Made by a program: the position numbers and the translations under genes
Notes under the pieces: model-generated
What the model was told of the DNA's origin: nothing
Database searches by the model: none
Seen by the model: the letters and a program-made list of their open reading frames with translations, nothing else
In this document: positions 1-64,000 of the stretch, one piece after another
How the letters are laid out: each line of letters opens with the position of its first letter
Numbering within the stretch: the stretch's first letter is position 1
Source: Tubiluchus corallicola
Lineage: Eukaryota > Priapulida > Priapulimorpha > Priapulimorphida > Tubiluchidae
Direction of reading: 5' to 3'
Length of the DNA: 64,000 bases
Assembly (NCBI GenBank): GCA_030141605.1
Contig: JAQGDQ010000206.1
Coordinates: forward strand, 1-64,000

Positions 1-24
1 ATTCAAAATTGTATCTATTCTATT

Positions 25-825
25 ATATTAATATTCTTGGTATCTTAATATATATATATATAAGATTCGAGGCTACAGCTTCGACGAGGGCACCATTTGC
101 GGCGATCTATATATCAAACGAAAGGTCTCGATCTAGTGTCGTGCCATTGGGGGTTTATTTTTCGAATTGGGCCCACAGCGAGGAAGGGGAGGCGAAAAAC
201 CTCCAAAAATGGCCATTTTCGGCCGTTTTTTGCAAAAGTTATACAGCTGAGATGTAGAGAACGGGAACGGGCCGAGGGGGGTGCTGGGTATGGATAGATA
301 GCCCGTTCAGCGGTGGGTGTGGTAGGCATATCTAGAATTCCCGAGAGGGCCACGGGGTCCCGTAACGGGCGTTTTCGCGGACCCAACTCGCGACTTTTTC
401 GAAATTTTGACCAAACAGCCTGCGGTAAAAACGTTCTAGCGCCGCCCAGTGGGACTCTCGGAAGGAGATATATAGCTCCTTACAAAGAGGAAGGACAGGA
501 CTACACGATGATGTGGGTTATATTTTAGGGCAGGTCCACCGAGAGGAGTATCGACGAGTTAATTAGAGGTTCCATTTTCGGCAATTTTCGCTTAGAAAAC
601 TGCTGACGCAAAGGCATTGTTGTGACGTCATCCATTGTATTCTGTCTATAATCTTATAACTTTAATTCAGTAAAAGCTGCTACAGGCTTTGCGTTAGTTA
701 AACAAACTGTAGGCATGATGTTACAGGCTTTGCGTTATAAATGTGGACTAGGTAGGATGTTCGCGTGTTATTGATTATACGTGGTTTTTTACGCAAAATC
801 TTTTGCGGGGCCTTTGCTAGTCTTA
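25..825 (+). repeat. satellite unit 1 (short form)
   Basis: First of five head-to-tail copies of a repeat. Each copy opens with a TATTAATATTCTTGGTAT-like stretch and a short TA run, followed by ATTCGAGGCTACAG, and ends near TTTGCGGGGCCTTTGCTA. Other copies start near 826, 3304, 4967 and 5773. Short open frames recur at the same place in each copy on both strands, but they change with small indels and look like chance. No gene is seen here. Confidence 0.85.
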
Positions 826-2712
826 TATATTAATATTCTTGGTATGGGCTTAATTTATTTATTTATATATATATATATATATAAGATTCGAGGCTACAGC
901 CCGGACGAGGGCACCATTTGCGGCGATCTATATATCAAACGAAAGGTCTCGATCTAGTGTCGTGCCATTGATGGTTTATTTTTCGAATGGGGCCCACCGG
1001 GAGGAACGGGGGGCGAAAAACCTCCAAAAATGGCCATTTTTCGGCCGTTTTTTGCAAAAGTTATACGGCTGAGATGTAGAGAACGGGAACGGGCCGAGGG
1101 TGGTGCTGGGCATGGATAGATAGCCCGTTCAGCGGTGGGTGTGGTAGGCATATCTAGAATTCCCGAGAGGGCCACGGCGTCCCGTAACGGGCGTTTTCCC
1201 GGACCCAACTCGCGACTTTTTCGAAATTTTGACCAAACAGCCTGCGGTAAAAACGTTCTAGCGCCGCCCAGTGGGACTCTCGGAAGGAGATATATAGCTC
1301 CTTACAAAGAGGAAGGACAGGACTACACGATGATGTGGGTTATATTTTAGGGCAGGTCCACCGAGAGGAGTATCGATGAGTTAATTAGAGGTTCCATTTT
1401 CGGCAATTTTCGCTTAGAAAACTGCTGACGCAAAGGCATTGTTGAGACGTCATCCATTGTATTCTGTCTATAATCTTATAGCTTTAATTCAGCAAAAAGC
1501 TGCTACAGGCAAAGTAAACAAACAGTAGACACGATGTTACGGGCTTTGTGTTATAAATGTGGACTAGGTAGGATGTTCGCGTATTATTGATTACACGTGT
1601 ATTTATACGCAATCTTTTGCGGGGCCTTTGCTATTTATTATATTATAGCACATAGTTTCAACTTTGTGAAAAATGTTTGGAATGGTTTTGTTGTAATGCT
1701 GTGCTGTTGGTGCTTGTGCTATAGGTGTTGTCATCGTTGCCACCATCATCATCATCATCATCAACATCATGATCACCACGTGAGGTGGTGGATTTGATGT
1801 GGTGTGGTGGTGGTGTGCTTTGTTTGTTGTGCTATGGATGGTGTGGTGGGGTGACAGGGTGTGTGGGGTGTGGTGTGGGTAGTGTGGTATGGAGTGGGTG
1901 GCGTGGTGTGTGGGTGGGTGGGTGTTGTGGTGCGGTGTGGTGTTATGGTGTGGTGCAGTGCGGTGTGATGTGGTGGAGTATTATGGTGTGGGTGGTGTGG
2001 TGTGTGGGTGGTGCGGTGTGGTGTGGTGCAGTGGTATGGTGTGGTGCAGTGTGGTGTGATGTGGTGGAGTCATATGGTGTGGTTGGTGTGGTGTGGTATG
2101 TGGGTCGTGCGGTGTGCTGCAGTGGTATGTTGTGGTGCGGTGTGGTGTGATGTGGTGGAGTGGTATGGAGTGGGTGGCGTGGTGTGTTCATGGGTGGGTG
2201 TTGGGTGGGTGTTGTGGTGCAGTGTGGTGTTATGGTGTGGTGCTGTGCGGTGTGATGTGGTGGAGTCGTATGGTGTGGGTGGTGTGGTGTGGTGTGTGGG
2301 TGGTGCGGTGTGCTGCAGCGGTATGGTGTGTAGGTGGGTGGGTGGTGTGGTGCAGTGTGGTGTTATGGTGTGGTGCTGTGTGGTGTTATGGTGTGGTGCT
2401 GTGCGGTGTGATGTGGTGGAGTATTATGGTGTGTGTGGTGTGGTGTGGTGTGTGGGTGGTGCAGTGGCATGGTGTGGTGCAGTGTGGTGTGATGTGGTGG
2501 AGTGGTGTGGTGTGTAGGTGGTATGGTGTGGTGTGGGTGGTGTGGTGTGTAGGTGGGTGGGAGGTGTGGTGCAGTGTGGTGTTATGGTGTGGTGCTGTGC
2601 GGTGTGGTGTGGTGGAGTGGTATGGTGTAGTGCAGTGTGGTGTGATGAGGTGGAGTGGTGTGGTGTGGGTTTTGTGTTGATTTGTGCACAAAATTCTTTT
2701 TGTGGGGTTTGG
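826..2712 (+). repeat. satellite unit 2 (long form)
   Basis: Second copy of the array unit. Where the short form ends, it continues with an extra block: an AT-rich piece near 1630-1735, a CATCATCAT run near 1743-1762, a G/T-only minisatellite, and a closing GTGGGGTTTGGCTAGT. That closing motif resembles the short-unit end (GCGGGGCCTTTGCTAGT), so the long form may be two diverged units joined. An interrupted (ATT)n tract and a LINE fragment follow it. Confidence 0.8.
1787..2690 (+). repeat. G/T-only minisatellite core (GTGGT-rich)
   Basis: About 900 bp built from GTGGT/GTGTGGTG words with recurring GCAGTG and GATGTGGTGGAGT spacers. The plus strand has almost no A or C apart from these spacers. 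Long frames are open on both strands (Trp/Cys/Val/Gly on plus, His/Thr/Pro on minus) only because this vocabulary rarely forms stops. It recurs at 4272-4905 and 6733-7280. Confidence 0.9.
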
Positions 2713-2715
2713 CTA

Positions 2716-2781
<66 letters not shown>

Positions 2782-2782
2782 C
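2713..2782. repeat. (ATT)n microsatellite
   Basis: About 21 uninterrupted ATT triplets directly join the coding remnant of a minus-strand LINE. Read on the minus strand it is (AAT)n, like the simple-repeat tail of some non-LTR elements. Here, however, it follows the motif LAKLRSG, which is not the usual protein end. Confidence 0.95.
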
Positions 2783-3300
2783 CACTTCTTAGCTTTGCAA
2801 GTACAGACCTGTATTTTCCTTGCATATTAATATAAACATATGGTTCTACTCCAAAGCTGTTCTTATACAATATATATGTTCTAAGTTTAGGGTAATCTGC
2901 ATTTTTTGCTTTCCAATCAACACATTGTTTCTCATACAGCTGTGCCCATGCTCTGCTAAGAGGTACAGTATCCATATTAACAAAAGCTTGCTGGAACCCT
3001 GCTTCCTCTAGAACTTTAGAAATTTCATATGACCAACCAACGTTGGTATTACGGTCCCAAAGAAATATTCTCTTAACAAGTCTAGAATTATCAAGTGTTA
3101 AAAGACGATTCCAATACCTTATCATAGATGACTTTCTTCTAACTGAAGATGGTGACCATCCCATATCACCCTGTATACATTGATTAGCAGCAAAATTATG
3201 AACACCAAGAAATATTCTTAATGCCTTATTCTGGACAGTATCAATTTTAGGGTACTTGTTATATCCCCATACTTCTGAACCATAATATATTATATTATAT
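2783..3300 (-). pseudogene. LINE reverse transcriptase C-terminal fragment
   Basis: The minus strand is open for about 500 bases and reads YGSEVWG...NKALRIFLGVH... GDMGW... then EPYVYINMQGKYRSVLAKLRSG. This matches the C-terminal region after the polymerase core in many invertebrate non-LTR retrotransposons. There is no start, catalytic domain or endonuclease. The frame runs into the (AAT)n tract, so the fragment is truncated at both ends. It interrupts the satellite array between units 2 and 3. Confidence 0.75.
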
Positions 3301-3303
3301 CAT

Positions 3304-4966
3304 CCCTTATATTAATATTCTTGGTATATATATTTATTTATATATTTATTTATATATAAGATTCGAGGCTACAGCCCGGACGAGGGCACCATTTGCGGCG
3401 ATCTATATATCAAACGAAAGGTCTCGATCTAGTGTCGTCTCATTGGGGGTTTATTTTTCGAATTGGGCCCACCGGGAGGAACGGGGGGCGAAAAACCCCC
3501 CAAAATAGCCCTTTTTCGGGCGTTTTTTGCAAAAGTTATACGGCTGAGATGTAGAGAACGGGAACGGGCCGAGGGGGGTGCGGGGTATGGATAGATAGCC
3601 CGTTCAGCGGTGGGTGTCATAGGCCTATTTAGAATTCCCAAGAGGGCCACGGGGTCCCGTAACGGGCGTTTTCGCGGACCCAACTCGCGATTTTTTCGAA
3701 ATTTTGATCAAACAGCCTGCGGGAAAAACGTTCTAGCGGCGCCCGGTGGGACTCTAGGAAGGAGATATGGGGTTCTTTACAAAGAGGAAGGACAGGGCTA
3801 CACGATGATGTGGGCTATATTTTAGGGCAGGTCCACCGAGAGGAGTATCAACGAGTTAGTTAGGAGTTCTATTTTCGGCAATTTTCACTTAGAAAACTGC
3901 TGACGCAAAGGCATTGTTGTGACGTCATCCATTGTACTCTGTCTATAATCTTATAACTTTAATTCAGCAAAAAGCTGCCTGCTACGGGTTTGCGTTAGTT
4001 AAACAAACAGTAGGCATGATGTTACGGGCTTTGCGTTATACATGAGGACTAGGTAGGATGTTCGCGTATTATTGATTACACGTGTATTTATACGCAAAAT
4101 CTTTTGCGGGGCGTTTGCTATTTATTATATTATAGCACATAGTTTCAACTTTGTGAAAAATGTTTGGAATGGTTTTGTTGTAATGCTGTGCTGTTGGTGC
4201 TTGTGCTATAGGTGTCGTCATCGTTGCCACCATCATCATCATCATCAACATCATGATCACCACGTGAGGTGGTGGATTTGATGTGGTGTGGTGGTGGTGT
4301 GCTTTGTGTGTTGTGCTATGGATGGTGTGGTGGGGTGATAGGGTGTGTGGGGTGTGGTGTGGAGTGGGTGGCGTGGTGTGTGGGTGGGTGGGTGTTGTGG
4401 TGCAGTGTGTTGTTATGGTGTGGTGCAGTGCGGTGTGATGTGATGTGGTGGAGTATTATGGTGTGGGTGGTGTGGTGTGTGGGTGGGTGGTGCGATGTGG
4501 TGTGGTGCAGTGATATGGTGTGGTGCAGTGTGGTGTGATGTGGTGGAGTCGTATGGTGTGGGTGGTGTGGTGTGGTGTGTGGGTGGTGCGGTGTGCTGCA
4601 GTGGTATGGTGTGGTGTGGTGTGGTGTGATGTGGTGGAATGGTATGGTGTGGGTGGTGTGGTGTGGTGCAGTGTGGTGTGCGGTGTGATGTGGTGGAGTA
4701 TTATGGTGTGGGTGGTGTGGTGTGCTGTGTGGGTGGTGCAGTGGTATGGTGTGGTGCAGTGTGGTGTGATATGGTGGAGTGGTATGGTGTGGGTGGTGTG
4801 GTGTGGTGCAGTGCGGTGTGGTGGTATTGTGTGGTGCAGTGTGGTGCGACGAGGTGGAGTGGTATAGTGTGGTGCAGTGTGGTGTGATGAGGTGGAGTGG
4901 TGTGGTGTGGGTTGTGTGTTGATTTGTGCACAAAATTCTTTTTGTGGGGTTTGGCTAGTCTCTTTT
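3304..4966 (+). repeat. satellite unit 3 (long form)
   Basis: Third array copy, long form, with the CATCATCAT run near 4231 and a G/T minisatellite. Positions 3610-4700 are almost identical to 6070-7150, an offset of about 2.46 kb. This indicates a recent duplication of a two-unit block (one long plus one short). Confidence 0.85.
4272..4905 (+). repeat. G/T-only minisatellite core, second block
   Basis: Same GTGGT vocabulary as 1787-2690 but shorter. The first 89 codons of one chance frame are identical to those at 6732-7001, confirming recent duplication. Confidence 0.9.
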
Positions 4967-5772
4967 ATTAATATTCTTGGTATCTTAATATATATATAAG
5001 ATTCGAGGCTACAGCTCGGACGACGGCACCATTTGCGGCGATTTATATATCAAACGAAAGGTCTCGATCTAGTGTCGTGCCATTGATGGTTTATTTTTCG
5101 AATCGGGCCCACCGGGAGAAACGGGGGGCGAAAAACCTCCAAAAATGGCCGTTTTTCGGCCGTTTTTTGCAAAAAATTGCAAAAGTTATACGGCTGAGAT
5201 GTAGAGAACGGGAATGGGCCGAGGGTGTTCCTGAGTATGGATAGATAGCCCGTTCAGCGGTGGGTGTAGTAGGCATATTTAGAATTCCCGAGAGGGCCAG
5301 GGCGCCCCGCAACGGGCGTTTTCCCGGACCCAACTCGCGACTTTTTCGAAATTTTGACCAAACAGCCTGCGGGAAAAACGTTCTAGCGTCGACCGGTGGG
5401 ACTCTAGGAAGGAGATATGGGGCTCTTTACAAAGAGGAAGGACAGGGCTACACGATGATGTGGGCTATATGTTAGGGCAGGTCCACCTAGAGAAGTACCG
5501 ACGAGTTAATTAGAGGTTCTATTTTCGGCAATTTTCGCTTAGAAAACTACTGACGCAATGCCATTGTTGTGACGTCATCCATTGTACTCTGTCTATAAGC
5601 TTATAGCTTTAATTCAGTAAAAGCTACAGGCTTTGCGTTAGTTAAACAAACAGTAGGCACGATGTGAAGGGCTTCGTGTTATAAATGAGGACTAGGTAGG
5701 ATGTTCGCGTATTATTGATTACACGTGGTTTTTTACGCAAAATCTTTTGCTGGGCCTTTGCTATCTACTATT
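4967..5772 (+). repeat. satellite unit 4 (short form)
   Basis: Short-form copy with the same boundaries as unit 1. It has a small insertion, GCAAAAAATTGCAAAAG, near 5168-5184. No gene is seen. Confidence 0.85.
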
Positions 5773-7280
5773 ATATTAATATTCTTGGTATATATATATA
5801 TATATTTATTTATATATAAGATTCGAGGCTACAGACCGGACGAGGGCACCATTTGCGACGATCTATATATCAAACGAAAGGTCTCCATCTAGTGTCGTGC
5901 CACTGATGGTTTATTTGTCGAATTGGGCCCACCGCGAGGAAGGGGAGGCGAAAAACCTCCAAAAATGGCCATTTTTCGGCCGTTTTTTGCAAAAGTTATA
6001 CGGCTGAGATGTAGAGAACGGGAACGGGCCGAGGGGGGTGCTGGGTATGGATAGATAGCCCGTTCAGCGGTGGGTGTCATAGGCCTATTTAGAATTCCCA
6101 AGAGGGCCACGGGGTCCCGTAACGGGCGTTTTCGCGGACCCAACTCGCGATTTTTTCGAAATTTTGATCAAACAGCCTGCGGGAAAAACGTTCTAGCGGC
6201 GCCCGGTGGGACTCTCGGAAGGAGATATGGAGCTCTTTACAAAGAGAAAGAACGGGGCTACACGATGATGTGGGCTATATGTTAGGGCAGGTCCACCGAG
6301 AGGAGTATTGGCGAGTTAATTGGGAGTTCCATTTTCGGCAATTTCCGCTTAGAAAGCTGCTGACGCAATGCCATTGTTGTGACGTCATCCATTGTATTCT
6401 GTCTGTAATCTTATAGCTTTAATTCAGCAAAAAGCTGCCTGCTACGGGTTTGCGTTAGTTAAACAAACAGTAGGCATGATGTTACGGGCTTTGCGTTATA
6501 CATGAGGACTAGGTAGGATGTTCGCGTATTATTGATTACACGTGTATTTATACGCAAAATCTTTTGCGGGGCGTTTGCTATTTATTATATTATAGCACAT
6601 AGTTTCAACTTTGTGAAAAATGTTTGGAATGGTTTTGTTGTAATGCTGTGCTGTTGATGCTTGTGCTATAGGTGTCGTCATCGTTGCCACCATCATCATC
6701 ATCATCATCAACATCATGATCACCACGTGAGGTGGTGGATTTGATGTGGTGTGGTGGTGGTGTGCTTTGTGTGTTGTGCTATGGATGGTGTGGTGGGGTG
6801 ATAGGGTGTGTGGGGTGTGGTGTGGAGTGGGTGGCGTGGTGTGTGGGTGGGTGGGTGTTGTGGTGCAGTGTGTTGTTATGGTGTGGTGCAGTGCGGTGTG
6901 ATGTGATGTGGTGGAGTATTATGGTGTGGGTGGTGTGGTGTGTGGGTGGGTGGTGCGATGTGGTGTGGTGCAGTGATATGGTGTGGTGCAGTGTGGTGTG
7001 ATGTGGTGGAGTCGTATGGTGTGGGTGGTGTGGTGTGGTGTGTGGGTGGTGCGGTGTGCTGCAGTGGTATGGTGTGGTGTGGTGTGATGTGGTGGAATGG
7101 TATGGTGTGGGTGGTGTGGTGTGGTGCAGTGTGGTGTGCGGTGTGATGTGATGTGGTGGAGTATTATGGTGTGGGTGGTGTGGTGTGCTGTGTGGGTGGT
7201 GCAGTGGTATGGTGTGGTGCAGTGTGGTGTGATATGGTGGAGTGGTATGGTGTGGGTGGTGTGGTGTGTAGGTGGTATGG
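5773..7280 (+). repeat. satellite unit 5 (long form, truncated)
   Basis: Last array copy. Its G/T core starts near 6733 and stops abruptly near 7280, where ordinary AT-rich sequence begins. The usual closing motif (GTGGGGTTTGGCTAGT) is missing, so this is the broken edge of the array. Confidence 0.85.
6733..7280 (+). repeat. G/T-only minisatellite core, third block
   Basis: Near-identical to the start of the 4272-4905 block, then truncated. It marks the downstream end of the satellite array. Confidence 0.9.
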
Positions 7281-7540
7281 TGACCTTTGTAGTTCCAAAC
7301 TTCCAGTATAAGTAGATCTTCCATTTCAGTATACAAAATATCACATTTTGAAATTCAAGCAAACACTGTCTTGAAGTAAAAGTATATAAAAGAGATGCTT
7401 GATTTTATGAACTAGTCAACTTACTCAAATATTTGATAGGCCAATAGTAGACTAATTTCAAATTTAGTGTTACATTAACAAATTTAATTCTTAAAATTTC
7501 AAATTTAATTGTTAAGCATCTCGATAAGCATGTTTGTACT
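7281..7540. other. AT-rich stretch, nothing recognised
   Basis: Ordinary AT-rich sequence between the satellite edge and the 5S-related element. No frame, repeat or motif could be supported. Confidence 0.6.
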
Positions 7541-8140
7541 GTATAACAATTTGTATTTTAACTGGTTAAGCAATATATTTAAAAATCACGTTGAAAACAC
7601 CAGTTCTTGTCTGATCACCGAAGTTAAGCAACGTAGAGCCTGGTTAGTACTTGGATGAGTGACTGCCTAGGAATACCAGGTGCTGTAGGCTTACGGGATG
7701 CCCACACTTTATCTCGACACTAGGCGGAGGAGCTGCACAAGCAGCCAGCGGCTAGAGGGCGGAGGAGGTCAAGTGACCCAACAGCCATGTGTAGAGGAGT
7801 AAACCTTCCAAATCAGGAGTGGAGCCCCGAAGGCGGACTAGTGCATCATGCCCACTGACTCCGGCAGCTAGCTCCTGCAGCCAACCTGGTGCCAAACGTA
7901 TCGCTCCACTTTCCTTTGAACTACACCAGCGAGGAAAAGAGGGGGTTCCTGTTGTCTGGGCAACTCAGGATCTCCATACACCTTGCCCAGGCGTGCGCCC
8001 TGGAGAGGCCACTCCAGTGGTTCAAGGATCGCACTGCTCAGCCACAGTCGACGCTGCAGCGCCATCAATGTGATCAATAACTGACTCTCTTGGCGCACAC
8101 TCCATTGTCTTCCGAGACAGAAGGATGCCAACAACAATAA
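7541..8140 (+). repeat. 5S rRNA-derived SINE-like element, copy 1
   Basis: Positions about 7598-7692 resemble 5S rRNA, including the internal promoter region: AAGTTAAGCAACG (A-box part), GCCTGGTTAGTACTTGGATG (C-box part), then GAATACCAGGTGCTGTAGGC. A body of about 440 bp follows and ends in GAAGGATGCCAACAACAATAAAA. The same head and body recur inverted at 44566-45140, and about 50 bp upstream of the 5S part is also shared. This fits a SINE of the 5S class. A dispersed 5S pseudogene carried inside a larger repeat is the alternative. Frames inside it are not conserved as protein. Confidence 0.75.
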
Positions 8141-9705
8141 AATTTTTGCATAATGCTGTTGTTGTGTTCGTACATTGTAACTTCCATTCAGATTGTATGG
8201 TGTGAAATCGTAAATTAACAATGTCAACTTTTGAACTGCAGTTTTGAGAAAGAACGGTTTTCGTTTATTATTCCATTCACTTCGATAGAGAAAATAATTT
8301 TGTTTCCTAGTCCAAAGTGCAATGACAACAAAGTTATGTTTCACTTTATGCCAAATTTCAGAGGCACCACAGCTCTCTCCATTTTGCCACCTTCCTCTGT
8401 TCTGTGTCTCATCCTTTTTCTAATGCCTGAACTGTTTTAATACCGGTTACTACGCATTATTACACTAAAGATGTAAACACAGATGAATATACTCTAGATT
8501 CGAAGAAGATAGATGAAGATACGAACAAGAGGACAAGGTGGCGCCTGTGTATGGCGACTTGGTTTCACCTGCTCTTATCTTCTTCAGTCTTTTATCATTA
8601 ATTATTATTAATTCATCAGTTACGTACACTTATGATAAAGAGGATCTGTTTTGCTTCAAAAATTGTAGGAATTCAATGGCATATTTGTATGAAACTAGGG
8701 TGGTAAAGAGAGTGCAAGTTATCATGAAAGTTGAATTCCATCCAGCTAATAAATATTTTGAAATGCTCGCCTCTGGTCACAGGTACCGCTCAATTAATGA
8801 TAAAACCACAAGAACTTTAAATTCTTTCTATCCCGCTGCAATTCGCACCATCGACAGTAAATTTCAGTAAATCTCCAATATTAATTCTCTATCTCGCCGT
8901 ACAACTGATTGAATTATTTGTGTTAATCTCCTTGTTGTTTCCATAAGTTATTGCAGTACGTAAAACCACGTAAATTTCATTGTATGTATTAGTGATTAGT
9001 GTTATGCAACAGTGACAATAAATTGCTTGTTTACTTACTTATTGTGACGTTTCACAATGGTCAAACCTGATGCAATACTTAGCGGAAATAGCGGAATCGT
9101 ATCCTACAGAGAATAAAGCTTAAATACAAAACCGAAACATACAAGATTGACCATTAAAAATCAATAACTCTTTAACTACATGTCCTGCTTTCCTCATCTG
9201 CAAATTTCTGCGTTAGTAACTAATACTACAGCTATGTCACGTATTATTTATCTAGCTAAGTTTATTTTTAGATACCCCTTGTGCGTAATAGTTGTTTATC
9301 CCACGTGAACGTGATTTGTGATCGTGTTTTAGGTATCGAACTGTACGGGAAGACTGGTTCGTATCAGTAATTACGAATCTGGATGCTTTTTTGCAAAAGC
9401 ATGGCTTCTCTTTGATAATTTTTGTAAACTAAATTCACTTATTTTTTGCACAGACGATACTAATTGAATTTTTTTTCACTAGTGCTTCAGCCGGGCACTA
9501 ACAAAGTTTTAGTTAGAACTTTGCTTCTCTTGCTGCTGGTGTTTAAATTGCATATAAGAGACATAATAATATTTTTGCATTGTACATATTCAACTGCTTA
9601 ATTAATTTAGTTACATTATAAATGCTGTTTGGTGCATTATTAACTAATTTTTAATAATGATTTTAAAACAATGTTATGCATTTGTAAATTGCGGATGGTG
9701 ATGAT
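8141..9705. other. intergenic or intronic sequence, no gene recognised
   Basis: AT-rich sequence. A 110-codon frame at 8538-8870 has no recognisable domain. A short TTACTTACTTATT tail near 9028 resembles the 3' tails seen at 17170 and 59350. Searching by eye for the missing N-terminal exons of SUCLA2 found nothing convincing. Confidence 0.5.
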
Positions 9706-9713
9706 GTTTACGC

Positions 9714-10196
9714 CGAAGGTGTGCAAATGATTTGACTAGCCGGGCCACATTAAACTTTCCCGCAATTCCTGCGGGCCACAGGCAGTTTGATGAAGGTGCC
9801 AAGTACAGAAGGGCCTAATAACGATTTTTTTTGCATCCGACCTGCGTACATCATTAGTACTACACTCAAGAAACTACATTAGAAGTTATTAAAATTTATA
9901 TTACAAACCATATATTTCTACTTTCAGGACAGATAGTGGTAATTTCATTACAATGCATAGTAGTAATGTGTATCACACAGTCTGTGTAGTACAGTGACAA
10001 TAAGCTACAACCGTCTTGTAAGGGTTAGTGGCATCCGATCTAGTAGAAAAAACTACACGCACTGTCTTTGGGATTGTGGCACGGACTTCAGCTGGATACA
10101 CTCAATTAATCGCCTGGGCCGCACTTTCATTAGATTGACAAATCTCTTTGCAGGCCGCACAAATTCTCTCGGCGGGCCGCAATTTACACACCCCTG
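9714..10196 (+). mobile_element. hAT-type MITE, copy 1
   Basis: Flanked by a perfect 8-bp duplication GTTTACGC (9706-9713 and 10197-10204), the hallmark length for hAT transposons. The right end is ACACACCCCTG and the left end is a mutated CGAAGGTGTGCAAAT. The subterminal parts are rich in GGGCCGCA. The same element is at 39155-39655 (inverted) and 54692-55118. It has no transposase frame. Confidence 0.9.
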
Positions 10197-10204
10197 GTTT
10201 ACGC

Positions 10205-10620
10205 CTTTTTATGTATTAATTATTTTCATTTTAAGCATATCAGACTGAGGTTTTGTACTATTTTTTCTGCATCGTATTTTTCTAATTTAGGGTTAAGTTG
10301 CATGCGTGGCAAAGTGGAAATTTTTCTGATTTTTTCTCCAGAAAATACTAGTGCTTCCGCGTTTAAAAATTTCATGTTTTGTCACTAACGAAGTTTCGTG
10401 AAATACAGATTATACGTGTAGTTGAAAATCCGTGCTGTTTATGAGTTGCTAAGATTCTTTTCAAGGAAACCAGACTCAGTGAATAGAAAAGTGATATCTG
10501 TTCAGATGTTGTAAAGAGGCTAAACTTTTCTCCCAAATGAAAGAGCATGTAACTTGCTGAGGGGAAACCTCATGTAGTTATTTTAGAAGTTCTTTCCACT
10601 ATCATTTGCAAAATCGGAAT
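10205..10620. other. no feature recognised
   Basis: AT-rich spacer between the hAT MITE and the 97-bp array. No supportable gene or repeat. Confidence 0.5.
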
Positions 10621-11456
10621 ATGCATTTCCAAATGAGCGGAACGTTGTGTGTGCATTGTAAATCTTGGGTTTGCAATCAGGGTAGTCTTAACACACGGCA
10701 TGCAGTACAGCTACAACATGCATTTCCAAATGAGCGGAACGTTGTGTGTGCATTGTAAATCTTGGGTTTACAATCAGAGCAGTCTTAACACACGGCGCGC
10801 AGTACAGCTACAATATGCATTTCCAAATGAGCGGAACGTTGTGTGTGCATTGTAAATCTTGGGTTTGCAATCAGAGCAGTCTTAACACACGGCATGCAGT
10901 ACAGCTACAATATGCATTTCCAAATGAGCGGAACGTTGTGTGTGCATTGTAAATCCTGGGTTTACAATCAGGGTAGTCTTAACAGACGGCACGCAGTACA
11001 GCTACAACATGCATTTCCAAATGAGCGGAACGTTGTGTGTGCATTGTAAATCTTGGGTTTACAATCAGAGCAGTCTTAACACACGGCGCGCAGTACAGCT
11101 ACAATATGCATTTCCAAATGAGCGGAACATTGTGTGTGCATTGTAAATCTTGGGTTTGCAATCAGAGCAGTCTTAACACACGGCATGCAGTACAGCTACA
11201 ACATGCATTTCCAAATGAGCGGAACGTTGTGTGTGCATTGTAAATCTTGGGTTTACAATCAGAGCAGTCTTAACACACGGCATGCAGTACAGCTACAATA
11301 TGCATTTCCAAATGAGCGGAACGTTGTGTGTGCATTGTAAATCCTGGGTTTACAATCAGGGTAGTCTTAACAGACGGCACGCAGTACAGCTACAATATGC
11401 ATTTCCAAATGAGCGGAACATTGTGGGTGCATTGTAAATCTTGGGTTTGCAATCAG
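10621..11456 (+). repeat. 97-bp minisatellite, about 8.6 copies
   Basis: The word ATGCATTTCCAAATGAGCGG recurs every 97 bp from 10621 to 11397. Units differ at a few positions (GGGTAGTC or AGAGCAGTC; ACACACGG or ACAGACGG), and the variants come in patterns suggesting unit-group duplication. The period is one base more than a multiple of 3, so the eight overlapping 68-codon frames only reflect periodicity. Confidence 0.95.
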
Positions 11457-11876
11457 GCAATCTTTGCACATGCCCAGGCAGAGCAGTTACCTCAGGGGCC
11501 CCACGAGCATGGGGACCCATTGTTAATCCATGTACATTGTTTTCAAGATTAATGTTACATTGTGCAAACGTCTGTGTTGATTCATCTTTGCTGTACAGCA
11601 TATTTTTTAATGTTTAAACACTTATTTTGTTCAAAGTACCAGTACAATAAATATATGTTTAATTTTATCGACTATTTACATTTTTATTCCTGTGAGTGGT
11701 TGTGTAGGTAAGGGTCCCCAGTGCACTGCTTTGTCCGGGGACCTATAACGCTGTTAAGACGGCCCTGTTTACGATAAATCGAGTATATACAAATACGTAA
11801 AAGCAATTTAAAATTTACCTACTTACATGTTTTTATAATGTTTTAACTTGAAAATTTGTTGTTTTATTTTTTCTAG
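11457..11876. other. spacer with a single hAT-like terminus
   Basis: Positions 11710-11769 read GGTCCCCAGTGCACTGC... to AAGACGGCCCTG. This looks like the right end of a hAT-class element, but no matching left end was found. AAAATTTGTTG and a T-rich tract then lead into the splice acceptor at 11876. Confidence 0.4.
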
Positions 11877-11982
11877 AATGTGAAGATTTAGTGGTGAAAG
11901 CGCAGGTGTTGGCCGGCGGAAGAGGAAGAGGCCATTTTGCTGCGCCCAGCAGATTGAAGAGCGGAATTAAGATCGTATTTTC
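11877..11982 (+). CDS. SUCLA2: SUCLA2 exon (first in window)
   Basis: Follows a pyrimidine-rich TTTTATTTTTTCTAG and ends at GTAAGT. It starts with two bases of a split codon, then reads [20 protein letters not shown]... [18 protein letters not shown] carries the lysine and glycine loop of the ATP-grasp nucleotide site. AAPSR is a small insertion compared with the usual form at this loop. Confidence 0.93.
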
Positions 11983-12536
11983 GTAAGTGATTCTCTTGTG
12001 TTCAAACTTTGCCGTCTTCATTTGTCCGGAAACTTCCATGCTAAACGGGAAGAAAAGGGAATTTTACAGAGAGTTTCAGCAAGCTTTTCGTACAATTCTC
12101 TGTGTTGCTGTCTACTGTAGACATCACATCATTTTCATATCATTTTCTAACATATTTCTTTTTCTTTTTTCTCTTGCCCGTATTGTATTAAAAAGCAGTA
12201 ATTTCTTCAAACCATTTTAGACTGGATTATATAACATCCTTCATATTGTATAATGAAATATGATGATTATATAATGAAATATATAATGATTATATAATGC
12301 ATGTTACTTAGTATTACGCTTACCTGTTTGAAAGATTTATGTAACTAGAAAAGAAAATTGTTAGCCATTTAAAATATTCGTACTAGCGGTTAAGATATCA
12401 CTGTTTCACTATCCCAGTGTGCAACACCGCACCACGAAAGAACACCGCACCAAAGATTTTACCAAATTAGAATACTTATTTCACAATGCATAACAACCAT
12501 AAAATACATATTTATCATTTTTATATACATATATGC

Positions 12537-12574
<38 letters not shown>

Positions 12575-15500
12575 TTATATACATTAACATTATTTTATAT
12601 TATAAATCTTACTCACAAAATACCATAATTTAAACTTTTGTTTAGTTAATGAAGCGTGCGCTATAAATGCTCTGATTATTATTTCACACTTTACGCAAAG
12701 TTATTTAAAATTTTCAAACTACCTGCCATTAAAACAGCTGCACCTAACGGTCATCGCGAGAGTTAAAATATTAAAAAAAATTGTGTTTCATACAGTGTCG
12801 CTGCTAACACAAGCTTTGTGCGCAATAAGACAACATGTAAATCATGAAGTATTTCAAGACAAACCCTTTTTGCTTTATGTAAGTAAAGGATTTTCTTGTC
12901 GTGGAAAAGAAAGTTTCTGGCATATAGTGTTTCCTCACTTATCGCGGGTGTTCGTTAGTTTGTGATGTCATCAATAGTTGGGCTCGCCCGCCGTTATCAG
13001 AATTTAATTAATTCTAATTCTAATCCTATTATTTAATTATCAGAAACGCTCTTACGGTATTATTGGCATTAAAATGTATACATTTTAAAATTCTTGAGAA
13101 TGGTGTAGTATATGAAAAATCATCCTGTCTTCCTTTAAATTATGGTATATTTCAATAATTATCGTATAAACGGCAACATTGGATATCGTCCATCACTAGC
13201 TATCGCACTATTAAAAATGCAGATTAAACAACTTTTGAAAGAATTAGGGTGCTTCATTTAAAGTACATAATATGTAATATTAATATACAGCGTTCCCTCA
13301 CTTATCGCGGGTGTTCCGTTTCAGGTCCACCCGAGATAAGGGAATTTCCGCGAAGTAGGGAGGCTATACTTATTTTAGTAGTTATACATTGTTTTAAGTC
13401 TTTATAAACCCTCCCCACCGCAGATGAAAACTACGCACACGCGACAGTCGGATGCTAACGTGAAATGGAAGAGCTGAGAGGGGGTAGCTGCGCACAGCAA
13501 AAGAAAACAAATTGCACGGTACCTGAGCCAATCAGCGACTAGGATACAGAGCAGCATTCTCTGGTTGGTCACTTTCCATTAATCAACCAATCGTGTGTTG
13601 TGTACAATCTCACGTCGGCAAGTAGCATCTCAAGCGGGCGCAAGTACTACATTTCGTTTTTGGTGTGTATTCATCCGCCAAATAAATACACTGTTTACTG
13701 TAAATGATAATTTTTTTATGATTTATAATATTTTTTAATGTTAGAATTAATATTTTTAATATATTTTTATACATTTTGTGATTTTTTTATGCAAAATTGA
13801 TCAAATCTATACATTACTGTACAATACGTACTACGCATGAGCAAAAATGCTTTAGACGGAGTACCGCAAAAACCCGCGAAACAGCGAAAATACCGCGATA
13901 AATATTTTACATTAATATTTTTGAAAACCCGCGAAACAGCGAGTCCGCGATAAACGAACCGCAAAGTAGCGAAGGAACACTGTACACTTTAGAATTACCA
14001 TTAAGTCAAAATCATGTTGCAGCAACTTGAGTTCATTATTAATGAACTCATTAACAGTTTCATCATCATCACCGTCATCACCATCAGCATCATCATTTGT
14101 GTGCTTGCAAACCAAAACCGTCCATAAGTCGCCATAGCTAAACTACGCTACGATGCTTCAAAGTAGATGGCACCAAAAATTTGGTCAAATGTCAATATTT
14201 TGTATTTTACAAAAACCAACGCGAAATATATTGGACTTTTATATTCCATCATCAAATTATCAAGAAGCTAGAAAACACTAAAAATTTAATTTTACAACTG
14301 TTTATCCACTTTTCTGACAAAAGACTAGTACTACAATTGTAAAAAACTTGCATTTTCAAACTCACTTTCAAACATTTTCAATAGTAGCTTGCTTCGGGTT
14401 TTTTCTGATGCCAAGCCCAGATCTTTGTCAGGAAGTGCCATCTACTGGATTTATAGATAACATCAATGTGTTCTTGCAAAGTCCATAGCAACCAACATTT
14501 CTGTGGTTGCTAAGTTTTTTTTGGAGATGCCGGGTTTTTTCTCAAGGTTATGTTTTTCAGTGCATAGCCTGCACCTCAACTTCAACGCAGATTATCTCAG
14601 CTTAGATGTAGCATAGAACGATAAGCTTGGTATAAAATGATCCTCATGAAATGGAGATTCGGGTTATGTTATGGGCAAATTACCCAATTACCCATATAAT
14701 TTTGTTTTTTATTTTTCCCGCATGAGGGAGCCAAAAACTAAAGGGGACAAGTGGGCAATTGCTGACAGACTTGACTTGTTATTGCAGAGACTAATTTGTA
14801 ATATGGATAATGCAATTTTTATATGAGAAATTTAATGTCATGTTTCAACCATAAACAGTGTGCTCTTTTTAGCCGGATGAAGTAAGTGATTTTTGTAAAT
14901 CTAAGTATATTTATTAGATAGCAATTTTCTGTGTAATTTTTTTGTTCAAATTTCTGTATTTTTTGTTCAAATTGCATTACTGCAAATTTTATGTATTCTT
15001 TTGTTTTTCTCCTTTAGAAAATAAAGACTGCAGTAAACACCTTATGAAAGGAACTGTCGTGTTTTGCTAATCTAGAAAAGCTTAATTGCCGACTTATGGA
15101 CGATTTTGCTATGCAAACACACGTTTTATCCTGTTATCATTAATTATCATTATTGTTGTTACTATTCATAATCGCAATTGCTTAAATGATGTTGCAAAAA
15201 ATTACTACGAAAAATACCTGCTGTACATTACTCAAAATTTATTCTTTTATGAAGCCCGGACGAAGCCCGGGAGATTGCATCACAGATGATTGGTTACAAG
15301 CTGATCACGAAGCAGACAGGAGAACAGGGCCGCATCTGTAAACAGGTGATGGTGTGCGAGAGGCGGTACACGAGGCGGGAGTACTATTTCGCCATTACGA
15401 TGGAGCGGAAATATGTGGTACGTTGCTATACTTTCAGTGTGTAGTATGTCTGCGAGAAATACGCTGTTATCGACTCGGCATCGTTCTCATTAAATCTGTC

Positions 15501-18500
15501 GTTCTGTGTTATTTGTTTGTGTGTTGCATACACTTCTGTTGTTCTGTGTTATTTGTTTGTGTGTCGCATACTTGTTATTGTTTTGGTTTCTGTTATATAC
15601 AGGGTGGGCACAAAAAGTAAACCCACTTCTGTCATTCTGTGTTATTTGTTTGTGTGTCGCATACTTGTTATTGTTTTGGTTTCTTTTATATACAGGGCGG
15701 GCACAAAAAGTAAACCCACTTCTGTCGTTCTTTGTTATTTGTTTGTGTGTCACATACTTGTTATTGTTTTGGTTTCTTTTATATACAGGGCGGGCACAAA
15801 AAGTAAACCCACTTCTGTCATTCTGTGTTATTTGTTTGTGTGTCGCATACTTGTTATTGTTTTGGTTTCTTTTACATACAGGGTGGGTACAAAAAGTAAA
15901 CCCACTTCTGTTGTTCTGTGTTGTTATTGTTTTGGTTTCTTTTACATACAGGGTGGGTACAAAAAGTAAACCCACTTCAAAATGGCATAAAGTCTGGAAT
16001 TTCTAGTGACTTTAGTTAATTTGATTATAACTATGAATGCTAGTATGTTCGTAAACCATTGAGCTGAAGAAAGGAGTATTAATTCCAGGTCTCCGGTTCA
16101 AATTCCGGCTGGTTCACAATTTTTCAGCATCTCCTTTTTTCATTACTCAATTCGCGTAGTGAGTTGGAGAAAGAAAAGAGATCTTCAAATTTTGCATTTT
16201 TCCTTTTGAAAACTTGGTATTATTCGTAATACATGCATCTATTTTTGCGCAAAAAAGTTTTAAAATTTCAGATAAATTTGAAAAATTTTAAAAGTGTTTG
16301 CTATTTTGTGTCCACCCTGTATACGATCCTTCATTGTTTGGCATCTATCGTGCATTTTAAAACTATGACTAAAGCCTTCTTTTTTATCTTTGGCTGAAAT
16401 TGTTTTCAGAAGATTGCGAAACTTGTTCAAGTTCATTTTTACACGTGCATGTAATTGGTAACGGCTAAACGGCTACGGCTAATCGACTGCCTGGCTGAAC
16501 TAGCAGCTGGCTGAAAACTTTTTCGGCAACAACAAGTGCATGCTTACATACTTCTTGGTTTTCTCAAGTTTATTTCAATGCCGCTAATGGCTCTCTGTTA
16601 ATTGCATTAATTGTGCATATGAAAAGGAAGATATCTGGAACTTTGATTACATCTCTGCTTGGCTGCGCAGTATTTTTGCATAAAGTTTGAGCAGTATTTT
16701 TACCTCGGGGATTGCACTTAAAAAATAAAATAAGAATAGTTATTTCACACTGCATAACAACCATAAAATACATATTTATCATTTTATATACATATATGCA
16801 TTATATACATTAACATTATTTTATTAGAAACCAACACATTCGTATAATAATTCAATTTTCTATCGTCGTAAATGGCAAATCTGATAATTTTTAATTACCT
16901 GGTACATGCACATTAATTAATTAATTATATTAGTAACAATCCTGAGAGGGTGGCTGACCTCGATAAGTTATAGTTCTTTCGCCATATTAGTAAAAATTCT
17001 GAGAGGGTGGCTAACCTCGATAACTCATAGTTCTTTCGCCACCCTTTCACCACTAATCAATAATTACTTTTGCGCTTTGTAATATTATTGTATGTTGTAC
17101 AGAATTATAAATCACTTAGTTGTGTATATTGCTATTTTAAAAATGGTGGTAAACTAATAAACTTGCTTACTTACATATGCAAAAATGGTGTCACTTTAAA
17201 TAAAACTTAGATCACATTGTGAGGAGGAAGAATGAGTAATCTGTCTAGTCTCCCGCAGAGCAATTATTATACAGTAATTTATGTAACTTAAAGAATTACA
17301 CAGACTAAATTTGAGCTAGTATTTTATACTAAACACGAACAATTGTTTCAAGAAATAACAAGTATCATTTAATTTATGCTCGAGCAAATATGGCATGTAA
17401 TATTTAGAAAGAGCAACACTTGGTCTTTTCACATATCTCTTTGCCTCTGTTCTTAATGATTATTTTCCACATCCCGAAACCAAACATCTGATTCTCTTTC
17501 ACTTTTTTCATCTTTCTGTTGCACTCTCTTAATGTTTGGAACTTTTGTGTTTTAGTTGTTACATTATTGATTTTTGAGTAACTTGCATTTCTTTCTCTCA
17601 TTTTGCATGCGGTGTGTGACTCGCGGGAAACTTCCGGATTTAGAACGGGCAAGAGATAAGTATTTCCCACTTTGTCGTCTGCGGTGGCGTGCAGTGACTT
17701 AGCGAAACAACGCATGCAATAACAACTAGGGGAACACGGGGGAGCGCTGTACGCTTCTAAGTCGGTGTACGATGCGTTTTCCGTGCTTTAGAGATCGTTT
17801 TAGTAACTAAAAATCTAAAAATTCCTACTGTTTCGTATTCTAAAGTTAAATAATTGATCTAGAAATTCCTACTGTTTCGTATTCTAATGTTAAATAATTG
17901 ATCTAGAAATTCCTACTGTTTCGTATTCTAAAGTTAAATAATTGGTCTAGAAATTCCTACTGTTTCGTATTCTTAAGTTAAATAATTGATCCTGAAATTC
18001 CTACTGTTTCGTATTCTAAAGTTAAATAATTGATCTAGAAATTCCTACTGTTTCGTATTCTAAAGTTACATAATTGATCTAGAAATTCCTACTGTTTCGT
18101 ATTCTAAAGTTAAATAATTGATCTAGAAATTCCAACTGTTTCGTATTCTAAAGTTAAATAATTGATCTAGAAATTCCTACTGTTTCGTATTCTAATGTTA
18201 CATAATTGATCTAGAAATTCCTACTGTTTCGTATTCTAAAGTTAAATAATTGATCTAGAAATTCCTACTGTTTCGTATTCTAAAGTTAAATAATTGATCT
18301 AGAAATTCCTACTGTTTCGTATTCTAAAGTTAAATAATTGATCTAGAAATTCCCACTGTTTCGTATTCTAAAGTTAAATAATTGATCTAGAAATTCCTAC
18401 TGTTTCATATTCTAAAGTTAAATAATTGATCTAGAAATTCCTACTGTTTCGTATTCTAAAGTTAAATAATTGATCTAGAAATTCCTACTGTTTCGTATTC

Positions 18501-21500
18501 TAAAGTTAAATAATTGATCTAGAAATTCCTACTGTTTCGTATTCTAAAGTTACATAATTGATCTAGAAATTCCCACTGTTTCATATTCTAAAGTTAAATA
18601 ATTGATCTAGAAATTCCTACTGTTTCGTATTCTAAAGTTAAATAATTGATCTAGAAATTCCTACTGTTTCGTATTCTAAAGTTAAATAATTGATCTAGAA
18701 ATTCCTACTGTTTCGTATTCTAAAGTTAAATAATTGATCCTGAAATTCCTACTGTTTCATATTCTAAAGTTAAATAATTGATCTAGAAATTCCCACTGTT
18801 TCGTATTCTAAAGTTAAATAATTGATCTAGAAATTCCCACTGTTTCGTATTCTAAAGTTAAATAATTGATCTAGAAATTCCTACTGTTTCGTATTCTAAA
18901 GTTAAATAATTGATCTAGAAATTCCTACTGTTTCGTATTCTAAAGTTAAATAATTGATCTAGAAATTCCTACTGTTTCGTATTCTAAAGTTAAATAATTG
19001 ATCTAGAAATTCCCACTGTTTCGTATTCTAAAGTTAAATAATTGATCTAGAAATTCCTACTGTTTCGTATTCTAAAGTTAAATAATTGATCTAGAAATTC
19101 CTACTGTTTCGTATTCTAAAGTTAAATAATTGATCTAGAAATTCCCACTGTTTCGTATTCTAAAGTTAAATAATTGATCTAGAAATTCCTACTGTTTCGT
19201 ATTCTAATGTTAAATAATTGATCTAGAAATTCCTACTGTTTCGTATTCTAAAGTTAAATAATTGATCTAGAAATTCCTACTGTTTCGTATTCTAATGTTA
19301 CATAATTGACCTAGAAATTCCTACTGTCTTGTATTCTAAAGTTAAATAATTGATCTAGAAATTCGTTCCCTGTATCGTATTCTACAGTTAAATAATTGAT
19401 CTATTTTCTAAATACAGTTTTTTTTTATTATGATGAGGGTTTTGCTCCCGTAATCCTGGAAGATAAACTTGTAACGCGGAACTTTTGTTGTACACCACAA
19501 AAGCTAATAATAAACCTTTGATATGTGGAATTCATTATAATTAAATATCCACTAATAAAGTCTAATTAAATTTTTAAATTATTAATACAGTTCAGTACTG
19601 AATAATCTATTAATGCACTTTCTAAGTTGCACGTTCGGAAAAATTTAGACACTCGTTCCTCTTGTCTACTGTACTAATACGCAAGATTTCGATAAACGCA
19701 TATGAAATTTTATAATCCTTGTAAAAATTCGCATTAGATATTGTAAAATCAGCTTGGAAAGTCGAAAATTGCATGCGTTGGATGCGAGTGAGAGACTGCA
19801 CGCCACTGAATGTCTGTCTAGAAAGCTCCGTACGATCTCTACGCTTTGTCGTCTTTGTCTTATCCATTTCGCTAGTTTCGTTTGCCGGAGATGGTCGTGG
19901 ATAAGTGTCGCCCCCTTTTAACATTTTCACTTTCAGGTCGTGGGCTTGTGATATGCTGATGGTTTACTGCTTGGTATTGCTGTGCTCTGATTTAATATTT
20001 AATTATTTAATGTTAATGTTAATAATTATTTAATTATTAATGTTTAATTAGGCTGCATTCACAATTTAATTCAGCTAGGCTTCTTTAATTTTTGCATTAG
20101 CGCTTTAAAAAACTGTTGTCTAACATGCTTCTACTGGGCATTTTTTAAAGGAAAGACCAAGTCTTCTGGCAAGTTAGGTTTATTTCCATGTTAAAAAATT
20201 GTTAGAGGGATTTAGTAATAAAAGTTTGATGAACGTGCCTCGTGTTATTAGTAAAATTATTTTAAAGTTGCGATCATTTCATGCTTAATGCTAGGTGCTC
20301 CCATTTTGGTGCCTATTCTTCCACCAGTGACGTCATTTTTTGGCTGAGCAAGAGCAGCGCACTGTCAATTTTCATCAAAAGTATAATGTGCTTTTACAAA
20401 AAGATAAAAACGTTACGATGTTTTTGCATTAACATTAGGCAAACCGCGGAAGTTTGAATTGGCTTAAGCAGTGTGCGCTTATGGAAATATGTGATGTGCT
20501 TAGGGAATGCCACTAAGTCATAATTTTCAAGTGAGCGGCAGCTGCCCTTGCGCCTAAAAATTTCTATACGGCGGCAGTACAAATTAACTTTGCACATTAT
20601 AGACTGCTTTGTTAGATTTTTCTAAGTTTAAGTGCTAACAGTAAAGTAAACCCAACATGCTAAATGACTTGTCTTTTCCTTTAATCTTACAGTTCTGCTG
20701 CAGTTTAGCTTTTTACTTTCTAACTTGCATAAATTAAACTACATTAATTCGGCCTTTTTATTCTCACCTGCGTGTAGGTGCTTTATTATCTGTGCTTTGC
20801 TTTTACAAAATTCGATTTTTTTAACTCAAACTCAGACGGTGTAATTTGTATTGATGTATGATTTACAGATATCTATAAATCAGATAAATTTGTTTATTAT
20901 CATGCCAAAAGCATCTTATATAAAGTTTATTAATGTTTAACTTGTCAAGTACTGAAATATTAATAATAAATTTTTTTTCAAAATTCTCCAAATATAATAG
21001 GAAGAATGATAGCAATTGTGATTTCGTCAAAGTTTCATTTCTTTTGGAAAACAGATTAAAATTTATGACTGCTTCATTTTTGCTAATCCCAGTTACGCCA
21101 AGAAATCATAGCATTTTCATTTTTTCATTTAATGTGGATTCTGTATACTGTTGACTATGCTAGTTGCTTATGTATCGTATTTTTTAATTTGAGGGTCCGG
21201 TGTTGGTCGGCAGCACCACCGGCGGGGTGAACATAGAGGAAATAGCTAAGGAGAACCCGGATGCGATCATCACGCTTCCGATCGACTTCATGAAAGGTCT
21301 TCAGATGGAGGACGCTCTAAGTTTTGCGGAAAAGATGGGCTTCGGGCACAACCAACAGCAAAAGGTAAGTTTTGAATTTTTGTAGTAAAAACTTTAAATT
21401 TTGGTAATAAATGTTAAATTTTGATTAGTAAACATTGAATTTCAGTAGTAAACTTTAATTTTTGGTTAGTAAGCTCTGCATTTTGCTTAGTAAACTTTAA

Positions 21501-24500
21501 ATTTTGGTTAGTAAGCTCTGCATTTTGCTTAGTAAACTTTAAATTTTGGTTAGTAAGCTTTGTATTTTCCTTAGTAAACTTTAACTTTTGGTAATAAATG
21601 TTAAATTTTGATTAGCAAACTTTGAATTTCGGTAGTAAACTTTAAATTTCGCTTAGTAAGCATTGCATTTTGCTTAGTAAACTTTAAATTTTGGTAATAA
21701 ATGTTAAATTTTTATTAGTAAACATTGAATTTCAGTAGTAAACTTTAATTTTTGGTTAGTAAGCATTGCATTTTGCTTAGTAAACTTTAAATTTTGGTAA
21801 TAAATGTTAAATTTTGATTAGTAAACTTTGAATTTTAGTAGTAAACTCTAAATTTTGATTAGTAAACTTTGAATTTCAGTAGTAAACTTTAAATTTTGGT
21901 TAGTAAGCTTTGCATTTTGCTTAGTAAACTTTAAATTTTGGTAATAAATGTTAAATTTTGATTAGTAAACTTTGAATTTCAGTAGTAAACTCTAAATTTT
22001 GATTAGTAAACTTTGAATTTCAGTAGTAAACTTTAAATTTTGGTTAGTAAGCATTGCATTTTGCTTAGTAAACTTTAAATTTTGGTAATAAATGTTAAAT
22101 TTTGATTAGCAAACTTTGATTAGTCACATACATCTCGCATCACTGAAGGAGTTTCTTACATACCGTTTGCACTGAATGTGTAGCAATAATCCATAAAAAT
22201 ATGGGTAAAAGTACAGGCCTAGATACACCCTCTAGATATGACTCAACTTCGGCTATAAGGGATGGTTTTTCCCGGTCCGGAGGTGTCCCTTATATCCGAG
22301 GTTGACTGTATTACAATAGCGTTGGCTGCGAGCCACACAAACTGCATTGTCTGGTTCACTTAACCTATGACCTTTTCACTTACTTATTCAATTGGTAAGT
22401 TTTGAATTTCATTTTACATGAAATATTTATTTATCCAGGCCGCTGAACAGTTTATGAAGCTGTATGAGCTATTCATGAAGTACGACGCGACGATGATCGA
22501 GATAAACCCGATGGCAGAGGACGTCACGGGAGAAAGTGAGACAGAATATTTTCAATGCGAATAAGTTAATTAAGTGTTAATAAATGTCATGATTACGTTA
22601 GATTTCAACAAGTTTATTCAGAGACGATCGTTTCGGCTACTGTAGCCATTATCAAACTATAAATCAAGTTAAAGAGAAGAAGAAATAATACATTAATGAT
22701 ACAAAAGCAGAAACTGAAACTGCAAACAACAGATTAGAATTTAATTTATCAACTTATGAAGCCACTCAGTTTTTAATACGCAGCTGTCATCTGCGGTGCT
22801 TTGTCCCACTTTATCTGCTTCCGTGTTTCGAAATTTGTTTGACTACATTCCACGGGGTCTGTAGTGGTCCTGGTGGATTTAATCTCTTGTCACTTTCACT
22901 TTGACATGCTGCTGGTTTCCCATATTGTAGTTCGCACGTGTTGTAAATTATGCAAAATGTAGATGTTGTGTTTTATTCTTATAACGCTTACTGCTGTGGT
23001 TGTTCATTATTTAGACCTGACTAGCTCTTTTCCTGTTGTGTTCTTTTTTGGTTCTCATGTGTTAGGTAAAAATTTTGTATGTTTCTTTGCAATTTATTCT
23101 GTTACAATCAGTTTATTTTGATAAGTTAAATTCTATTTTTCTTTGTGCCTTTATATCATTAATTGTTTTTTTTTATTCTTCTTTTTGGCTTGATTTATAG
23201 CAGGATAATGGCTTCAATCTGAAACGATCGTCGCTCAATAAACATGGCTGGCCCTTTTGTTTACATTGGATTTTATTGTATGTCTGTAAAGGCATTGTAT
23301 AGAATCAGATTGAAAAACTTTTCGAATCGAATCGAGTTTGATTGGAATAAGAATTCCCATTCCTTGTAATCGCAATCCCGGTGGATGTATTCGGAATCTG
23401 GATCTGGGTGGATGTATTCGGAATCTGGATCTGGGTGGATGTAATCGGAATCTGGATCTGGGTGGATGTAATCGGAATCTGGGTCTGGGTGGATGTAATC
23501 GGAATCTGGATCTGGGTGGATGTAATCGGAATCTGGGTCTGGGTGGAGGCTGTTACACCTCCTAGTTTTTAAACTGATATTTTTGAGTATCGATTTTGAT
23601 GACTTTTAGCTTAGAGTCAGTGGCGCTTTGAAATGTATTTTTTGGTGATTGTTTAGCCGTCAAACGAGTTAATTTTTTGAGCAAATGGAAGTGAAAACTA
23701 CAAATTACGTCGCACATTTTTTATGCCTTAGTATAAAAACAGTTTCATACCCTGGTGTTGTTACAATCTTTAGTGTATTGTGGTGTTATGCTAACCTTTA
23801 TGCTGTAATGTGTAAATATTCAATCTTTATAATTGCAAAAATAATCTGAATCTGATTCTAAATTCTAAATTATTTCTTCAGTCTTATGCATGGATGCCAA
23901 GTTCAATTTTGACGACAATGCCAGCTACCGGCAGCAGGACTTATTTAAGTTGAAAGACTGGAGTCAGGATGATCCGCGTGAAGTGGAGGCGGCTAAGCAT
24001 AATTTGAACTACATCCATCTAGACGGAACGATAGGATGCCTTGGTAAGCGACGTATAGTAAGTCGCTTAACGATGATAAAACATGAAATATCCAACACTC
24101 ACTGACAGACTTAATTTATGTAAATTCCTGCATTTAATTGCTTCTAAGATGAAACTGTAAGATATTAAAGTGCCAGTAATATTTTAGCCACATTCTTTTC
24201 AATTAGGAAAACAGCGGACGGCTGTACAGCAGACATAACCTCACACAAGCAGTTTTCTCAGCAATAACTACCCATTCATTTAGCAGGCTTAACTTATTAG
24301 GACAAATACATACTGTGACCGTGTGACAATTTAGCTACATTTACGCGTGTGCATGCCAGTACAGTTTCACTTCAGTCTGTGTAACAGTCGCTACAGTTAA
24401 CAGTTGATCATTGGGTGTTGTGGCTCAGAACTGTGCTCCAGCAAAACACGAATTTAAGCGAAACATCGTCAAACGAATCACGTCAGCCGTTAATCTGGAA

Positions 24501-27500
24501 GCAAAAACATGGAAATAAGTGTACTGTTTTACATTACTAGTGCTTTCTTAGAACGGAAAGACGCAATATGTGCCGTTTTAGTGGTTTAAATAAGGTAGAA
24601 ATGTTGTTGATAAACTAAAACGTTAGTTTGAGCAAAGTAAAAAAATCTGCGTTGAAATGAAACATCGCTGAACGGGGGAGTCGTTAAGCGAGAACTTACT
24701 GCAAATATAATTCGTGCAGCATAGGTTTAAATCAGAGATACTTTTCATAACTTTACTGCTTACTGAATATAAAGAAGTGCTTATAAATCCAGTTCCTTAC
24801 ATCGCAGTGCCATTTCTGTAATTTCTGTGATGTGAAAGTAACGTCAGTCGTTAATCGGGAAGCAAAAACATGAATAAGAATTGTACGGTTTTACATTATG
24901 CATTAGTTACTAGTGCCTTTTTAAAACAGGATAACACAATATGTACCATTTTTAATGCTTTAAATTAGGTAGAAATGTTGTTGATAAAATAAAAAATTAG
25001 TTTGAGCAAAGTAAAAAATTATCATTGACATGGAATATCCATCATTGACTGAGAAAAAAGTGTCAAATTTTTAGCGTCGTTAAAACAAAATGTCGCTAAA
25101 TGTTGAATCTTAAGCGAGAACTTATTGTAGATATAATTCGTGCAGCATAGGTTTAAATCAGAGATACTTTTCATAACTTGACTGCACTAAACAGCTGCTT
25201 ATAAATCCAGTTTTTCCCCCGCAGTGCCGCTTCTGTGCGGTGCTTTATTTCCTCATAATTGTTGTTATGTTAGTTAAAACCTCGGTTGTTTCAAGAAGAA
25301 GGAATAGACTCTTCGTGTCAGTAGGAAATCGATTATAACGTTTTTATTTCTCTGGATACGTGTTCCATAGAAGTAGCAATATAAAAGGCAAGAAGACCTT
25401 CAATAAGCCTTTTCATAGTTTTGTTGTACACAAACGCAGTTGCTGTAGGTCAAAGGTTAAGTGTGCCACAGCAACGCATCTTAACTACAATCATCACGTG
25501 ACATGTGGGTAAAGCAAAACATCAGTTCAGCACTGTCAGTTGCTCTACGTGGACTTTACTTAATTATGCATTTGTCTATGTGTAGAGTAATTTACTAGCA
25601 GGATCTTGCTGGGTAAAGCAAAGTCATCTGCTGCTCCATTCAGTAAGTTCAGTTGTTTTACATGGGCTTTACTTAATTATGCATTAGTCTGTGCATAGTG
25701 TTATTTACTAGCAGGATCTTGCTTGAGAACAAGAAAAAATGTACTAGGTAAGGTTCTAGCTAACTGTGAAAACTGTTACTATTACAATAGCAGGGTCTGT
25801 GAGACGTTGTAAAGTGTACACAAATGCGTTGTCTCATACACTTAACCTTTGACCTTTTAACGATCATCATCAATCACTGCAACTGTGAAAAGGCTTATTA
25901 ACATTTTTACAGTGACTAATGTTAGATGTGTTATTATAGTCAATGGTGCTGGTCTGGCCATGTCCACTATGGACATCATCAAGTTACACGGAGGCAGTCC
26001 GGCCAACTTTCTGGACGTCGGCGGTGGTGCTACCTCGGAGGCTGTAACGGAGGCGTTCAAGTTGATTACGTCTGACAAACAGGTTAGTTTAGCTGCTAAA
26101 CGTGCCTTTCTTACTGGCCAGCAGTTTTTCCAGGATTATGATTGCATAACCTGATACTGAAGGAAAGCTAGGGAGTTCTGCTTGTAGTTAGCGTCGTAAT
26201 GTCTCTTGGGGCGGCTTACAAGTTCAAACGTTATTGATAAATGAATTAAAAATCCCACATTTAACCCTTTCACTGCAGAAGGCGGTAGAGTGCCGCACGA
26301 GCTCAGCACTAAGCGCGGTCACCCAGGTCTGTTTATTTCACTGCTACGGCCTCGCAAAAACATTATAGAAAAGTTTAACAGCCGTGGGACAAGTAATGCT
26401 AACCAGCCAATCGGCATCTGGTGCATAGCATAATACTGTACTGTGTCGTATGTTCTCGTGCGAAATTGCTTGTTGATAGTTTGTGAAACGTACGTTTAGT
26501 CGATTGTTCTGCATTCTTATAAAATAATTGCGTATTATGACTTTTGTGCAAATATAAGAATGTGCTTATTTGTGTGGGTGTGCGTGTGCGTGCATGCATG
26601 AGTGCATATATGTGTGCACGGATGTGTGTTCGTGTGTATAAATAAACTAATATTCAATATATTTAATGGTTCAATAACAAATGGCTATTTGTTTATTTAC
26701 AAGATTCTGTTTTAGTAGCAAGAAGTTATTGTCAAATATGCAATAGGCGTTTAAGCAGTAACACTTACGCAAACGTGCTTGACGCACAAGGGAAGATGCC
26801 TGCCATTGCACAAACTGTGGTTAGTTTCTGACATAAGCAATAGCTGTGTTCGGTTGCCGATAATTAACTTTCTAAGCTAATTAGTCAAATATAAGGAACA
26901 GTTGTTAAATTTTATAGGCAAGAAAACGTATATTTTGGACAGTAAATTAAAATGAGATTGAGTCTAAACAATCGTCCGGTTTTCCTTTAACGGCTGTGTA
27001 GTTTAGCACGCTGTACTCTTGTGGTTTTGCCAGAAGTCTGAGTGTTCCGAGTACCATCCTAGTTCATATTCTGATTTATAGAGTCATGCAATATTTGTTC
27101 AGGTTCAGTTTTGTGAACATTTTTTGGCCGTTCAATATAGTTTGCGTGTTCAAGCAATGTTGTTGAACGTCTTTCAGGTTCAGCAATACTGGTGAGCATC
27201 TTTATTAGCCGTTCTTTATTGTCACAGGTTCAAGCAACGTTACGTTGAACACTTTTGCAGGTTCAGGCAATATTGGTGAACATTTTCGGAGGGATCATGC
27301 GCTGTGATATCATTGCTCAGGGTATCATCGCCGCAGCTAAAGAATTGCATCTCAATATACCAATAGTGTGCAGGTTACAAGGTACGAACAGCTGTGTTTA
27401 CTGCTCTGTTTCAGAACATGTACATTCCGCGGGTGCCACTTACCGTATTTTCCCATGTATAAGAGACCCTTTTTTGCTCAGAATTTTCACTTTAAAAATA

Positions 27501-30500
27501 GGGGGTCTCTTATACATGGGAGTAAGTCTTTTCAATAAGATGCATAAATTGTGACACTAATGATTTTAAAGAAATAAGTGCTCTACAACTGTTTTATTTC
27601 GAGTAATTATAGTTTCCTTTCAATAAATCTTCTCCATGGCTAAATTCTAATGATAAAATTAATGTACCGGGTAAGTTATTATTTTTTTAAATGTCTCTTT
27701 GGTATTGGAGAGAAATCGATTGTTCTGCAGCCAATCAACGCATCTGCATAAGCTGCATCTGCAGTTGATATTTTTGATGAGAGTGATGAGGAATTTAATG
27801 ATTTCTATGATGAATAAAGTTATTCATTTCCAAAAAACTTTTTTCCAGAATTTTTGCCTAAAAATTGAAGGGGTCTCTTATACACAAGGGTCTCTACATG
27901 GGAAAATACGGTAATAGACTCACTCTGGGTTGAATACATTTTGACCCAATTAACCGACCGAATCTATAGCCAGCAGGTATAATAACTGTAGTATTACTAC
28001 TATGGAAGTACGAGTCATCACCCATCGCCTTAGTGTGCACTACAAAGGCTTTAAATTAATTTAAAAAACAAACGAATGTCAAAATTCCCACATGCAATTA
28101 TTTTTTGAAAACTAATTTATACAAGTGAATTAATAAAAAACGAGAAAAAGTCGCACAAATCTTGATTATTACTTCTAGAAATTACAAAAAATCGTTCAAG
28201 GTCATTTGCTCCATTTCATGACGAAAAAGTTGGTTTGTGAAATTCTCGTACTGATAAAAACATTGACCATCTGTTGCTGTATGCTGTATATATTCATGCA
28301 AAACACCTGGTCACCTAGTGCTTGAGCTGCAGTTGGTAATGATGTAAATTTTCTTCTGATTCAGGTACACGAGTAGACGACGCTAAAGCGTTGATAGCTA
28401 CGAGCAACTTGCGCATACTCGCTTGCGACAACCTAGACGAAGCGGCTAAGATGGTGAGTTTGATTTGGAAGCTTTAATATGTTTAAAGTGACATCATGAT
28501 TGACAGTGAAACATTGAATTTACCAACCAGTTCATTGGTCGCAGCCGTGGTTAAATTGGCTAGCTAGGTCGAAATCTCAACACATTCGGTCACCTTTTAA
28601 CAAAAAGTATAAAGTACACTTTTAGTTGGTCAAATTGATTTACGTGAGTAACGTGCATCGAGAGAGGTGCTACAGATCTAAGTGCCAATCGTGTGCAGAG
28701 AGAGATCGCTAAGTTCTCGTAAAAAGTGGCCATCGTGTTTTAATACAAGTCTTATGGTATGTTGTGTGGCAAACAATGGGTGCCATGTTCTAATACAAGT
28801 TCTGTGGTATGTTGTGTGGCAAACAATGGCTGCCATGTTCTAATGCAAGTTCTATGGTATGTTGTGTGGCAAACAATGGGTACCCTTGTTCTAATACAAG
28901 TTCTATGGTATGTTGTGTGGCAAACAATGGGTGCACATTCTAATACAAGTTCTATGGTATGTTGTGTGGCAAATAATGGCTGGCATGTTCTAATACAAGT
29001 TCTATGGTATGTTGTGTAGCAAGCAATGGGTACCATGCTCTAATACAAGTCCTATGGTGGTATGTTGTGTGGCACACAATGGCTGCCATGTTCTAATACA
29101 AGTCCTATGGTATGTTGTGTGGCAAACAATGGCTGCCATGTTCTAATGCAAGTTCTATGGTATGTTGTGTGGCAAGCAATGGCTACCATGTTCTAATGCA
29201 AGTTCTATGGTATGTTGTGTGGCAAGCAATGGGTACCATGTTCTAATACAAGTTCTGTGGTATGTTGTGTGGCAAACAATGGCTGCCATGTTCTAATGCA
29301 AGTTCTATGGTATGTTGTGTGGCAAACAATGGGTACCCTTGTTCTAATACAAGTTCTATGGTATGTTGTGTGGCAAACAATGGGTGCACATTCTAATACA
29401 AGTTCTATGGTATGTTGTGTGGCAAATAATGGCTGGCATGTTCTAATACAAGTTCTATGGTATGTTGTGTAGCAAGCAATGGGTACCATGCTCTAATACA
29501 AGTCCTATGGTGGTATGTTGTGTGGCACACAATGGCTGCCATGTTCTAATACAAGTCCTATGGTATGTTGTGTGGCAAACAATGGCTGCCATGTTCTAAT
29601 GCAAGTTCTATGGTATGTTGTGTGGCAAGCAATGGCTACCATGTTCTAATGCAAGTTCTATGGTATGTTGTGTGGCAAGCAATGGCTACCATGTTCTAAT
29701 GCAAGTTCTATGGTATGTTGTGTGGCAAGCAATGGCTACCATGTTCTAATACAAATTCTATGGTATGTTGTGTGGCAAACAATGGCTGCCATGTTCTAAT
29801 GCAAGTTCTATGGTATGTTGTGTGGCAAGCAATGGCTACCATGTTCTAATGCAAGTTCTATGGTATGTTGTGTGGCAAGCAATGGCTACCATGTTCTAAT
29901 GCAAGTTCTATGGTATGTTGTGTGGCAAGCAATGGCTACCATGTTCTAATACAAGTTCTGTGGTATGTTGTGTGGCAAGCAATGGGTACCATGTTCTAAT
30001 ACAAGTTCTATGGTATGTTATGTGGCAAACAATGGGTGCACATTCTAATACAAGTCCTATGGTATGTTGTGTGGCAAACAATGGGTGCACATTCTAATAC
30101 AAGTCCTATGGTATGTTGTGTGGCAAACAATGGCTACCTTGCTCTAATAAAAATTCTATGATATCTTGTGTGGCAAATAATGGCTGGCATGTTCTAATAC
30201 AAGTTCTGTGGTATGTTGTGTGGCGAACAATGGCTCCTATTTTCTAAAACTGCATTTGATTGTCAGACAAAAACTGTTACAGCTCTGGAGTGGCACTTTT
30301 AAAGTATTATTTAATACTCAGGCTGGTAATCTCCCTCTGCACATGCACGGCTTCGAGAGGTTCATGGCACAGAAGTCTCATCACTAGGCCATGCATTCCC
30401 TAGCAGTCAAGACACTCCAAATTTCATTCCTTATAGCTGGCTCACCAAATTCAGCATTTCCAGTTTTGCTCGCTCCGATTTCAAATTAGATCAATTTGTT

Positions 30501-31076
30501 TTTATTATGATTAATTTGGAACCAGAAATTTCTGTTCGTGAAGAATTTATAATTTTGTGTTTAGAAGTACAGTCAACCCTCGTTAAACCGGACTAATTAT
30601 GGGGTGGGTGATCCCGTTTAGCCGATTGTCCGATTTATCCGATATGCCTATATATGGTCTATATTATACAGGAATAATCACCTTAATAAGGCCTATATAC
30701 ATTGCACTATATACTATACTGTATATTACTTTAAAATAGTTAACCTGTGAGGATAAAGAAATTATTATACAGTTGGTAGGCCGTGTTGTGTTTAGCGCTC
30801 GGGCTCGGACGGAAATCGGTCAGTTTCCTTTACCATGGATGACGTCCGTCTTATCCGATATCCGGGCTAACGGGGTCCGGTTTAACGAGGGTCGACTGTA
30901 GTTGTTTGTACGAAATGTTACCGCATTTTTAATTTAACCATTTCACAACTTAAGGCGTCTGATATTTACATTCAATTTGATAAATTTTCTTTCCTTTTCA
31001 GGCGGTCAAATTGTCTCATATTATAGCAATAGCCAAGGAAGTGGACGTCAACGTGAATTTTGCATTGCCAATTTAG
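11877..31076 (+). CDS. SUCLA2: succinyl-CoA ligase [ADP-forming] subunit beta, nine 3' exons (partial gene)
   Basis: The product is the beta chain of mitochondrial ADP-forming succinyl-CoA synthetase, which converts succinyl-CoA, ADP and phosphate to succinate, CoA and ATP in the TCA cycle. It pairs with a SUCLG1 alpha chain. Exons: 11877-11982, 15255-15417, 21194-21364, 22439-22535, 23882-24043, 25940-26082, 27261-27381, 28365-28453, 31002-31076. All have GT/AG borders and the phases join without a break, giving 374 residues plus a partial codon. Visible motifs in order are [10 protein letters not shown] (ATP-grasp), [94 protein letters not shown] and the C-terminus [19 protein letters not shown] and [11 protein letters not shown] favour the ADP form over SUCLG2. 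About 85 N-terminal residues, including the mitochondrial signal, were not found in the window. Confidence 0.95.
12300..12940 (+). repeat. dispersed repeat family D, copy 1 (interrupted)
   Basis: Shares wording with 35100-35455 and 48420-48780: ...TTAGTTAATGAAGCGTGCGC, GCTCTGATTATT, CACCTAACGGTCAT. This copy is interrupted by an ATAACAACCATAAAATACAT segment (also at 16750) and a (TA)n run near 12540-12570. No coding content. Confidence 0.6.
12950..13160 (+). repeat. dispersed repeat, also inverted at 52225-52440
   Basis: Shared segments are TTTGTGATGTCATCA, TTGGGCTCGCC.GCCGTTA and a closing AAAAATCATCCTGTCTTCC. The closing word also appears near 26975, 31895 and 60985. Probably part of an unclassified interspersed element. 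Confidence 0.5.
13288..13982 (+). mobile_element. pogo/Tigger-like MITE, copy 1
   Basis: Flanked by TA on both sides. The ends are CAGCGTTCCCTCACTTATCGC and, at the right, AAAGTAGCGAAGGAACACTG. The inverted ends contain the CGCGATAA / TTATCGCGG words typical of this class. Other copies are at 46240-46831, 49181-49680 and 55652-56062. A 60-90 codon frame recurs in all four copies at the same end but encodes no known domain, so it is read as non-coding. Confidence 0.85.
14098..15122. mobile_element. foldback element with ~38-bp inverted ends
   Basis: The left end (GTGTGCTTGCAAACCAAAAC then CGTCCATAAGTCGCC) is matched in reverse by the right end at 15085-15122 with a few differences. No clear target duplication was seen. 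It contains the dispersed repeat at 14667-15068. It lies in the SUCLA2 intron just before exon 15255. Confidence 0.6.
14667..15068 (+). repeat. dispersed repeat R1, uninterrupted copy
   Basis: Starts TATGGGCAAATTACCCAATT and runs to CCTTATGAAAGGAACTGTCG. The same sequence is at 47455-48222, where it is split by a TA-flanked MITE. Here the insertion point (GAAGTAAGTGA, near 14880-14887) is empty. Confidence 0.85.
15255..15417 (+). CDS. SUCLA2: SUCLA2 exon
   Basis: The first base completes the serine split after KIVF. The exon then reads [54 protein letters not shown], and ends at GTACGT in phase 0. The matched family segment lies in the second half of the ATP-grasp fold. Confidence 0.95.
15490..15975 (+). 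repeat. 93-bp tandem array built on a mariner-like end
   Basis: About five units, each ending in TATACAGGGYGGGYACAAAA followed by AGTAAACCCACTTCTG. Starts of this word fall near 15598, 15691, 15784 and 15876, then a shortened last unit near 15944. The overlapping 150-166 codon frames on both strands are periodic artefacts. Confidence 0.9.
15946..16321 (+). mobile_element. mariner-like MITE
   Basis: The left end TACAGGGTGGGTACAAAA is matched inversely by TTTTGTGTCCACCCTGTA at the right. Its left end has been multiplied into the preceding 93-bp array. Inside, near 16093-16125, a GGTTCAAATTCC stretch resembles a tRNA B-box, but no complete tRNA fold could be built. Confidence 0.7.
16322..16735. 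other. intron sequence, nothing recognised
   Basis: Part of the SUCLA2 intron between the exons at 15255 and 21194. Contains a short local duplication of CGGCTAA/CTGGCTGAA words near 16463-16520 only. Confidence 0.5.
16736..17180 (+). repeat. dispersed repeat with TTACTTAC tail, copy 1
   Basis: Positions 16825-17180 match 59066-59400: CAACACATTCGTATAA, CCTGAGAGGGTGGCTGACCT, TCACCACTAATCAATAAT, and an end in CTTGCTTACTTAC. This copy has an extra tandem duplication of about 57 bp (ATATTAGTAA... TTTCGCC, twice). A simple-repeat 3' tail fits a retroposed element. Positions 16736-16825 repeat the segment at 12470-12600. Confidence 0.7.
17395..17758 (-). repeat. dispersed repeat with 103-codon frame, copy 1
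   Basis: The minus-strand frame reads [40 protein letters not shown], and ends KCCSF. The sequence recurs on the plus strand at 43305-43665 with very few changes, but there two indels break the frame. No known domain. It may be a piece of a larger mobile element; a real gene is unlikely. Confidence 0.65.
17810..19402 (+). repeat. 44-bp minisatellite, about 36 copies
   Basis: The unit contains TTGATCTAGAAATTCCTACT then GTTTCGTATTCTAAAGTTAA. Successive copies start exactly 44 bp apart, with few variants (CCCACTG, TTACATAA, TTTCATATT). Such uniformity over 1.6 kb suggests recent expansion. It lies inside the SUCLA2 intron 15418-21193. Confidence 0.97.
19403..21193. other. intron sequence, no gene recognised
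   Basis: Rest of the large SUCLA2 intron. Positions 19985-20060 are a low-complexity TTAATTATTTAATG tract. Small frames (for example 19622-19930 minus) show no domain. Confidence 0.5.
21194..21364 (+). CDS. SUCLA2: SUCLA2 exon
   Basis: 57 whole codons: [20 protein letters not shown] ... [20 protein letters not shown] ... QQQK, followed by GTAAGT. The acceptor is TTTTTAATTTGAG, weak in pyrimidine near the AG. A minisatellite starts almost immediately after the donor. Confidence 0.95.
21365..22125 (+). repeat. intronic minisatellite of donor-like words
   Basis: Mixed units such as TTAGTAAGCTTTGCATTTTG, TTAGTAAACTTTAAATTTTG, GTAATAAATGTTAAATTTTG and TTTGAATTTCAGTAG. The first lines resemble the real donor context GGTAAGTTTTGAATTTTTG, as though the array grew from the splice site. 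The same donor-like word recurs at 22395-22409, about 30 nt before the next exon. Confidence 0.9.
22126..22438. other. intron end with Tigger-like fragment
   Basis: Contains TATAAGGGATGG...CCCTTATATCCGAGGTTGACTGTA (22253-22311), a probable single end of a pogo-like element, and the duplicate donor-like GGTAAGTTTTGAATTTC near 22394. Confidence 0.4.
22439..22535 (+). CDS. SUCLA2: SUCLA2 exon
   Basis: Starts after TTATTTATCCAG in phase 0: [32 protein letters not shown], one base of the next codon, then donor GTGAGA. EINP holds metal-binding residues of the ATP-grasp site. Confidence 0.95.
22611..23243. mobile_element. foldback element with ~85-bp inverted arms
   Basis: The left arm, about 22611-22700 (GTTTATTCAGAGACGATCGT... 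then CTATAAATCAAG), is matched in reverse by about 23160-23243 (CTTGATTTATAG... ACGATCGTCGCTCAATAAAC). The words around ACGATCGTTTC and AATAAAC resemble ends of Penelope-like or related retroelements, but this is only suggestive. No coding sequence. Confidence 0.65.
23375..23555 (+). repeat. 27-bp minisatellite
   Basis: About six units of GGATGTAATCGGAATCTGGA with TCTGGGT. It is a multiple of 3, so it gives a repetitive frame (GGCNRNLDL) that has no start context or splice signals and is not a gene. Confidence 0.9.
23882..24043 (+). CDS. SUCLA2: SUCLA2 exon
   Basis: After TTATTTCTTCAG it reads [52 protein letters not shown] and one base of the next codon, then GTAAGC. The D of MDAK is a conserved metal ligand. 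Confidence 0.96.
24044..24470. other. intron sequence, nothing recognised
   Basis: Start of the SUCLA2 intron 24044-25939. No motif could be supported before the tandem duplication that follows. Confidence 0.5.
24471..25240 (+). repeat. tandem duplication, two ~360-bp copies
   Basis: About 24477-24812 and 24836-25228 share CGTCAG.CGTTAATC, GGTAGAAATGTTGTTGATAA, TAGTTTGAGCAAAGTAAAAA, GCGAGAACTTA and TTCGTGCAGCATAGGTTTAA in the same order. TCGTTAAGCGAGAACTTACTG looks like the end of a pogo-like element. Confidence 0.8.
25505..25735 (+). repeat. tandem duplication, two ~115-bp copies
   Basis: Both copies contain ACTTAATTATGCATT.GTCT, then TTTACTAGCAGGATCTTGCT. Non-coding, inside the same SUCLA2 intron. 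Confidence 0.75.
25940..26082 (+). CDS. SUCLA2: SUCLA2 exon
   Basis: Acceptor TTATTATAG. Two bases complete the valine codon, then [47 protein letters not shown] and donor GTTAGT. NGAGLAM and the glycine-rich loop belong to the C-terminal CoA-ligase domain. Confidence 0.96.
26083..26439. other. intron sequence with a possible piggyBac-like end
   Basis: TTAACCCTTTCACTGC at 26263-26278 resembles the TTAA-linked end of the element at 61111-61567, but no partner end was found. Confidence 0.35.
26440..26780 (+). repeat. dispersed repeat H, copy 1
   Basis: Same orientation copy of 42238-42560. Shared words are TTGTTCTGCATTCTTATAAA, TTTGTGTGGGTGTGCG, a GTGTGC-rich stretch, and AATAACAAATGGCTATTTGT. 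No coding content. Confidence 0.8.
27098..27260 (+). repeat. decayed copies of the next exon's 5' edge
   Basis: CAGGTTCAG-type words recur at about 27100, 27175 and 27226, before the real acceptor CAG/GTTCAGGCAATATTGGTG at 27260/27261. One copy reads CAGGTTCAGCAATACTGGTG. They look like tandem echoes of the splice junction. Confidence 0.65.
27261..27381 (+). CDS. SUCLA2: SUCLA2 exon
   Basis: Acceptor CACTTTTGCAG. Reads [40 protein letters not shown] and one base of glycine, then donor GTACGA. NIFGGI is a signature of the succinyl-CoA synthetase beta C-terminal domain. Confidence 0.96.
27443..27911. mobile_element. TA-flanked MITE (CCGTATTTTCCCATG ends)
   Basis: Left end CCGTATTTTCCCATGTATAA at 27443 and its inverse, ending in CATGGGAAAATACGG at 27911, are flanked by TA. 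An internal inverted copy of the terminus (27454-27471 against 27495-27513) forms a tight second hairpin. It lies 61 nt after an exon donor. Confidence 0.85.
28365..28453 (+). CDS. SUCLA2: SUCLA2 exon
   Basis: Acceptor TTCTGATTCAG. Two bases complete glycine, then [29 protein letters not shown], donor GTGAGT. The segment is diagnostic of the ADP-forming isoform. Confidence 0.96.
28736..30242 (+). repeat. 50-bp minisatellite, about 30 copies
   Basis: Unit: TTCTAATACAAGTTCTATGG then TATGTTGTGTGGCAAACAAT. A nine-unit block repeats after 453 bp: the frames at 28752-29036 and 29205-29489 give identical peptides. Frames are open on both strands by periodicity only. Confidence 0.95.
30571..30898. 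mobile_element. pogo-like MITE (CAGTC...CTCGTTAAACCGG ends), copy 1
   Basis: Ends CAGTCAACCCTCGTTAAACC and, inverted, GGTTTAACGAGGGTCGACTG, flanked by TA (30569-30570 and 30899-30900). The same element lies at 47672-48011 in the opposite orientation. No transposase. Confidence 0.92.
31002..31076 (+). CDS. SUCLA2: SUCLA2 terminal coding exon
   Basis: Acceptor TTTCCTTTTCAG. Reads [24 protein letters not shown] and TAG. The end matches the family's usual ...LPI terminus, so the C-terminus is complete. The 3' UTR end is not certain; an AATAAA at 32575-32580 is a distant candidate. Confidence 0.96.
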   Translation, partial: AVKLSHIIAIAKEVDVNVNFALPI

Positions 31077-31560
31077 AACTTTATAAGCGCAGTAGGAATC
31101 CGGGTGTGTTCCCAGATAAGAGTGAGCAGTGCTCCTGTTTTTTTTTGTCCAAGTTGTACCTGCATTATAGACTTAAAGTCATTTGCCATTCGCAAAGAGA
31201 GTCCCAAGATAGCAAGAATCGAGTCTGTATCATGATGTAGTTCAGAAAGTAGTTAAGAACATGCTCGCGTTGTATGCGTCTGACATTCGAGTATGTATCA
31301 TGATGTAGTTCAGAAAATAGTTAAGAACGTGCTCGCGTAGTATGCGTCTAACATTCGGAATTAATTTGCATGATGCACACTTTACCTGCAGCGAAGGTAT
31401 TAAATTATTATCTAAACTATCTATCGTGTTGAGGCACAAGGTTTTTCCGCTTTTCGTGATAGCGCTTATTTTGCATGAATGTTCTTCCCGTACCTAAAAG
31501 AAAACCAGATTCAATCTTAAACTATAGCTCAAACAATCTACCCCATAAAATATTGAAATA
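31077..31560. other. SUCLA2 3' UTR or downstream sequence
   Basis: Includes a local duplication (31236-31284 and 31290-31348: ATCATGATGTAGTTCAGAAA...AACATGCTCGCGT). No gene recognised. Confidence 0.5.
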
Positions 31561-31890
31561 GTACATTTTTTTTTTCAAGAATGGTTTACATGAAAGAATT
31601 ATTGCCGCACAAATGCAATTTTGCTTTCACGTGGCTAGTTCTCTGCCGTTACATGCATCTTGCCATTTGTTATTTAAATGGGCACTAGCGCCTGCATCTC
31701 AGAAATGCATTGCACAAGAATCAGGTGCTGTACCTTTCAGTTCAGAAGTGTTCGTTTGTGATGTAGTGTACATGTTCAAGAGTTCCCATGTGAGCACAAT
31801 GATAAAGTTGAAATTTGTACATCACACTGACTGTTGTACAGTGGCACTGTACTTCAATTTTAGCTTTCGCAAACTGCAAAAACGAGGCAC
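31560..31890 (+). repeat. dispersed repeat E, copy 1
   Basis: Inverted copy lies at 52440-52790. Shared words are GAATTATT.CC.CA, CACTAGC.CCTGCATC, ATTGCATTGCACAA and TTCAAGAGTTC. Remnant peptide similarity (LAPAS..CIAQ) between copies suggests common ancestry, not a living gene. Confidence 0.65.
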
Positions 31891-33200
31891 GATATGAAAA
31901 ATCATCCCGTTTTCCTTTACCTGCCTACTTGTGCGTTGATACTCGTTTTGCTATAAGCTAAATTTTACTGCATGCTATATGATAAGACTGGATTCCAAAT
32001 TGCTTTCTCCTAACTATTGCCTAGTAGGGCAGTTTATCTGAATTTTTTACGACGTCGTTTACTGTAGTCGAAAATTTTGACGTAATCTTTTGTTTTTAGT
32101 GAACCGTTGCTGTAGTTATTTAGTAAACAGCAAGCGTTACAAAGTGTTCGTGTAAAATAAGTTACTTTTATGGCTGTTACTATTTAAGTAAGCAAGATGG
32201 CATATTGTTACAGTAATCATTATTTAAAGTGAAGCCATTTGTTGTAGTAGTTACACAGCAAAATGGCACCCAAAATGGCTTCCTTCGAGCAAAGGTGCAG
32301 TCTCAATCTTAGCTAATCAAAGAGGTTTGTTGGTACTAGCTGTAGTTAACATAGAAGCGCATAGTAGTTTACACTGCCAAGTTGCTTACTGGTGCTTAAT
32401 CTCTAAGGTATTGAAATCTCCCCAAACACTCTGTTTTTGTGTAATATGGTTAAAAGGGCAGAGGCCCCTCAGCTACCATAGGAAATAGCAGCCTTTATCA
32501 GACCTGCCAGTCATTTGATGTAAAAATTTGAGTGAGAAACGTAGAAATTTATCATCAAAATCAAATTATTAAGAAATAAAGGCAAAAACGTTGAGGTAAT
32601 TTTTGCGTATTACTGAACATACTTATGTTGCTATGCAGTTCACTGCGCTGTATATATACAATATACAGAGTATATTATACATATAATATACTGTATAATA
32701 TACGTATATAAATATGTTGTTTTGTATACAGTAAGTCCTCGCTTAACGACTCCCCGTTTCTTTTTAACGACACTGAATATTTTATTGACTAGCAAATGCT
32801 ACAGCGTTACATTTCGGGTCGTAATCTTGCCAATCATCGCGCTAGGTAAATTCAAACAAAGCTAAAGGATTCCCAAAAAAACTGCAAATGCTATTGAATT
32901 TATTTGCCTGTCCCTGTAAAATTTAAACGTATCTGCATTTCTAGGGATTGTTATGACTTCGTTTTGACTGACTTTAGTCTGATTCTGGTGACGACCTGAA
33001 ACGTAGCATTGAAGCATTTGTCAGAGAATAAAGACCGTTACTTCCTACAGTAGCTGCGGTGTTGCTTCTATTTTGTATATTGTATTTGCATGCATTTAGC
33101 ACTAGCTTATCTTATTTTGTTTTATAATTCTAGAAAATGTAATGTATAATAGTTTTTGTTGTGTCAATGTTTACTTGCACATGAGCGAATTGCTGTTGTT
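31891..33200. other. gap between convergent genes, nothing firm
   Basis: AT-rich. AAAAATCATCCCGTTTTCC at 31896 belongs to the dispersed word family also seen at 13110. CAGTAAGTCCTCGCTTAACG at 32729 looks like a single pogo-like terminus. GACCTGAAACG...AATAAAGACCG near 32994-33030 resembles foldback ends at 22619. No gene. Confidence 0.4.
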
Positions 33201-33208
33201 GTTCTAAT

Positions 33209-33935
33209 CAGGGTCAGATTGGGGCTCCTAGGCTGATGAGATGTGGGTCCCCTCAGACAGAGCCACCGTCAGACTCGCCCGGACCCATATTTTAGCAACA
33301 TTTACATAGCTTGTTGTTCACTTTGCAAATTCATTCAACGAATGAAAGAATTTGCAATCTTTCGTCTGCAATAGATGTATTTTTAATACGAATAATTCAG
33401 TATTTATTGCGAAACAATTTAGCGCATATTTCAACACAGCCGTAGTGCAAAAACGGATTTTTTATCAATTGTTACCAAAGCTTGAGGGGTCCTAGGCTGT
33501 AGCCTACAGGATAATGTAGCCCTGCTACCAAAGCTTGAGGGGTCCTAGGCTGTAGCCTATATTAGCCTACAGGATAATCTAGCCCTGCTACCAAAGCTTG
33601 AGGGGTCCTAGGCTGTAGCGTATATTAGCCTACAGGATAATCTAGCCCTGCTACCAAAGCTTGAGGGGTCCTAGGCTGTAGCCTACAGGATAATGTAGCC
33701 CTGCTACCAAAGCTTGAGGGGTCCTAGGCTGTAGCCTATATTAGCCTACAGGATAATCTAGCCCTGCTACCAAAGCTTGAGGGGTCCTAGGCTGTAGCCT
33801 ATAGGATAATCTAGCCCTGCTATCAAAGCTTGAGGGGTCCTAGGCTGTAGCCTATACTAGCCTACAGGATAATCTAGCCCTGCTACCGAAGCTTGAGGGG
33901 TCCTAGGCTGTAGACTATAGGATAATCTAGCCCTG
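33209..33935. mobile_element. hAT-like MITE whose core became a minisatellite
   Basis: Left end CAGGGTCAGATTGGGGCTCC and right end TCTAGCCCTG, flanked by GTTCTAAT (33201-33208) and GTTATAAT (33936-33943), matching at 7 of 8 bases. Inside, 33470-33930 carries about eight units of ACCAAAGCTTGAGGGGTCCT followed by AGGCTGTAGCCT, with variable length (about 50-63 bp). Confidence 0.7.
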
Positions 33936-33943
33936 GTTATAAT

Positions 33944-35095
33944 ACTGTGTTATTGAAATCAGTTTTATTAGTCTGTAAAAAAAATGGAAAACAGAATGTA
34001 GTGTGAACCATTTTGCTGTCAACTTTGTTGGTTAATCTCAAAGATTAAGTGATCTGCTAGGCTTACAGAGCTTCCACGAAAATTTTGCGGTACTTTATAA
34101 TTTTACTTACAGCTTTTTTTGCTTTGTTAGTATTTATATAAAGTTAGTACCTGTTGCATAATGTTTAGTATTTATCATTTGTTTGCATGTTTTTATTTCG
34201 TAATTATTTATGCTTGTTTTATCATGTAATCTTGTTTTTTATTTACTCTTTTAATGCAGATAGAATTAACATTTTACGGTTATTATGCTTGTAATATTGC
34301 TGCTAATTTACATTAACTGACTTTTGTTATCTATTGTAACGCTTTCGTTTGTGGCACAGGCCTACAGTGAATGCTCAATGATACTATTTCAAAGAAACAA
34401 AAAAATATGGAAATGATCTGACCCGAACTTTTATTCGAAGTGAACGAGTTATATTTATTGTTTGTCGATGATGTCAAAAAATTTGTTTGTTTAAAACTTT
34501 ATCGCTGTTATGTATTTTTTTGTAAATACGAGTTAAAATGCAATATTGAAATTAACAAACTAAGTCTGTGGTTATGACAAAATTTATTTATAGTAATAAT
34601 AATAATAATTACATGTAACAAAAATCACGTAAGATTTACACACTGTACTGAGACGTACATCAGCTAATTTTGGTGAGTTTTTATTTAACTGACTGTCAAT
34701 CGACAAAATGCAAAGCTTCAAAAACTACAAATATCTTCAATCCAAAACAAATAAGTTGCCAACTAACGAGTTAATAGTGATGTTTTTTATTTTCGTTCTT
34801 TGTCGAGTAATCACTATTATTGTAGTTGCATTTTGTCTCCATAAGCTCAATCTCTTGAGCAACAAAGACAAAACAATCACAGTGCTGCCATCTGTGTTCA
34901 AATTAGCAATCATAACCAAAACAATCACCGTACTGCCATCTCTGTTCAGACTAACAATCATAACAGTATCAAAAAGCACAGTATCTAACGATTCTAGTAG
35001 CTCCAGTAAATAGCAAAAATCAATATTTTCTTGAAATAATTGTGCAAAAATTTAATTCCTACAGCCAAAACAAAGCGTGTGTCCCAAAAAACTTT
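33944..35095. other. gap between genes, no gene recognised
   Basis: AT-rich. A 101-codon frame at 34708-35013 contains a tandem 50-bp duplication (ACAATCAC.GT.CTGCCATCT, twice) and no known domain. A short (AAT)n is near 34594. Confidence 0.4.
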
Positions 35096-35099
35096 CCGC

Positions 35100-35455
35100 A
35101 GAAAGTTATATTATTTAGCATTACGCTGAAATTCTTAGCAATTTAAAATATTGGCGCCACTTGGTAGAACAGTGCTGTAGCATCCCCTTCCCAGTGTGCA
35201 CCACTGACTCACCAAAAACATACTATTAATCTTATTGACAAGATACAGTGATTTAAAATTTTGCTTAGTTGGCGAAGAGTGTGCTACGAACGCTCTGATA
35301 ATTTTTTGAACTTTACACAATGTTACATAAAGTTGTTTCAAATGACTTGCCGTTAAAGTGGCTCCACCTAACGGTCATCACAGGAGTTTGAATTTACAAA
35401 TTTTATACAATGGTACTGCTAACTAACACAAGTTCTGTTCGCAACAAAATATCAC
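35100..35455 (+). repeat. dispersed repeat family D, copy 2
   Basis: Matches 48420-48780 closely: TTAATCTTATTGACAAGATA, CAGT.ATTTAAAATTTT, GTTTCAAATGACTT, CACCTAACGGTCATCAC. Matches 12300-12850 more weakly. Non-coding. Confidence 0.75.
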
Positions 35456-35850
35456 GTAAGTACACAAAATATCAAAACAAATTTTTTAATTAGTTTAATA
35501 TACAAAAGTGCCGGCAAAATGTTTATGTTTTTTTTACTTAGAAGTACAAAATCTATCCTGAAGTGTACATCCGCACAGAAACTTTGCTTACAAACATAAA
35601 AAGTCCACAGCTTTTGGAGCCATTCTGTACAGAAATGCAACGATATGCCTGTTCTACGACTCTGGGCACACTGCTCTATCTAAACATGGCCGAATTTTTT
35701 ATTTGTAAAATTTTATTTGTAAGACGTACCAGTGAAAAAAATTGGGGATTAACGGAAACAACAACATCACGACGAAACAGACCACGTCATGAGTTATCTT
35801 GCAACCGAGTGACCTTTTACAATCAAATCTTGTCATAATGCCCCCCTCTG

Positions 35851-36044
35851 CAGTGCCAACCTCGCTTAACGACCTGTCGAATCGCGTTATAATGTCCCCC
35901 TGATTAATGCAAACTTGTATTAATGCTCAATTCTATATTTGCACAGACATGCATGTATTAATGTACCTCGTTATAACCGCAATCTAGCATAATACCAACT
36001 TTTTTCAGCCGTCTCAAAGCAGGCCATATATCGAGGTTTGACTG
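35851..36044. mobile_element. short pogo-like MITE remnant
   Basis: Ends CAGTGCCAACCTCGCTTAAC and, inverted, ATCGAGGTTTGACTG. About 194 bp. Words such as CCTCGTTATAACCGC inside link it to the larger element at 36826-37387. Confidence 0.55.
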
Positions 36045-36825
36045 ATGCATTATAAATATTTATCGCTGGCAAAGTTTGATAACAAACGTCTATATCAGCT
36101 CATAATTACGACAAACAGAGGCTTCCATTATGGTCATTATTAGTGCTTAAATTACAGTAGCTGTATAGTATTCAAATCCTAATCCAGAATGCGACGACAC
36201 TATACAACAAAATGGCAACCTTTTCGCTAAACGTACAAAAATACATTCGTTCTTATCTTATAATATACAATATCTAACAATATAAATTCAAACTGGGGGC
36301 ATATGCAAACATACAAGAGAAGAAGCTTTAAATCATCATTTTATACAGTTTTTCCTACATACAAATGTACAAATAGAATTTTAAACATATCAACAAAAAA
36401 GAATATAAAAACTGATATCTAATATAATATAATGAAACCTAAATATTACAGACAGGCTACAAAATGATTTCAGCGTATTTTATCGGTCTCGTTTTGGCAT
36501 TTTATTTCGACATTTTCTACAGTTACATAAAAATCAAGTTTAAACACACCGCTACAATTTAAACAAAATCATTTCCTGTCTTATCTTTCCATACCCAAGT
36601 ACGAGTAAAAGTTAACGTATATAAACAGTAGTAGTACTCGAAAATTAACCACACAATACGACGAGCTAAGCACAAGCTACAACATTATAGTGATTTCATT
36701 CAATTAGCTAACACTAGAGGCTATTCCTAACTTGCAAATCTAAATTACTTGCTCGATATTCGTAACATAAATTGTGATTAACTCATAAATTTAAGATCAC
36801 AGACAAGGAACATGACTTCATTATA

Positions 36826-37387
36826 CAGTCAAACCTCGTTATAACCCCCTCTCCCTCCCCTCCGCCCCTGAAATGCCAACCTCGCTTATTAATGTCCAAG
36901 TTTTTGACAAAACAAAATGCACCTATCTGCATGGATAGTCACACAGTCAGTCAATCAGTCAGTCAGTCAGTCAATCAGTTAGTCAGTCAGTCAGTCAATC
37001 AGTCAGTCAATCAGTCTGTCAGTCAATCAATCAGTCAGTCAATCAGTCTGTCAGTCAATCAGTTAGTCAGTCAATCAATCAGTCTGTCAGTCAATCAGTT
37101 AGTCAGTCAGTCAATCAGTCAGTCAATCGATCAAGGCAATCATCAGTTTATTTCATACATGAAACTGCACATAGAAAATAAAAGACTATCATCTTAAATA
37201 GATAAAAATGTTTCTCCACAGTACTGGTCATGTGATGCTGACATGATATAAACATAAACTTGCTTTTTAACTTTTGTCACCCAAAATGGTTGTGGTCATC
37301 GATTAATGCACCTTGTTATAATGCCAAACTCCCTTAACATCATCTGTTTTTCTACCCCAAAGTAGGCGGTACAAGGAGGTTTGACTG
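36826..37387. mobile_element. pogo-like MITE with expanded tetranucleotide core
   Basis: Ends CAGTCAAACCTCGTTATAAC and, inverted, AAGGAGGTTTGACTG. TA lies on the left and CA on the right. The core at 36942-37130 is a (CAGT/CAAT)n tract, which makes a chance serine/glutamine/valine frame. Confidence 0.7.
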
Positions 37388-37613
37388 CATATGCCTTAGA
37401 TGAGAGAAGCTACATGCTTTTAACAATACAACGTTTTTAAGCTAAATATTAAAAACATCCAAAAAACAATAACATGTTTCAACATGCGTCTCCGATTATC
37501 GCATAACATTTATTACAAGTCTTATAACGGCACCACTTTTTCCATGAGAAATTATTAAAGTTTAGGCAACAGTTTACAATTCGCACACACAAGAAATTAG
37601 TCCGTGAAGCGAA

Positions 37614-37665
37614 TTAGGATTAGGGTTAGGGTTTGGATTAGGGTCAGGGTTAGGCTTAGGATTTA
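37614..37665 (+). repeat. telomere-like TTAGGG variants
   Basis: ATTAGGATTAGGGTTAGGG followed by TTTGGATTAGGGTCAGGGTT and AGGCTTAGG. About eight degenerate TTAGGG-type words in an interstitial position. Confidence 0.85.
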
Positions 37666-38550
37666 AATTGTGTGGAGACTTGGAAGTTCCTTCCATAACT
37701 TACACACGTGACATACTTATAACAAAACTAATAACATATTATGAGGAACAATTACGATAACGCAATGGACAAACATCTATTTCGTCAAACACTCGTTTCA
37801 CTGCACTTTCTCACATACACGCCACGAATCAAACGCCATCTTTACTTTAGCAAACACCCTTGTTTTACACTTGAACTGTTGCACAGTGGAAAAATGACCA
37901 AATGTTGCAAACTTAATTCATTCCTCATCGGCAGGAGGAATGCACGAAAACCAGTCTGTGCTCGCATAATGTCGACCATACAGGGTGTCTCAAAAGTCAC
38001 CACACACTTTGATTTCCGTTTTTCTTTTTATACTATTTAATTTACTGGAACCCTGTTGCTATGGCGATGACAGTAATGTTAGAAAAGAGGTCCAAAATTG
38101 GCCTTGCATGAAGCCCTTCGACCATCAACTGAAGTTGGCATAAATTCACAGCACTATATGAATCACGCTATTTTCTCACTATTAATAATGTAGTTCTTCA
38201 ACGAGACGCAGCCCTTGCTCACTGCTTATGTGACTTTTTAATGCAGAATATTTGATCTGCCTATGACTTGCTCTGTGAATCTCTTGAGTGAAAATAGCAA
38301 AGCTTACAACCGCAGTAGTTCTTTTCTGATTTGCGTCTAATTTTATTAAAAGAACTTCCAAAGGTTTTAGTTCATCTATACAAATTTTATAACATAAAAC
38401 CATTGTTTGTTAAAAAATGTAGAAAATGTAGTGTATAGTGACTTCTGAAAGAGTTCAGTAATTGTTAAACTATGGCTTTACTTGTCATCTGACTAAAATC
38501 TTTCAGTTTGTGTTTGCAGTTACTACGTCATTAAAAAAAATTGTTTTTGT
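37666..38550. other. gap between genes with one mariner-like end
   Basis: ATACAGGGTGTCTCAAAAGT at 37978 looks like a mariner-class terminus, with no partner found. No supportable gene; the 99-codon frame at 37741-38040 runs through it. Confidence 0.4.
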
Positions 38551-38553
38551 TAC

Positions 38554-39052
38554 GGCACGTTCAGAATACCGAGTTTTCTCGCCAAACTTGCTGTGAGCTA
38601 CTCTCCGACATTAAGTGCGAGTTGACATTCCGCTGCTCACTGCGAGAAGTGTCGAGAGTAACTCGCCGAGATGTTCACACTAGACAGTAACTCAACTCCT
38701 GCAGCAACTGTCGAACAGTATACAATAACTTGCCGACAGTAACTCGCACAGCCGTTCACACTAGACAGTAACTCAACTCCTGCAGCAACTGTCGAACAGT
38801 ATACAATAACTTGCTGACAGTAACTAGCACAGCCGTTCACACTAGACAGTAACTCACCTCCTGCAGCAACTGTTGAACAGTATACAATAACTTGCCAACA
38901 GTAACTCGCACAGCCGTTCACACTAGACAGTAACTCAACTCCTGCAGCAATTGTCGAACAGTATACAATAACTTGCCGACAGTAACACGCACAGCCGTTC
39001 ACACTTGCGAGTTTGCTGCTTCAAAGAGAAAACTCACTAGTCTGAACACGCC
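38554..39052. mobile_element. inverted-repeat element with 81-bp minisatellite core
   Basis: The left edge (GGCACGTTCAGAATACCGAG, TTTTCTC) is matched in reverse by GAGAAAACTC...CTGAACACGCC at the right. Between them, 38670-39005 holds four 81-bp units (GCCGTTCACACTAGACAGTA and so on, starting at 38751, 38832, 38913 and 38994). The 27-codon periodic frame on the minus strand is an artefact. Confidence 0.7.
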
Positions 39053-39154
39053 TTTAGTTTCAATAATGATTTGAGTAATATTCGTGTGTTTCCAAACATT
39101 GACCTATTAATAATGACAGCTATTAAGTTTGGCTCAGTAAACTTCACTCTACAC

Positions 39155-39655
39155 CAGGGGTGTGCAAATTGCGGCCCGCGGGCCACTTGCGGCCCGCCGA
39201 GAGAATTTGTGCGGCCCGCGAAATGATTTGTCAACCTAATGAAAGTGCGGCCCGGGCGTTTAATTGAGTGTATCCAGCTGAAGTTCGTGCCACGATCCCA
39301 AAGATAGTGTAGGTAGTTTTTTCTACTAGATCCGATGCCATTAACCCTTACAAGACGGCTGTAGCTTAATGTCACTGTACTACACAGACTGTGTGATGCA
39401 CATTACTAATATGCATTGTAATGAAATTACCACTATCTGTCCTGAAAGTAGAAATATATGGTTTGTAATATAAATTTTAATAACTTCTAAAATAGTTTCT
39501 TGAGTGTAGTAGTGATGATGTACGCAGGTCGGATGCAAAAAAAATCGTTATTAGGCCTTTCTGTGCTTGGCTCCTTGATCAAACTGCCTGTGGCCCGCAG
39601 AAATTTCGGGAAAGTTTAATGTGGCCCGGCTAGTCAGATAATTTGCACACCCCTG
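39155..39655 (-). mobile_element. hAT-type MITE, copy 2 (best preserved)
   Basis: Perfect 8-bp duplications CTCTACAC at 39147-39154 and 39656-39663. Ends CAGGGGTGTGCAAATT and AATTTGCACACCCCTG are perfect 16-bp inverted repeats. Orientation is opposite to the copies at 9714 and 54692. 501 bp, no transposase. Confidence 0.96.
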
Positions 39656-39663
39656 CTCTACAC

Positions 39664-40428
39664 ACTACTGCACTGTCCATAAGAGTAAAGCAAGGGTGCA
39701 ACTAAACCAGTCAAAAACGTTACATACTATCACAGCAAAAACGCACGACCAATTCAACTCATGGAAAATACGGCTTACTCACTCGAAATACCTGAAAATT
39801 ACAACTTGGTAGTGCATACGTCAACACATTTACTTTAAACACAAGCTCATGCAAGACGTAATTTGACAAACTAAGTTTAAAGCAGACAGTTTGACAACTG
39901 ACACATGAAATCCCCTTGTGTGAGAGAAAACATATTCAAATTAGCAATGGTTATAGATCTAGATAAACTAAATAAACCAAATATCACGTTTGATTCAAAC
40001 CTAGCTGTATTACTGATACAATAACACCCAGAAGTATACTGAAATAGTCAGATGGCTACAAGGAACTATTTATTAATAGATAAACTGGATATTTCGACTG
40101 TCTAAAGGTAATCATTCTCATCAGATGTACAAATTGATCTACACAATTCACATCTAAACTTGTAATTCTTTTGAAAATAAGTTAGGAAGTTGAAATATCG
40201 TGTTTATCTGTAATGATCATCAATTTTAATTATTTCGCGCTTAATTATTACACATTAAACATACAGACGTAGTCGTATCCTCGTGTTTATATTATACTGC
40301 CCTCTTTTTATGCCAATTTCTATTTTTTATTACTCGATTAACGACAAAAACTAGCAGAACATTACCTTGCAATTGAACTACGACAAAACAGGAAACTACA
40401 AAGCCTCAAACGCAAAACTGAACAACGT
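39664..40428. other. downstream flank of the RNF13-like gene
   Basis: No gene recognised. Near 40082-40130, AAACTGGATATTTCGACTGT...CATTCTCATCAG resembles terminal sequence of retroelements but is too short to classify. Confidence 0.4.
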
Positions 40429-40434
40429 TTTATT
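40429..40434 (-). terminator. polyadenylation signal AATAAA for the RNF13-like gene
   Basis: The minus strand reads GATGAAATAAAACG about 95 nt after the TGA stop at 40529-40531. It is the first AATAAA downstream, and spacing and strand fit. Confidence 0.6.
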
Positions 40435-40528
40435 TCATCGTTTTATACAAAATTTACGCGTAAATAGACACCGACATTGATTTCTGCGAATACGTTTATA
40501 CAAACCCTCTGGTGCAGTAGCTCGTTCA

Positions 40529-40672
40529 TCATACATTCTGCGGGCTACTGTGATTACTGCTGCTTTCCGCCGTTTCCGTGTTGTTTATGGGAGGAGGGTA
40601 AACATTGACCGTTACCACTTGTTCGGTGCTCTGGCCAATTGAGTCGTCGGTACTTGTAGAAGCGTCGCTCGT
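40529..40672 (-). CDS. RNF13: RNF13-like terminal coding exon
   Basis: Acceptor TTGGTTTCAG. Reads TSDASTSTDDSIGQSTEQVV, TVNVYPPPINNTETAESSSN, HSSPQNV, TGA. Ser/Thr-rich tail of low conservation, joined in phase 0 to the exon ending in ...ALSM. Confidence 0.85.
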   Translation of the reverse strand, partial: TSDASTSTDDSIGQSTEQVVTVNVYPPPINNTETAESSSNHSSPQNV

Positions 40673-43600
40673 CTGAAACCAATAGTTACACTTGTTAACT
40701 GTACTTAACCTAGCCACTACTAGGGGGGGGGGCAAGCCAGCCCAACTCAGTGCCGGTCCCAAGCCTGGATAAATAAGGAGGGTTAGGGTCAGGAAGGGCA
40801 TCCGCCTGTAAAAACTGAGTCAAAACCTTCTATGAATGAGTCGGTGAGACTTAAAGGTAACGTCCACAAAGATAGTGGTCAGACCCGCTCTAATCTATGG
40901 GCTGGAAGCAGCTTCTCTAAAGAAGACCGAAGAGAAGAAAATGGGTGTGGTGGAGATGAGCATGTTGAGATGAATGGTGGGAATAACAAGAAGAGATAAA
41001 ATTAGAAATAATAATATCAGAGGAATAGTAAAAGTAGTGGAAGCCTCGCAAGATTGCGATGGTATGGACACCTGAAAAGAAGAGTCGGTGAAGATCATGT
41101 GGGAAGGGAAGACATAAATGAAGAGATGGTCAACAACAGGAATGCGTGGAGAAGACTCATTCACAACGGCGACCCCGCATAGGGAAAAGCTGGGAAAAAG
41201 AAGAAGACATTTGTTAACTGTACTTGATGCTGGTAGGTTTTTAAGTTGTAAATTTTCAACTCCCTCTATGCTGGATTATTAATTTTCAATGCTAATTCAT
41301 ATTAACAGGGATGAGAATGACAAATTGCAAAAAACTCTGAAACAGGCCGGGGGTTTTGGGGCCGCCTAGACCCCCAATGGGGTTGGGGGGCAAAGCCCCC
41401 CTAGGGGTTCAAAGCCCACTTGCAACCAGCAACAAATTGCAATTTTGTGACTTAAAATATCAATTACCTTGTTTCATGCATAATTTAAAATACCCAACTA
41501 TCAAGGATATATGATACCTAATTGTCTCAAAAACGCCCAAGTACTGGCCGCTCCTATGCAAAAGTATATAAAAACCGTCTGCAATTGACTCAAATAACTC
41601 CTCACAATTGATTCTCTATTTTTATACATAGAGATATACACGTTGTTACACTGATGTATGTGATGTATACAAAGTGGCGGGCCGCCAACTAGCGGTCAGC
41701 TTGCGAAATAATGTACTGGGTCCGTAAAAATTTACTCAACGAATTTACGCGTTTTACAAAAATGGCACTACTGGTCTTCCAAAAACTCGGAATTCCGCGT
41801 ATCTGCGGAAACTTCTCATCGCCGTATTAAAGGAGAACTGAACTCAGGGTTAAATGGTTAAATCATAGCTGACAGTGATCTATTGTATAAAATAATGAAA
41901 AGTAAAACATTGTTTTTTCAATAATGACTAGTATTGCCATTCATTAGTTAGAAGGCAACAGCAAATGCATTTCGAAAACGCGTTACGCAAAAAAGTAGAC
42001 AATGTAACTTTCAGTTCAGTTATAACGCGGCACACTGGCATCGCTAATAAACGGAAATTTTGCAGTCCGTTGCGGGTTGTCATCATCATCATCATACGCC
42101 CGTCACGTCTATTGTATACATTGGGCAGGCAGAATTCTAAAATAAAAGAAATCTGCCTTCAAACAGGTAAACGCAGCAGTAATCCAGCAAAAAAACTAGA
42201 CACTGCTACGCCAGTGGCTTGTCAGCACCACTTCCGTTTTCCCACGCAAATTGCTTGTTGATTGTTGGTGAAACGTGTTTAGTCACTTGTTCTGCATTCT
42301 TATAAAATGACTGCGTATTATGGATTAGTAATATGGACTTTTGTATAAATCGGCTTCTAAATACAAGTATGTTCTTATTTGTGTGGGTGTGCGCGTGCGT
42401 GCATGCAGGTGTGCACAGATGTGTGTGCATGTGTATAAATAAAACTAATATTCAATATTAGTGTTTAATAACAAATGGCTATTTGTTTATTTACAAGATT
42501 ATGTTTTAGTAACACACCACAAGAGGTTATAGTCAAATGTGTAAAAGCCAATGCGACCCTGTTAAAAAGCAACTACGTAGTGAAAGGGTTGAGCAGCATT
42601 GATTTTTGCTTCAGGGACATATCTCACTTGTTTTACGTTACTTTTTACGGAAGTCTTGGTTTCGTTTAACGACGTTGCGGGTTGCTTCCTTAGCGTAAAC
42701 ATTAGCAATATGCAGCACTCTTCGGTCATTAAAGTTTCTGTAATAGCAATATAGGGAGCGCATTTTTCTGTATTTTGTTAGGATTATTCGATGATTTTTC
42801 ATTGCGAAGAGTGTTGCATATTGCTAATGATTACAAAGAGGGAGCAACCTAGAATGAGCTGCCTATCAACTCACCATGCTAAGAGCATCGACAGCTCCAC
42901 CTACTGGCACTGCAGTGAAGTAATTGTTCTCCAACTGTGGCGCTGGGGGCGCTCTGTGTCCAATAAACTCCGGTGGCCCAGCAGTATCTGTACTAGCCAA
43001 CGTGTCGGCCGATTCTGTTGACATGGAGGACTGATAAGATGAGATTGGGTGGTCAACCGGACGCCCTAAATAATGCAAATAACGGCTGTGAATTATCTTA
43101 CAATTTAAGTAGAAATAAGAACTAAAGTATGAACAATAAAAGATTATTAAATCATATCAAACCATTAGTGATTTGGTATTAGAAAAATCTTACACTTAAC
43201 ATAGGACTCTATGTACACGTAATGCCTAATCCACGATAAGAAATGCGTGTATGCAACAGTTTGTATTGAAAAATGTGGAACTGTTTCCATGTTTACATAA
43301 TGTAGAAGCGTACAGCGCTACCACCACCGCCCCCCACCCCCCGCTTTCCCCTAGTTGTTATTGCATGCTTTGTTTCGCTAAGTCACTGCACGCCACCGCA
43401 GACGACAAAGTGGGAAATACTTATCTCTTGCCCGTTCTAAATCCGGAAGATTCCCGCGAGTCACACACCGCATGCAAAATGAGAGAAAGAAATGCAAGTT
43501 ACTCGAAAATCAATAATGTAACAACTAAAACAAAAAAGTTCCAAACATTAAGAGAGTGCAACAGAAGATGAAAAAAGTGAAAGAGAAGCTTGGTTTCGGG

Positions 43601-46600
43601 ATGTGGAAAATGATCATTAAGAACAGAGGCAAAGAGATATTCGAAAAGGCCAAGTGTTGCTCTTTCTACATGCCCATACATGGTAACAGCATGACTCCAT
43701 GTGTGTATAATGTATGGTGTGTGATCCATAATGCAAATAGAACAGTTTATATTTAAACATGTATAAGAGTTTCCATGTAGCTGTAATCCGTAATGGGTGA
43801 TCCGTATTCACTCGAAAGTGATCGCTATCATTCGAATATGCAACACGCAGCAATACGCGGACGGGAACGGCCACTGCGCCTAGGTGATTTGACGAGCTTT
43901 CAAATTTCCAGTGACGATTTTCACTGATTAGCTTCCTGGTCAGGTGAATTTTGGTCACTTCAGAACTTACACAAAATACTATTTCTTTCAGCATGTAATT
44001 ATAAGTTCGGTATCTAATCGCAGTTCCCTGGCCTCCTTCCCTAAGTGACACATATCATGTTGGTCTCTTCTCTCCCCTGCAAAATATTATGCCTGTGCTT
44101 TTTTTGATTTTGTCGTATATTAGTCTGCCGCAGTGTAATTTCGACATAAGCATGGTTCCAAAAAAATATTACTTCCAAATTTCCATGAACAAGCAACCAC
44201 AAATAGCGGAGCATTATGTACGCACTTTCGTTACGCGAATTATAAGTTTATGCTTCATTTATGCTAGAAAATGTTTACCACCATCTACAAAATAAGCCAA
44301 CAAGTTTTCAATTGCTAATAGCATATTCATATTCATATTCATATTCATATCATATTCATTAATGGTCTGGCTTTTCAGTTGCGCCCGAATTGTACTGCAT
44401 GTCTAAGATGAAAAAAAAATGGCGGAAAGAGCACCGTGAGTTTTGTTAATATGCATAGCGTTCACGGACACACGGAAACAATCAATGTTACGCATTACGC
44501 ACATATGGAGCCTTTTCAAAAAGCAAAATTTTACACTGTTAATAGTAAACTTAAATATGTTTGTTGGTTGGCATCCTTCTGTCTCGGAAGACAATGGAGT
44601 GTGCGCCAAGAGAGTCGGTTATTGATCACATTGATGAAGCTGCAGCGTCGAATGTGGCTGAGCAGTGCGATCCCTGAATGTCTCCTGGGCGCATGCCTGG
44701 GAAAGGTGTATGGAGATCTTGAGTTGCCCAGACAACAGGAACCCCTCTCTTCCTCCCTGGTGTGGTCCAAAGGAAAGCGGAGCGATACGTTTGGCACCAG
44801 GTCGGCTGCAGGAACTGCCGGAGTCAGTGAGCTTGCTGCACTGGTCCGCCTTCGGGGCTCCGCTCCTGATTTGGAAGGTTTACTCCTCTACACATGGCCG
44901 TTGGGTCACTTGACCTCCTCCGCCCTCTAGCCGTTGGCTGCTTGTGCAGCTCTTCCTCCCAGTGTTGAGATACAGTGTGGGCATCCCGCAGGCTTACAGT
45001 ACCTGGTATTCCTAGGCGGTCACCCATCCAAGTACTAACCAGGCTCTACGTTGCTTAACTTCAGTGATCAGACGAGAACCGGTGTTGTCAACGTGATTTT
45101 TAAATATATTGGTTAACTAGTTATAATACAAATTGTTAGAGTATAAAACTGTCACAATCTAGTACGTTCTAGTAATTATTACGCAAAGGTTCCGAGTTCA
45201 TATCCTAGCTCTGCCAATCATTAAGTACAAACTACCTGGTATTATTTGACACAATGATTTGTTCTACTCGAAGAAAACACAAGCATAAACAAAAATTACA
45301 GCGGTAGAGAGACAATCTTACTGTCAGCACTAATAACCAGTCAGCTTACCTGAGGTATAAAAAGTAGAGGATCCAATGGCACGAGCGTTTTGTAGCAAGG
45401 GCGTGGTCTCGCCCTCGCCCTCCCCTCCGCTGTCGCTGTCAGAATTGTCGGACTCCTCACCTGGAATTACCTGTCGTTTGCACACCGGGCACGTTTTCTT
45501 GTTATTGGTCAGCCACGGGTCAATGCACTTCACGTGATATGCTATAAGAATCAGCAATTAAAATTAAAATTATATTTTCAAGCAAAACTAGAAAGCAACA
45601 ATGAATTCAGATCCAAATCTGCAAGCATAATGCCGTGATTGTGTATATATGTGGTTATACCTGGTCGAGTGCGGTTAACTCACGTCAATACTTGCAGACT
45701 GCTATGCTCAAGCTTGCATGACACTCGCGACTAAGTTGAAATTTCGCCCAAAAAACACGCACAAACGAGTAATCATATGTTTAGTAATATTTAAGAAAAT
45801 TTCTTTGTTATCTAAACTTTGTAACAGTCGAAAAATCATACTACTACAAACAATTAAAACGATTTTATTACACAACATCCATAAAGGTTTAAAAGCAAAC
45901 GACGTACCGTGCGTGCACGGCAATATTCGCAGCTTTTCACCGTCGTCGTACTCGTCCAAACATATGGCACACATGTCATACTCGTCGCCCTTTTTAAATT
46001 TCTTTGTGGGGATCCGTTTCAAGTGTTGCACCGACAGGCGGGAGCGACGCTTGCGACGGTGATCACGCACGCACTTCGCCACCTGCAAATTAAATACGAA
46101 CCCGTAATATCAAGAACAACAGAAATATAAATGTAACAAACGTATTCAAAAACTGAAAGCAGTAAAAGATCTTCATATTAGATGTAATTTTTTACGAGTT
46201 CAAAATAATTTTTACTTATTAGTGGTGTCTATGTGAGTACAGTGTTCCCCCACTTATCGCGGGTGTTCCGTTCCAGGCCCACCCACGATAAGTGAATTTC
46301 CACGAAGTAGGGACACTATTCAGTCTCTAACGAAAATTTCACAAATAGCGTACACAAAACCGCAGATGAAAACTACGCACATGCGACAATCGGATGCTAA
46401 CGTGAAATGGAAGAGCTGAGAGGGGGGTAGCTGCGCACAGCGAAAGAAAGCAAATTACAATCTCACGTCGGCAAGTAGCATCTCAAGCGGGCGCAACTAC
46501 ATTTCGTTTTTCGTGTGTTTTCATCCGCCGAATAAATACACTATTTACTGTAAATGGTAATTTTTTATGATTTATAATATTCTTTCAATGTTAGAATTAA

Positions 46601-49148
46601 TATTTTTAATATATTTTTATATATTTTGTGATTTTTTATGCAAAATTCATCAAATCTATACATTAATGTACAATACGTACTACGCATGTGCAAAAATACT
46701 TTAGACGGATTACCGCAAAAACCCGCGAAACGGCGAAAATACCGCGATAAATATTTTACATTAATATTTTTGAAAATCCGCGAAACAGCAAGTCCACGAT
46801 AAACGAACCGCGAAGTAGCGAGGGAACACTGTACTTCCAAATCTGTACCTCTAAAAATTCTTCACCGATTTTCCCGGGGCTGTTTTAACGGCATTATAGG
46901 TCCCGGGGGCAAAGTTTGAAAGGCGTTGCTAAAAAATTTTCATATATAATTTAATTTTCAAAAATAAGTGTAGTATTTTAAAATTTTGCTGAATAATTCA
47001 TTTGACTTGAAAAAATAAAATTTAAATAGTAAAAAAGGCAGTCCGGGAGTCTGATTCTAATTAATAGAAAAATATTCGGTTTTAGACAAAATGAAAACAT
47101 CAAATTGTTAATGTACCTTCGTGACGAAAATTAATGTAAGTCGTTAATGTACTCGAAAACTCAATTTTAAAAAAGTGGCCCTTGTTTTGCCCTATAATCT
47201 CATTAGCCTAGGTACCTCAAAAGAACATAGTCTAGCCCCTGCACAAGCCCATCAATTTCTTCAGTACTAGTCAAAAATTTCGTCAGGCAGAACAGTAGGA
47301 AACAAATTTGTAACCGTATGAAAAGAATTGTACTAAATGTCAGTTACATATACTAATCATTGAACTTTGATCCGTAAACAGACCCACAGGATTTTTCAAA
47401 TATGATTTCAGTAACAGTTAATACCAACACCCACACATTTTACAAGTGTAGCTGCTATGGGCAAATTACCCAATTACCCATATAATTCGTTTTTTATTTT
47501 TCCCGCATGAGGGAGCCAAAAACTAAAGGGGACAAGTGGGCAATTGCTGGCAGACTCGACTGGTTCTTGCAGAAACTTGTAATTGGTGGATAATGCAATT
47601 TTTTATATGAGAAATTTAATGTCATGTTTCACAAACCATAAACAGTGTGTTCTCTCCAGCCAAATTAAGTACAGTCGACCCTCGTTAAACCGGACCCCGT
47701 TAGCCCGGATATCGGATAAGACGGACGTCATCCGTGGTAAAGGAAACTGACCGATTTCCGTCCGAGCCGGAGCGCTAAACACAACACGGCCTACCAACTG
47801 TACAATAATTTCTTTATCCTCACAGGTTAACTATTTTAAAGTAATATACAGTATAGTATATAGTGCAATGTATATAGGCCTTATTAAGGTGATTATTCCT
47901 GTATAATATAGACCATATATAGGCATATCGGATAATTCGGACAATCGGCTAAACCGGACCACACACACACACACCCCCCCCCCATTAGTCCGGTTTAACA
48001 ATGGTTGACTGTAAGTGATTTTTTTGTAAATCTAAGTTTATTAATTAGATTTAGTAATTTATTAATTAAATTAGATAGCAATTTTCTGTGTAATTTTTTC
48101 GTTCAAATTTCTGTAGTTTTGTTCAAATTACATTACTGCAAATTTTATGTATTTTTTTTTCTCCTTGTTTAGAAAATAAAAACTGCAGAAACACCTTATA
48201 CGAAGAACTTTCGTGTTTGCTGTGTTAACAGTAGCAAAATATTTAAATCACAAGGAACACTCTTCATAAATAAAGCTTTAAAAGCTTGTCTTGAAATTTT
48301 ACGTCACTTAAATGCTGTCTCTATTGCATATGGGGCTTGCACTAGCAGTAATGCCACAGAAAACTTGTAAATTTAAATGTTAAATTATGTCTCGCAAAAC
48401 CTTTCACGCAAATCTATATTACTTAGCATTTTGCTTATCTGATGGAGAGACTTGTGTAACTAGAAATAATAATGCAAAATGTCCGTGCTATTTGGTAAAA
48501 TCTCGCTGGGGTCACCCTCCAGGGTGCGCCACTCAATAACCAGAAACATATTTTTAATCTTATTGACAAGATACAGTAATTTAAAATTTTACTTAATTAG
48601 CAGCATGTATGCTACGGATGCTCTGATTATTTTTTCAAACTTCACCTAATGTTATCAAAACTTGTTTCAAATGACTTTCGATCAAAATGGCGGCACCTAA
48701 CAGTTGCGCATGTTTAAATTTATAAGTTTTATACAACGTTACTGCCGACGCAATCCCTGCATGCAAAAAGACAGCAAGTGGTATAAAATGTCAGCACAAA
48801 GGGTTATCTCCTGCATTAAACATTTTTGTTGTCAACAGAATCCTTGTGTTCTTGTGCAGTTACAATCGTTGACATAAAGTTCCGTGCAAAAAGATCATGT
48901 CACGCAAACAAAATCAAAATTAATTTATAAAACACAACAACCACTAAATGAACATTGTCTACCGAAAAGCAAATTCCAATCGGATTGAATTTGTAACTTT
49001 CAAACTCGAATCAAACCGAATTCTTTGTACATTTGTACCACGTACTTTTGTACATTTTGCACAGTAATGGCACTATTTTCTGGATGGGCAATAAATAAAG
49101 ACCAAAGCAAACTGAACATGAACTAAGATAAGATCATTATACAAGACG

Positions 49149-49183
<35 letters not shown>

Positions 49184-52100
49184 TGTTCCCTCACTTATCG
49201 CGGATGTTCCATTCCAGGCCCACCCGCGATAAGTGAATTTCCGCGAAGTAGGGACGCCATACTTATTTTAGTAGTTATACATTATTTTCAGTCTTTATAA
49301 ACCCTCCCCACACTCACACGTCGGCAAGTAGCATCTCAAGCGGGCGCAATTACATTTCGTTTTTGGTGTGTATTCATCCGCCGAATAAATACACTATTTA
49401 CTGTAAATGGTAATTTTTTATGATTTATAATATTCTTTCAATGTTAGAATTAATATTTTTTAATATATTTTATATATTTTGTGATTTTTTTATGCAAAAT
49501 TCATCAAATCCATACATTACTGTACAATACGTACTACGCATGTGCAAAAGTACTTTAGACGGAGTACTGCAAAAACCCGCGAAACGGCGAAAATAACGCG
49601 ATAAATATTTTACATTAATATTTTTGCCGCGAAACAGTGAGTTCACGATAAACGAACCGCGAAGTAGCGAGGGAACACTATATATATATATATATATATG
49701 TATGTATATATGTGTTTGTATATATACACATACAGGTTTCACATATGTAAACATTTAAACCAAGACGAAACCACATCTGCCATAGCCCAGCATCTACACA
49801 ACAATCAGCCATGTACAGATAATTACAATGATTCAACTTTCAAAATTATATACAAGTACAGATCAGATTTTCACTTTAAAATTTTGGAAGCAATAATCGT
49901 AAATTTTAAAGATCCGATTTCAGGTAGACAAATAGAACACGTTACTAACTTGTCTCTGTTTTAGTTACTGAATCTAGTACTAATTTTATTCAGTAACAAA
50001 CATGGCGGCTTTCAGCAGCAATTTTAGTTTTGCACTTTTACCTAATATTTTGATAAAATTGCAGAAGTAGACACTGAAGAGCTCCACTGAAAACTCTTAT
50101 CCAATTTAGTTACTGTATGACTGTATATACCTTTACACTGTGCAATAAGTGCTGAAACTATACCATCATGGTCTTAGTATTATTTAAAGCATATATGTTT
50201 CAAAGAGAAACGCAATGCAACTAAAACTGTACTGATCCTAAGATGGAAAGCCTAACTGGAGTTTAGTTACAAGCTTGAGATTCATTTGGTATCGAAAATA
50301 AAGAGTATAACGTGGATTTGGATTCGGTCCGGTTTCGGAAACCGTAAAATGTGAGATTTGGATTCAAATCGGTTTCGAAAATGAAGCAAAAATCATCTTC
50401 AAATTCGATTCAGTTTCGAAAATTTAAGCTTCGTGCCACCCCACCCACCCCAAACATTTCTCGTACCCCACTAGCTGACACAACCCTACAATACTTACGG
50501 TAACTTGTAACCTAGTTACAACACGTAAGGCCGGCCACAAAAAAAACTGTTTCGGTCTTGTCACATGAGTTCAAAAGATGTCAGTAGGAGGGAGGGAAGA
50601 AAAAACTTTTTGAAAAAACTTTTTAAAGCATTTGGAATGTTTAAAGCTGAATCGTGGAATATTTAAAATCAGTGGAAACCAAAGTTTGTTTATTTCCCAC
50701 TGGTTAGCAGTAATGTTTTATATTTTTCCGATGTACATTTGTCACGCTGCGTTTTTTAGTTTTTTTTGTTTCGCGTTACAAAATTATCGTATAATTATCG
50801 ATTATCGCATGGTCTCTTTTTTGTACGGTATGAACGTGTATTCTGATAATTATGGTACAAGCAACTGAACTACTCAGATGTTAAAAATGTTGATTTGGCA
50901 GAAAATACGATACTTTTCCACCGCCAATGGCATAATCAGCATCATACAGAACAGCAAGCCTAGCCGAGAGTTAGTCATAGAAAAACAAAGCTGCATTCTC
51001 ACTGAAACATCGACGTTATAATAATTGTTGAGTCTTACGCTTTAAATTTAAAAACACGCTCTTATATGGCTGCATCAGGTAAGTATATATGAACGTGCAA
51101 AAAAATTATCAAATTCCCAAACGAGTATGTGATAAAAAAATATTACTCGGACGATTAGACGGAAAGTATTTTTATAGTCGGCCTTTAACGAATCAAATCT
51201 AGCGACACACAACGACCCTGCCACCTTACCAACATTAAACCGAATGACTCACCATTCCTACGCCTAGTAAAAATATCCCCAGGGCGGAGACGGCGAGGGC
51301 TAGCAGGAAGGGCAACAGATAAGAGAGAACATCGAAATCATTCCAATGCCAACCAAGCTTAACATAGCACCTAGAAGTATGCAAACGCAATTACGACGTT
51401 AGTCCCCGGTTCAACTTACCATGAAGACGAGCATTATAACAAAGCAAATGCCAACGACAACGGCAAACGGTAGCAAGTAGCTATCGAAGTTGAGCGGCGG
51501 GTCGGGCGTCAGAGTCAGATAATACCTACAGCGAAAAGAAACACAGCTGTAAAGGAAAAGTGCGAAAAGATAAAGACTGAAAATTCATGCAATTCGTGAA
51601 CAATGCAAAAAGTTTTTGCAAGTGCAATAGTACCAGTGGCGGCCCATAGTTCAAATTAGCGGGGGTACTGCTTCAGAAAATTTGTACTAATTGTTTTAAT
51701 ACTGTGTAAAATGAAATAAACATATGTAATTTCAATGTTGTAATTTGTAATTGTAATTTTAAACAAGCAAACCTACAAAAGCTTATATATAAACTTGATA
51801 AAATTCTAAACAAAACAATTATTTTTTGCTTACTAATAGCCTACATTGTGGCAGTTCAAGCTTGACAACAAACTGTGTGAGTGACAGTACTTTCTCTACC
51901 TGGGCTCAGATATGTGCGCACGACAGCCAAACACCACATCGCTGGAGCGCACTGTGCTGGGCTACAAAGCAAACCATACTACCTTCACGTACTACGGTTC
52001 CGCACAGGTATAAAGAAAGAAATAAAGAAAAAAGACTTATTATACTGAATATTATCGATAATAGTTACTGAATGAAAGTAGGGTACGACGGAGTTCCACA

Positions 52101-55100
52101 GTACCTACACACGAGCCGCCACTGAATAGTACAGTCTTTTAAAGACACATGTATTATGACCAAAGGTGGCCACTTGTTATCAGCAGTTGTTATGGTAAAG
52201 CTGCTCCACTTTTAGCAAGCACAGTATGACAGTTTAAAGATGAAAAATGAACAATCAGTTAAAGGAAAACACAACGATTTTTCACACTCTACCGCATTTT
52301 GAAGTACGGTAACACCTATAATAATGCCAAAGCACTTTCGATGATTAACTAATTAATGGGTTAAAAACTTAATTAACGGCAGGCGAGCCCAACTAGTGAT
52401 GACATCACAAATGAACAACAGCACATTTTATGAGCCTGTTACACATGTTTGTGGAAATGAAAATTGAAGTACTACAGTGCAACATTCAGTATGATACCCA
52501 AACTCTGCAAATTTTCAAAGTTTAAAATTCAGACTTCAAGTTTATTGCTATGCTCACGCATGAACTCTTGAACAAGTGCACTACCTCAACACTGAACGTG
52601 TCTGAACTGAGAAGTAGAGCACCAGTTTTTTGTGCAATGCAATTCCATGATGCAGGTGCTAGTGACCGTCCAACTAGCAAATGATGAAATACAAGTAACA
52701 GCGAAGAACTGACAGCAAAAATACGTTTCTGTGGTAATAATTCCTTCACATAAGTCATTCTTGAAAAAATAGTGTTTCGTTTCAATACTTTATAGAGTTG
52801 ATTGTTTGGGCTACCGTTTAAGAATGGGTCTGGCTTTCCCTATAAGAGTCTAAGAATTTTCTAGATTTTGAAGCATATGTAGTGAAGTAAATACAGTCTA
52901 GTCTCGTTATCTCGCCAATGTCCGTCTAGGGCAAATTTTTGGCGAGAGGCGAGTATGGCGAGATAACGGGAATATAACGAAGTTAGTCTATATGTATATA
53001 CATAATACTGATTAACATAGTGTTCCTCTGTGTACATATAAAATATATTTCGCATTATGATACCAATCAACATTAAATCAGAAATGAAAAAATGTCATAA
53101 AAATAATCTTAGAATGTTACTTTTTTATTTAAAAAACCTTTTTCGAGTATACACTTAAATGCAATAAACTTAGCAAAAGATTGGTGTTATACACACCTAA
53201 ACGCAGCTTTGGTGTCATAGAGTAAGGATATCGGTGACGCTTTAGTTTCTCTGCGCATTAACTAACCACAGCACTCCTAATCTAATCCTGGTGAGACACA
53301 CACTAGATTAATTATGTCTGTCTATCGAGTACAGCAGCATTGTCTACATACCGCGGTTATATTGGTCGACACGCGGTATATGTATTGATCGATTCACCTC
53401 TGAGTTTGTCTGTTTGTCGACATAACGAACATAGTTTTACATAAGCACTCATCCTAGCATGACGTGGCGAGGGCGAGAAGCGAGGGTGGCGACTTAACGA
53501 GGTAAATATCAAAGCAGGAAATCCGTCCTGGTACTTTCTATGGCGAGAGACGAGTTTGGCGGCATAACGAGGGGCGAGATAACGAGGCTAGACTGTATAC
53601 AAGTTGTAACTCCCTTTGAAGTCAAAAGCATGAGCACCTGTTAGTATGAACATCAGCAATTCAGAACAATAAAAAGTTAGTCAAAGCAAAAGCCAAAGTT
53701 TCTCGAGAAGTTGAGCGTATTTTAATATTTGAGAAAAATGTTTGAAAGTTTCACTTCAAACTTGGCCCGCTCATTTTGAACGAAACATGGACTCGTCTGC
53801 AATACAAACACTTATCCTGCCAGGTGCTTGAGCAAACTCTTTCGCAGCTAAGTTACTATTATGAACTTCGGAAAATACGAAGCATTAAACAAGAGATTTT
53901 TTTCATCATAATACTATTTTTTGCTTTTTCATTTATCCTGTTGCGCACTATGTGATTAAAACCAGTTTCCGACAACAATAGAATAACCGTCAACTTGGCT
54001 ATTTAATGCCAATGAAGTAACAGAACAATTATTTTAACCCTCATAGGGTCACAATTTTTTACAACCAATTTTGGTAACCGGGGGGTAAAAATTACTCAGA
54101 AGGGGCCTGAATTAAAAGTTACGAAACTGGACAAAGTCTTACCGAGTCATATACTGATATTGCATCATCAACTGCAAGCCATCATTTAAACCTACGAATA
54201 CTGAGGGAATAGTTACATCCTGCGGATCTGCAAACATGAAAGTTATCATGAATTATACCATTAAACAATATTCTATGAACTATAAACTATGAATTTTATT
54301 TCACACATCAAAAAATACAATATCAAACACATTAATATACTTTAAATAAAATAATTTGAGTAGTGCGAGGTGAATGTACGACCATACGATCATTAACACA
54401 CTCACCTAACTTAAATGAAAAAATGATTATAGTTGTGCATACTTCTGTAGGTAACTTAATGTAAATAAGGATGAAGTAAATGATGTAATAATAGCAATGG
54501 TATAACAGCAAATGGTATCACAAAATTGAGTGAAATTTTTTTTAAATAATTACGAATATGAATTATGTGATTATCTGTCAATGTACCACTTACTTGTATT
54601 ACAATGCACCATATTGCTTACTTGTATATACAATGATATACATATACACATATATGTACCCAAATTTAAGTCGGGGGCGAAGAGATTAAATCAGAGGTGT
54701 GCAAATTATCTGAATTCCTGCGGGCCACAGGCAGTTTGATCAAGGAGCCAAGTACAGAAAGGCCTAATAACGATTTTTTTGCATCCGACCTGCGTACATC
54801 ATTACTACTACACTCAAGAAACTATTTTAGAAGTTATTAAAATTTATATTACAAACTATATATTTCTACTTTCACGATAGATAGTGGTAATTTCATTACA
54901 ATGCACATTAGTAATGTGTATCACACAGTCTGTGTAGTACAGTGACATTAAGCTACAACCGTCTTGTAAAGGTTAATGGCATCCGATCCGAGAAACTACC
55001 CACACTATCTTTGGGATCGTGGCACAGACTTCAGCTGGATATACTCAATTAATCGCCCGGGCCGCACTTTCATTAGGTTGACAAATCTCTTCGCGGGCCG

Positions 55101-58100
55101 CACAAATTCTCTCGGCGGGATTAAATTATACATTATACTTGTAGTAATAACTATCATTGTATAGAACATTTAAATATAATTGATGGTAGTAATGTAGCCA
55201 TCATAACATTCTAAAATACTTTTTCTAATAGTACCTATTTGCGGACAGTATTACAAAACAAAATATTACAATAAAAATGAAATTACAACAAAACTGTGAT
55301 ATGTAAATGATTAGTTTGATCAAACAGCTAACTTATGACTTACCATAAGAATACATTGGAATGAGTTCATTTGACTGGTCATTAAATACAATAGCAGCGT
55401 CATACCCCGCCCTCTGCGCAGCTATCACCTAAAGAGAAAAACAGAATTTCAAAAAAGAAATGTTATTAAAATCGAGAAATAAAACCTGAATATAGTACAC
55501 CGGTGACAAACGAAACAAAGTCAAACAAAACAGCTTTAGGAAGTCGTCGACTAACGACCACAGTCAGTCGGTTCACGCGGATTACCCCTACACGTAGGAC
55601 ATTGCGTGTAAATGCGCATTAAGTATGGTGCTGCATATGACGAATTTATTACAGTGTTCCCTCGCTACTTCGCGGTTCGTTTATCGCGGACTCGCTGTTT
55701 CGCTGCTTTTCAAAAATATTAATGTAAAGTATTTGTCGCGGTATTTTCGCTGTTTCGCAGGTTTTTGCGGTACTCCGTCTAAATTACTTTTGCGTAGCAC
55801 GTATCGCACAGTAATGTATAGATTTGATGAATTTTGCATAAAAAATCACAAAACGTATAAAAACATATTAAAAATATTAATTCTAACATTAAAACAATAT
55901 TATAAATCATAAAAAATTACCATTTACAGTAAATAGTGTATTTATTCGGCGGATGAATACACACCAAAAACAAAATGTAATACTTGCGTCCCTACTTTGC
56001 GGAAATTCACTTATCGCGGGTGGGCCTGGAACGGAACACCCACGATAAGTGAGGGAACACTGCATTATTATTATTTTATTTGTATGAAAAAATTTATACA
56101 GCAATGTAGTTTTAGTACAGATAATTATACAATAAAAAATAGTTTTTGTTAGTAATTAAAAAAGTTAAAGGATGATGAAATCCATACAGACGCATCGCCA
56201 TCATGTTACATGTAGTTGTTGACACATTCATAGAATGATTTTCTAACTTTCTTTTCACATTAAAATAAAAGCAAGGAGTACAATAATTCTTTATTCGTAA
56301 ATCAACATCTGAGTCATTCATGAAATACAACCTTTTTGGTATAATAAGTGTTGTGGAGATCGCTGGCATCTAGTAGAATTAAATAGAACATTGTAGAATG
56401 TTCCATTAGAATAATCGTCTTACCTTGTAGAATGTTCTAGAAGGAAACGTCTAGAATGTTCCCTGGCACGCTGTATAAGGCGAAGCAGGCCGCTGAGACA
56501 GACACACGCAGATTTCGCACGGACGTATACTTACACATTCTCTTGTATACTTGTATTTTCAGATACACTTAAACGTTTTCCAGATTTTCACGTTTACTGT
56601 AAACATTTCGCGTTCCTTCATACTTTTGTGTTGTAGAATTCTCGCTTAATAAACTAGTTTAATTTGACGAAGTGTTTTCTGGTTTTCTCTACGAGCCTTC
56701 CGAGAGAAACAAAACACAACAATAAGTGCTGCGGAATTTTAAAAATCTCAATTTACAACTGTTTATCAAAAAATTTGCTGGCAATAATACATAAGTAGTT
56801 TTACACCTTCGTTTTATTTATAATGTCAGTTATTTTACTCAGCTTACTTATTTATTAGAAAAGACAAAAGACTTAAAAGTTAATTGGCTTAAGAAATAGA
56901 AGGAAATATAGTTGGTTTTGTACAATTCATTAATTAAGTTGCGATCAGGTCGTAAAGTTGAACAGTCATAAGACGACAATTACCTATATATTAAACACGT
57001 ATTCTATATTGTGCAATCATTATGTGTCGGGTTTGCAACTTAATTATCTCACAAACATTATCTAAGGAAGCAAAGAATTAATAAATATATCTATAAATTA
57101 CTTACAACTTGCAACCAGCAACTTCATTGTCAGGAACGTTGCCGAAACGAAATTTTCTTTTCAGTTTGCACTTTCGGTTGTGGCGAAATTTTGGATAATT
57201 TTCGGTAACATTTTCAGAGGTTTTACTAGTATTTATCCAATTTACCTTTTCTTTTCTCCTAGATGTCAAAAACCTCTGAAAATCTTGGCTAAATTAGTTC
57301 AAATAAAGCGAAAACTTTGTTTACATAACAGTTTGTGACATGCATTTATCTTCAAGGCTTTTCTCTTTACCAATGAGGTGTACCTTCAGTGCTGACCTCT
57401 GTGAAGTTTTAGGGTCTCCAGGCCCAATCAACCGATTACCAATGTGGTGACCTTCAGTGCTGACCTCTGTGAAGCTTAGGGTCTCCAGGCCCAATCAAAC
57501 GATTACCAATGAGGTGTACCTTCAGTGCTGACCTCTGTGAAGTTTTAGGGTCTCCAGGCCCAATCAACCGATTACCAATGTGGTGACCTTCAGTGCTGAC
57601 CTCTGTGAAGCTTAGGGTCTCCAGGCCCAATCAAACGATTACCAATGTGGTGTACCTTCAGTGCTGACCTCTGTGAAGTTTAGGGTCTCCAGGCCCAATC
57701 AAACGATTACCAATGTGGTGTACCTTCAGTGCTGACCTCTGTGAAGTTTTAGGGTCTCCAGGTCCAATGAACCGATTACCAATGTGGTGTACCTTCAGTG
57801 CTGACCACTGTGAAGTTTTAGGGTCTCCAGGCCCAATCAACCGATTACCAATGTGGTGACCTTCAGTGCTGACCTCTGTGAAGTTTTAGGGTCTCCAGGC
57901 CCAATCAACCGATTACCAATGTGGTATACCTTCATTGCTGACCACTGCGAAGTTTTAGGGTCTCCAGGCCCAATCAACCGATTACCAAAGTGGTGTACCT
58001 TCAGTGCTGACCACTGTGAAGTTTTAGGGTCTCCAGGCCCAATCAACCGATTACCAATGTGGTATACCTTCATTGCTGACCACTGCGAAGTTTTAGGGTC

Positions 58101-61100
58101 TCCAGGCCCAATCAACCGATTACCAATGTGGTGTACCTTCAGTGCTGACCACTGTGAAGTTTTAGGGTCTCCAGGCCCAATCAACCGATTACCAATGTGG
58201 TGACCTTCAGTGCTGACCACTGCGAAGTTTTAGGGTCTCCAGGCCCAATCAACCGATTACCAATGTGGTGTACCTTCAGTGCTGACCACTGTGAAGTTTT
58301 AGGGTCTCCAGGCCCAATCAACCGATTACCAATGTGGTGTACCTTCAGTGCTGACCACTGTGAAGTTTTAGGGTCTCCAGGCCCAATCAACCGATTACCA
58401 ATGTGGTGACCTTCAGTGCTGACCTCTGTGAAGTTTTAGGGTCTCCAGGCCCAATCAACCGATTACCAATGTGGTGTACCTTCAGTGCTGACCACTGTGA
58501 AGTTTTAGGGTCTCCAGGCCCAATCAACCGATTACCAATGTGGTGTACCTTCAGTGCTGACCACTGTGAAGTTTTAGGGTCGCCAGGCCCAATCAAGCGA
58601 AATATCAAGCGTTTGAATTTACTTGAGCAAAATTACATTTAATTTTATAATTTATGAAATGTAGGCTACGAGATTTTTGCAAAACAAAACTTGTTTATTT
58701 TTAATGAAGCATTCTGATCATTAGACATTAATCATCAAGGATACTTCAATTCAAAAACATTATAACACATTTTCTAAGAGAAGCCACTCCGTCAAACTCA
58801 ATTAAAACTTCCCCGTCCTTTTTCTACTAGAAATTTTCATCGCAGCAAATAAACAAAAAACAAAATATTTACTTTTTTTAGAATTTTTTCATTTTTTCAG
58901 TTTTAGTAGTGGTTGGGTTTGCAAAAATGTTTCGATTTGTAAATTCGGTTTCGGTTACATCTCTGGTCATTGTTGCCGTTTTACTTAATTACACTTTGGT
59001 TAAATTATTATTTAAAGATAGTCACGTGTGTCTCTTCTTTCCCATTATTGAACATTATTTTTTTATAAACTAACACATTCGTATAACGTTCAATTTTCGT
59101 TCGTCTCAAATGCAAAATCTGATCATTTTTTATTACCCGATACATGCGCATTAACTAATTAATCATATTAGTAACAATCCTGAGAGGGTGGCTGACCTCG
59201 ATAACTTATAGTTCTTTCGCCTCCCTTTCACCACTAATCAATAATCACTTTTGCACTTCGTAATATTATTGTATGTTGTACGAGATTTATAAATCTGTTA
59301 GTTATGTATTTTGCTATTTTAAAAATGGTGATAAATTAATATACTTACTTACTGACTTACTTACTGACTGACTGACTTACTTACTTACTTACTTACTTAC
59401 TTTGGCTGAAACAATAGTGCTGTGTCTCTACAATCTACATCAAGGCCAATTAGTGCTCTTACATTGATAATTGCATACCTGTTACTAAAGATACACCAGC
59501 AGAATCAACATCAAGATTAGTGACTCCTAAATGAATTAGAAAATTTAAATTTACGCACCTTTTTATCGAAATCGCAGTTGCCTCGCCTTATGAGAGCCAC
59601 CCATGGCCTCGCAGCGGTGAAGTTTTTGGGCGGTGGGCTGACAGGGTCACAGGCATCTCTTGGAAATAAGTAAACTACATAACCCTGAAAATTACAGATT
59701 AATGTGATGATATACCATATATATATATATACCATACCATATATATATATATGGTATATCATCACATTAATATATATATATATACATATATATATATTAT
59801 ATATACTGGTTATTTATGGTAACAGCTATGTATATCATATTATACTCACGCATAAACATCATTTACATTCATAAATTCATATTTATAACAACAACAACAA
59901 AAGGTATTCAGTTAGTTACAAGGGTTAGTGACATTTGATATTGCAATGATGCCGAGTCTGTCGCCAGGGGCTCTGATTGGTCGATATTTCCTCATGTTTT
60001 AGGTGCCAAGTGGTGCGGGTTCAATGCCAGGATCATGATAAACTTTCTACATATGTGCTTTGCACGAAAACAAACAGGGATTTGTAGTAGAAGTAACTCG
60101 CCAGTAAACTTGTCCCGTATACTTCATGCTAGTTGTGCTTAACGAATAGGTGCTGGGATGACAAAAACACTTGTCAGTTTACCTACAGAACTAACGAGGC
60201 CATTCCATATCAGCAGTTTTATACCTAATGCGCTGTGCTAATATGCAATGGCTTCATAATAGATTGAACGATCACAATATGGGGGTTAGAGGTGAAAATA
60301 AATGACGTTTTGCCGTTGTAACAACATTAATACGTCGTGTAAAGCCGGGGATATGAAATTCACTGTGAGCAATCCAATCTAAATCACCGGAGACATATCA
60401 CAATATCACTATAACAATTACCAAGATTTTGGTTATTGCTCTTTGATTAAAATCCACCAAAAAATACTATTCGTATTTAACATTAGCAACGAAATTCTGG
60501 AGTTATTTACTGAGCTACGATATTTTTCAGGACTGCGCAAAGTTTTCATCAAAATTTTTATACTGCAGTGTAATTTAGCGAAGCACTATAAAACTGACAC
60601 TACAAAAAGGTACATAAGAATTTCAATGCAGGTTAAAAACCACAGTACCGATCAACGAGAGAGACCTGTCACTCACCGTCATGCCGTTGGTAGGTAGTTG
60701 AGGCCCAAACTGAGCCGGCAAATCTTTAAAGATCTCAACTGTCTCATTACTAGGTGTGTTCTAGAAAAAAAGAATGCACCAGCTTTATTAGAACTACATT
60801 TACTAGAATTAACAAAAATTCGAATATAAAAAAGTTAGTCCAGAATGCGAAGCATCAGATTACTCACTTATTGATTTTTTTCCACTTGATACGACTTTTA
60901 GAGCACCATTTAGTGTTACCACGGCATTATTAAGCACCATTAAAGGTTTTAAAATGTATACTTTCACCCGTACTAAGTGGGATAGGATGTGAAAAAACAT
61001 CCTGTTTTCCCATAAGTATCGGAAATTAAACTTTCCAGACATTAACTCCTTCCCGATGGGTACACATATTTACCCGTCATCTGTGATGGGCAAAAACAGA

Positions 61101-63406
61101 ACCTTATTAACCCTTTCAGTCCCAAATTATTTTTTAAAAAGAAAAATGTTTTTTGGCTTGGTACTTTTGTTCAGTATGTCCATCTTGTTTACACATAATT
61201 ATTTTTTTTCTACCCGTGCCCGCATGCTAAATATAGTCTGTGTCCCACGGGATACATTGGGATTCAATGGAAGCATAAAATGTGCTTCATTTTGGAACTG
61301 CTGATGATTTTTTAAAGTATTTAAGACATTTAGTATGCATGCTATGCTGATCTGTACAAAGTCGTCTCTAAAGTACTGTACCTTGCACAGTTTTTTATGC
61401 TATGTAGATTTTTTAGTTTGCCATTTTATCACCATTTTAGTCTATTGTTGTTGGCTTAAATCAAAATAACTATTACCAGATCAAATAACTGTCAGTTTTA
61501 CAATTTTATTAATTTTAAAGGCAGAAAATATTCTTGTATCCCACGGGATACAATGGGTATGAAAGGGTTAACTAAACTCATAATTCAACGAAATTTGGAA
61601 AAGAAACGACCAATATACAAGTAAATCATATAAGAACGAAATAAGTTCTACTGTTTAAACGCTTTCAGTACATGAACAAGCTTTTGCAGACCATTGGATA
61701 ACACTTTTGCATTGCACTTGTACTGGTCACCTGCAAGCCAAAGGTCACCTATTAGCTCAGGCTATTGTTAGCACGCTAAGGTAATTTTGCTGCACCTGGG
61801 CATGTATTCAGAGAAAGAAACAGCAGACAGCACAGAACACAACTGTAAGACTTTGTCATTTATTTGCGTAATGGCCACTCGGAAAGACTGAAACGCGAGC
61901 TCCCATATTTGGTACTCAAGAGAGTGAAATTATTTTGGACGATAATTCAACTGACTTGTACTGTACTTGGAAAATATAAAACCTGTTTTACTATAATTAG
62001 TATCGTGGCATTTATTAATGTTATGTTATAGCGTGAAATGAATTCACGCTATACGTTGAATGCTGTACGCTATACGCTGAATTACTTGAACTTTGCACCC
62101 ATCTATCCACTGATCAACCTCGCCATGGCTTAACTTCGCTTGTGAAACATGTATGATCATTCCCTCCCTAAATTTTGATTAACCTGTTAATTAATAATGT
62201 TATAAATATCATTTTACACATTTTATGGTAAACCGATCTTTGTGTTAAACATTTTTGTGTCATTTTTCTTTAATTTTTGCTAATTAAGACTCTTCCTACT
62301 TGACACTACATTTTTTTGTTTAAAGGACAAGTAAACGATTTTTGGCACACATTAGTTATTTGTTATGTTTAACCATGCTTTTATTATGATATTTTAGGAG
62401 TTAAGACATTGTGCATGCAGCAGCTGGCTAGTTGCAGTTAAACTTCACCTTTCTATCAACTTCATGCCATCTAATAATTAATTAAAGGAAAAATCAACAC
62501 TTGAACAACATTCATTGTATTTTGTGAATACATTCTTCTTTTAAATTTGTAATGATTTCTCAGTTTGACAGACAAGCAGTTGCAGTTGCTGGTCAGATTA
62601 GGACAATAACCCATTAGATGCGTGTAGCGTAGTCATTTCTGTACTTTCCACTTGGTAGCACTAAGTATGCTGTCAGGTTTTGCATTTCAACCAGTACAAA
62701 TTTATCGCAAGTAAACAAATTCAGTACTTGACTAAACCAGCAGGTAAATAAATGTGCACTATATGTGGGGATGGTGGCTGTAACTTCAACAGCGCACAGG
62801 CCCAGCGTTTTAATCAGCTGCAACCAGCACAGGGCAGACCCACGTGCAGGGGTTACGTTCCTGTACAAGTTTCATAACACCTTAGTGCGTTTGAACGGCT
62901 ATCAAATGTACATGCTTGGAATGACTTCAATACTTTTTGCAAAATCTTATGCAGAAAAAAATGCTCTGCAGTTTCTGTTAAACAGTTCTAAACATAAGTT
63001 AACACTTGGAAACTAGAAGGTTTTGAAATGAAAATTTTGTGAGTAATTAACAGGATGATATGAAAGTATGCAACTTTTCATATCATCCTGTCAATTACTC
63101 CACCAAAAAAAAATTAAGCATTTTATTTACAGTGCTAGAAAGGAAATTTAATTCTCTTTCAGAAAATATATAATTCTGTACTAGTATCTCACGCAATTAG
63201 GCCTTTATGGGCATTTTTGTAAGGGGACGTCAATACTACACAAATATTCGTCGCCGTGAAAGAGTTAATGTAAAAAACAACAAAAATTTCTTTACCACGA
63301 TTACGTCAGCATCGACGAGGGTGACGTGGAATAATGCCACGAGGTTGACAACAGTAAATATATACAGCACTGTAATGTGGCATGGCATTCTCTGATAGGG
63401 AAACAT
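40529..63406 (-). CDS. RNF13: RNF13/RNF167-type PA-TM-RING E3 ubiquitin ligase (complete, alternative TM exon)
   Basis: Endomembrane RING-H2 ubiquitin ligase of the goliath/RNF13 family. Coding exons in transcript order: 63406-63296, 60760-60677, 59684-59559, 55428-55344, 54227-54143, then 51525-51420 or 51370-51253, then 46082-45908, 45541-45350, 43065-42875, 40672-40529. All borders are GT/AG and phases join throughout: 432 or 436 residues. Layout: signal peptide (about 1-33); protease-associated lumenal domain (about 38-163) with sequons NET and NFT; one transmembrane helix (about 178-199); basic linker; RING-H2 with ligands C237, C240, C255, H257, H260, C263, C275 and C278 (first form); acidic tail and TTPLL. 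The usual vertebrate length is near 380; the extra lies in the tail. RNF13 versus RNF167 cannot be settled by eye. Confidence 0.95.
40700..41210 (+). pseudogene. RTE-like LINE 3' fragment with RT C-terminus
   Basis: Plus-strand frames read MVGITRRDKIRNNNIRGIVK then, after a frameshift, LRWYGHLKRRVGEDHVGRED ... NAWRRLIHNGDPA stop. An in-frame TGA replaces the expected W before MVG. This RWM-G-RR-D-IRN / RWYGH-RR pattern is the usual C-terminus of many LINE reverse transcriptases. Upstream CAGTGCCGGTCCCAAGCCTG and GGTCAGGAAGGGCATCCGCC are characteristic of the same elements. Broken, and antisense within the last intron of the RNF13-like gene. Confidence 0.8.
41340..41425. repeat. G/C-rich hairpin-forming patch
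   Basis: GGCCGGGGGTTTTGGGGCCG followed by GACCCCCAATGGGG and GGGGGCAAAGCCCCC, a perfect short hairpin. Strikingly GC-rich against the AT-rich intron. Similar patches are common as dispersed repeats; its class is unknown. Confidence 0.6.
41426..42230. other. RNF13-like intron, nothing recognised
   Basis: Ordinary intronic sequence; a CATCATCATCATCAT run is at 42080. No supportable gene. Confidence 0.5.
42238..42560 (+). repeat. dispersed repeat H, copy 2
   Basis: Same orientation as 26440-26780. Shares the Gly/His-like GTGTG-rich stretch and AATAACAAATGGCTATTTGT. Lies in the last intron of the RNF13-like gene. Confidence 0.8.
42700..42829. repeat. 25-bp inverted arms, 130-bp hairpin
   Basis: Arms CATTAGCAATATGCAGCACT+CTTCG (42700-42724) and CGAAGAGTGTTGCATATTGC+TAATG (42805-42829) pair with one mismatch. 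On the transcribed strand it starts about 45 nt after the donor of the exon at 42875-43065. Confidence 0.85.
42875..43065 (-). CDS. RNF13: RNF13-like exon 9
   Basis: Acceptor CATTATTTAG. Two bases complete glycine, then RPVDHPISSYQSSMSTESAD, TLASTDTAGPPEFIGHRAPP, APQLENNYFTAVPVGGAVDA, LSM, donor GTGAGT. Pro/Ser/Thr-rich cytoplasmic tail. Confidence 0.9.
43305..43665 (+). repeat. dispersed repeat with 103-codon frame, copy 2 (frame broken)
   Basis: Plus-strand counterpart of 17395-17758, from TAGAAGCGTACAGCGCT to TGTTGCTCTTTCTA. It reads [20 protein letters not shown] but loses frame after RECNR and again near KEKLGFG. Confidence 0.7.
43666..44560. other. RNF13-like intron, little recognised
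   Basis: Only an (ATATTC)n microsatellite at 44322-44358 stands out. Frames here have no recognisable domain. Confidence 0.5.
44566..45140 (-). repeat. 5S rRNA-derived SINE-like element, copy 2
   Basis: Minus-strand copy of 7541-8140. The 5S-like head is about 45082-44990 (CTTGGATGGGTGACCGCC, GGAATACCAGGTACTG), followed by the same body down to GAAGGATGCCAACCAACAA. Head and body are in the same order in both copies. Just upstream on the minus-strand side lies a B-box-like GAGTTCATATCC (near 45197), which is not a full tRNA. Confidence 0.8.
45350..45541 (-). CDS. RNF13: RNF13-like exon 8 (second half of RING)
   Basis: Acceptor TGATTCTTATAG. Completes alanine, then YHVKCIDPWLTNNKKTCPVC, KRQVIPGEESDNSDSDSGGE, GEGETTPLLQNARAIGSSTF, YTS and one base of glycine. 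Holds RING ligands H260, C263, C275 and C278, then an acidic serine-rich stretch. Donor GTAAGC. Confidence 0.97.
45908..46082 (-). CDS. RNF13: RNF13-like exon 7 (basic linker and first half of RING)
   Basis: Acceptor AATTTGCAG. Reads VAKCVRDHRRKRRSRLSVQH, LKRIPTKKFKKGDEYDMCAI, CLDEYDDGEKLRILPCTH and one base. A strongly basic stop-transfer stretch follows the membrane helix, and KFKKGDEYD.CAICLDEY is a family hallmark. Donor GTACGT. Confidence 0.97.
46240..46831 (+). mobile_element. pogo/Tigger-like MITE, copy 2
   Basis: TA-flanked. Ends CAGTGTTCCCCCACTTATCG and GAAGTAGCGAGGGAACACTG. Internally deleted compared with 13288-13982. Confidence 0.9.
46832..47454. other. RNF13-like intron, nothing recognised
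   Basis: AT-rich intronic sequence between two mobile elements. Confidence 0.5.
47455..48222 (+). repeat. dispersed repeat R1, copy split by a MITE
   Basis: Both halves match 14667-15068 in order. The break is exactly at the MITE at 47672-48011. Confidence 0.85.
47672..48011. mobile_element. pogo-like MITE (CAGTC...CTCGTTAAACCGG ends), copy 2
   Basis: TA at 47670-47671 and 48012-48013. Ends CAGTCGACCCTCGTTAAACC and CCGGTTTAACAATGGTTGAC+TG. It contains a (CA)n/(C)n expansion at 47960-47985. The uninterrupted R1 copy supplies the empty site. Confidence 0.95.
48420..48780 (+). repeat. dispersed repeat family D, copy 3
   Basis: Matches 35100-35455: AATCTTATTGACAAGATACA, CTTGTTTCAAATGACTT, GCACCTAAC. 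Non-coding. Confidence 0.75.
49181..49680 (+). mobile_element. pogo/Tigger-like MITE, copy 3, inside a TA microsatellite
   Basis: Starts CAGTGTTCCCTCACTTATCG and ends AGCGAGGGAACACTA. It is embedded in (TA)n (49154-49180 and 49680-49700), a natural target for a TA-specific element. A 24-bp stretch near 49628 is deleted compared with the other copies. Confidence 0.9.
49740..51252. other. RNF13-like intron, no gene recognised
   Basis: Includes three loose repeats of GGATTTGGATTCGGTCCGGT-like words at 50310-50425. Frames at 49698-49964 and 50632-50868 show no domain or splice context. Confidence 0.45.
51253..51370 (-). CDS. RNF13: RNF13-like exon 6b (alternative transmembrane exon)
   Basis: Acceptor GCATACTTCTAG. 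One base completes arginine, then CYVKLGWHWNDFDVLSYLLP, FLLALAVSALGIFLLGVGM, donor GTGAGT. 118 nt, the same phases as 6a and the same fate downstream. It shares NxFDxxSYLLPF with 6a but has a different, more Leu/Ala-rich helix and a longer lumenal stalk with two tryptophans. Only 49 nt separate it from 6a. Confidence 0.88.
51371..51419 (-). promoter_or_regulatory. 49-nt intron between exons 6a and 6b with branch site
   Basis: On the minus strand it starts GTAAGTTGAA and ends TACTTCTAG. The best branch match is GGACTAACG, with the branch A at 51399. That is 21 nt from the 6a donor and 28 nt from the 6b acceptor. The first distance is too short for normal spliceosome assembly, the second is normal. 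Confidence 0.7.
51420..51525 (-). CDS. RNF13: RNF13-like exon 6a (transmembrane exon)
   Basis: Acceptor TTCTTTTCGCTGTAG. One base completes arginine, then YYLTLTPDPPLNFDSYLLPF, AVVVGICFVIMLVFM, donor GTAAGT. 106 nt. YLLPF...VGIC..I...FM is the version closest to vertebrate RNF13. It forms the single membrane helix. Confidence 0.95.
51634..52124. mobile_element. hAT-like MITE (CAGTGGCGGC ends)
   Basis: Perfect 8-bp duplications AATAGTAC at 51626-51633 and 52125-52132. Ends CAGTGGCGGCCCATAG and GAGCCGCCACTG. 491 bp, unrelated to the CAGGGGTG family. An 81-codon frame inside shows no transposase motif. Confidence 0.93.
52225..52790 (-). repeat. dispersed repeats (inverted copies of 12950-13160 and 31560-31890)
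   Basis: Positions 52225-52440 match 12950-13160 (GTTGGGCTCGCCTGCCGTTA on minus) and 52440-52790 match 31560-31890. Their adjacency here suggests they are parts of one longer interspersed element. Confidence 0.6.
52894..53595. mobile_element. TA-flanked MITE (CAGTCTAGTCTCGTTATCTC ends)
   Basis: Ends CAGTCTAGTCTCGTTATCTC+GCC and GGCGAGATAACGAGGCTAGACTG, near-perfect inverted repeats with TA at 52892-52893 and 53596-53597. The subterminal parts carry further GGCGAGA/ACGAG repeats in both orientations. 702 bp. Confidence 0.93.
53598..54142. other. RNF13-like intron, nothing recognised
   Basis: No repeat or motif could be supported, apart from TTTTAACCCTCATAGGGTCA near 54034, which is palindromic. 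Confidence 0.45.
54143..54227 (-). CDS. RNF13: RNF13-like exon 5 (end of PA domain)
   Basis: Acceptor CATGTTTGCAG. Two bases complete aspartate, then PQDVTIPSVFVGLNDGLQLM, MQYQYMT and two bases of arginine, donor GTAAGA. IPSVFVG is a family hallmark. Confidence 0.95.
54692..55118 (+). mobile_element. hAT-type MITE, copy 3 (right terminus missing)
   Basis: Perfect 8-bp flanks GATTAAAT (54684-54691 and 55119-55126). The left end is CAGAGGTGTGCAAATTAT. The right side stops at TCTCGGCGG and lacks the final 27 or so bases with the terminal inverted repeat. A subterminal piece on the left is also deleted. Confidence 0.88.
55344..55428 (-). CDS. RNF13: RNF13-like exon 4 (PA domain)
   Basis: Acceptor TTTTCTCTTTAG. 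Reads VIAAQRAGYDAAIVFNDQSN, ELIPMYSY and one base, donor GTAAGT. AQRAGY.AAIV is a strong match to the RNF13 family. Confidence 0.96.
55652..56062 (-). mobile_element. pogo/Tigger-like MITE, copy 4
   Basis: Reverse orientation. Starts CAGTGTTCCCTCGCTACTTC and ends TAAGTGAGGGAACACTG. TA on the left, CA on the right. Confidence 0.9.
56349..56721 (+). mobile_element. solo LTR of an LTR retrotransposon
   Basis: Starts TGTTGTGG, ends CACAACA, with 5-bp target duplications ATAAG (56344-56348 and 56722-56726). Inside are a TATA-like TGTATAAGG at 56472 and an AATAAA near 56649, in the order U3-R-U5 on the plus strand. No internal region remains, so it is a solo LTR left by recombination. It lies antisense in the RNF13-like intron 55429-59558. 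The superfamily cannot be told from the LTR alone. Confidence 0.88.
56429..56462 (+). promoter_or_regulatory. heat-shock-element-like motif in the LTR
   Basis: GAATGTTCTAGAAG gives three contiguous alternating pentamers (nGAAn nTTCn nGAAn), followed by AGAATGTTCC at 56452-56462. Further GAA/TTC words occur at 56389-56407. It lies about 30-45 bp upstream of the TATA-like box, the expected promoter position. Confidence 0.6.
56727..57365. other. RNF13-like intron, nothing recognised
   Basis: AT-rich sequence with no repeat or motif to support before the minisatellite. Confidence 0.5.
57366..58600 (+). repeat. 69-bp minisatellite, about 18 copies
   Basis: Unit: CCGATTACCAATGTGGTGTA, CCTTCAGTGCTGACC, CTGTGAAGTTTTAGGGTCTC, CAGGCCCAATCAA. 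A 66-67 bp variant lacks TAC. 69 is a multiple of 3, so both strands stay open for long runs, giving repetitive non-protein-like frames. Confidence 0.96.
58601..59065. other. RNF13-like intron, nothing recognised
   Basis: AT-rich intron sequence. GTTTCGATTTGTAAATTCGG near 58928 resembles loose words at 50310, not a defined repeat. Confidence 0.45.
59066..59402 (+). repeat. dispersed repeat with (CTTA)n tail, copy 2
   Basis: Matches 16825-17180 and ends in a pure TTACTTACTTAC tract. Without the internal duplication of copy 1, this is probably the ancestral arrangement. Confidence 0.75.
59559..59684 (-). CDS. RNF13: RNF13-like exon 3 (PA domain)
   Basis: Acceptor TGTAATTTTCAG. Forty-two whole codons: GYVVYLFPRDACDPVSPPPK, NFTAARPWVALIRRGNCDFD, KK. 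Donor GTGCGT. C..P..PPP and ALIRRG.CDFD are PA-domain hallmarks of this family; NFT is a sequon. Confidence 0.97.
59700..59769. repeat. 31-bp perfect palindrome arms at a splice acceptor
   Basis: Arms TAATGTGATGATATACCATA... (59700-59730) and its exact inverse (59739-59769) with an 8-base loop. On the minus-strand transcript it ends only 15 nt before the acceptor of exon 3. A (TA)n tract continues to about 59806. Confidence 0.9.
59807..60676. other. RNF13-like intron, nothing recognised
   Basis: An AACAACAACAAC run near 59887 is the only simple repeat. Frame 60443-60697 overlaps the exon edge by chance. Confidence 0.45.
60677..60760 (-). CDS. RNF13: RNF13-like exon 2 (start of PA domain)
   Basis: Acceptor TTCTTTTTTCTAG. 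Twenty-eight codons: NTPSNETVEIFKDLPAQFGP, QLPTNGMT, donor GTGAGT. DLPA.FG is a family hallmark; NET is a sequon. Confidence 0.96.
60761..61106. other. RNF13-like intron with dispersed words
   Basis: GATGTGAAAAAACATCCTGTTTTCC near 60986-61010 matches the word family at 13110 and 31895. Confidence 0.4.
61111..61567. mobile_element. piggyBac-like MITE
   Basis: TTAA on both sides (61107-61110 and 61568-61571). Ends CCCTTTCAGTCCCA and TATGAAAGGG. Two internal words GTCCCACGGGATACATTGGG and TATCCCACGGGATACAATGG are near-duplicates. Confidence 0.82.
61572..63295. other. RNF13-like intron 1, no gene recognised
   Basis: Includes a 26-bp-arm hairpin at 63041-63100 and an imperfect AGCGTGAAATGAATTCACGCT palindrome near 62031. 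Frames (62614-62868, 62765-63016) show no domain. Confidence 0.5.
63041..63100. repeat. hairpin, 26-bp arms
   Basis: GAGTAATTAACAGGATGATA+TGAAAG pairs with CTTTTCATATCATCCTGTCA+ATTACTC, one mismatch and a 7-base loop. It may be a remnant of the ATCATCCTG word family. Confidence 0.75.
63296..63406 (-). CDS. RNF13: RNF13-like exon 1 (signal peptide)
   Basis: ATG at 63406 is the first in-frame start after a TGA at 63424-63422: MFPYQRMPCHITVLYIFTVV, NLVALFHVTLVDADVIV, donor GTAAAG. A second in-frame ATG at 63388 gives MPCHITVLYI. Both have A at -3; the upstream one is chosen because it is first. The hydrophobic core and following VDADVIV match the RNF13 signal peptide region. Confidence 0.88.
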
Positions 63407-63559
63407 GTTTTCCCCGGCTAGTCACCTAGCTGCGCGTTACGTCCTGCAACGTGTCACATTTCACTGACTGAAAAATATTAAAATACGGATATATTAGGCC
63501 TAGATTTTAAGATACAAGATCTATGTGCTGATTGGTACTAATCAGCAGTAAGTAATAAT

Positions 63560-63916
63560 CAGGGATGAGCATTGAACATTCGAATCCGAATGAGTTTTTT
63601 TTTGTTCGAATTCGATTCAAACCTAAAATTCATTTGAATAATTCTGCATTTCAGCCACACATGTTCCTTATCATTAAAATGTTTGAAACATCGTGCAATT
63701 AACACAATTTAGCTGCAGTTTCTATGCAAAATTTTTAACAAACTAATAGTGGTTTTACTGCAGAACAAAATGAAGTAATATGCATGATCTTTGTAAGACC
63801 AGTTTTTACGACTGGTTCGAGAACGTGTTCGAAAATCTTTCAAACTCAATTCGAATTCGAAATACTGAAATTTCGTTCGATTCTAATTCGCTTTCCGGTA
63901 GAGAATGCCCATCCTG
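63560..63916. mobile_element. hAT-like MITE (CAGGGATGAGCATT ends) upstream of the RNF13-like gene
   Basis: Ends CAGGGATGAGCATTGAACAT and GAGAATGCCCATCCTG, flanked by GTAATAAT (63552-63559) and GTAATAAC (63917-63924), 7 of 8 bases. The core is TTCGAATTCGA-rich. It lies about 150 bp upstream of the start codon on the transcribed strand. Confidence 0.8.
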
Positions 63917-64000
63917 GTAATAACACACATAGCAAAAACACGATTTAAGTCAATTTAAGTCTCGATTTCAAAAAATGTTTGTACTAGAAACACTGTAGCT

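Follow-up and report, generated by a model that had tools for sequence, protein, structure and literature searches.

A candidate mutually exclusive pair of transmembrane exons in an RNF13-like ubiquitin ligase gene of the priapulid Tubiluchus corallicola

A gene for a predicted membrane-anchored ubiquitin ligase carries its transmembrane exon twice, in tandem. It is very probable that the two versions, exons 6a and 6b, go back to an old duplication and have been kept as a mutually exclusive pair, which would serve as a regulated swap of the membrane anchor. The gene lies on the minus strand of the window, the whole stretch of 64,000 nt that was analysed. A full-length open protein is obtained only with exactly one of the two exons, and splicing of 6a to 6b is probably blocked sterically by the short intron between them, with the reading frame as a backstop.

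The gene and its product

The gene model comprises ten coding positions from 63406 to 40529, the sixth of which is present twice. This assignment is a model built from open frames and splice sites, the latter judged by eye; a slash marks the splice site here and below.

63296..63406, minus strand: exon 1, start codon ATG, open frame, donor GTG/GTAAAG, hydrophobic N-terminus
60677..60760, minus strand: exon 2, lumenal segment directly ahead of the PA (protease-associated) domain; the Pfam PA match starts at its last codon
59559..59684, minus strand: exon 3, PA domain, Pfam PA match
55344..55428, minus strand: exon 4, PA domain, Pfam PA match
54143..54227, minus strand: exon 5, end of the PA domain; its last two bases, CG, begin a split arginine codon
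51420..51525, minus strand: exon 6a, 106 nt, lumenal stalk and transmembrane helix RYYLTLTPDPPLNFDSYLLPFAVVVGICFVIMLVFM, canonical-looking
51371..51419, minus strand: intron between exons 6a and 6b, 49 nt
51253..51370, minus strand: exon 6b, 118 nt, alternative stalk and transmembrane helix RCYVKLGWHWNDFDVLSYLLPFLLALAVSALGIFLLGVGM
45908..46082, minus strand: exon 7, basic stretch KCVRDHRRKRR next to the membrane, and the first RING-H2 half
45350..45541, minus strand: exon 8, second RING half, acidic/serine stretch and dileucine motif ETTPLL
42875..43065, minus strand: exon 9, cytoplasmic tail
40529..40672, minus strand: exon 10, end of the tail and stop codon

The hydrophobic N-terminus encoded by exon 1, as read by eye, is a putative signal peptide. 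The PA domain matched Pfam PF02225 with 58 bits (cut-off 23.9, E=1e-15) and the RING-H2 domain PF13639 (RING_2) with 56.2 bits (cut-off 27.3, E=4.1e-15). Uncharged run and hydropathy gave one hydrophobic helix between these domains in either isoform. For the RING region the best PDB match was RNF13 (5zbu), with 52 of 74 residues identical. The motif ETTPLL of exon 8 fits the tail motif [D/E]xxxL[L/I], and its human RNF13 counterpart, EHTPLL, binds AP-3 according to the accessible part of PMC8620429.

Judged from these predicted domains, the gene is an RNF13/godzilla-like PA-TM-RING ubiquitin ligase gene and its product a predicted E3. As far as the accessible portions of the sources describe them, RNF13, RNF167 and Drosophila godzilla (CG10277) have the same arrangement of PA domain, single transmembrane segment, RING-H2 domain and tail motif [D/E]xxxLL; the putative signal peptide would fit it too. 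We infer orthology to this branch, of which RNF13 was the sole member compared. An NCBIfam scan returned three M36 peptidase models, which matched the PA part far below cut-off, and no relatives of the locus were found in collections of virus, bacteria and archaea contigs.

Two versions of the membrane exon

Exons 6a and 6b are adjacent, homologous, in the same phase and of compatible length, as duplicated exons are. Each completes the CG/G arginine codon begun by exon 5, and both finish in phase 0. Exon 6a has the acceptor ...CGCTGTAG and the donor ATG/GTAAGT, exon 6b the acceptor ...ACTTCTAG and the donor ATG/GTGAGT; both donors are consensus-like. With a single anchor exon the frame is open throughout and gives a protein of 432 residues (6a) or 436 residues (6b). 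Inclusion of both exons leads to a stop at codon 203 (M-V-L-C-stop) and skipping of both to a stop at codon 185, and these stops fall several exons ahead of the last junction.

Much of this anatomy had been proposed in a first-pass annotation of the same DNA. Its central claim, that an RNF13-type PA-TM-RING ligase has its transmembrane exon twice, in tandem and in matching phase, is supported by the coordinates, the Pfam matches and the PDB alignments. Both exon lengths, the split-arginine start and the phase-0 ATG end were reproduced, as were the two protein lengths, the immediate stop with both exons and the break of frame with neither. The intervening 49-nt intron was absent from that annotation.

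Exon 6b as a chance open frame was ruled out by shuffles and by control segments. The BLOSUM62 local score of 6a against 6b, 37, was reached by 56 of 20,000 whole shuffles of 6b and by 152 of 20,000 block shuffles in which stalk and helix were shuffled apart. Control segments were taken from both strands of the window as open stretches of 84-160 nt, bounded by AG..GT(A/G), with a length of 1 mod 3 and in the right frame. Five of the 686 scored at least 35 against 6a: three were 6a with other acceptors and two were 6b with other donors. Identity over the whole alignment is 12 of 35 residues, and the strong alignment is limited to the block around NFD--SYLLPF. Third codon positions agree at 10 of 35 sites, near chance. 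Second positions set hydrophobicity; they agree at 21 of 35 sites, an excess biased upward by the protein-guided codon alignment.

Splicing of the pair

Some animals do splice introns of about 49 nt, and the steric argument therefore rests on the 68 introns measured in this genome. Gaps between adjacent myosin exons (n=39) had a minimum of 100 nt; their lengths are estimates from profile positions except for the 100-nt one, which was read directly as a GT...AG intron between coding sequence, and at least two of the 39 were counted twice, since the two myosin genes on contig C917 are near-identical. This count covers 87 of 93 matches, and the remaining six add one gap of about 1713 nt and none shorter. 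In the TCP1 (chaperonin) family 20 gaps, again estimated from profile positions, had a minimum of about 163 nt; they come from 35 of 48 matches, the 13 dropped being intronless or on single-match contigs. The nine other introns of the ligase gene model range from 366 to 5170 nt. The sole gap seen below 49 nt, one of 17 nt in a TCP1-family pair on contig C402, is among the matches dropped; we take its length to be insufficient for an intron, and it is perhaps a frameshift.

Within the 49-nt intron a branch-point-like CTAAC motif, picked by eye, lies at 51402-51398. For its A (51399) the distance to the 6a donor is 20 nt and that to the 6b acceptor 28 nt. Since the intron measures 49 nt, any branch point within it lies less than 50 nt from the upstream donor, a distance that a survey of human exclusive exons takes as potential steric interference (PMC5740500, accessible part); by sequence alone, intron and motif both place the pair inside this limit. 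The accessible text of that survey also argues that tandem exons encoding transmembrane helices are hardly cassettes, since the remaining protein would switch sides. A steric block would be the most economical reading of the exclusion between 6a and 6b. Competing local RNA structure, the type of mechanism known from Dscam exon 6, was left without support: the fold of 51700-51150 was no stabler than 60 shuffles (z +0.89; local pairing only). The mutually exclusive use proposed in the first-pass annotation is thus strongly supported by the anatomy of intron and frame, and remains a prediction for transcripts.

In the proposed mechanism, U1 and U2 snRNPs would be unable to assemble together on the 49-nt intron. 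Joining of exon 6a to 6b would then be impossible, which would force the spliceosome to pick one of them. Splicing mistakes would run into an early stop and probably into nonsense-mediated decay, and the choice between the exons would be regulated by tissue or stage. The steric enforcement is an added, testable detail, which makes a clean prediction on exclusivity.

Comparison with known exon pairs

Mutually exclusive transmembrane exons are a known kind. Exon 17 of insect Dscam1 comes, like 6a and 6b, in two mutually exclusive versions that encode the transmembrane segment, as far as the accessible sources describe it. The choice is reportedly regulated by steric hindrance with RNA structure, as the title of a paper on this exon has it. 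Dscam1 differs from the ligase in being an unrelated protein, an immunoglobulin receptor, and no local RNA pairing was found at the ligase locus. Its transmembrane isoforms are cited as being sent to different neuronal compartments (PMC2655722, accessible part). Arthropod N-cadherin likewise has mutually exclusive exons over the transmembrane region, 18a and 18b, but it too is an unrelated protein, its exons encode 68-70 residues each, and the accessible part of the same source gives no difference in targeting (PMC2655722). The precedents for transmembrane isoforms therefore point both ways, with Dscam targeted differently and N-cadherin alike.

OGDH is a soluble enzyme. Its vertebrate exons 4a and 4b resemble 6a and 6b as tandem exons whose mutual exclusion depends on branch points close to the upstream donor (PMC7969005, accessible part). 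The human branch points lie 25-41 nt from the donor according to the same portion of that source, against 20 nt for the motif in the 49-nt intron of the ligase.

In the same genome, a myosin heavy chain gene has two tandem versions of one myosin-head exon, phase-matched as judged by eye:

C1359:111012-111194 and 110374-110547, minus strand: myosin-head exon pair, a second tandem pair

It is probably a second mutually exclusive pair in this genome, and it indicates that tandem exons of this kind are not out of place in this organism.

For RNF13, godzilla and RNF167 we found no mutually exclusive transmembrane exon in the open-access literature among the matches listed, and the same holds in the literature matches listed for a splice-controlled anchor switch in any PA-TM-RING ligase. 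The term RNF is absent from the main text of two surveys of tandem exons (PMC5740500, PMC9741552). The statement in the first-pass annotation that no such exon had been described in the family stands within the scope of these open-access matches. Automatic transcript annotations may already contain anchor isoforms of the RNF13 family without a name. A splice swap restricted to the anchor, known from adhesion receptors, would here occur in an endosomal-type ubiquitin ligase. Human RNF13 is linked to epileptic encephalopathy in the accessible part of the literature on it.

What the swap may change

Exon 6a looks like the canonical or ancestral anchor and 6b like the diverged one. The 6a protein aligns through PA domain, transmembrane segment and RING domain to ZNRF3 (8xfp) with E=1.3e-20, the FD motif and the helix included, whereas the 6b protein did not match ZNRF3 at the limit of 1e-17. 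The transmembrane segment of human RNF13 presumably also resembles 6a. Scanned by itself against Pfam, the 6b segment matched no family.

The first-pass annotation had called helices and lumenal stalks clearly different; the stalks are unlike, and the helices differ in composition and run length. The uncharged run is 23 residues long in 6a and 28 in 6b; of the five additional residues, two stand before YLLPF and three after it, as judged by eye. Best mean hydropathy over 19 residues is 2.96 for 6a and 2.53 for 6b. Small residues (G/A/S) make up 0.17 of 6a vs 0.32 of 6b, beta-branched residues (V/I/T) 0.35 vs 0.18, and leucine 0.13 vs 0.32. The swap would therefore exchange a shorter, beta-branched helix (6a) for a longer one rich in Leu, Gly, Ala and Ser (6b), together with another lumenal stalk, while the PA domain, the RING domain, the dileucine motif and the basic stretch would stay unchanged. 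In this respect the gene offers a natural experiment, in which stalk and helix would be the sole differences between two forms of the same ligase.

That the swap could alter sorting, as the first-pass annotation suggested, is weakened by two observations. The basic stretch lies in the shared exon 7 and ETTPLL in the shared exon 8, so that the cytosolic sorting signal is the same in both isoforms, and N-cadherin 18a and 18b are targeted alike. RNF13 is proteolysed, which frees both its PA and its RING domain, according to the accessible portion of the work describing it. Given the shared sorting signals and this cleavage, the likeliest effect of the swap would be on how the helix packs, how the protein partitions in the membrane or how its RING half is released by proteolysis; we rank a changed endosomal address, or a new cytosolic sorting signal, below these. 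Much more tentatively, the swap might be a regulated switch conserved across a whole animal clade, which decides whether the endosomal ligase keeps its anchor or has its RING half set free by a cut within or next to the membrane, or which membrane partners it meets; we consider this doubtful.

Alternative readings

The pair could owe its appearance to a copy that is no longer used. In this case 6b would be a dead or dying duplicate, still open by luck, and since the sequence comes from one genome only and the 6b protein misses ZNRF3 at 1e-17, some features speak for it. Against it stand the open frame, both splice dinucleotides, the consensus-like donor, the length of 1 mod 3 and the motif FD..SYLLPF, all preserved despite high divergence, as well as an exon-like GC content of 0.49, compared with 0.32-0.41 in the nine other introns of the gene. 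We simulated neutral decay in 20,000 runs without indels, taking the observed 6a/6b identity of about 0.45 as full divergence and scoring a copy as passed when it kept the frame, both splice dinucleotides and its resemblance to 6a. Only 0.045% of dead copies passed when the whole divergence was placed on 6b, and 0.64% passed at 0.75 of the divergence, a result that is flattered because the pair was selected for looking open. The share that still looked intact and similar rose to 4.0% with half of the divergence on 6b, which is a point in favor of a dead copy, and to 14.5% at 0.3. Taken together, the sequence argues that 6b has been retained. A dead 6b is very unlikely, although a copy that died recently could look like this.

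A different reading sees in the pair mainly an off switch, with both or neither leading to an early stop and splicing tuning the amount of ligase. The stops at codons 203 and 185, with several exons still to follow ahead of the last junction, would suit such a role, but a single exon with a length of 1 mod 3 would suffice for it without a second copy encoding a transmembrane segment, and the 49-nt intron makes double inclusion unlikely. As the main purpose of the pair an off switch is hardly credible; it may exist alongside a mutually exclusive anchor swap. More weight is due to the reading that 6a and 6b are used singly, with an unregulated choice and functionally equivalent anchors. This reading shares the splicing half of the explanation preferred here and denies its functional half. 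It finds a parallel in Drosophila N-cadherin, where 18a and 18b, without difference in targeting, are called functionally redundant in the accessible part of the source (PMC2655722). The helices of the ligase differ, however, in uncharged length and small residues, as do the stalks, and deep divergence combined with a retained frame suggests that both exons were kept. We therefore hold redundant isoforms to be unlikely, though a serious contender, and prefer a regulated swap between two retained anchors.

Other observations in the genome and the window

A further copy of the 6a/6b pair, whether paralogue or haplotig, was not found among the best-scoring candidates in the genome. Of other RING matches, we take the one on contig C719 to resemble RNF11 and those on C511 and C822 to resemble RNF181, judging by motif. 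RING-gene matches with equal scores occurred on differing contigs (C511 and C822; C1787, C2138 and C2264), and those on C511 and C822 have an identical translation, which suggests uncollapsed haplotypes or recent duplicates.

Two copies resembling 5S rRNA were detected in the window, with 83.3 and 71.2 bits in Rfam:

44991-45109, minus strand: 5S rRNA-like copy (83.3 bits), inside intron 8 of the ligase gene
7573-7691, plus strand: 5S rRNA-like copy (71.2 bits)

Each is followed by a similar tail of several hundred bases, and the open frames at 44412-44930 (plus strand) and 7868-8419 (minus strand) share long stretches. Copies and tails together look like a dispersed, 5S-headed repeat.

The window also has tandem arrays:

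57367-58600: 69-bp units, 18 copies with 95% match, several of its reading frames open, located in intron 3 of the ligase gene
28736-30247: 50-bp units, about 30 copies
17813-19403: 44-bp units, about 36 copies
10618-11464: 97-bp units, about 9 copies
1798-2668, 4282-4918 and 6745-7268: three TGTGG-rich arrays

The region of the TGTGG-rich arrays is strongly strand-asymmetric, with a GC skew of 0.32 at 1-4000 and of 0.39 at 4001-8000. It also contains an open frame at 2424-3299 (minus strand), followed by a TTA repeat; the first part of this frame, read by eye, presumably resembles the C-terminal portion of a reverse transcriptase protein of the LINE type.
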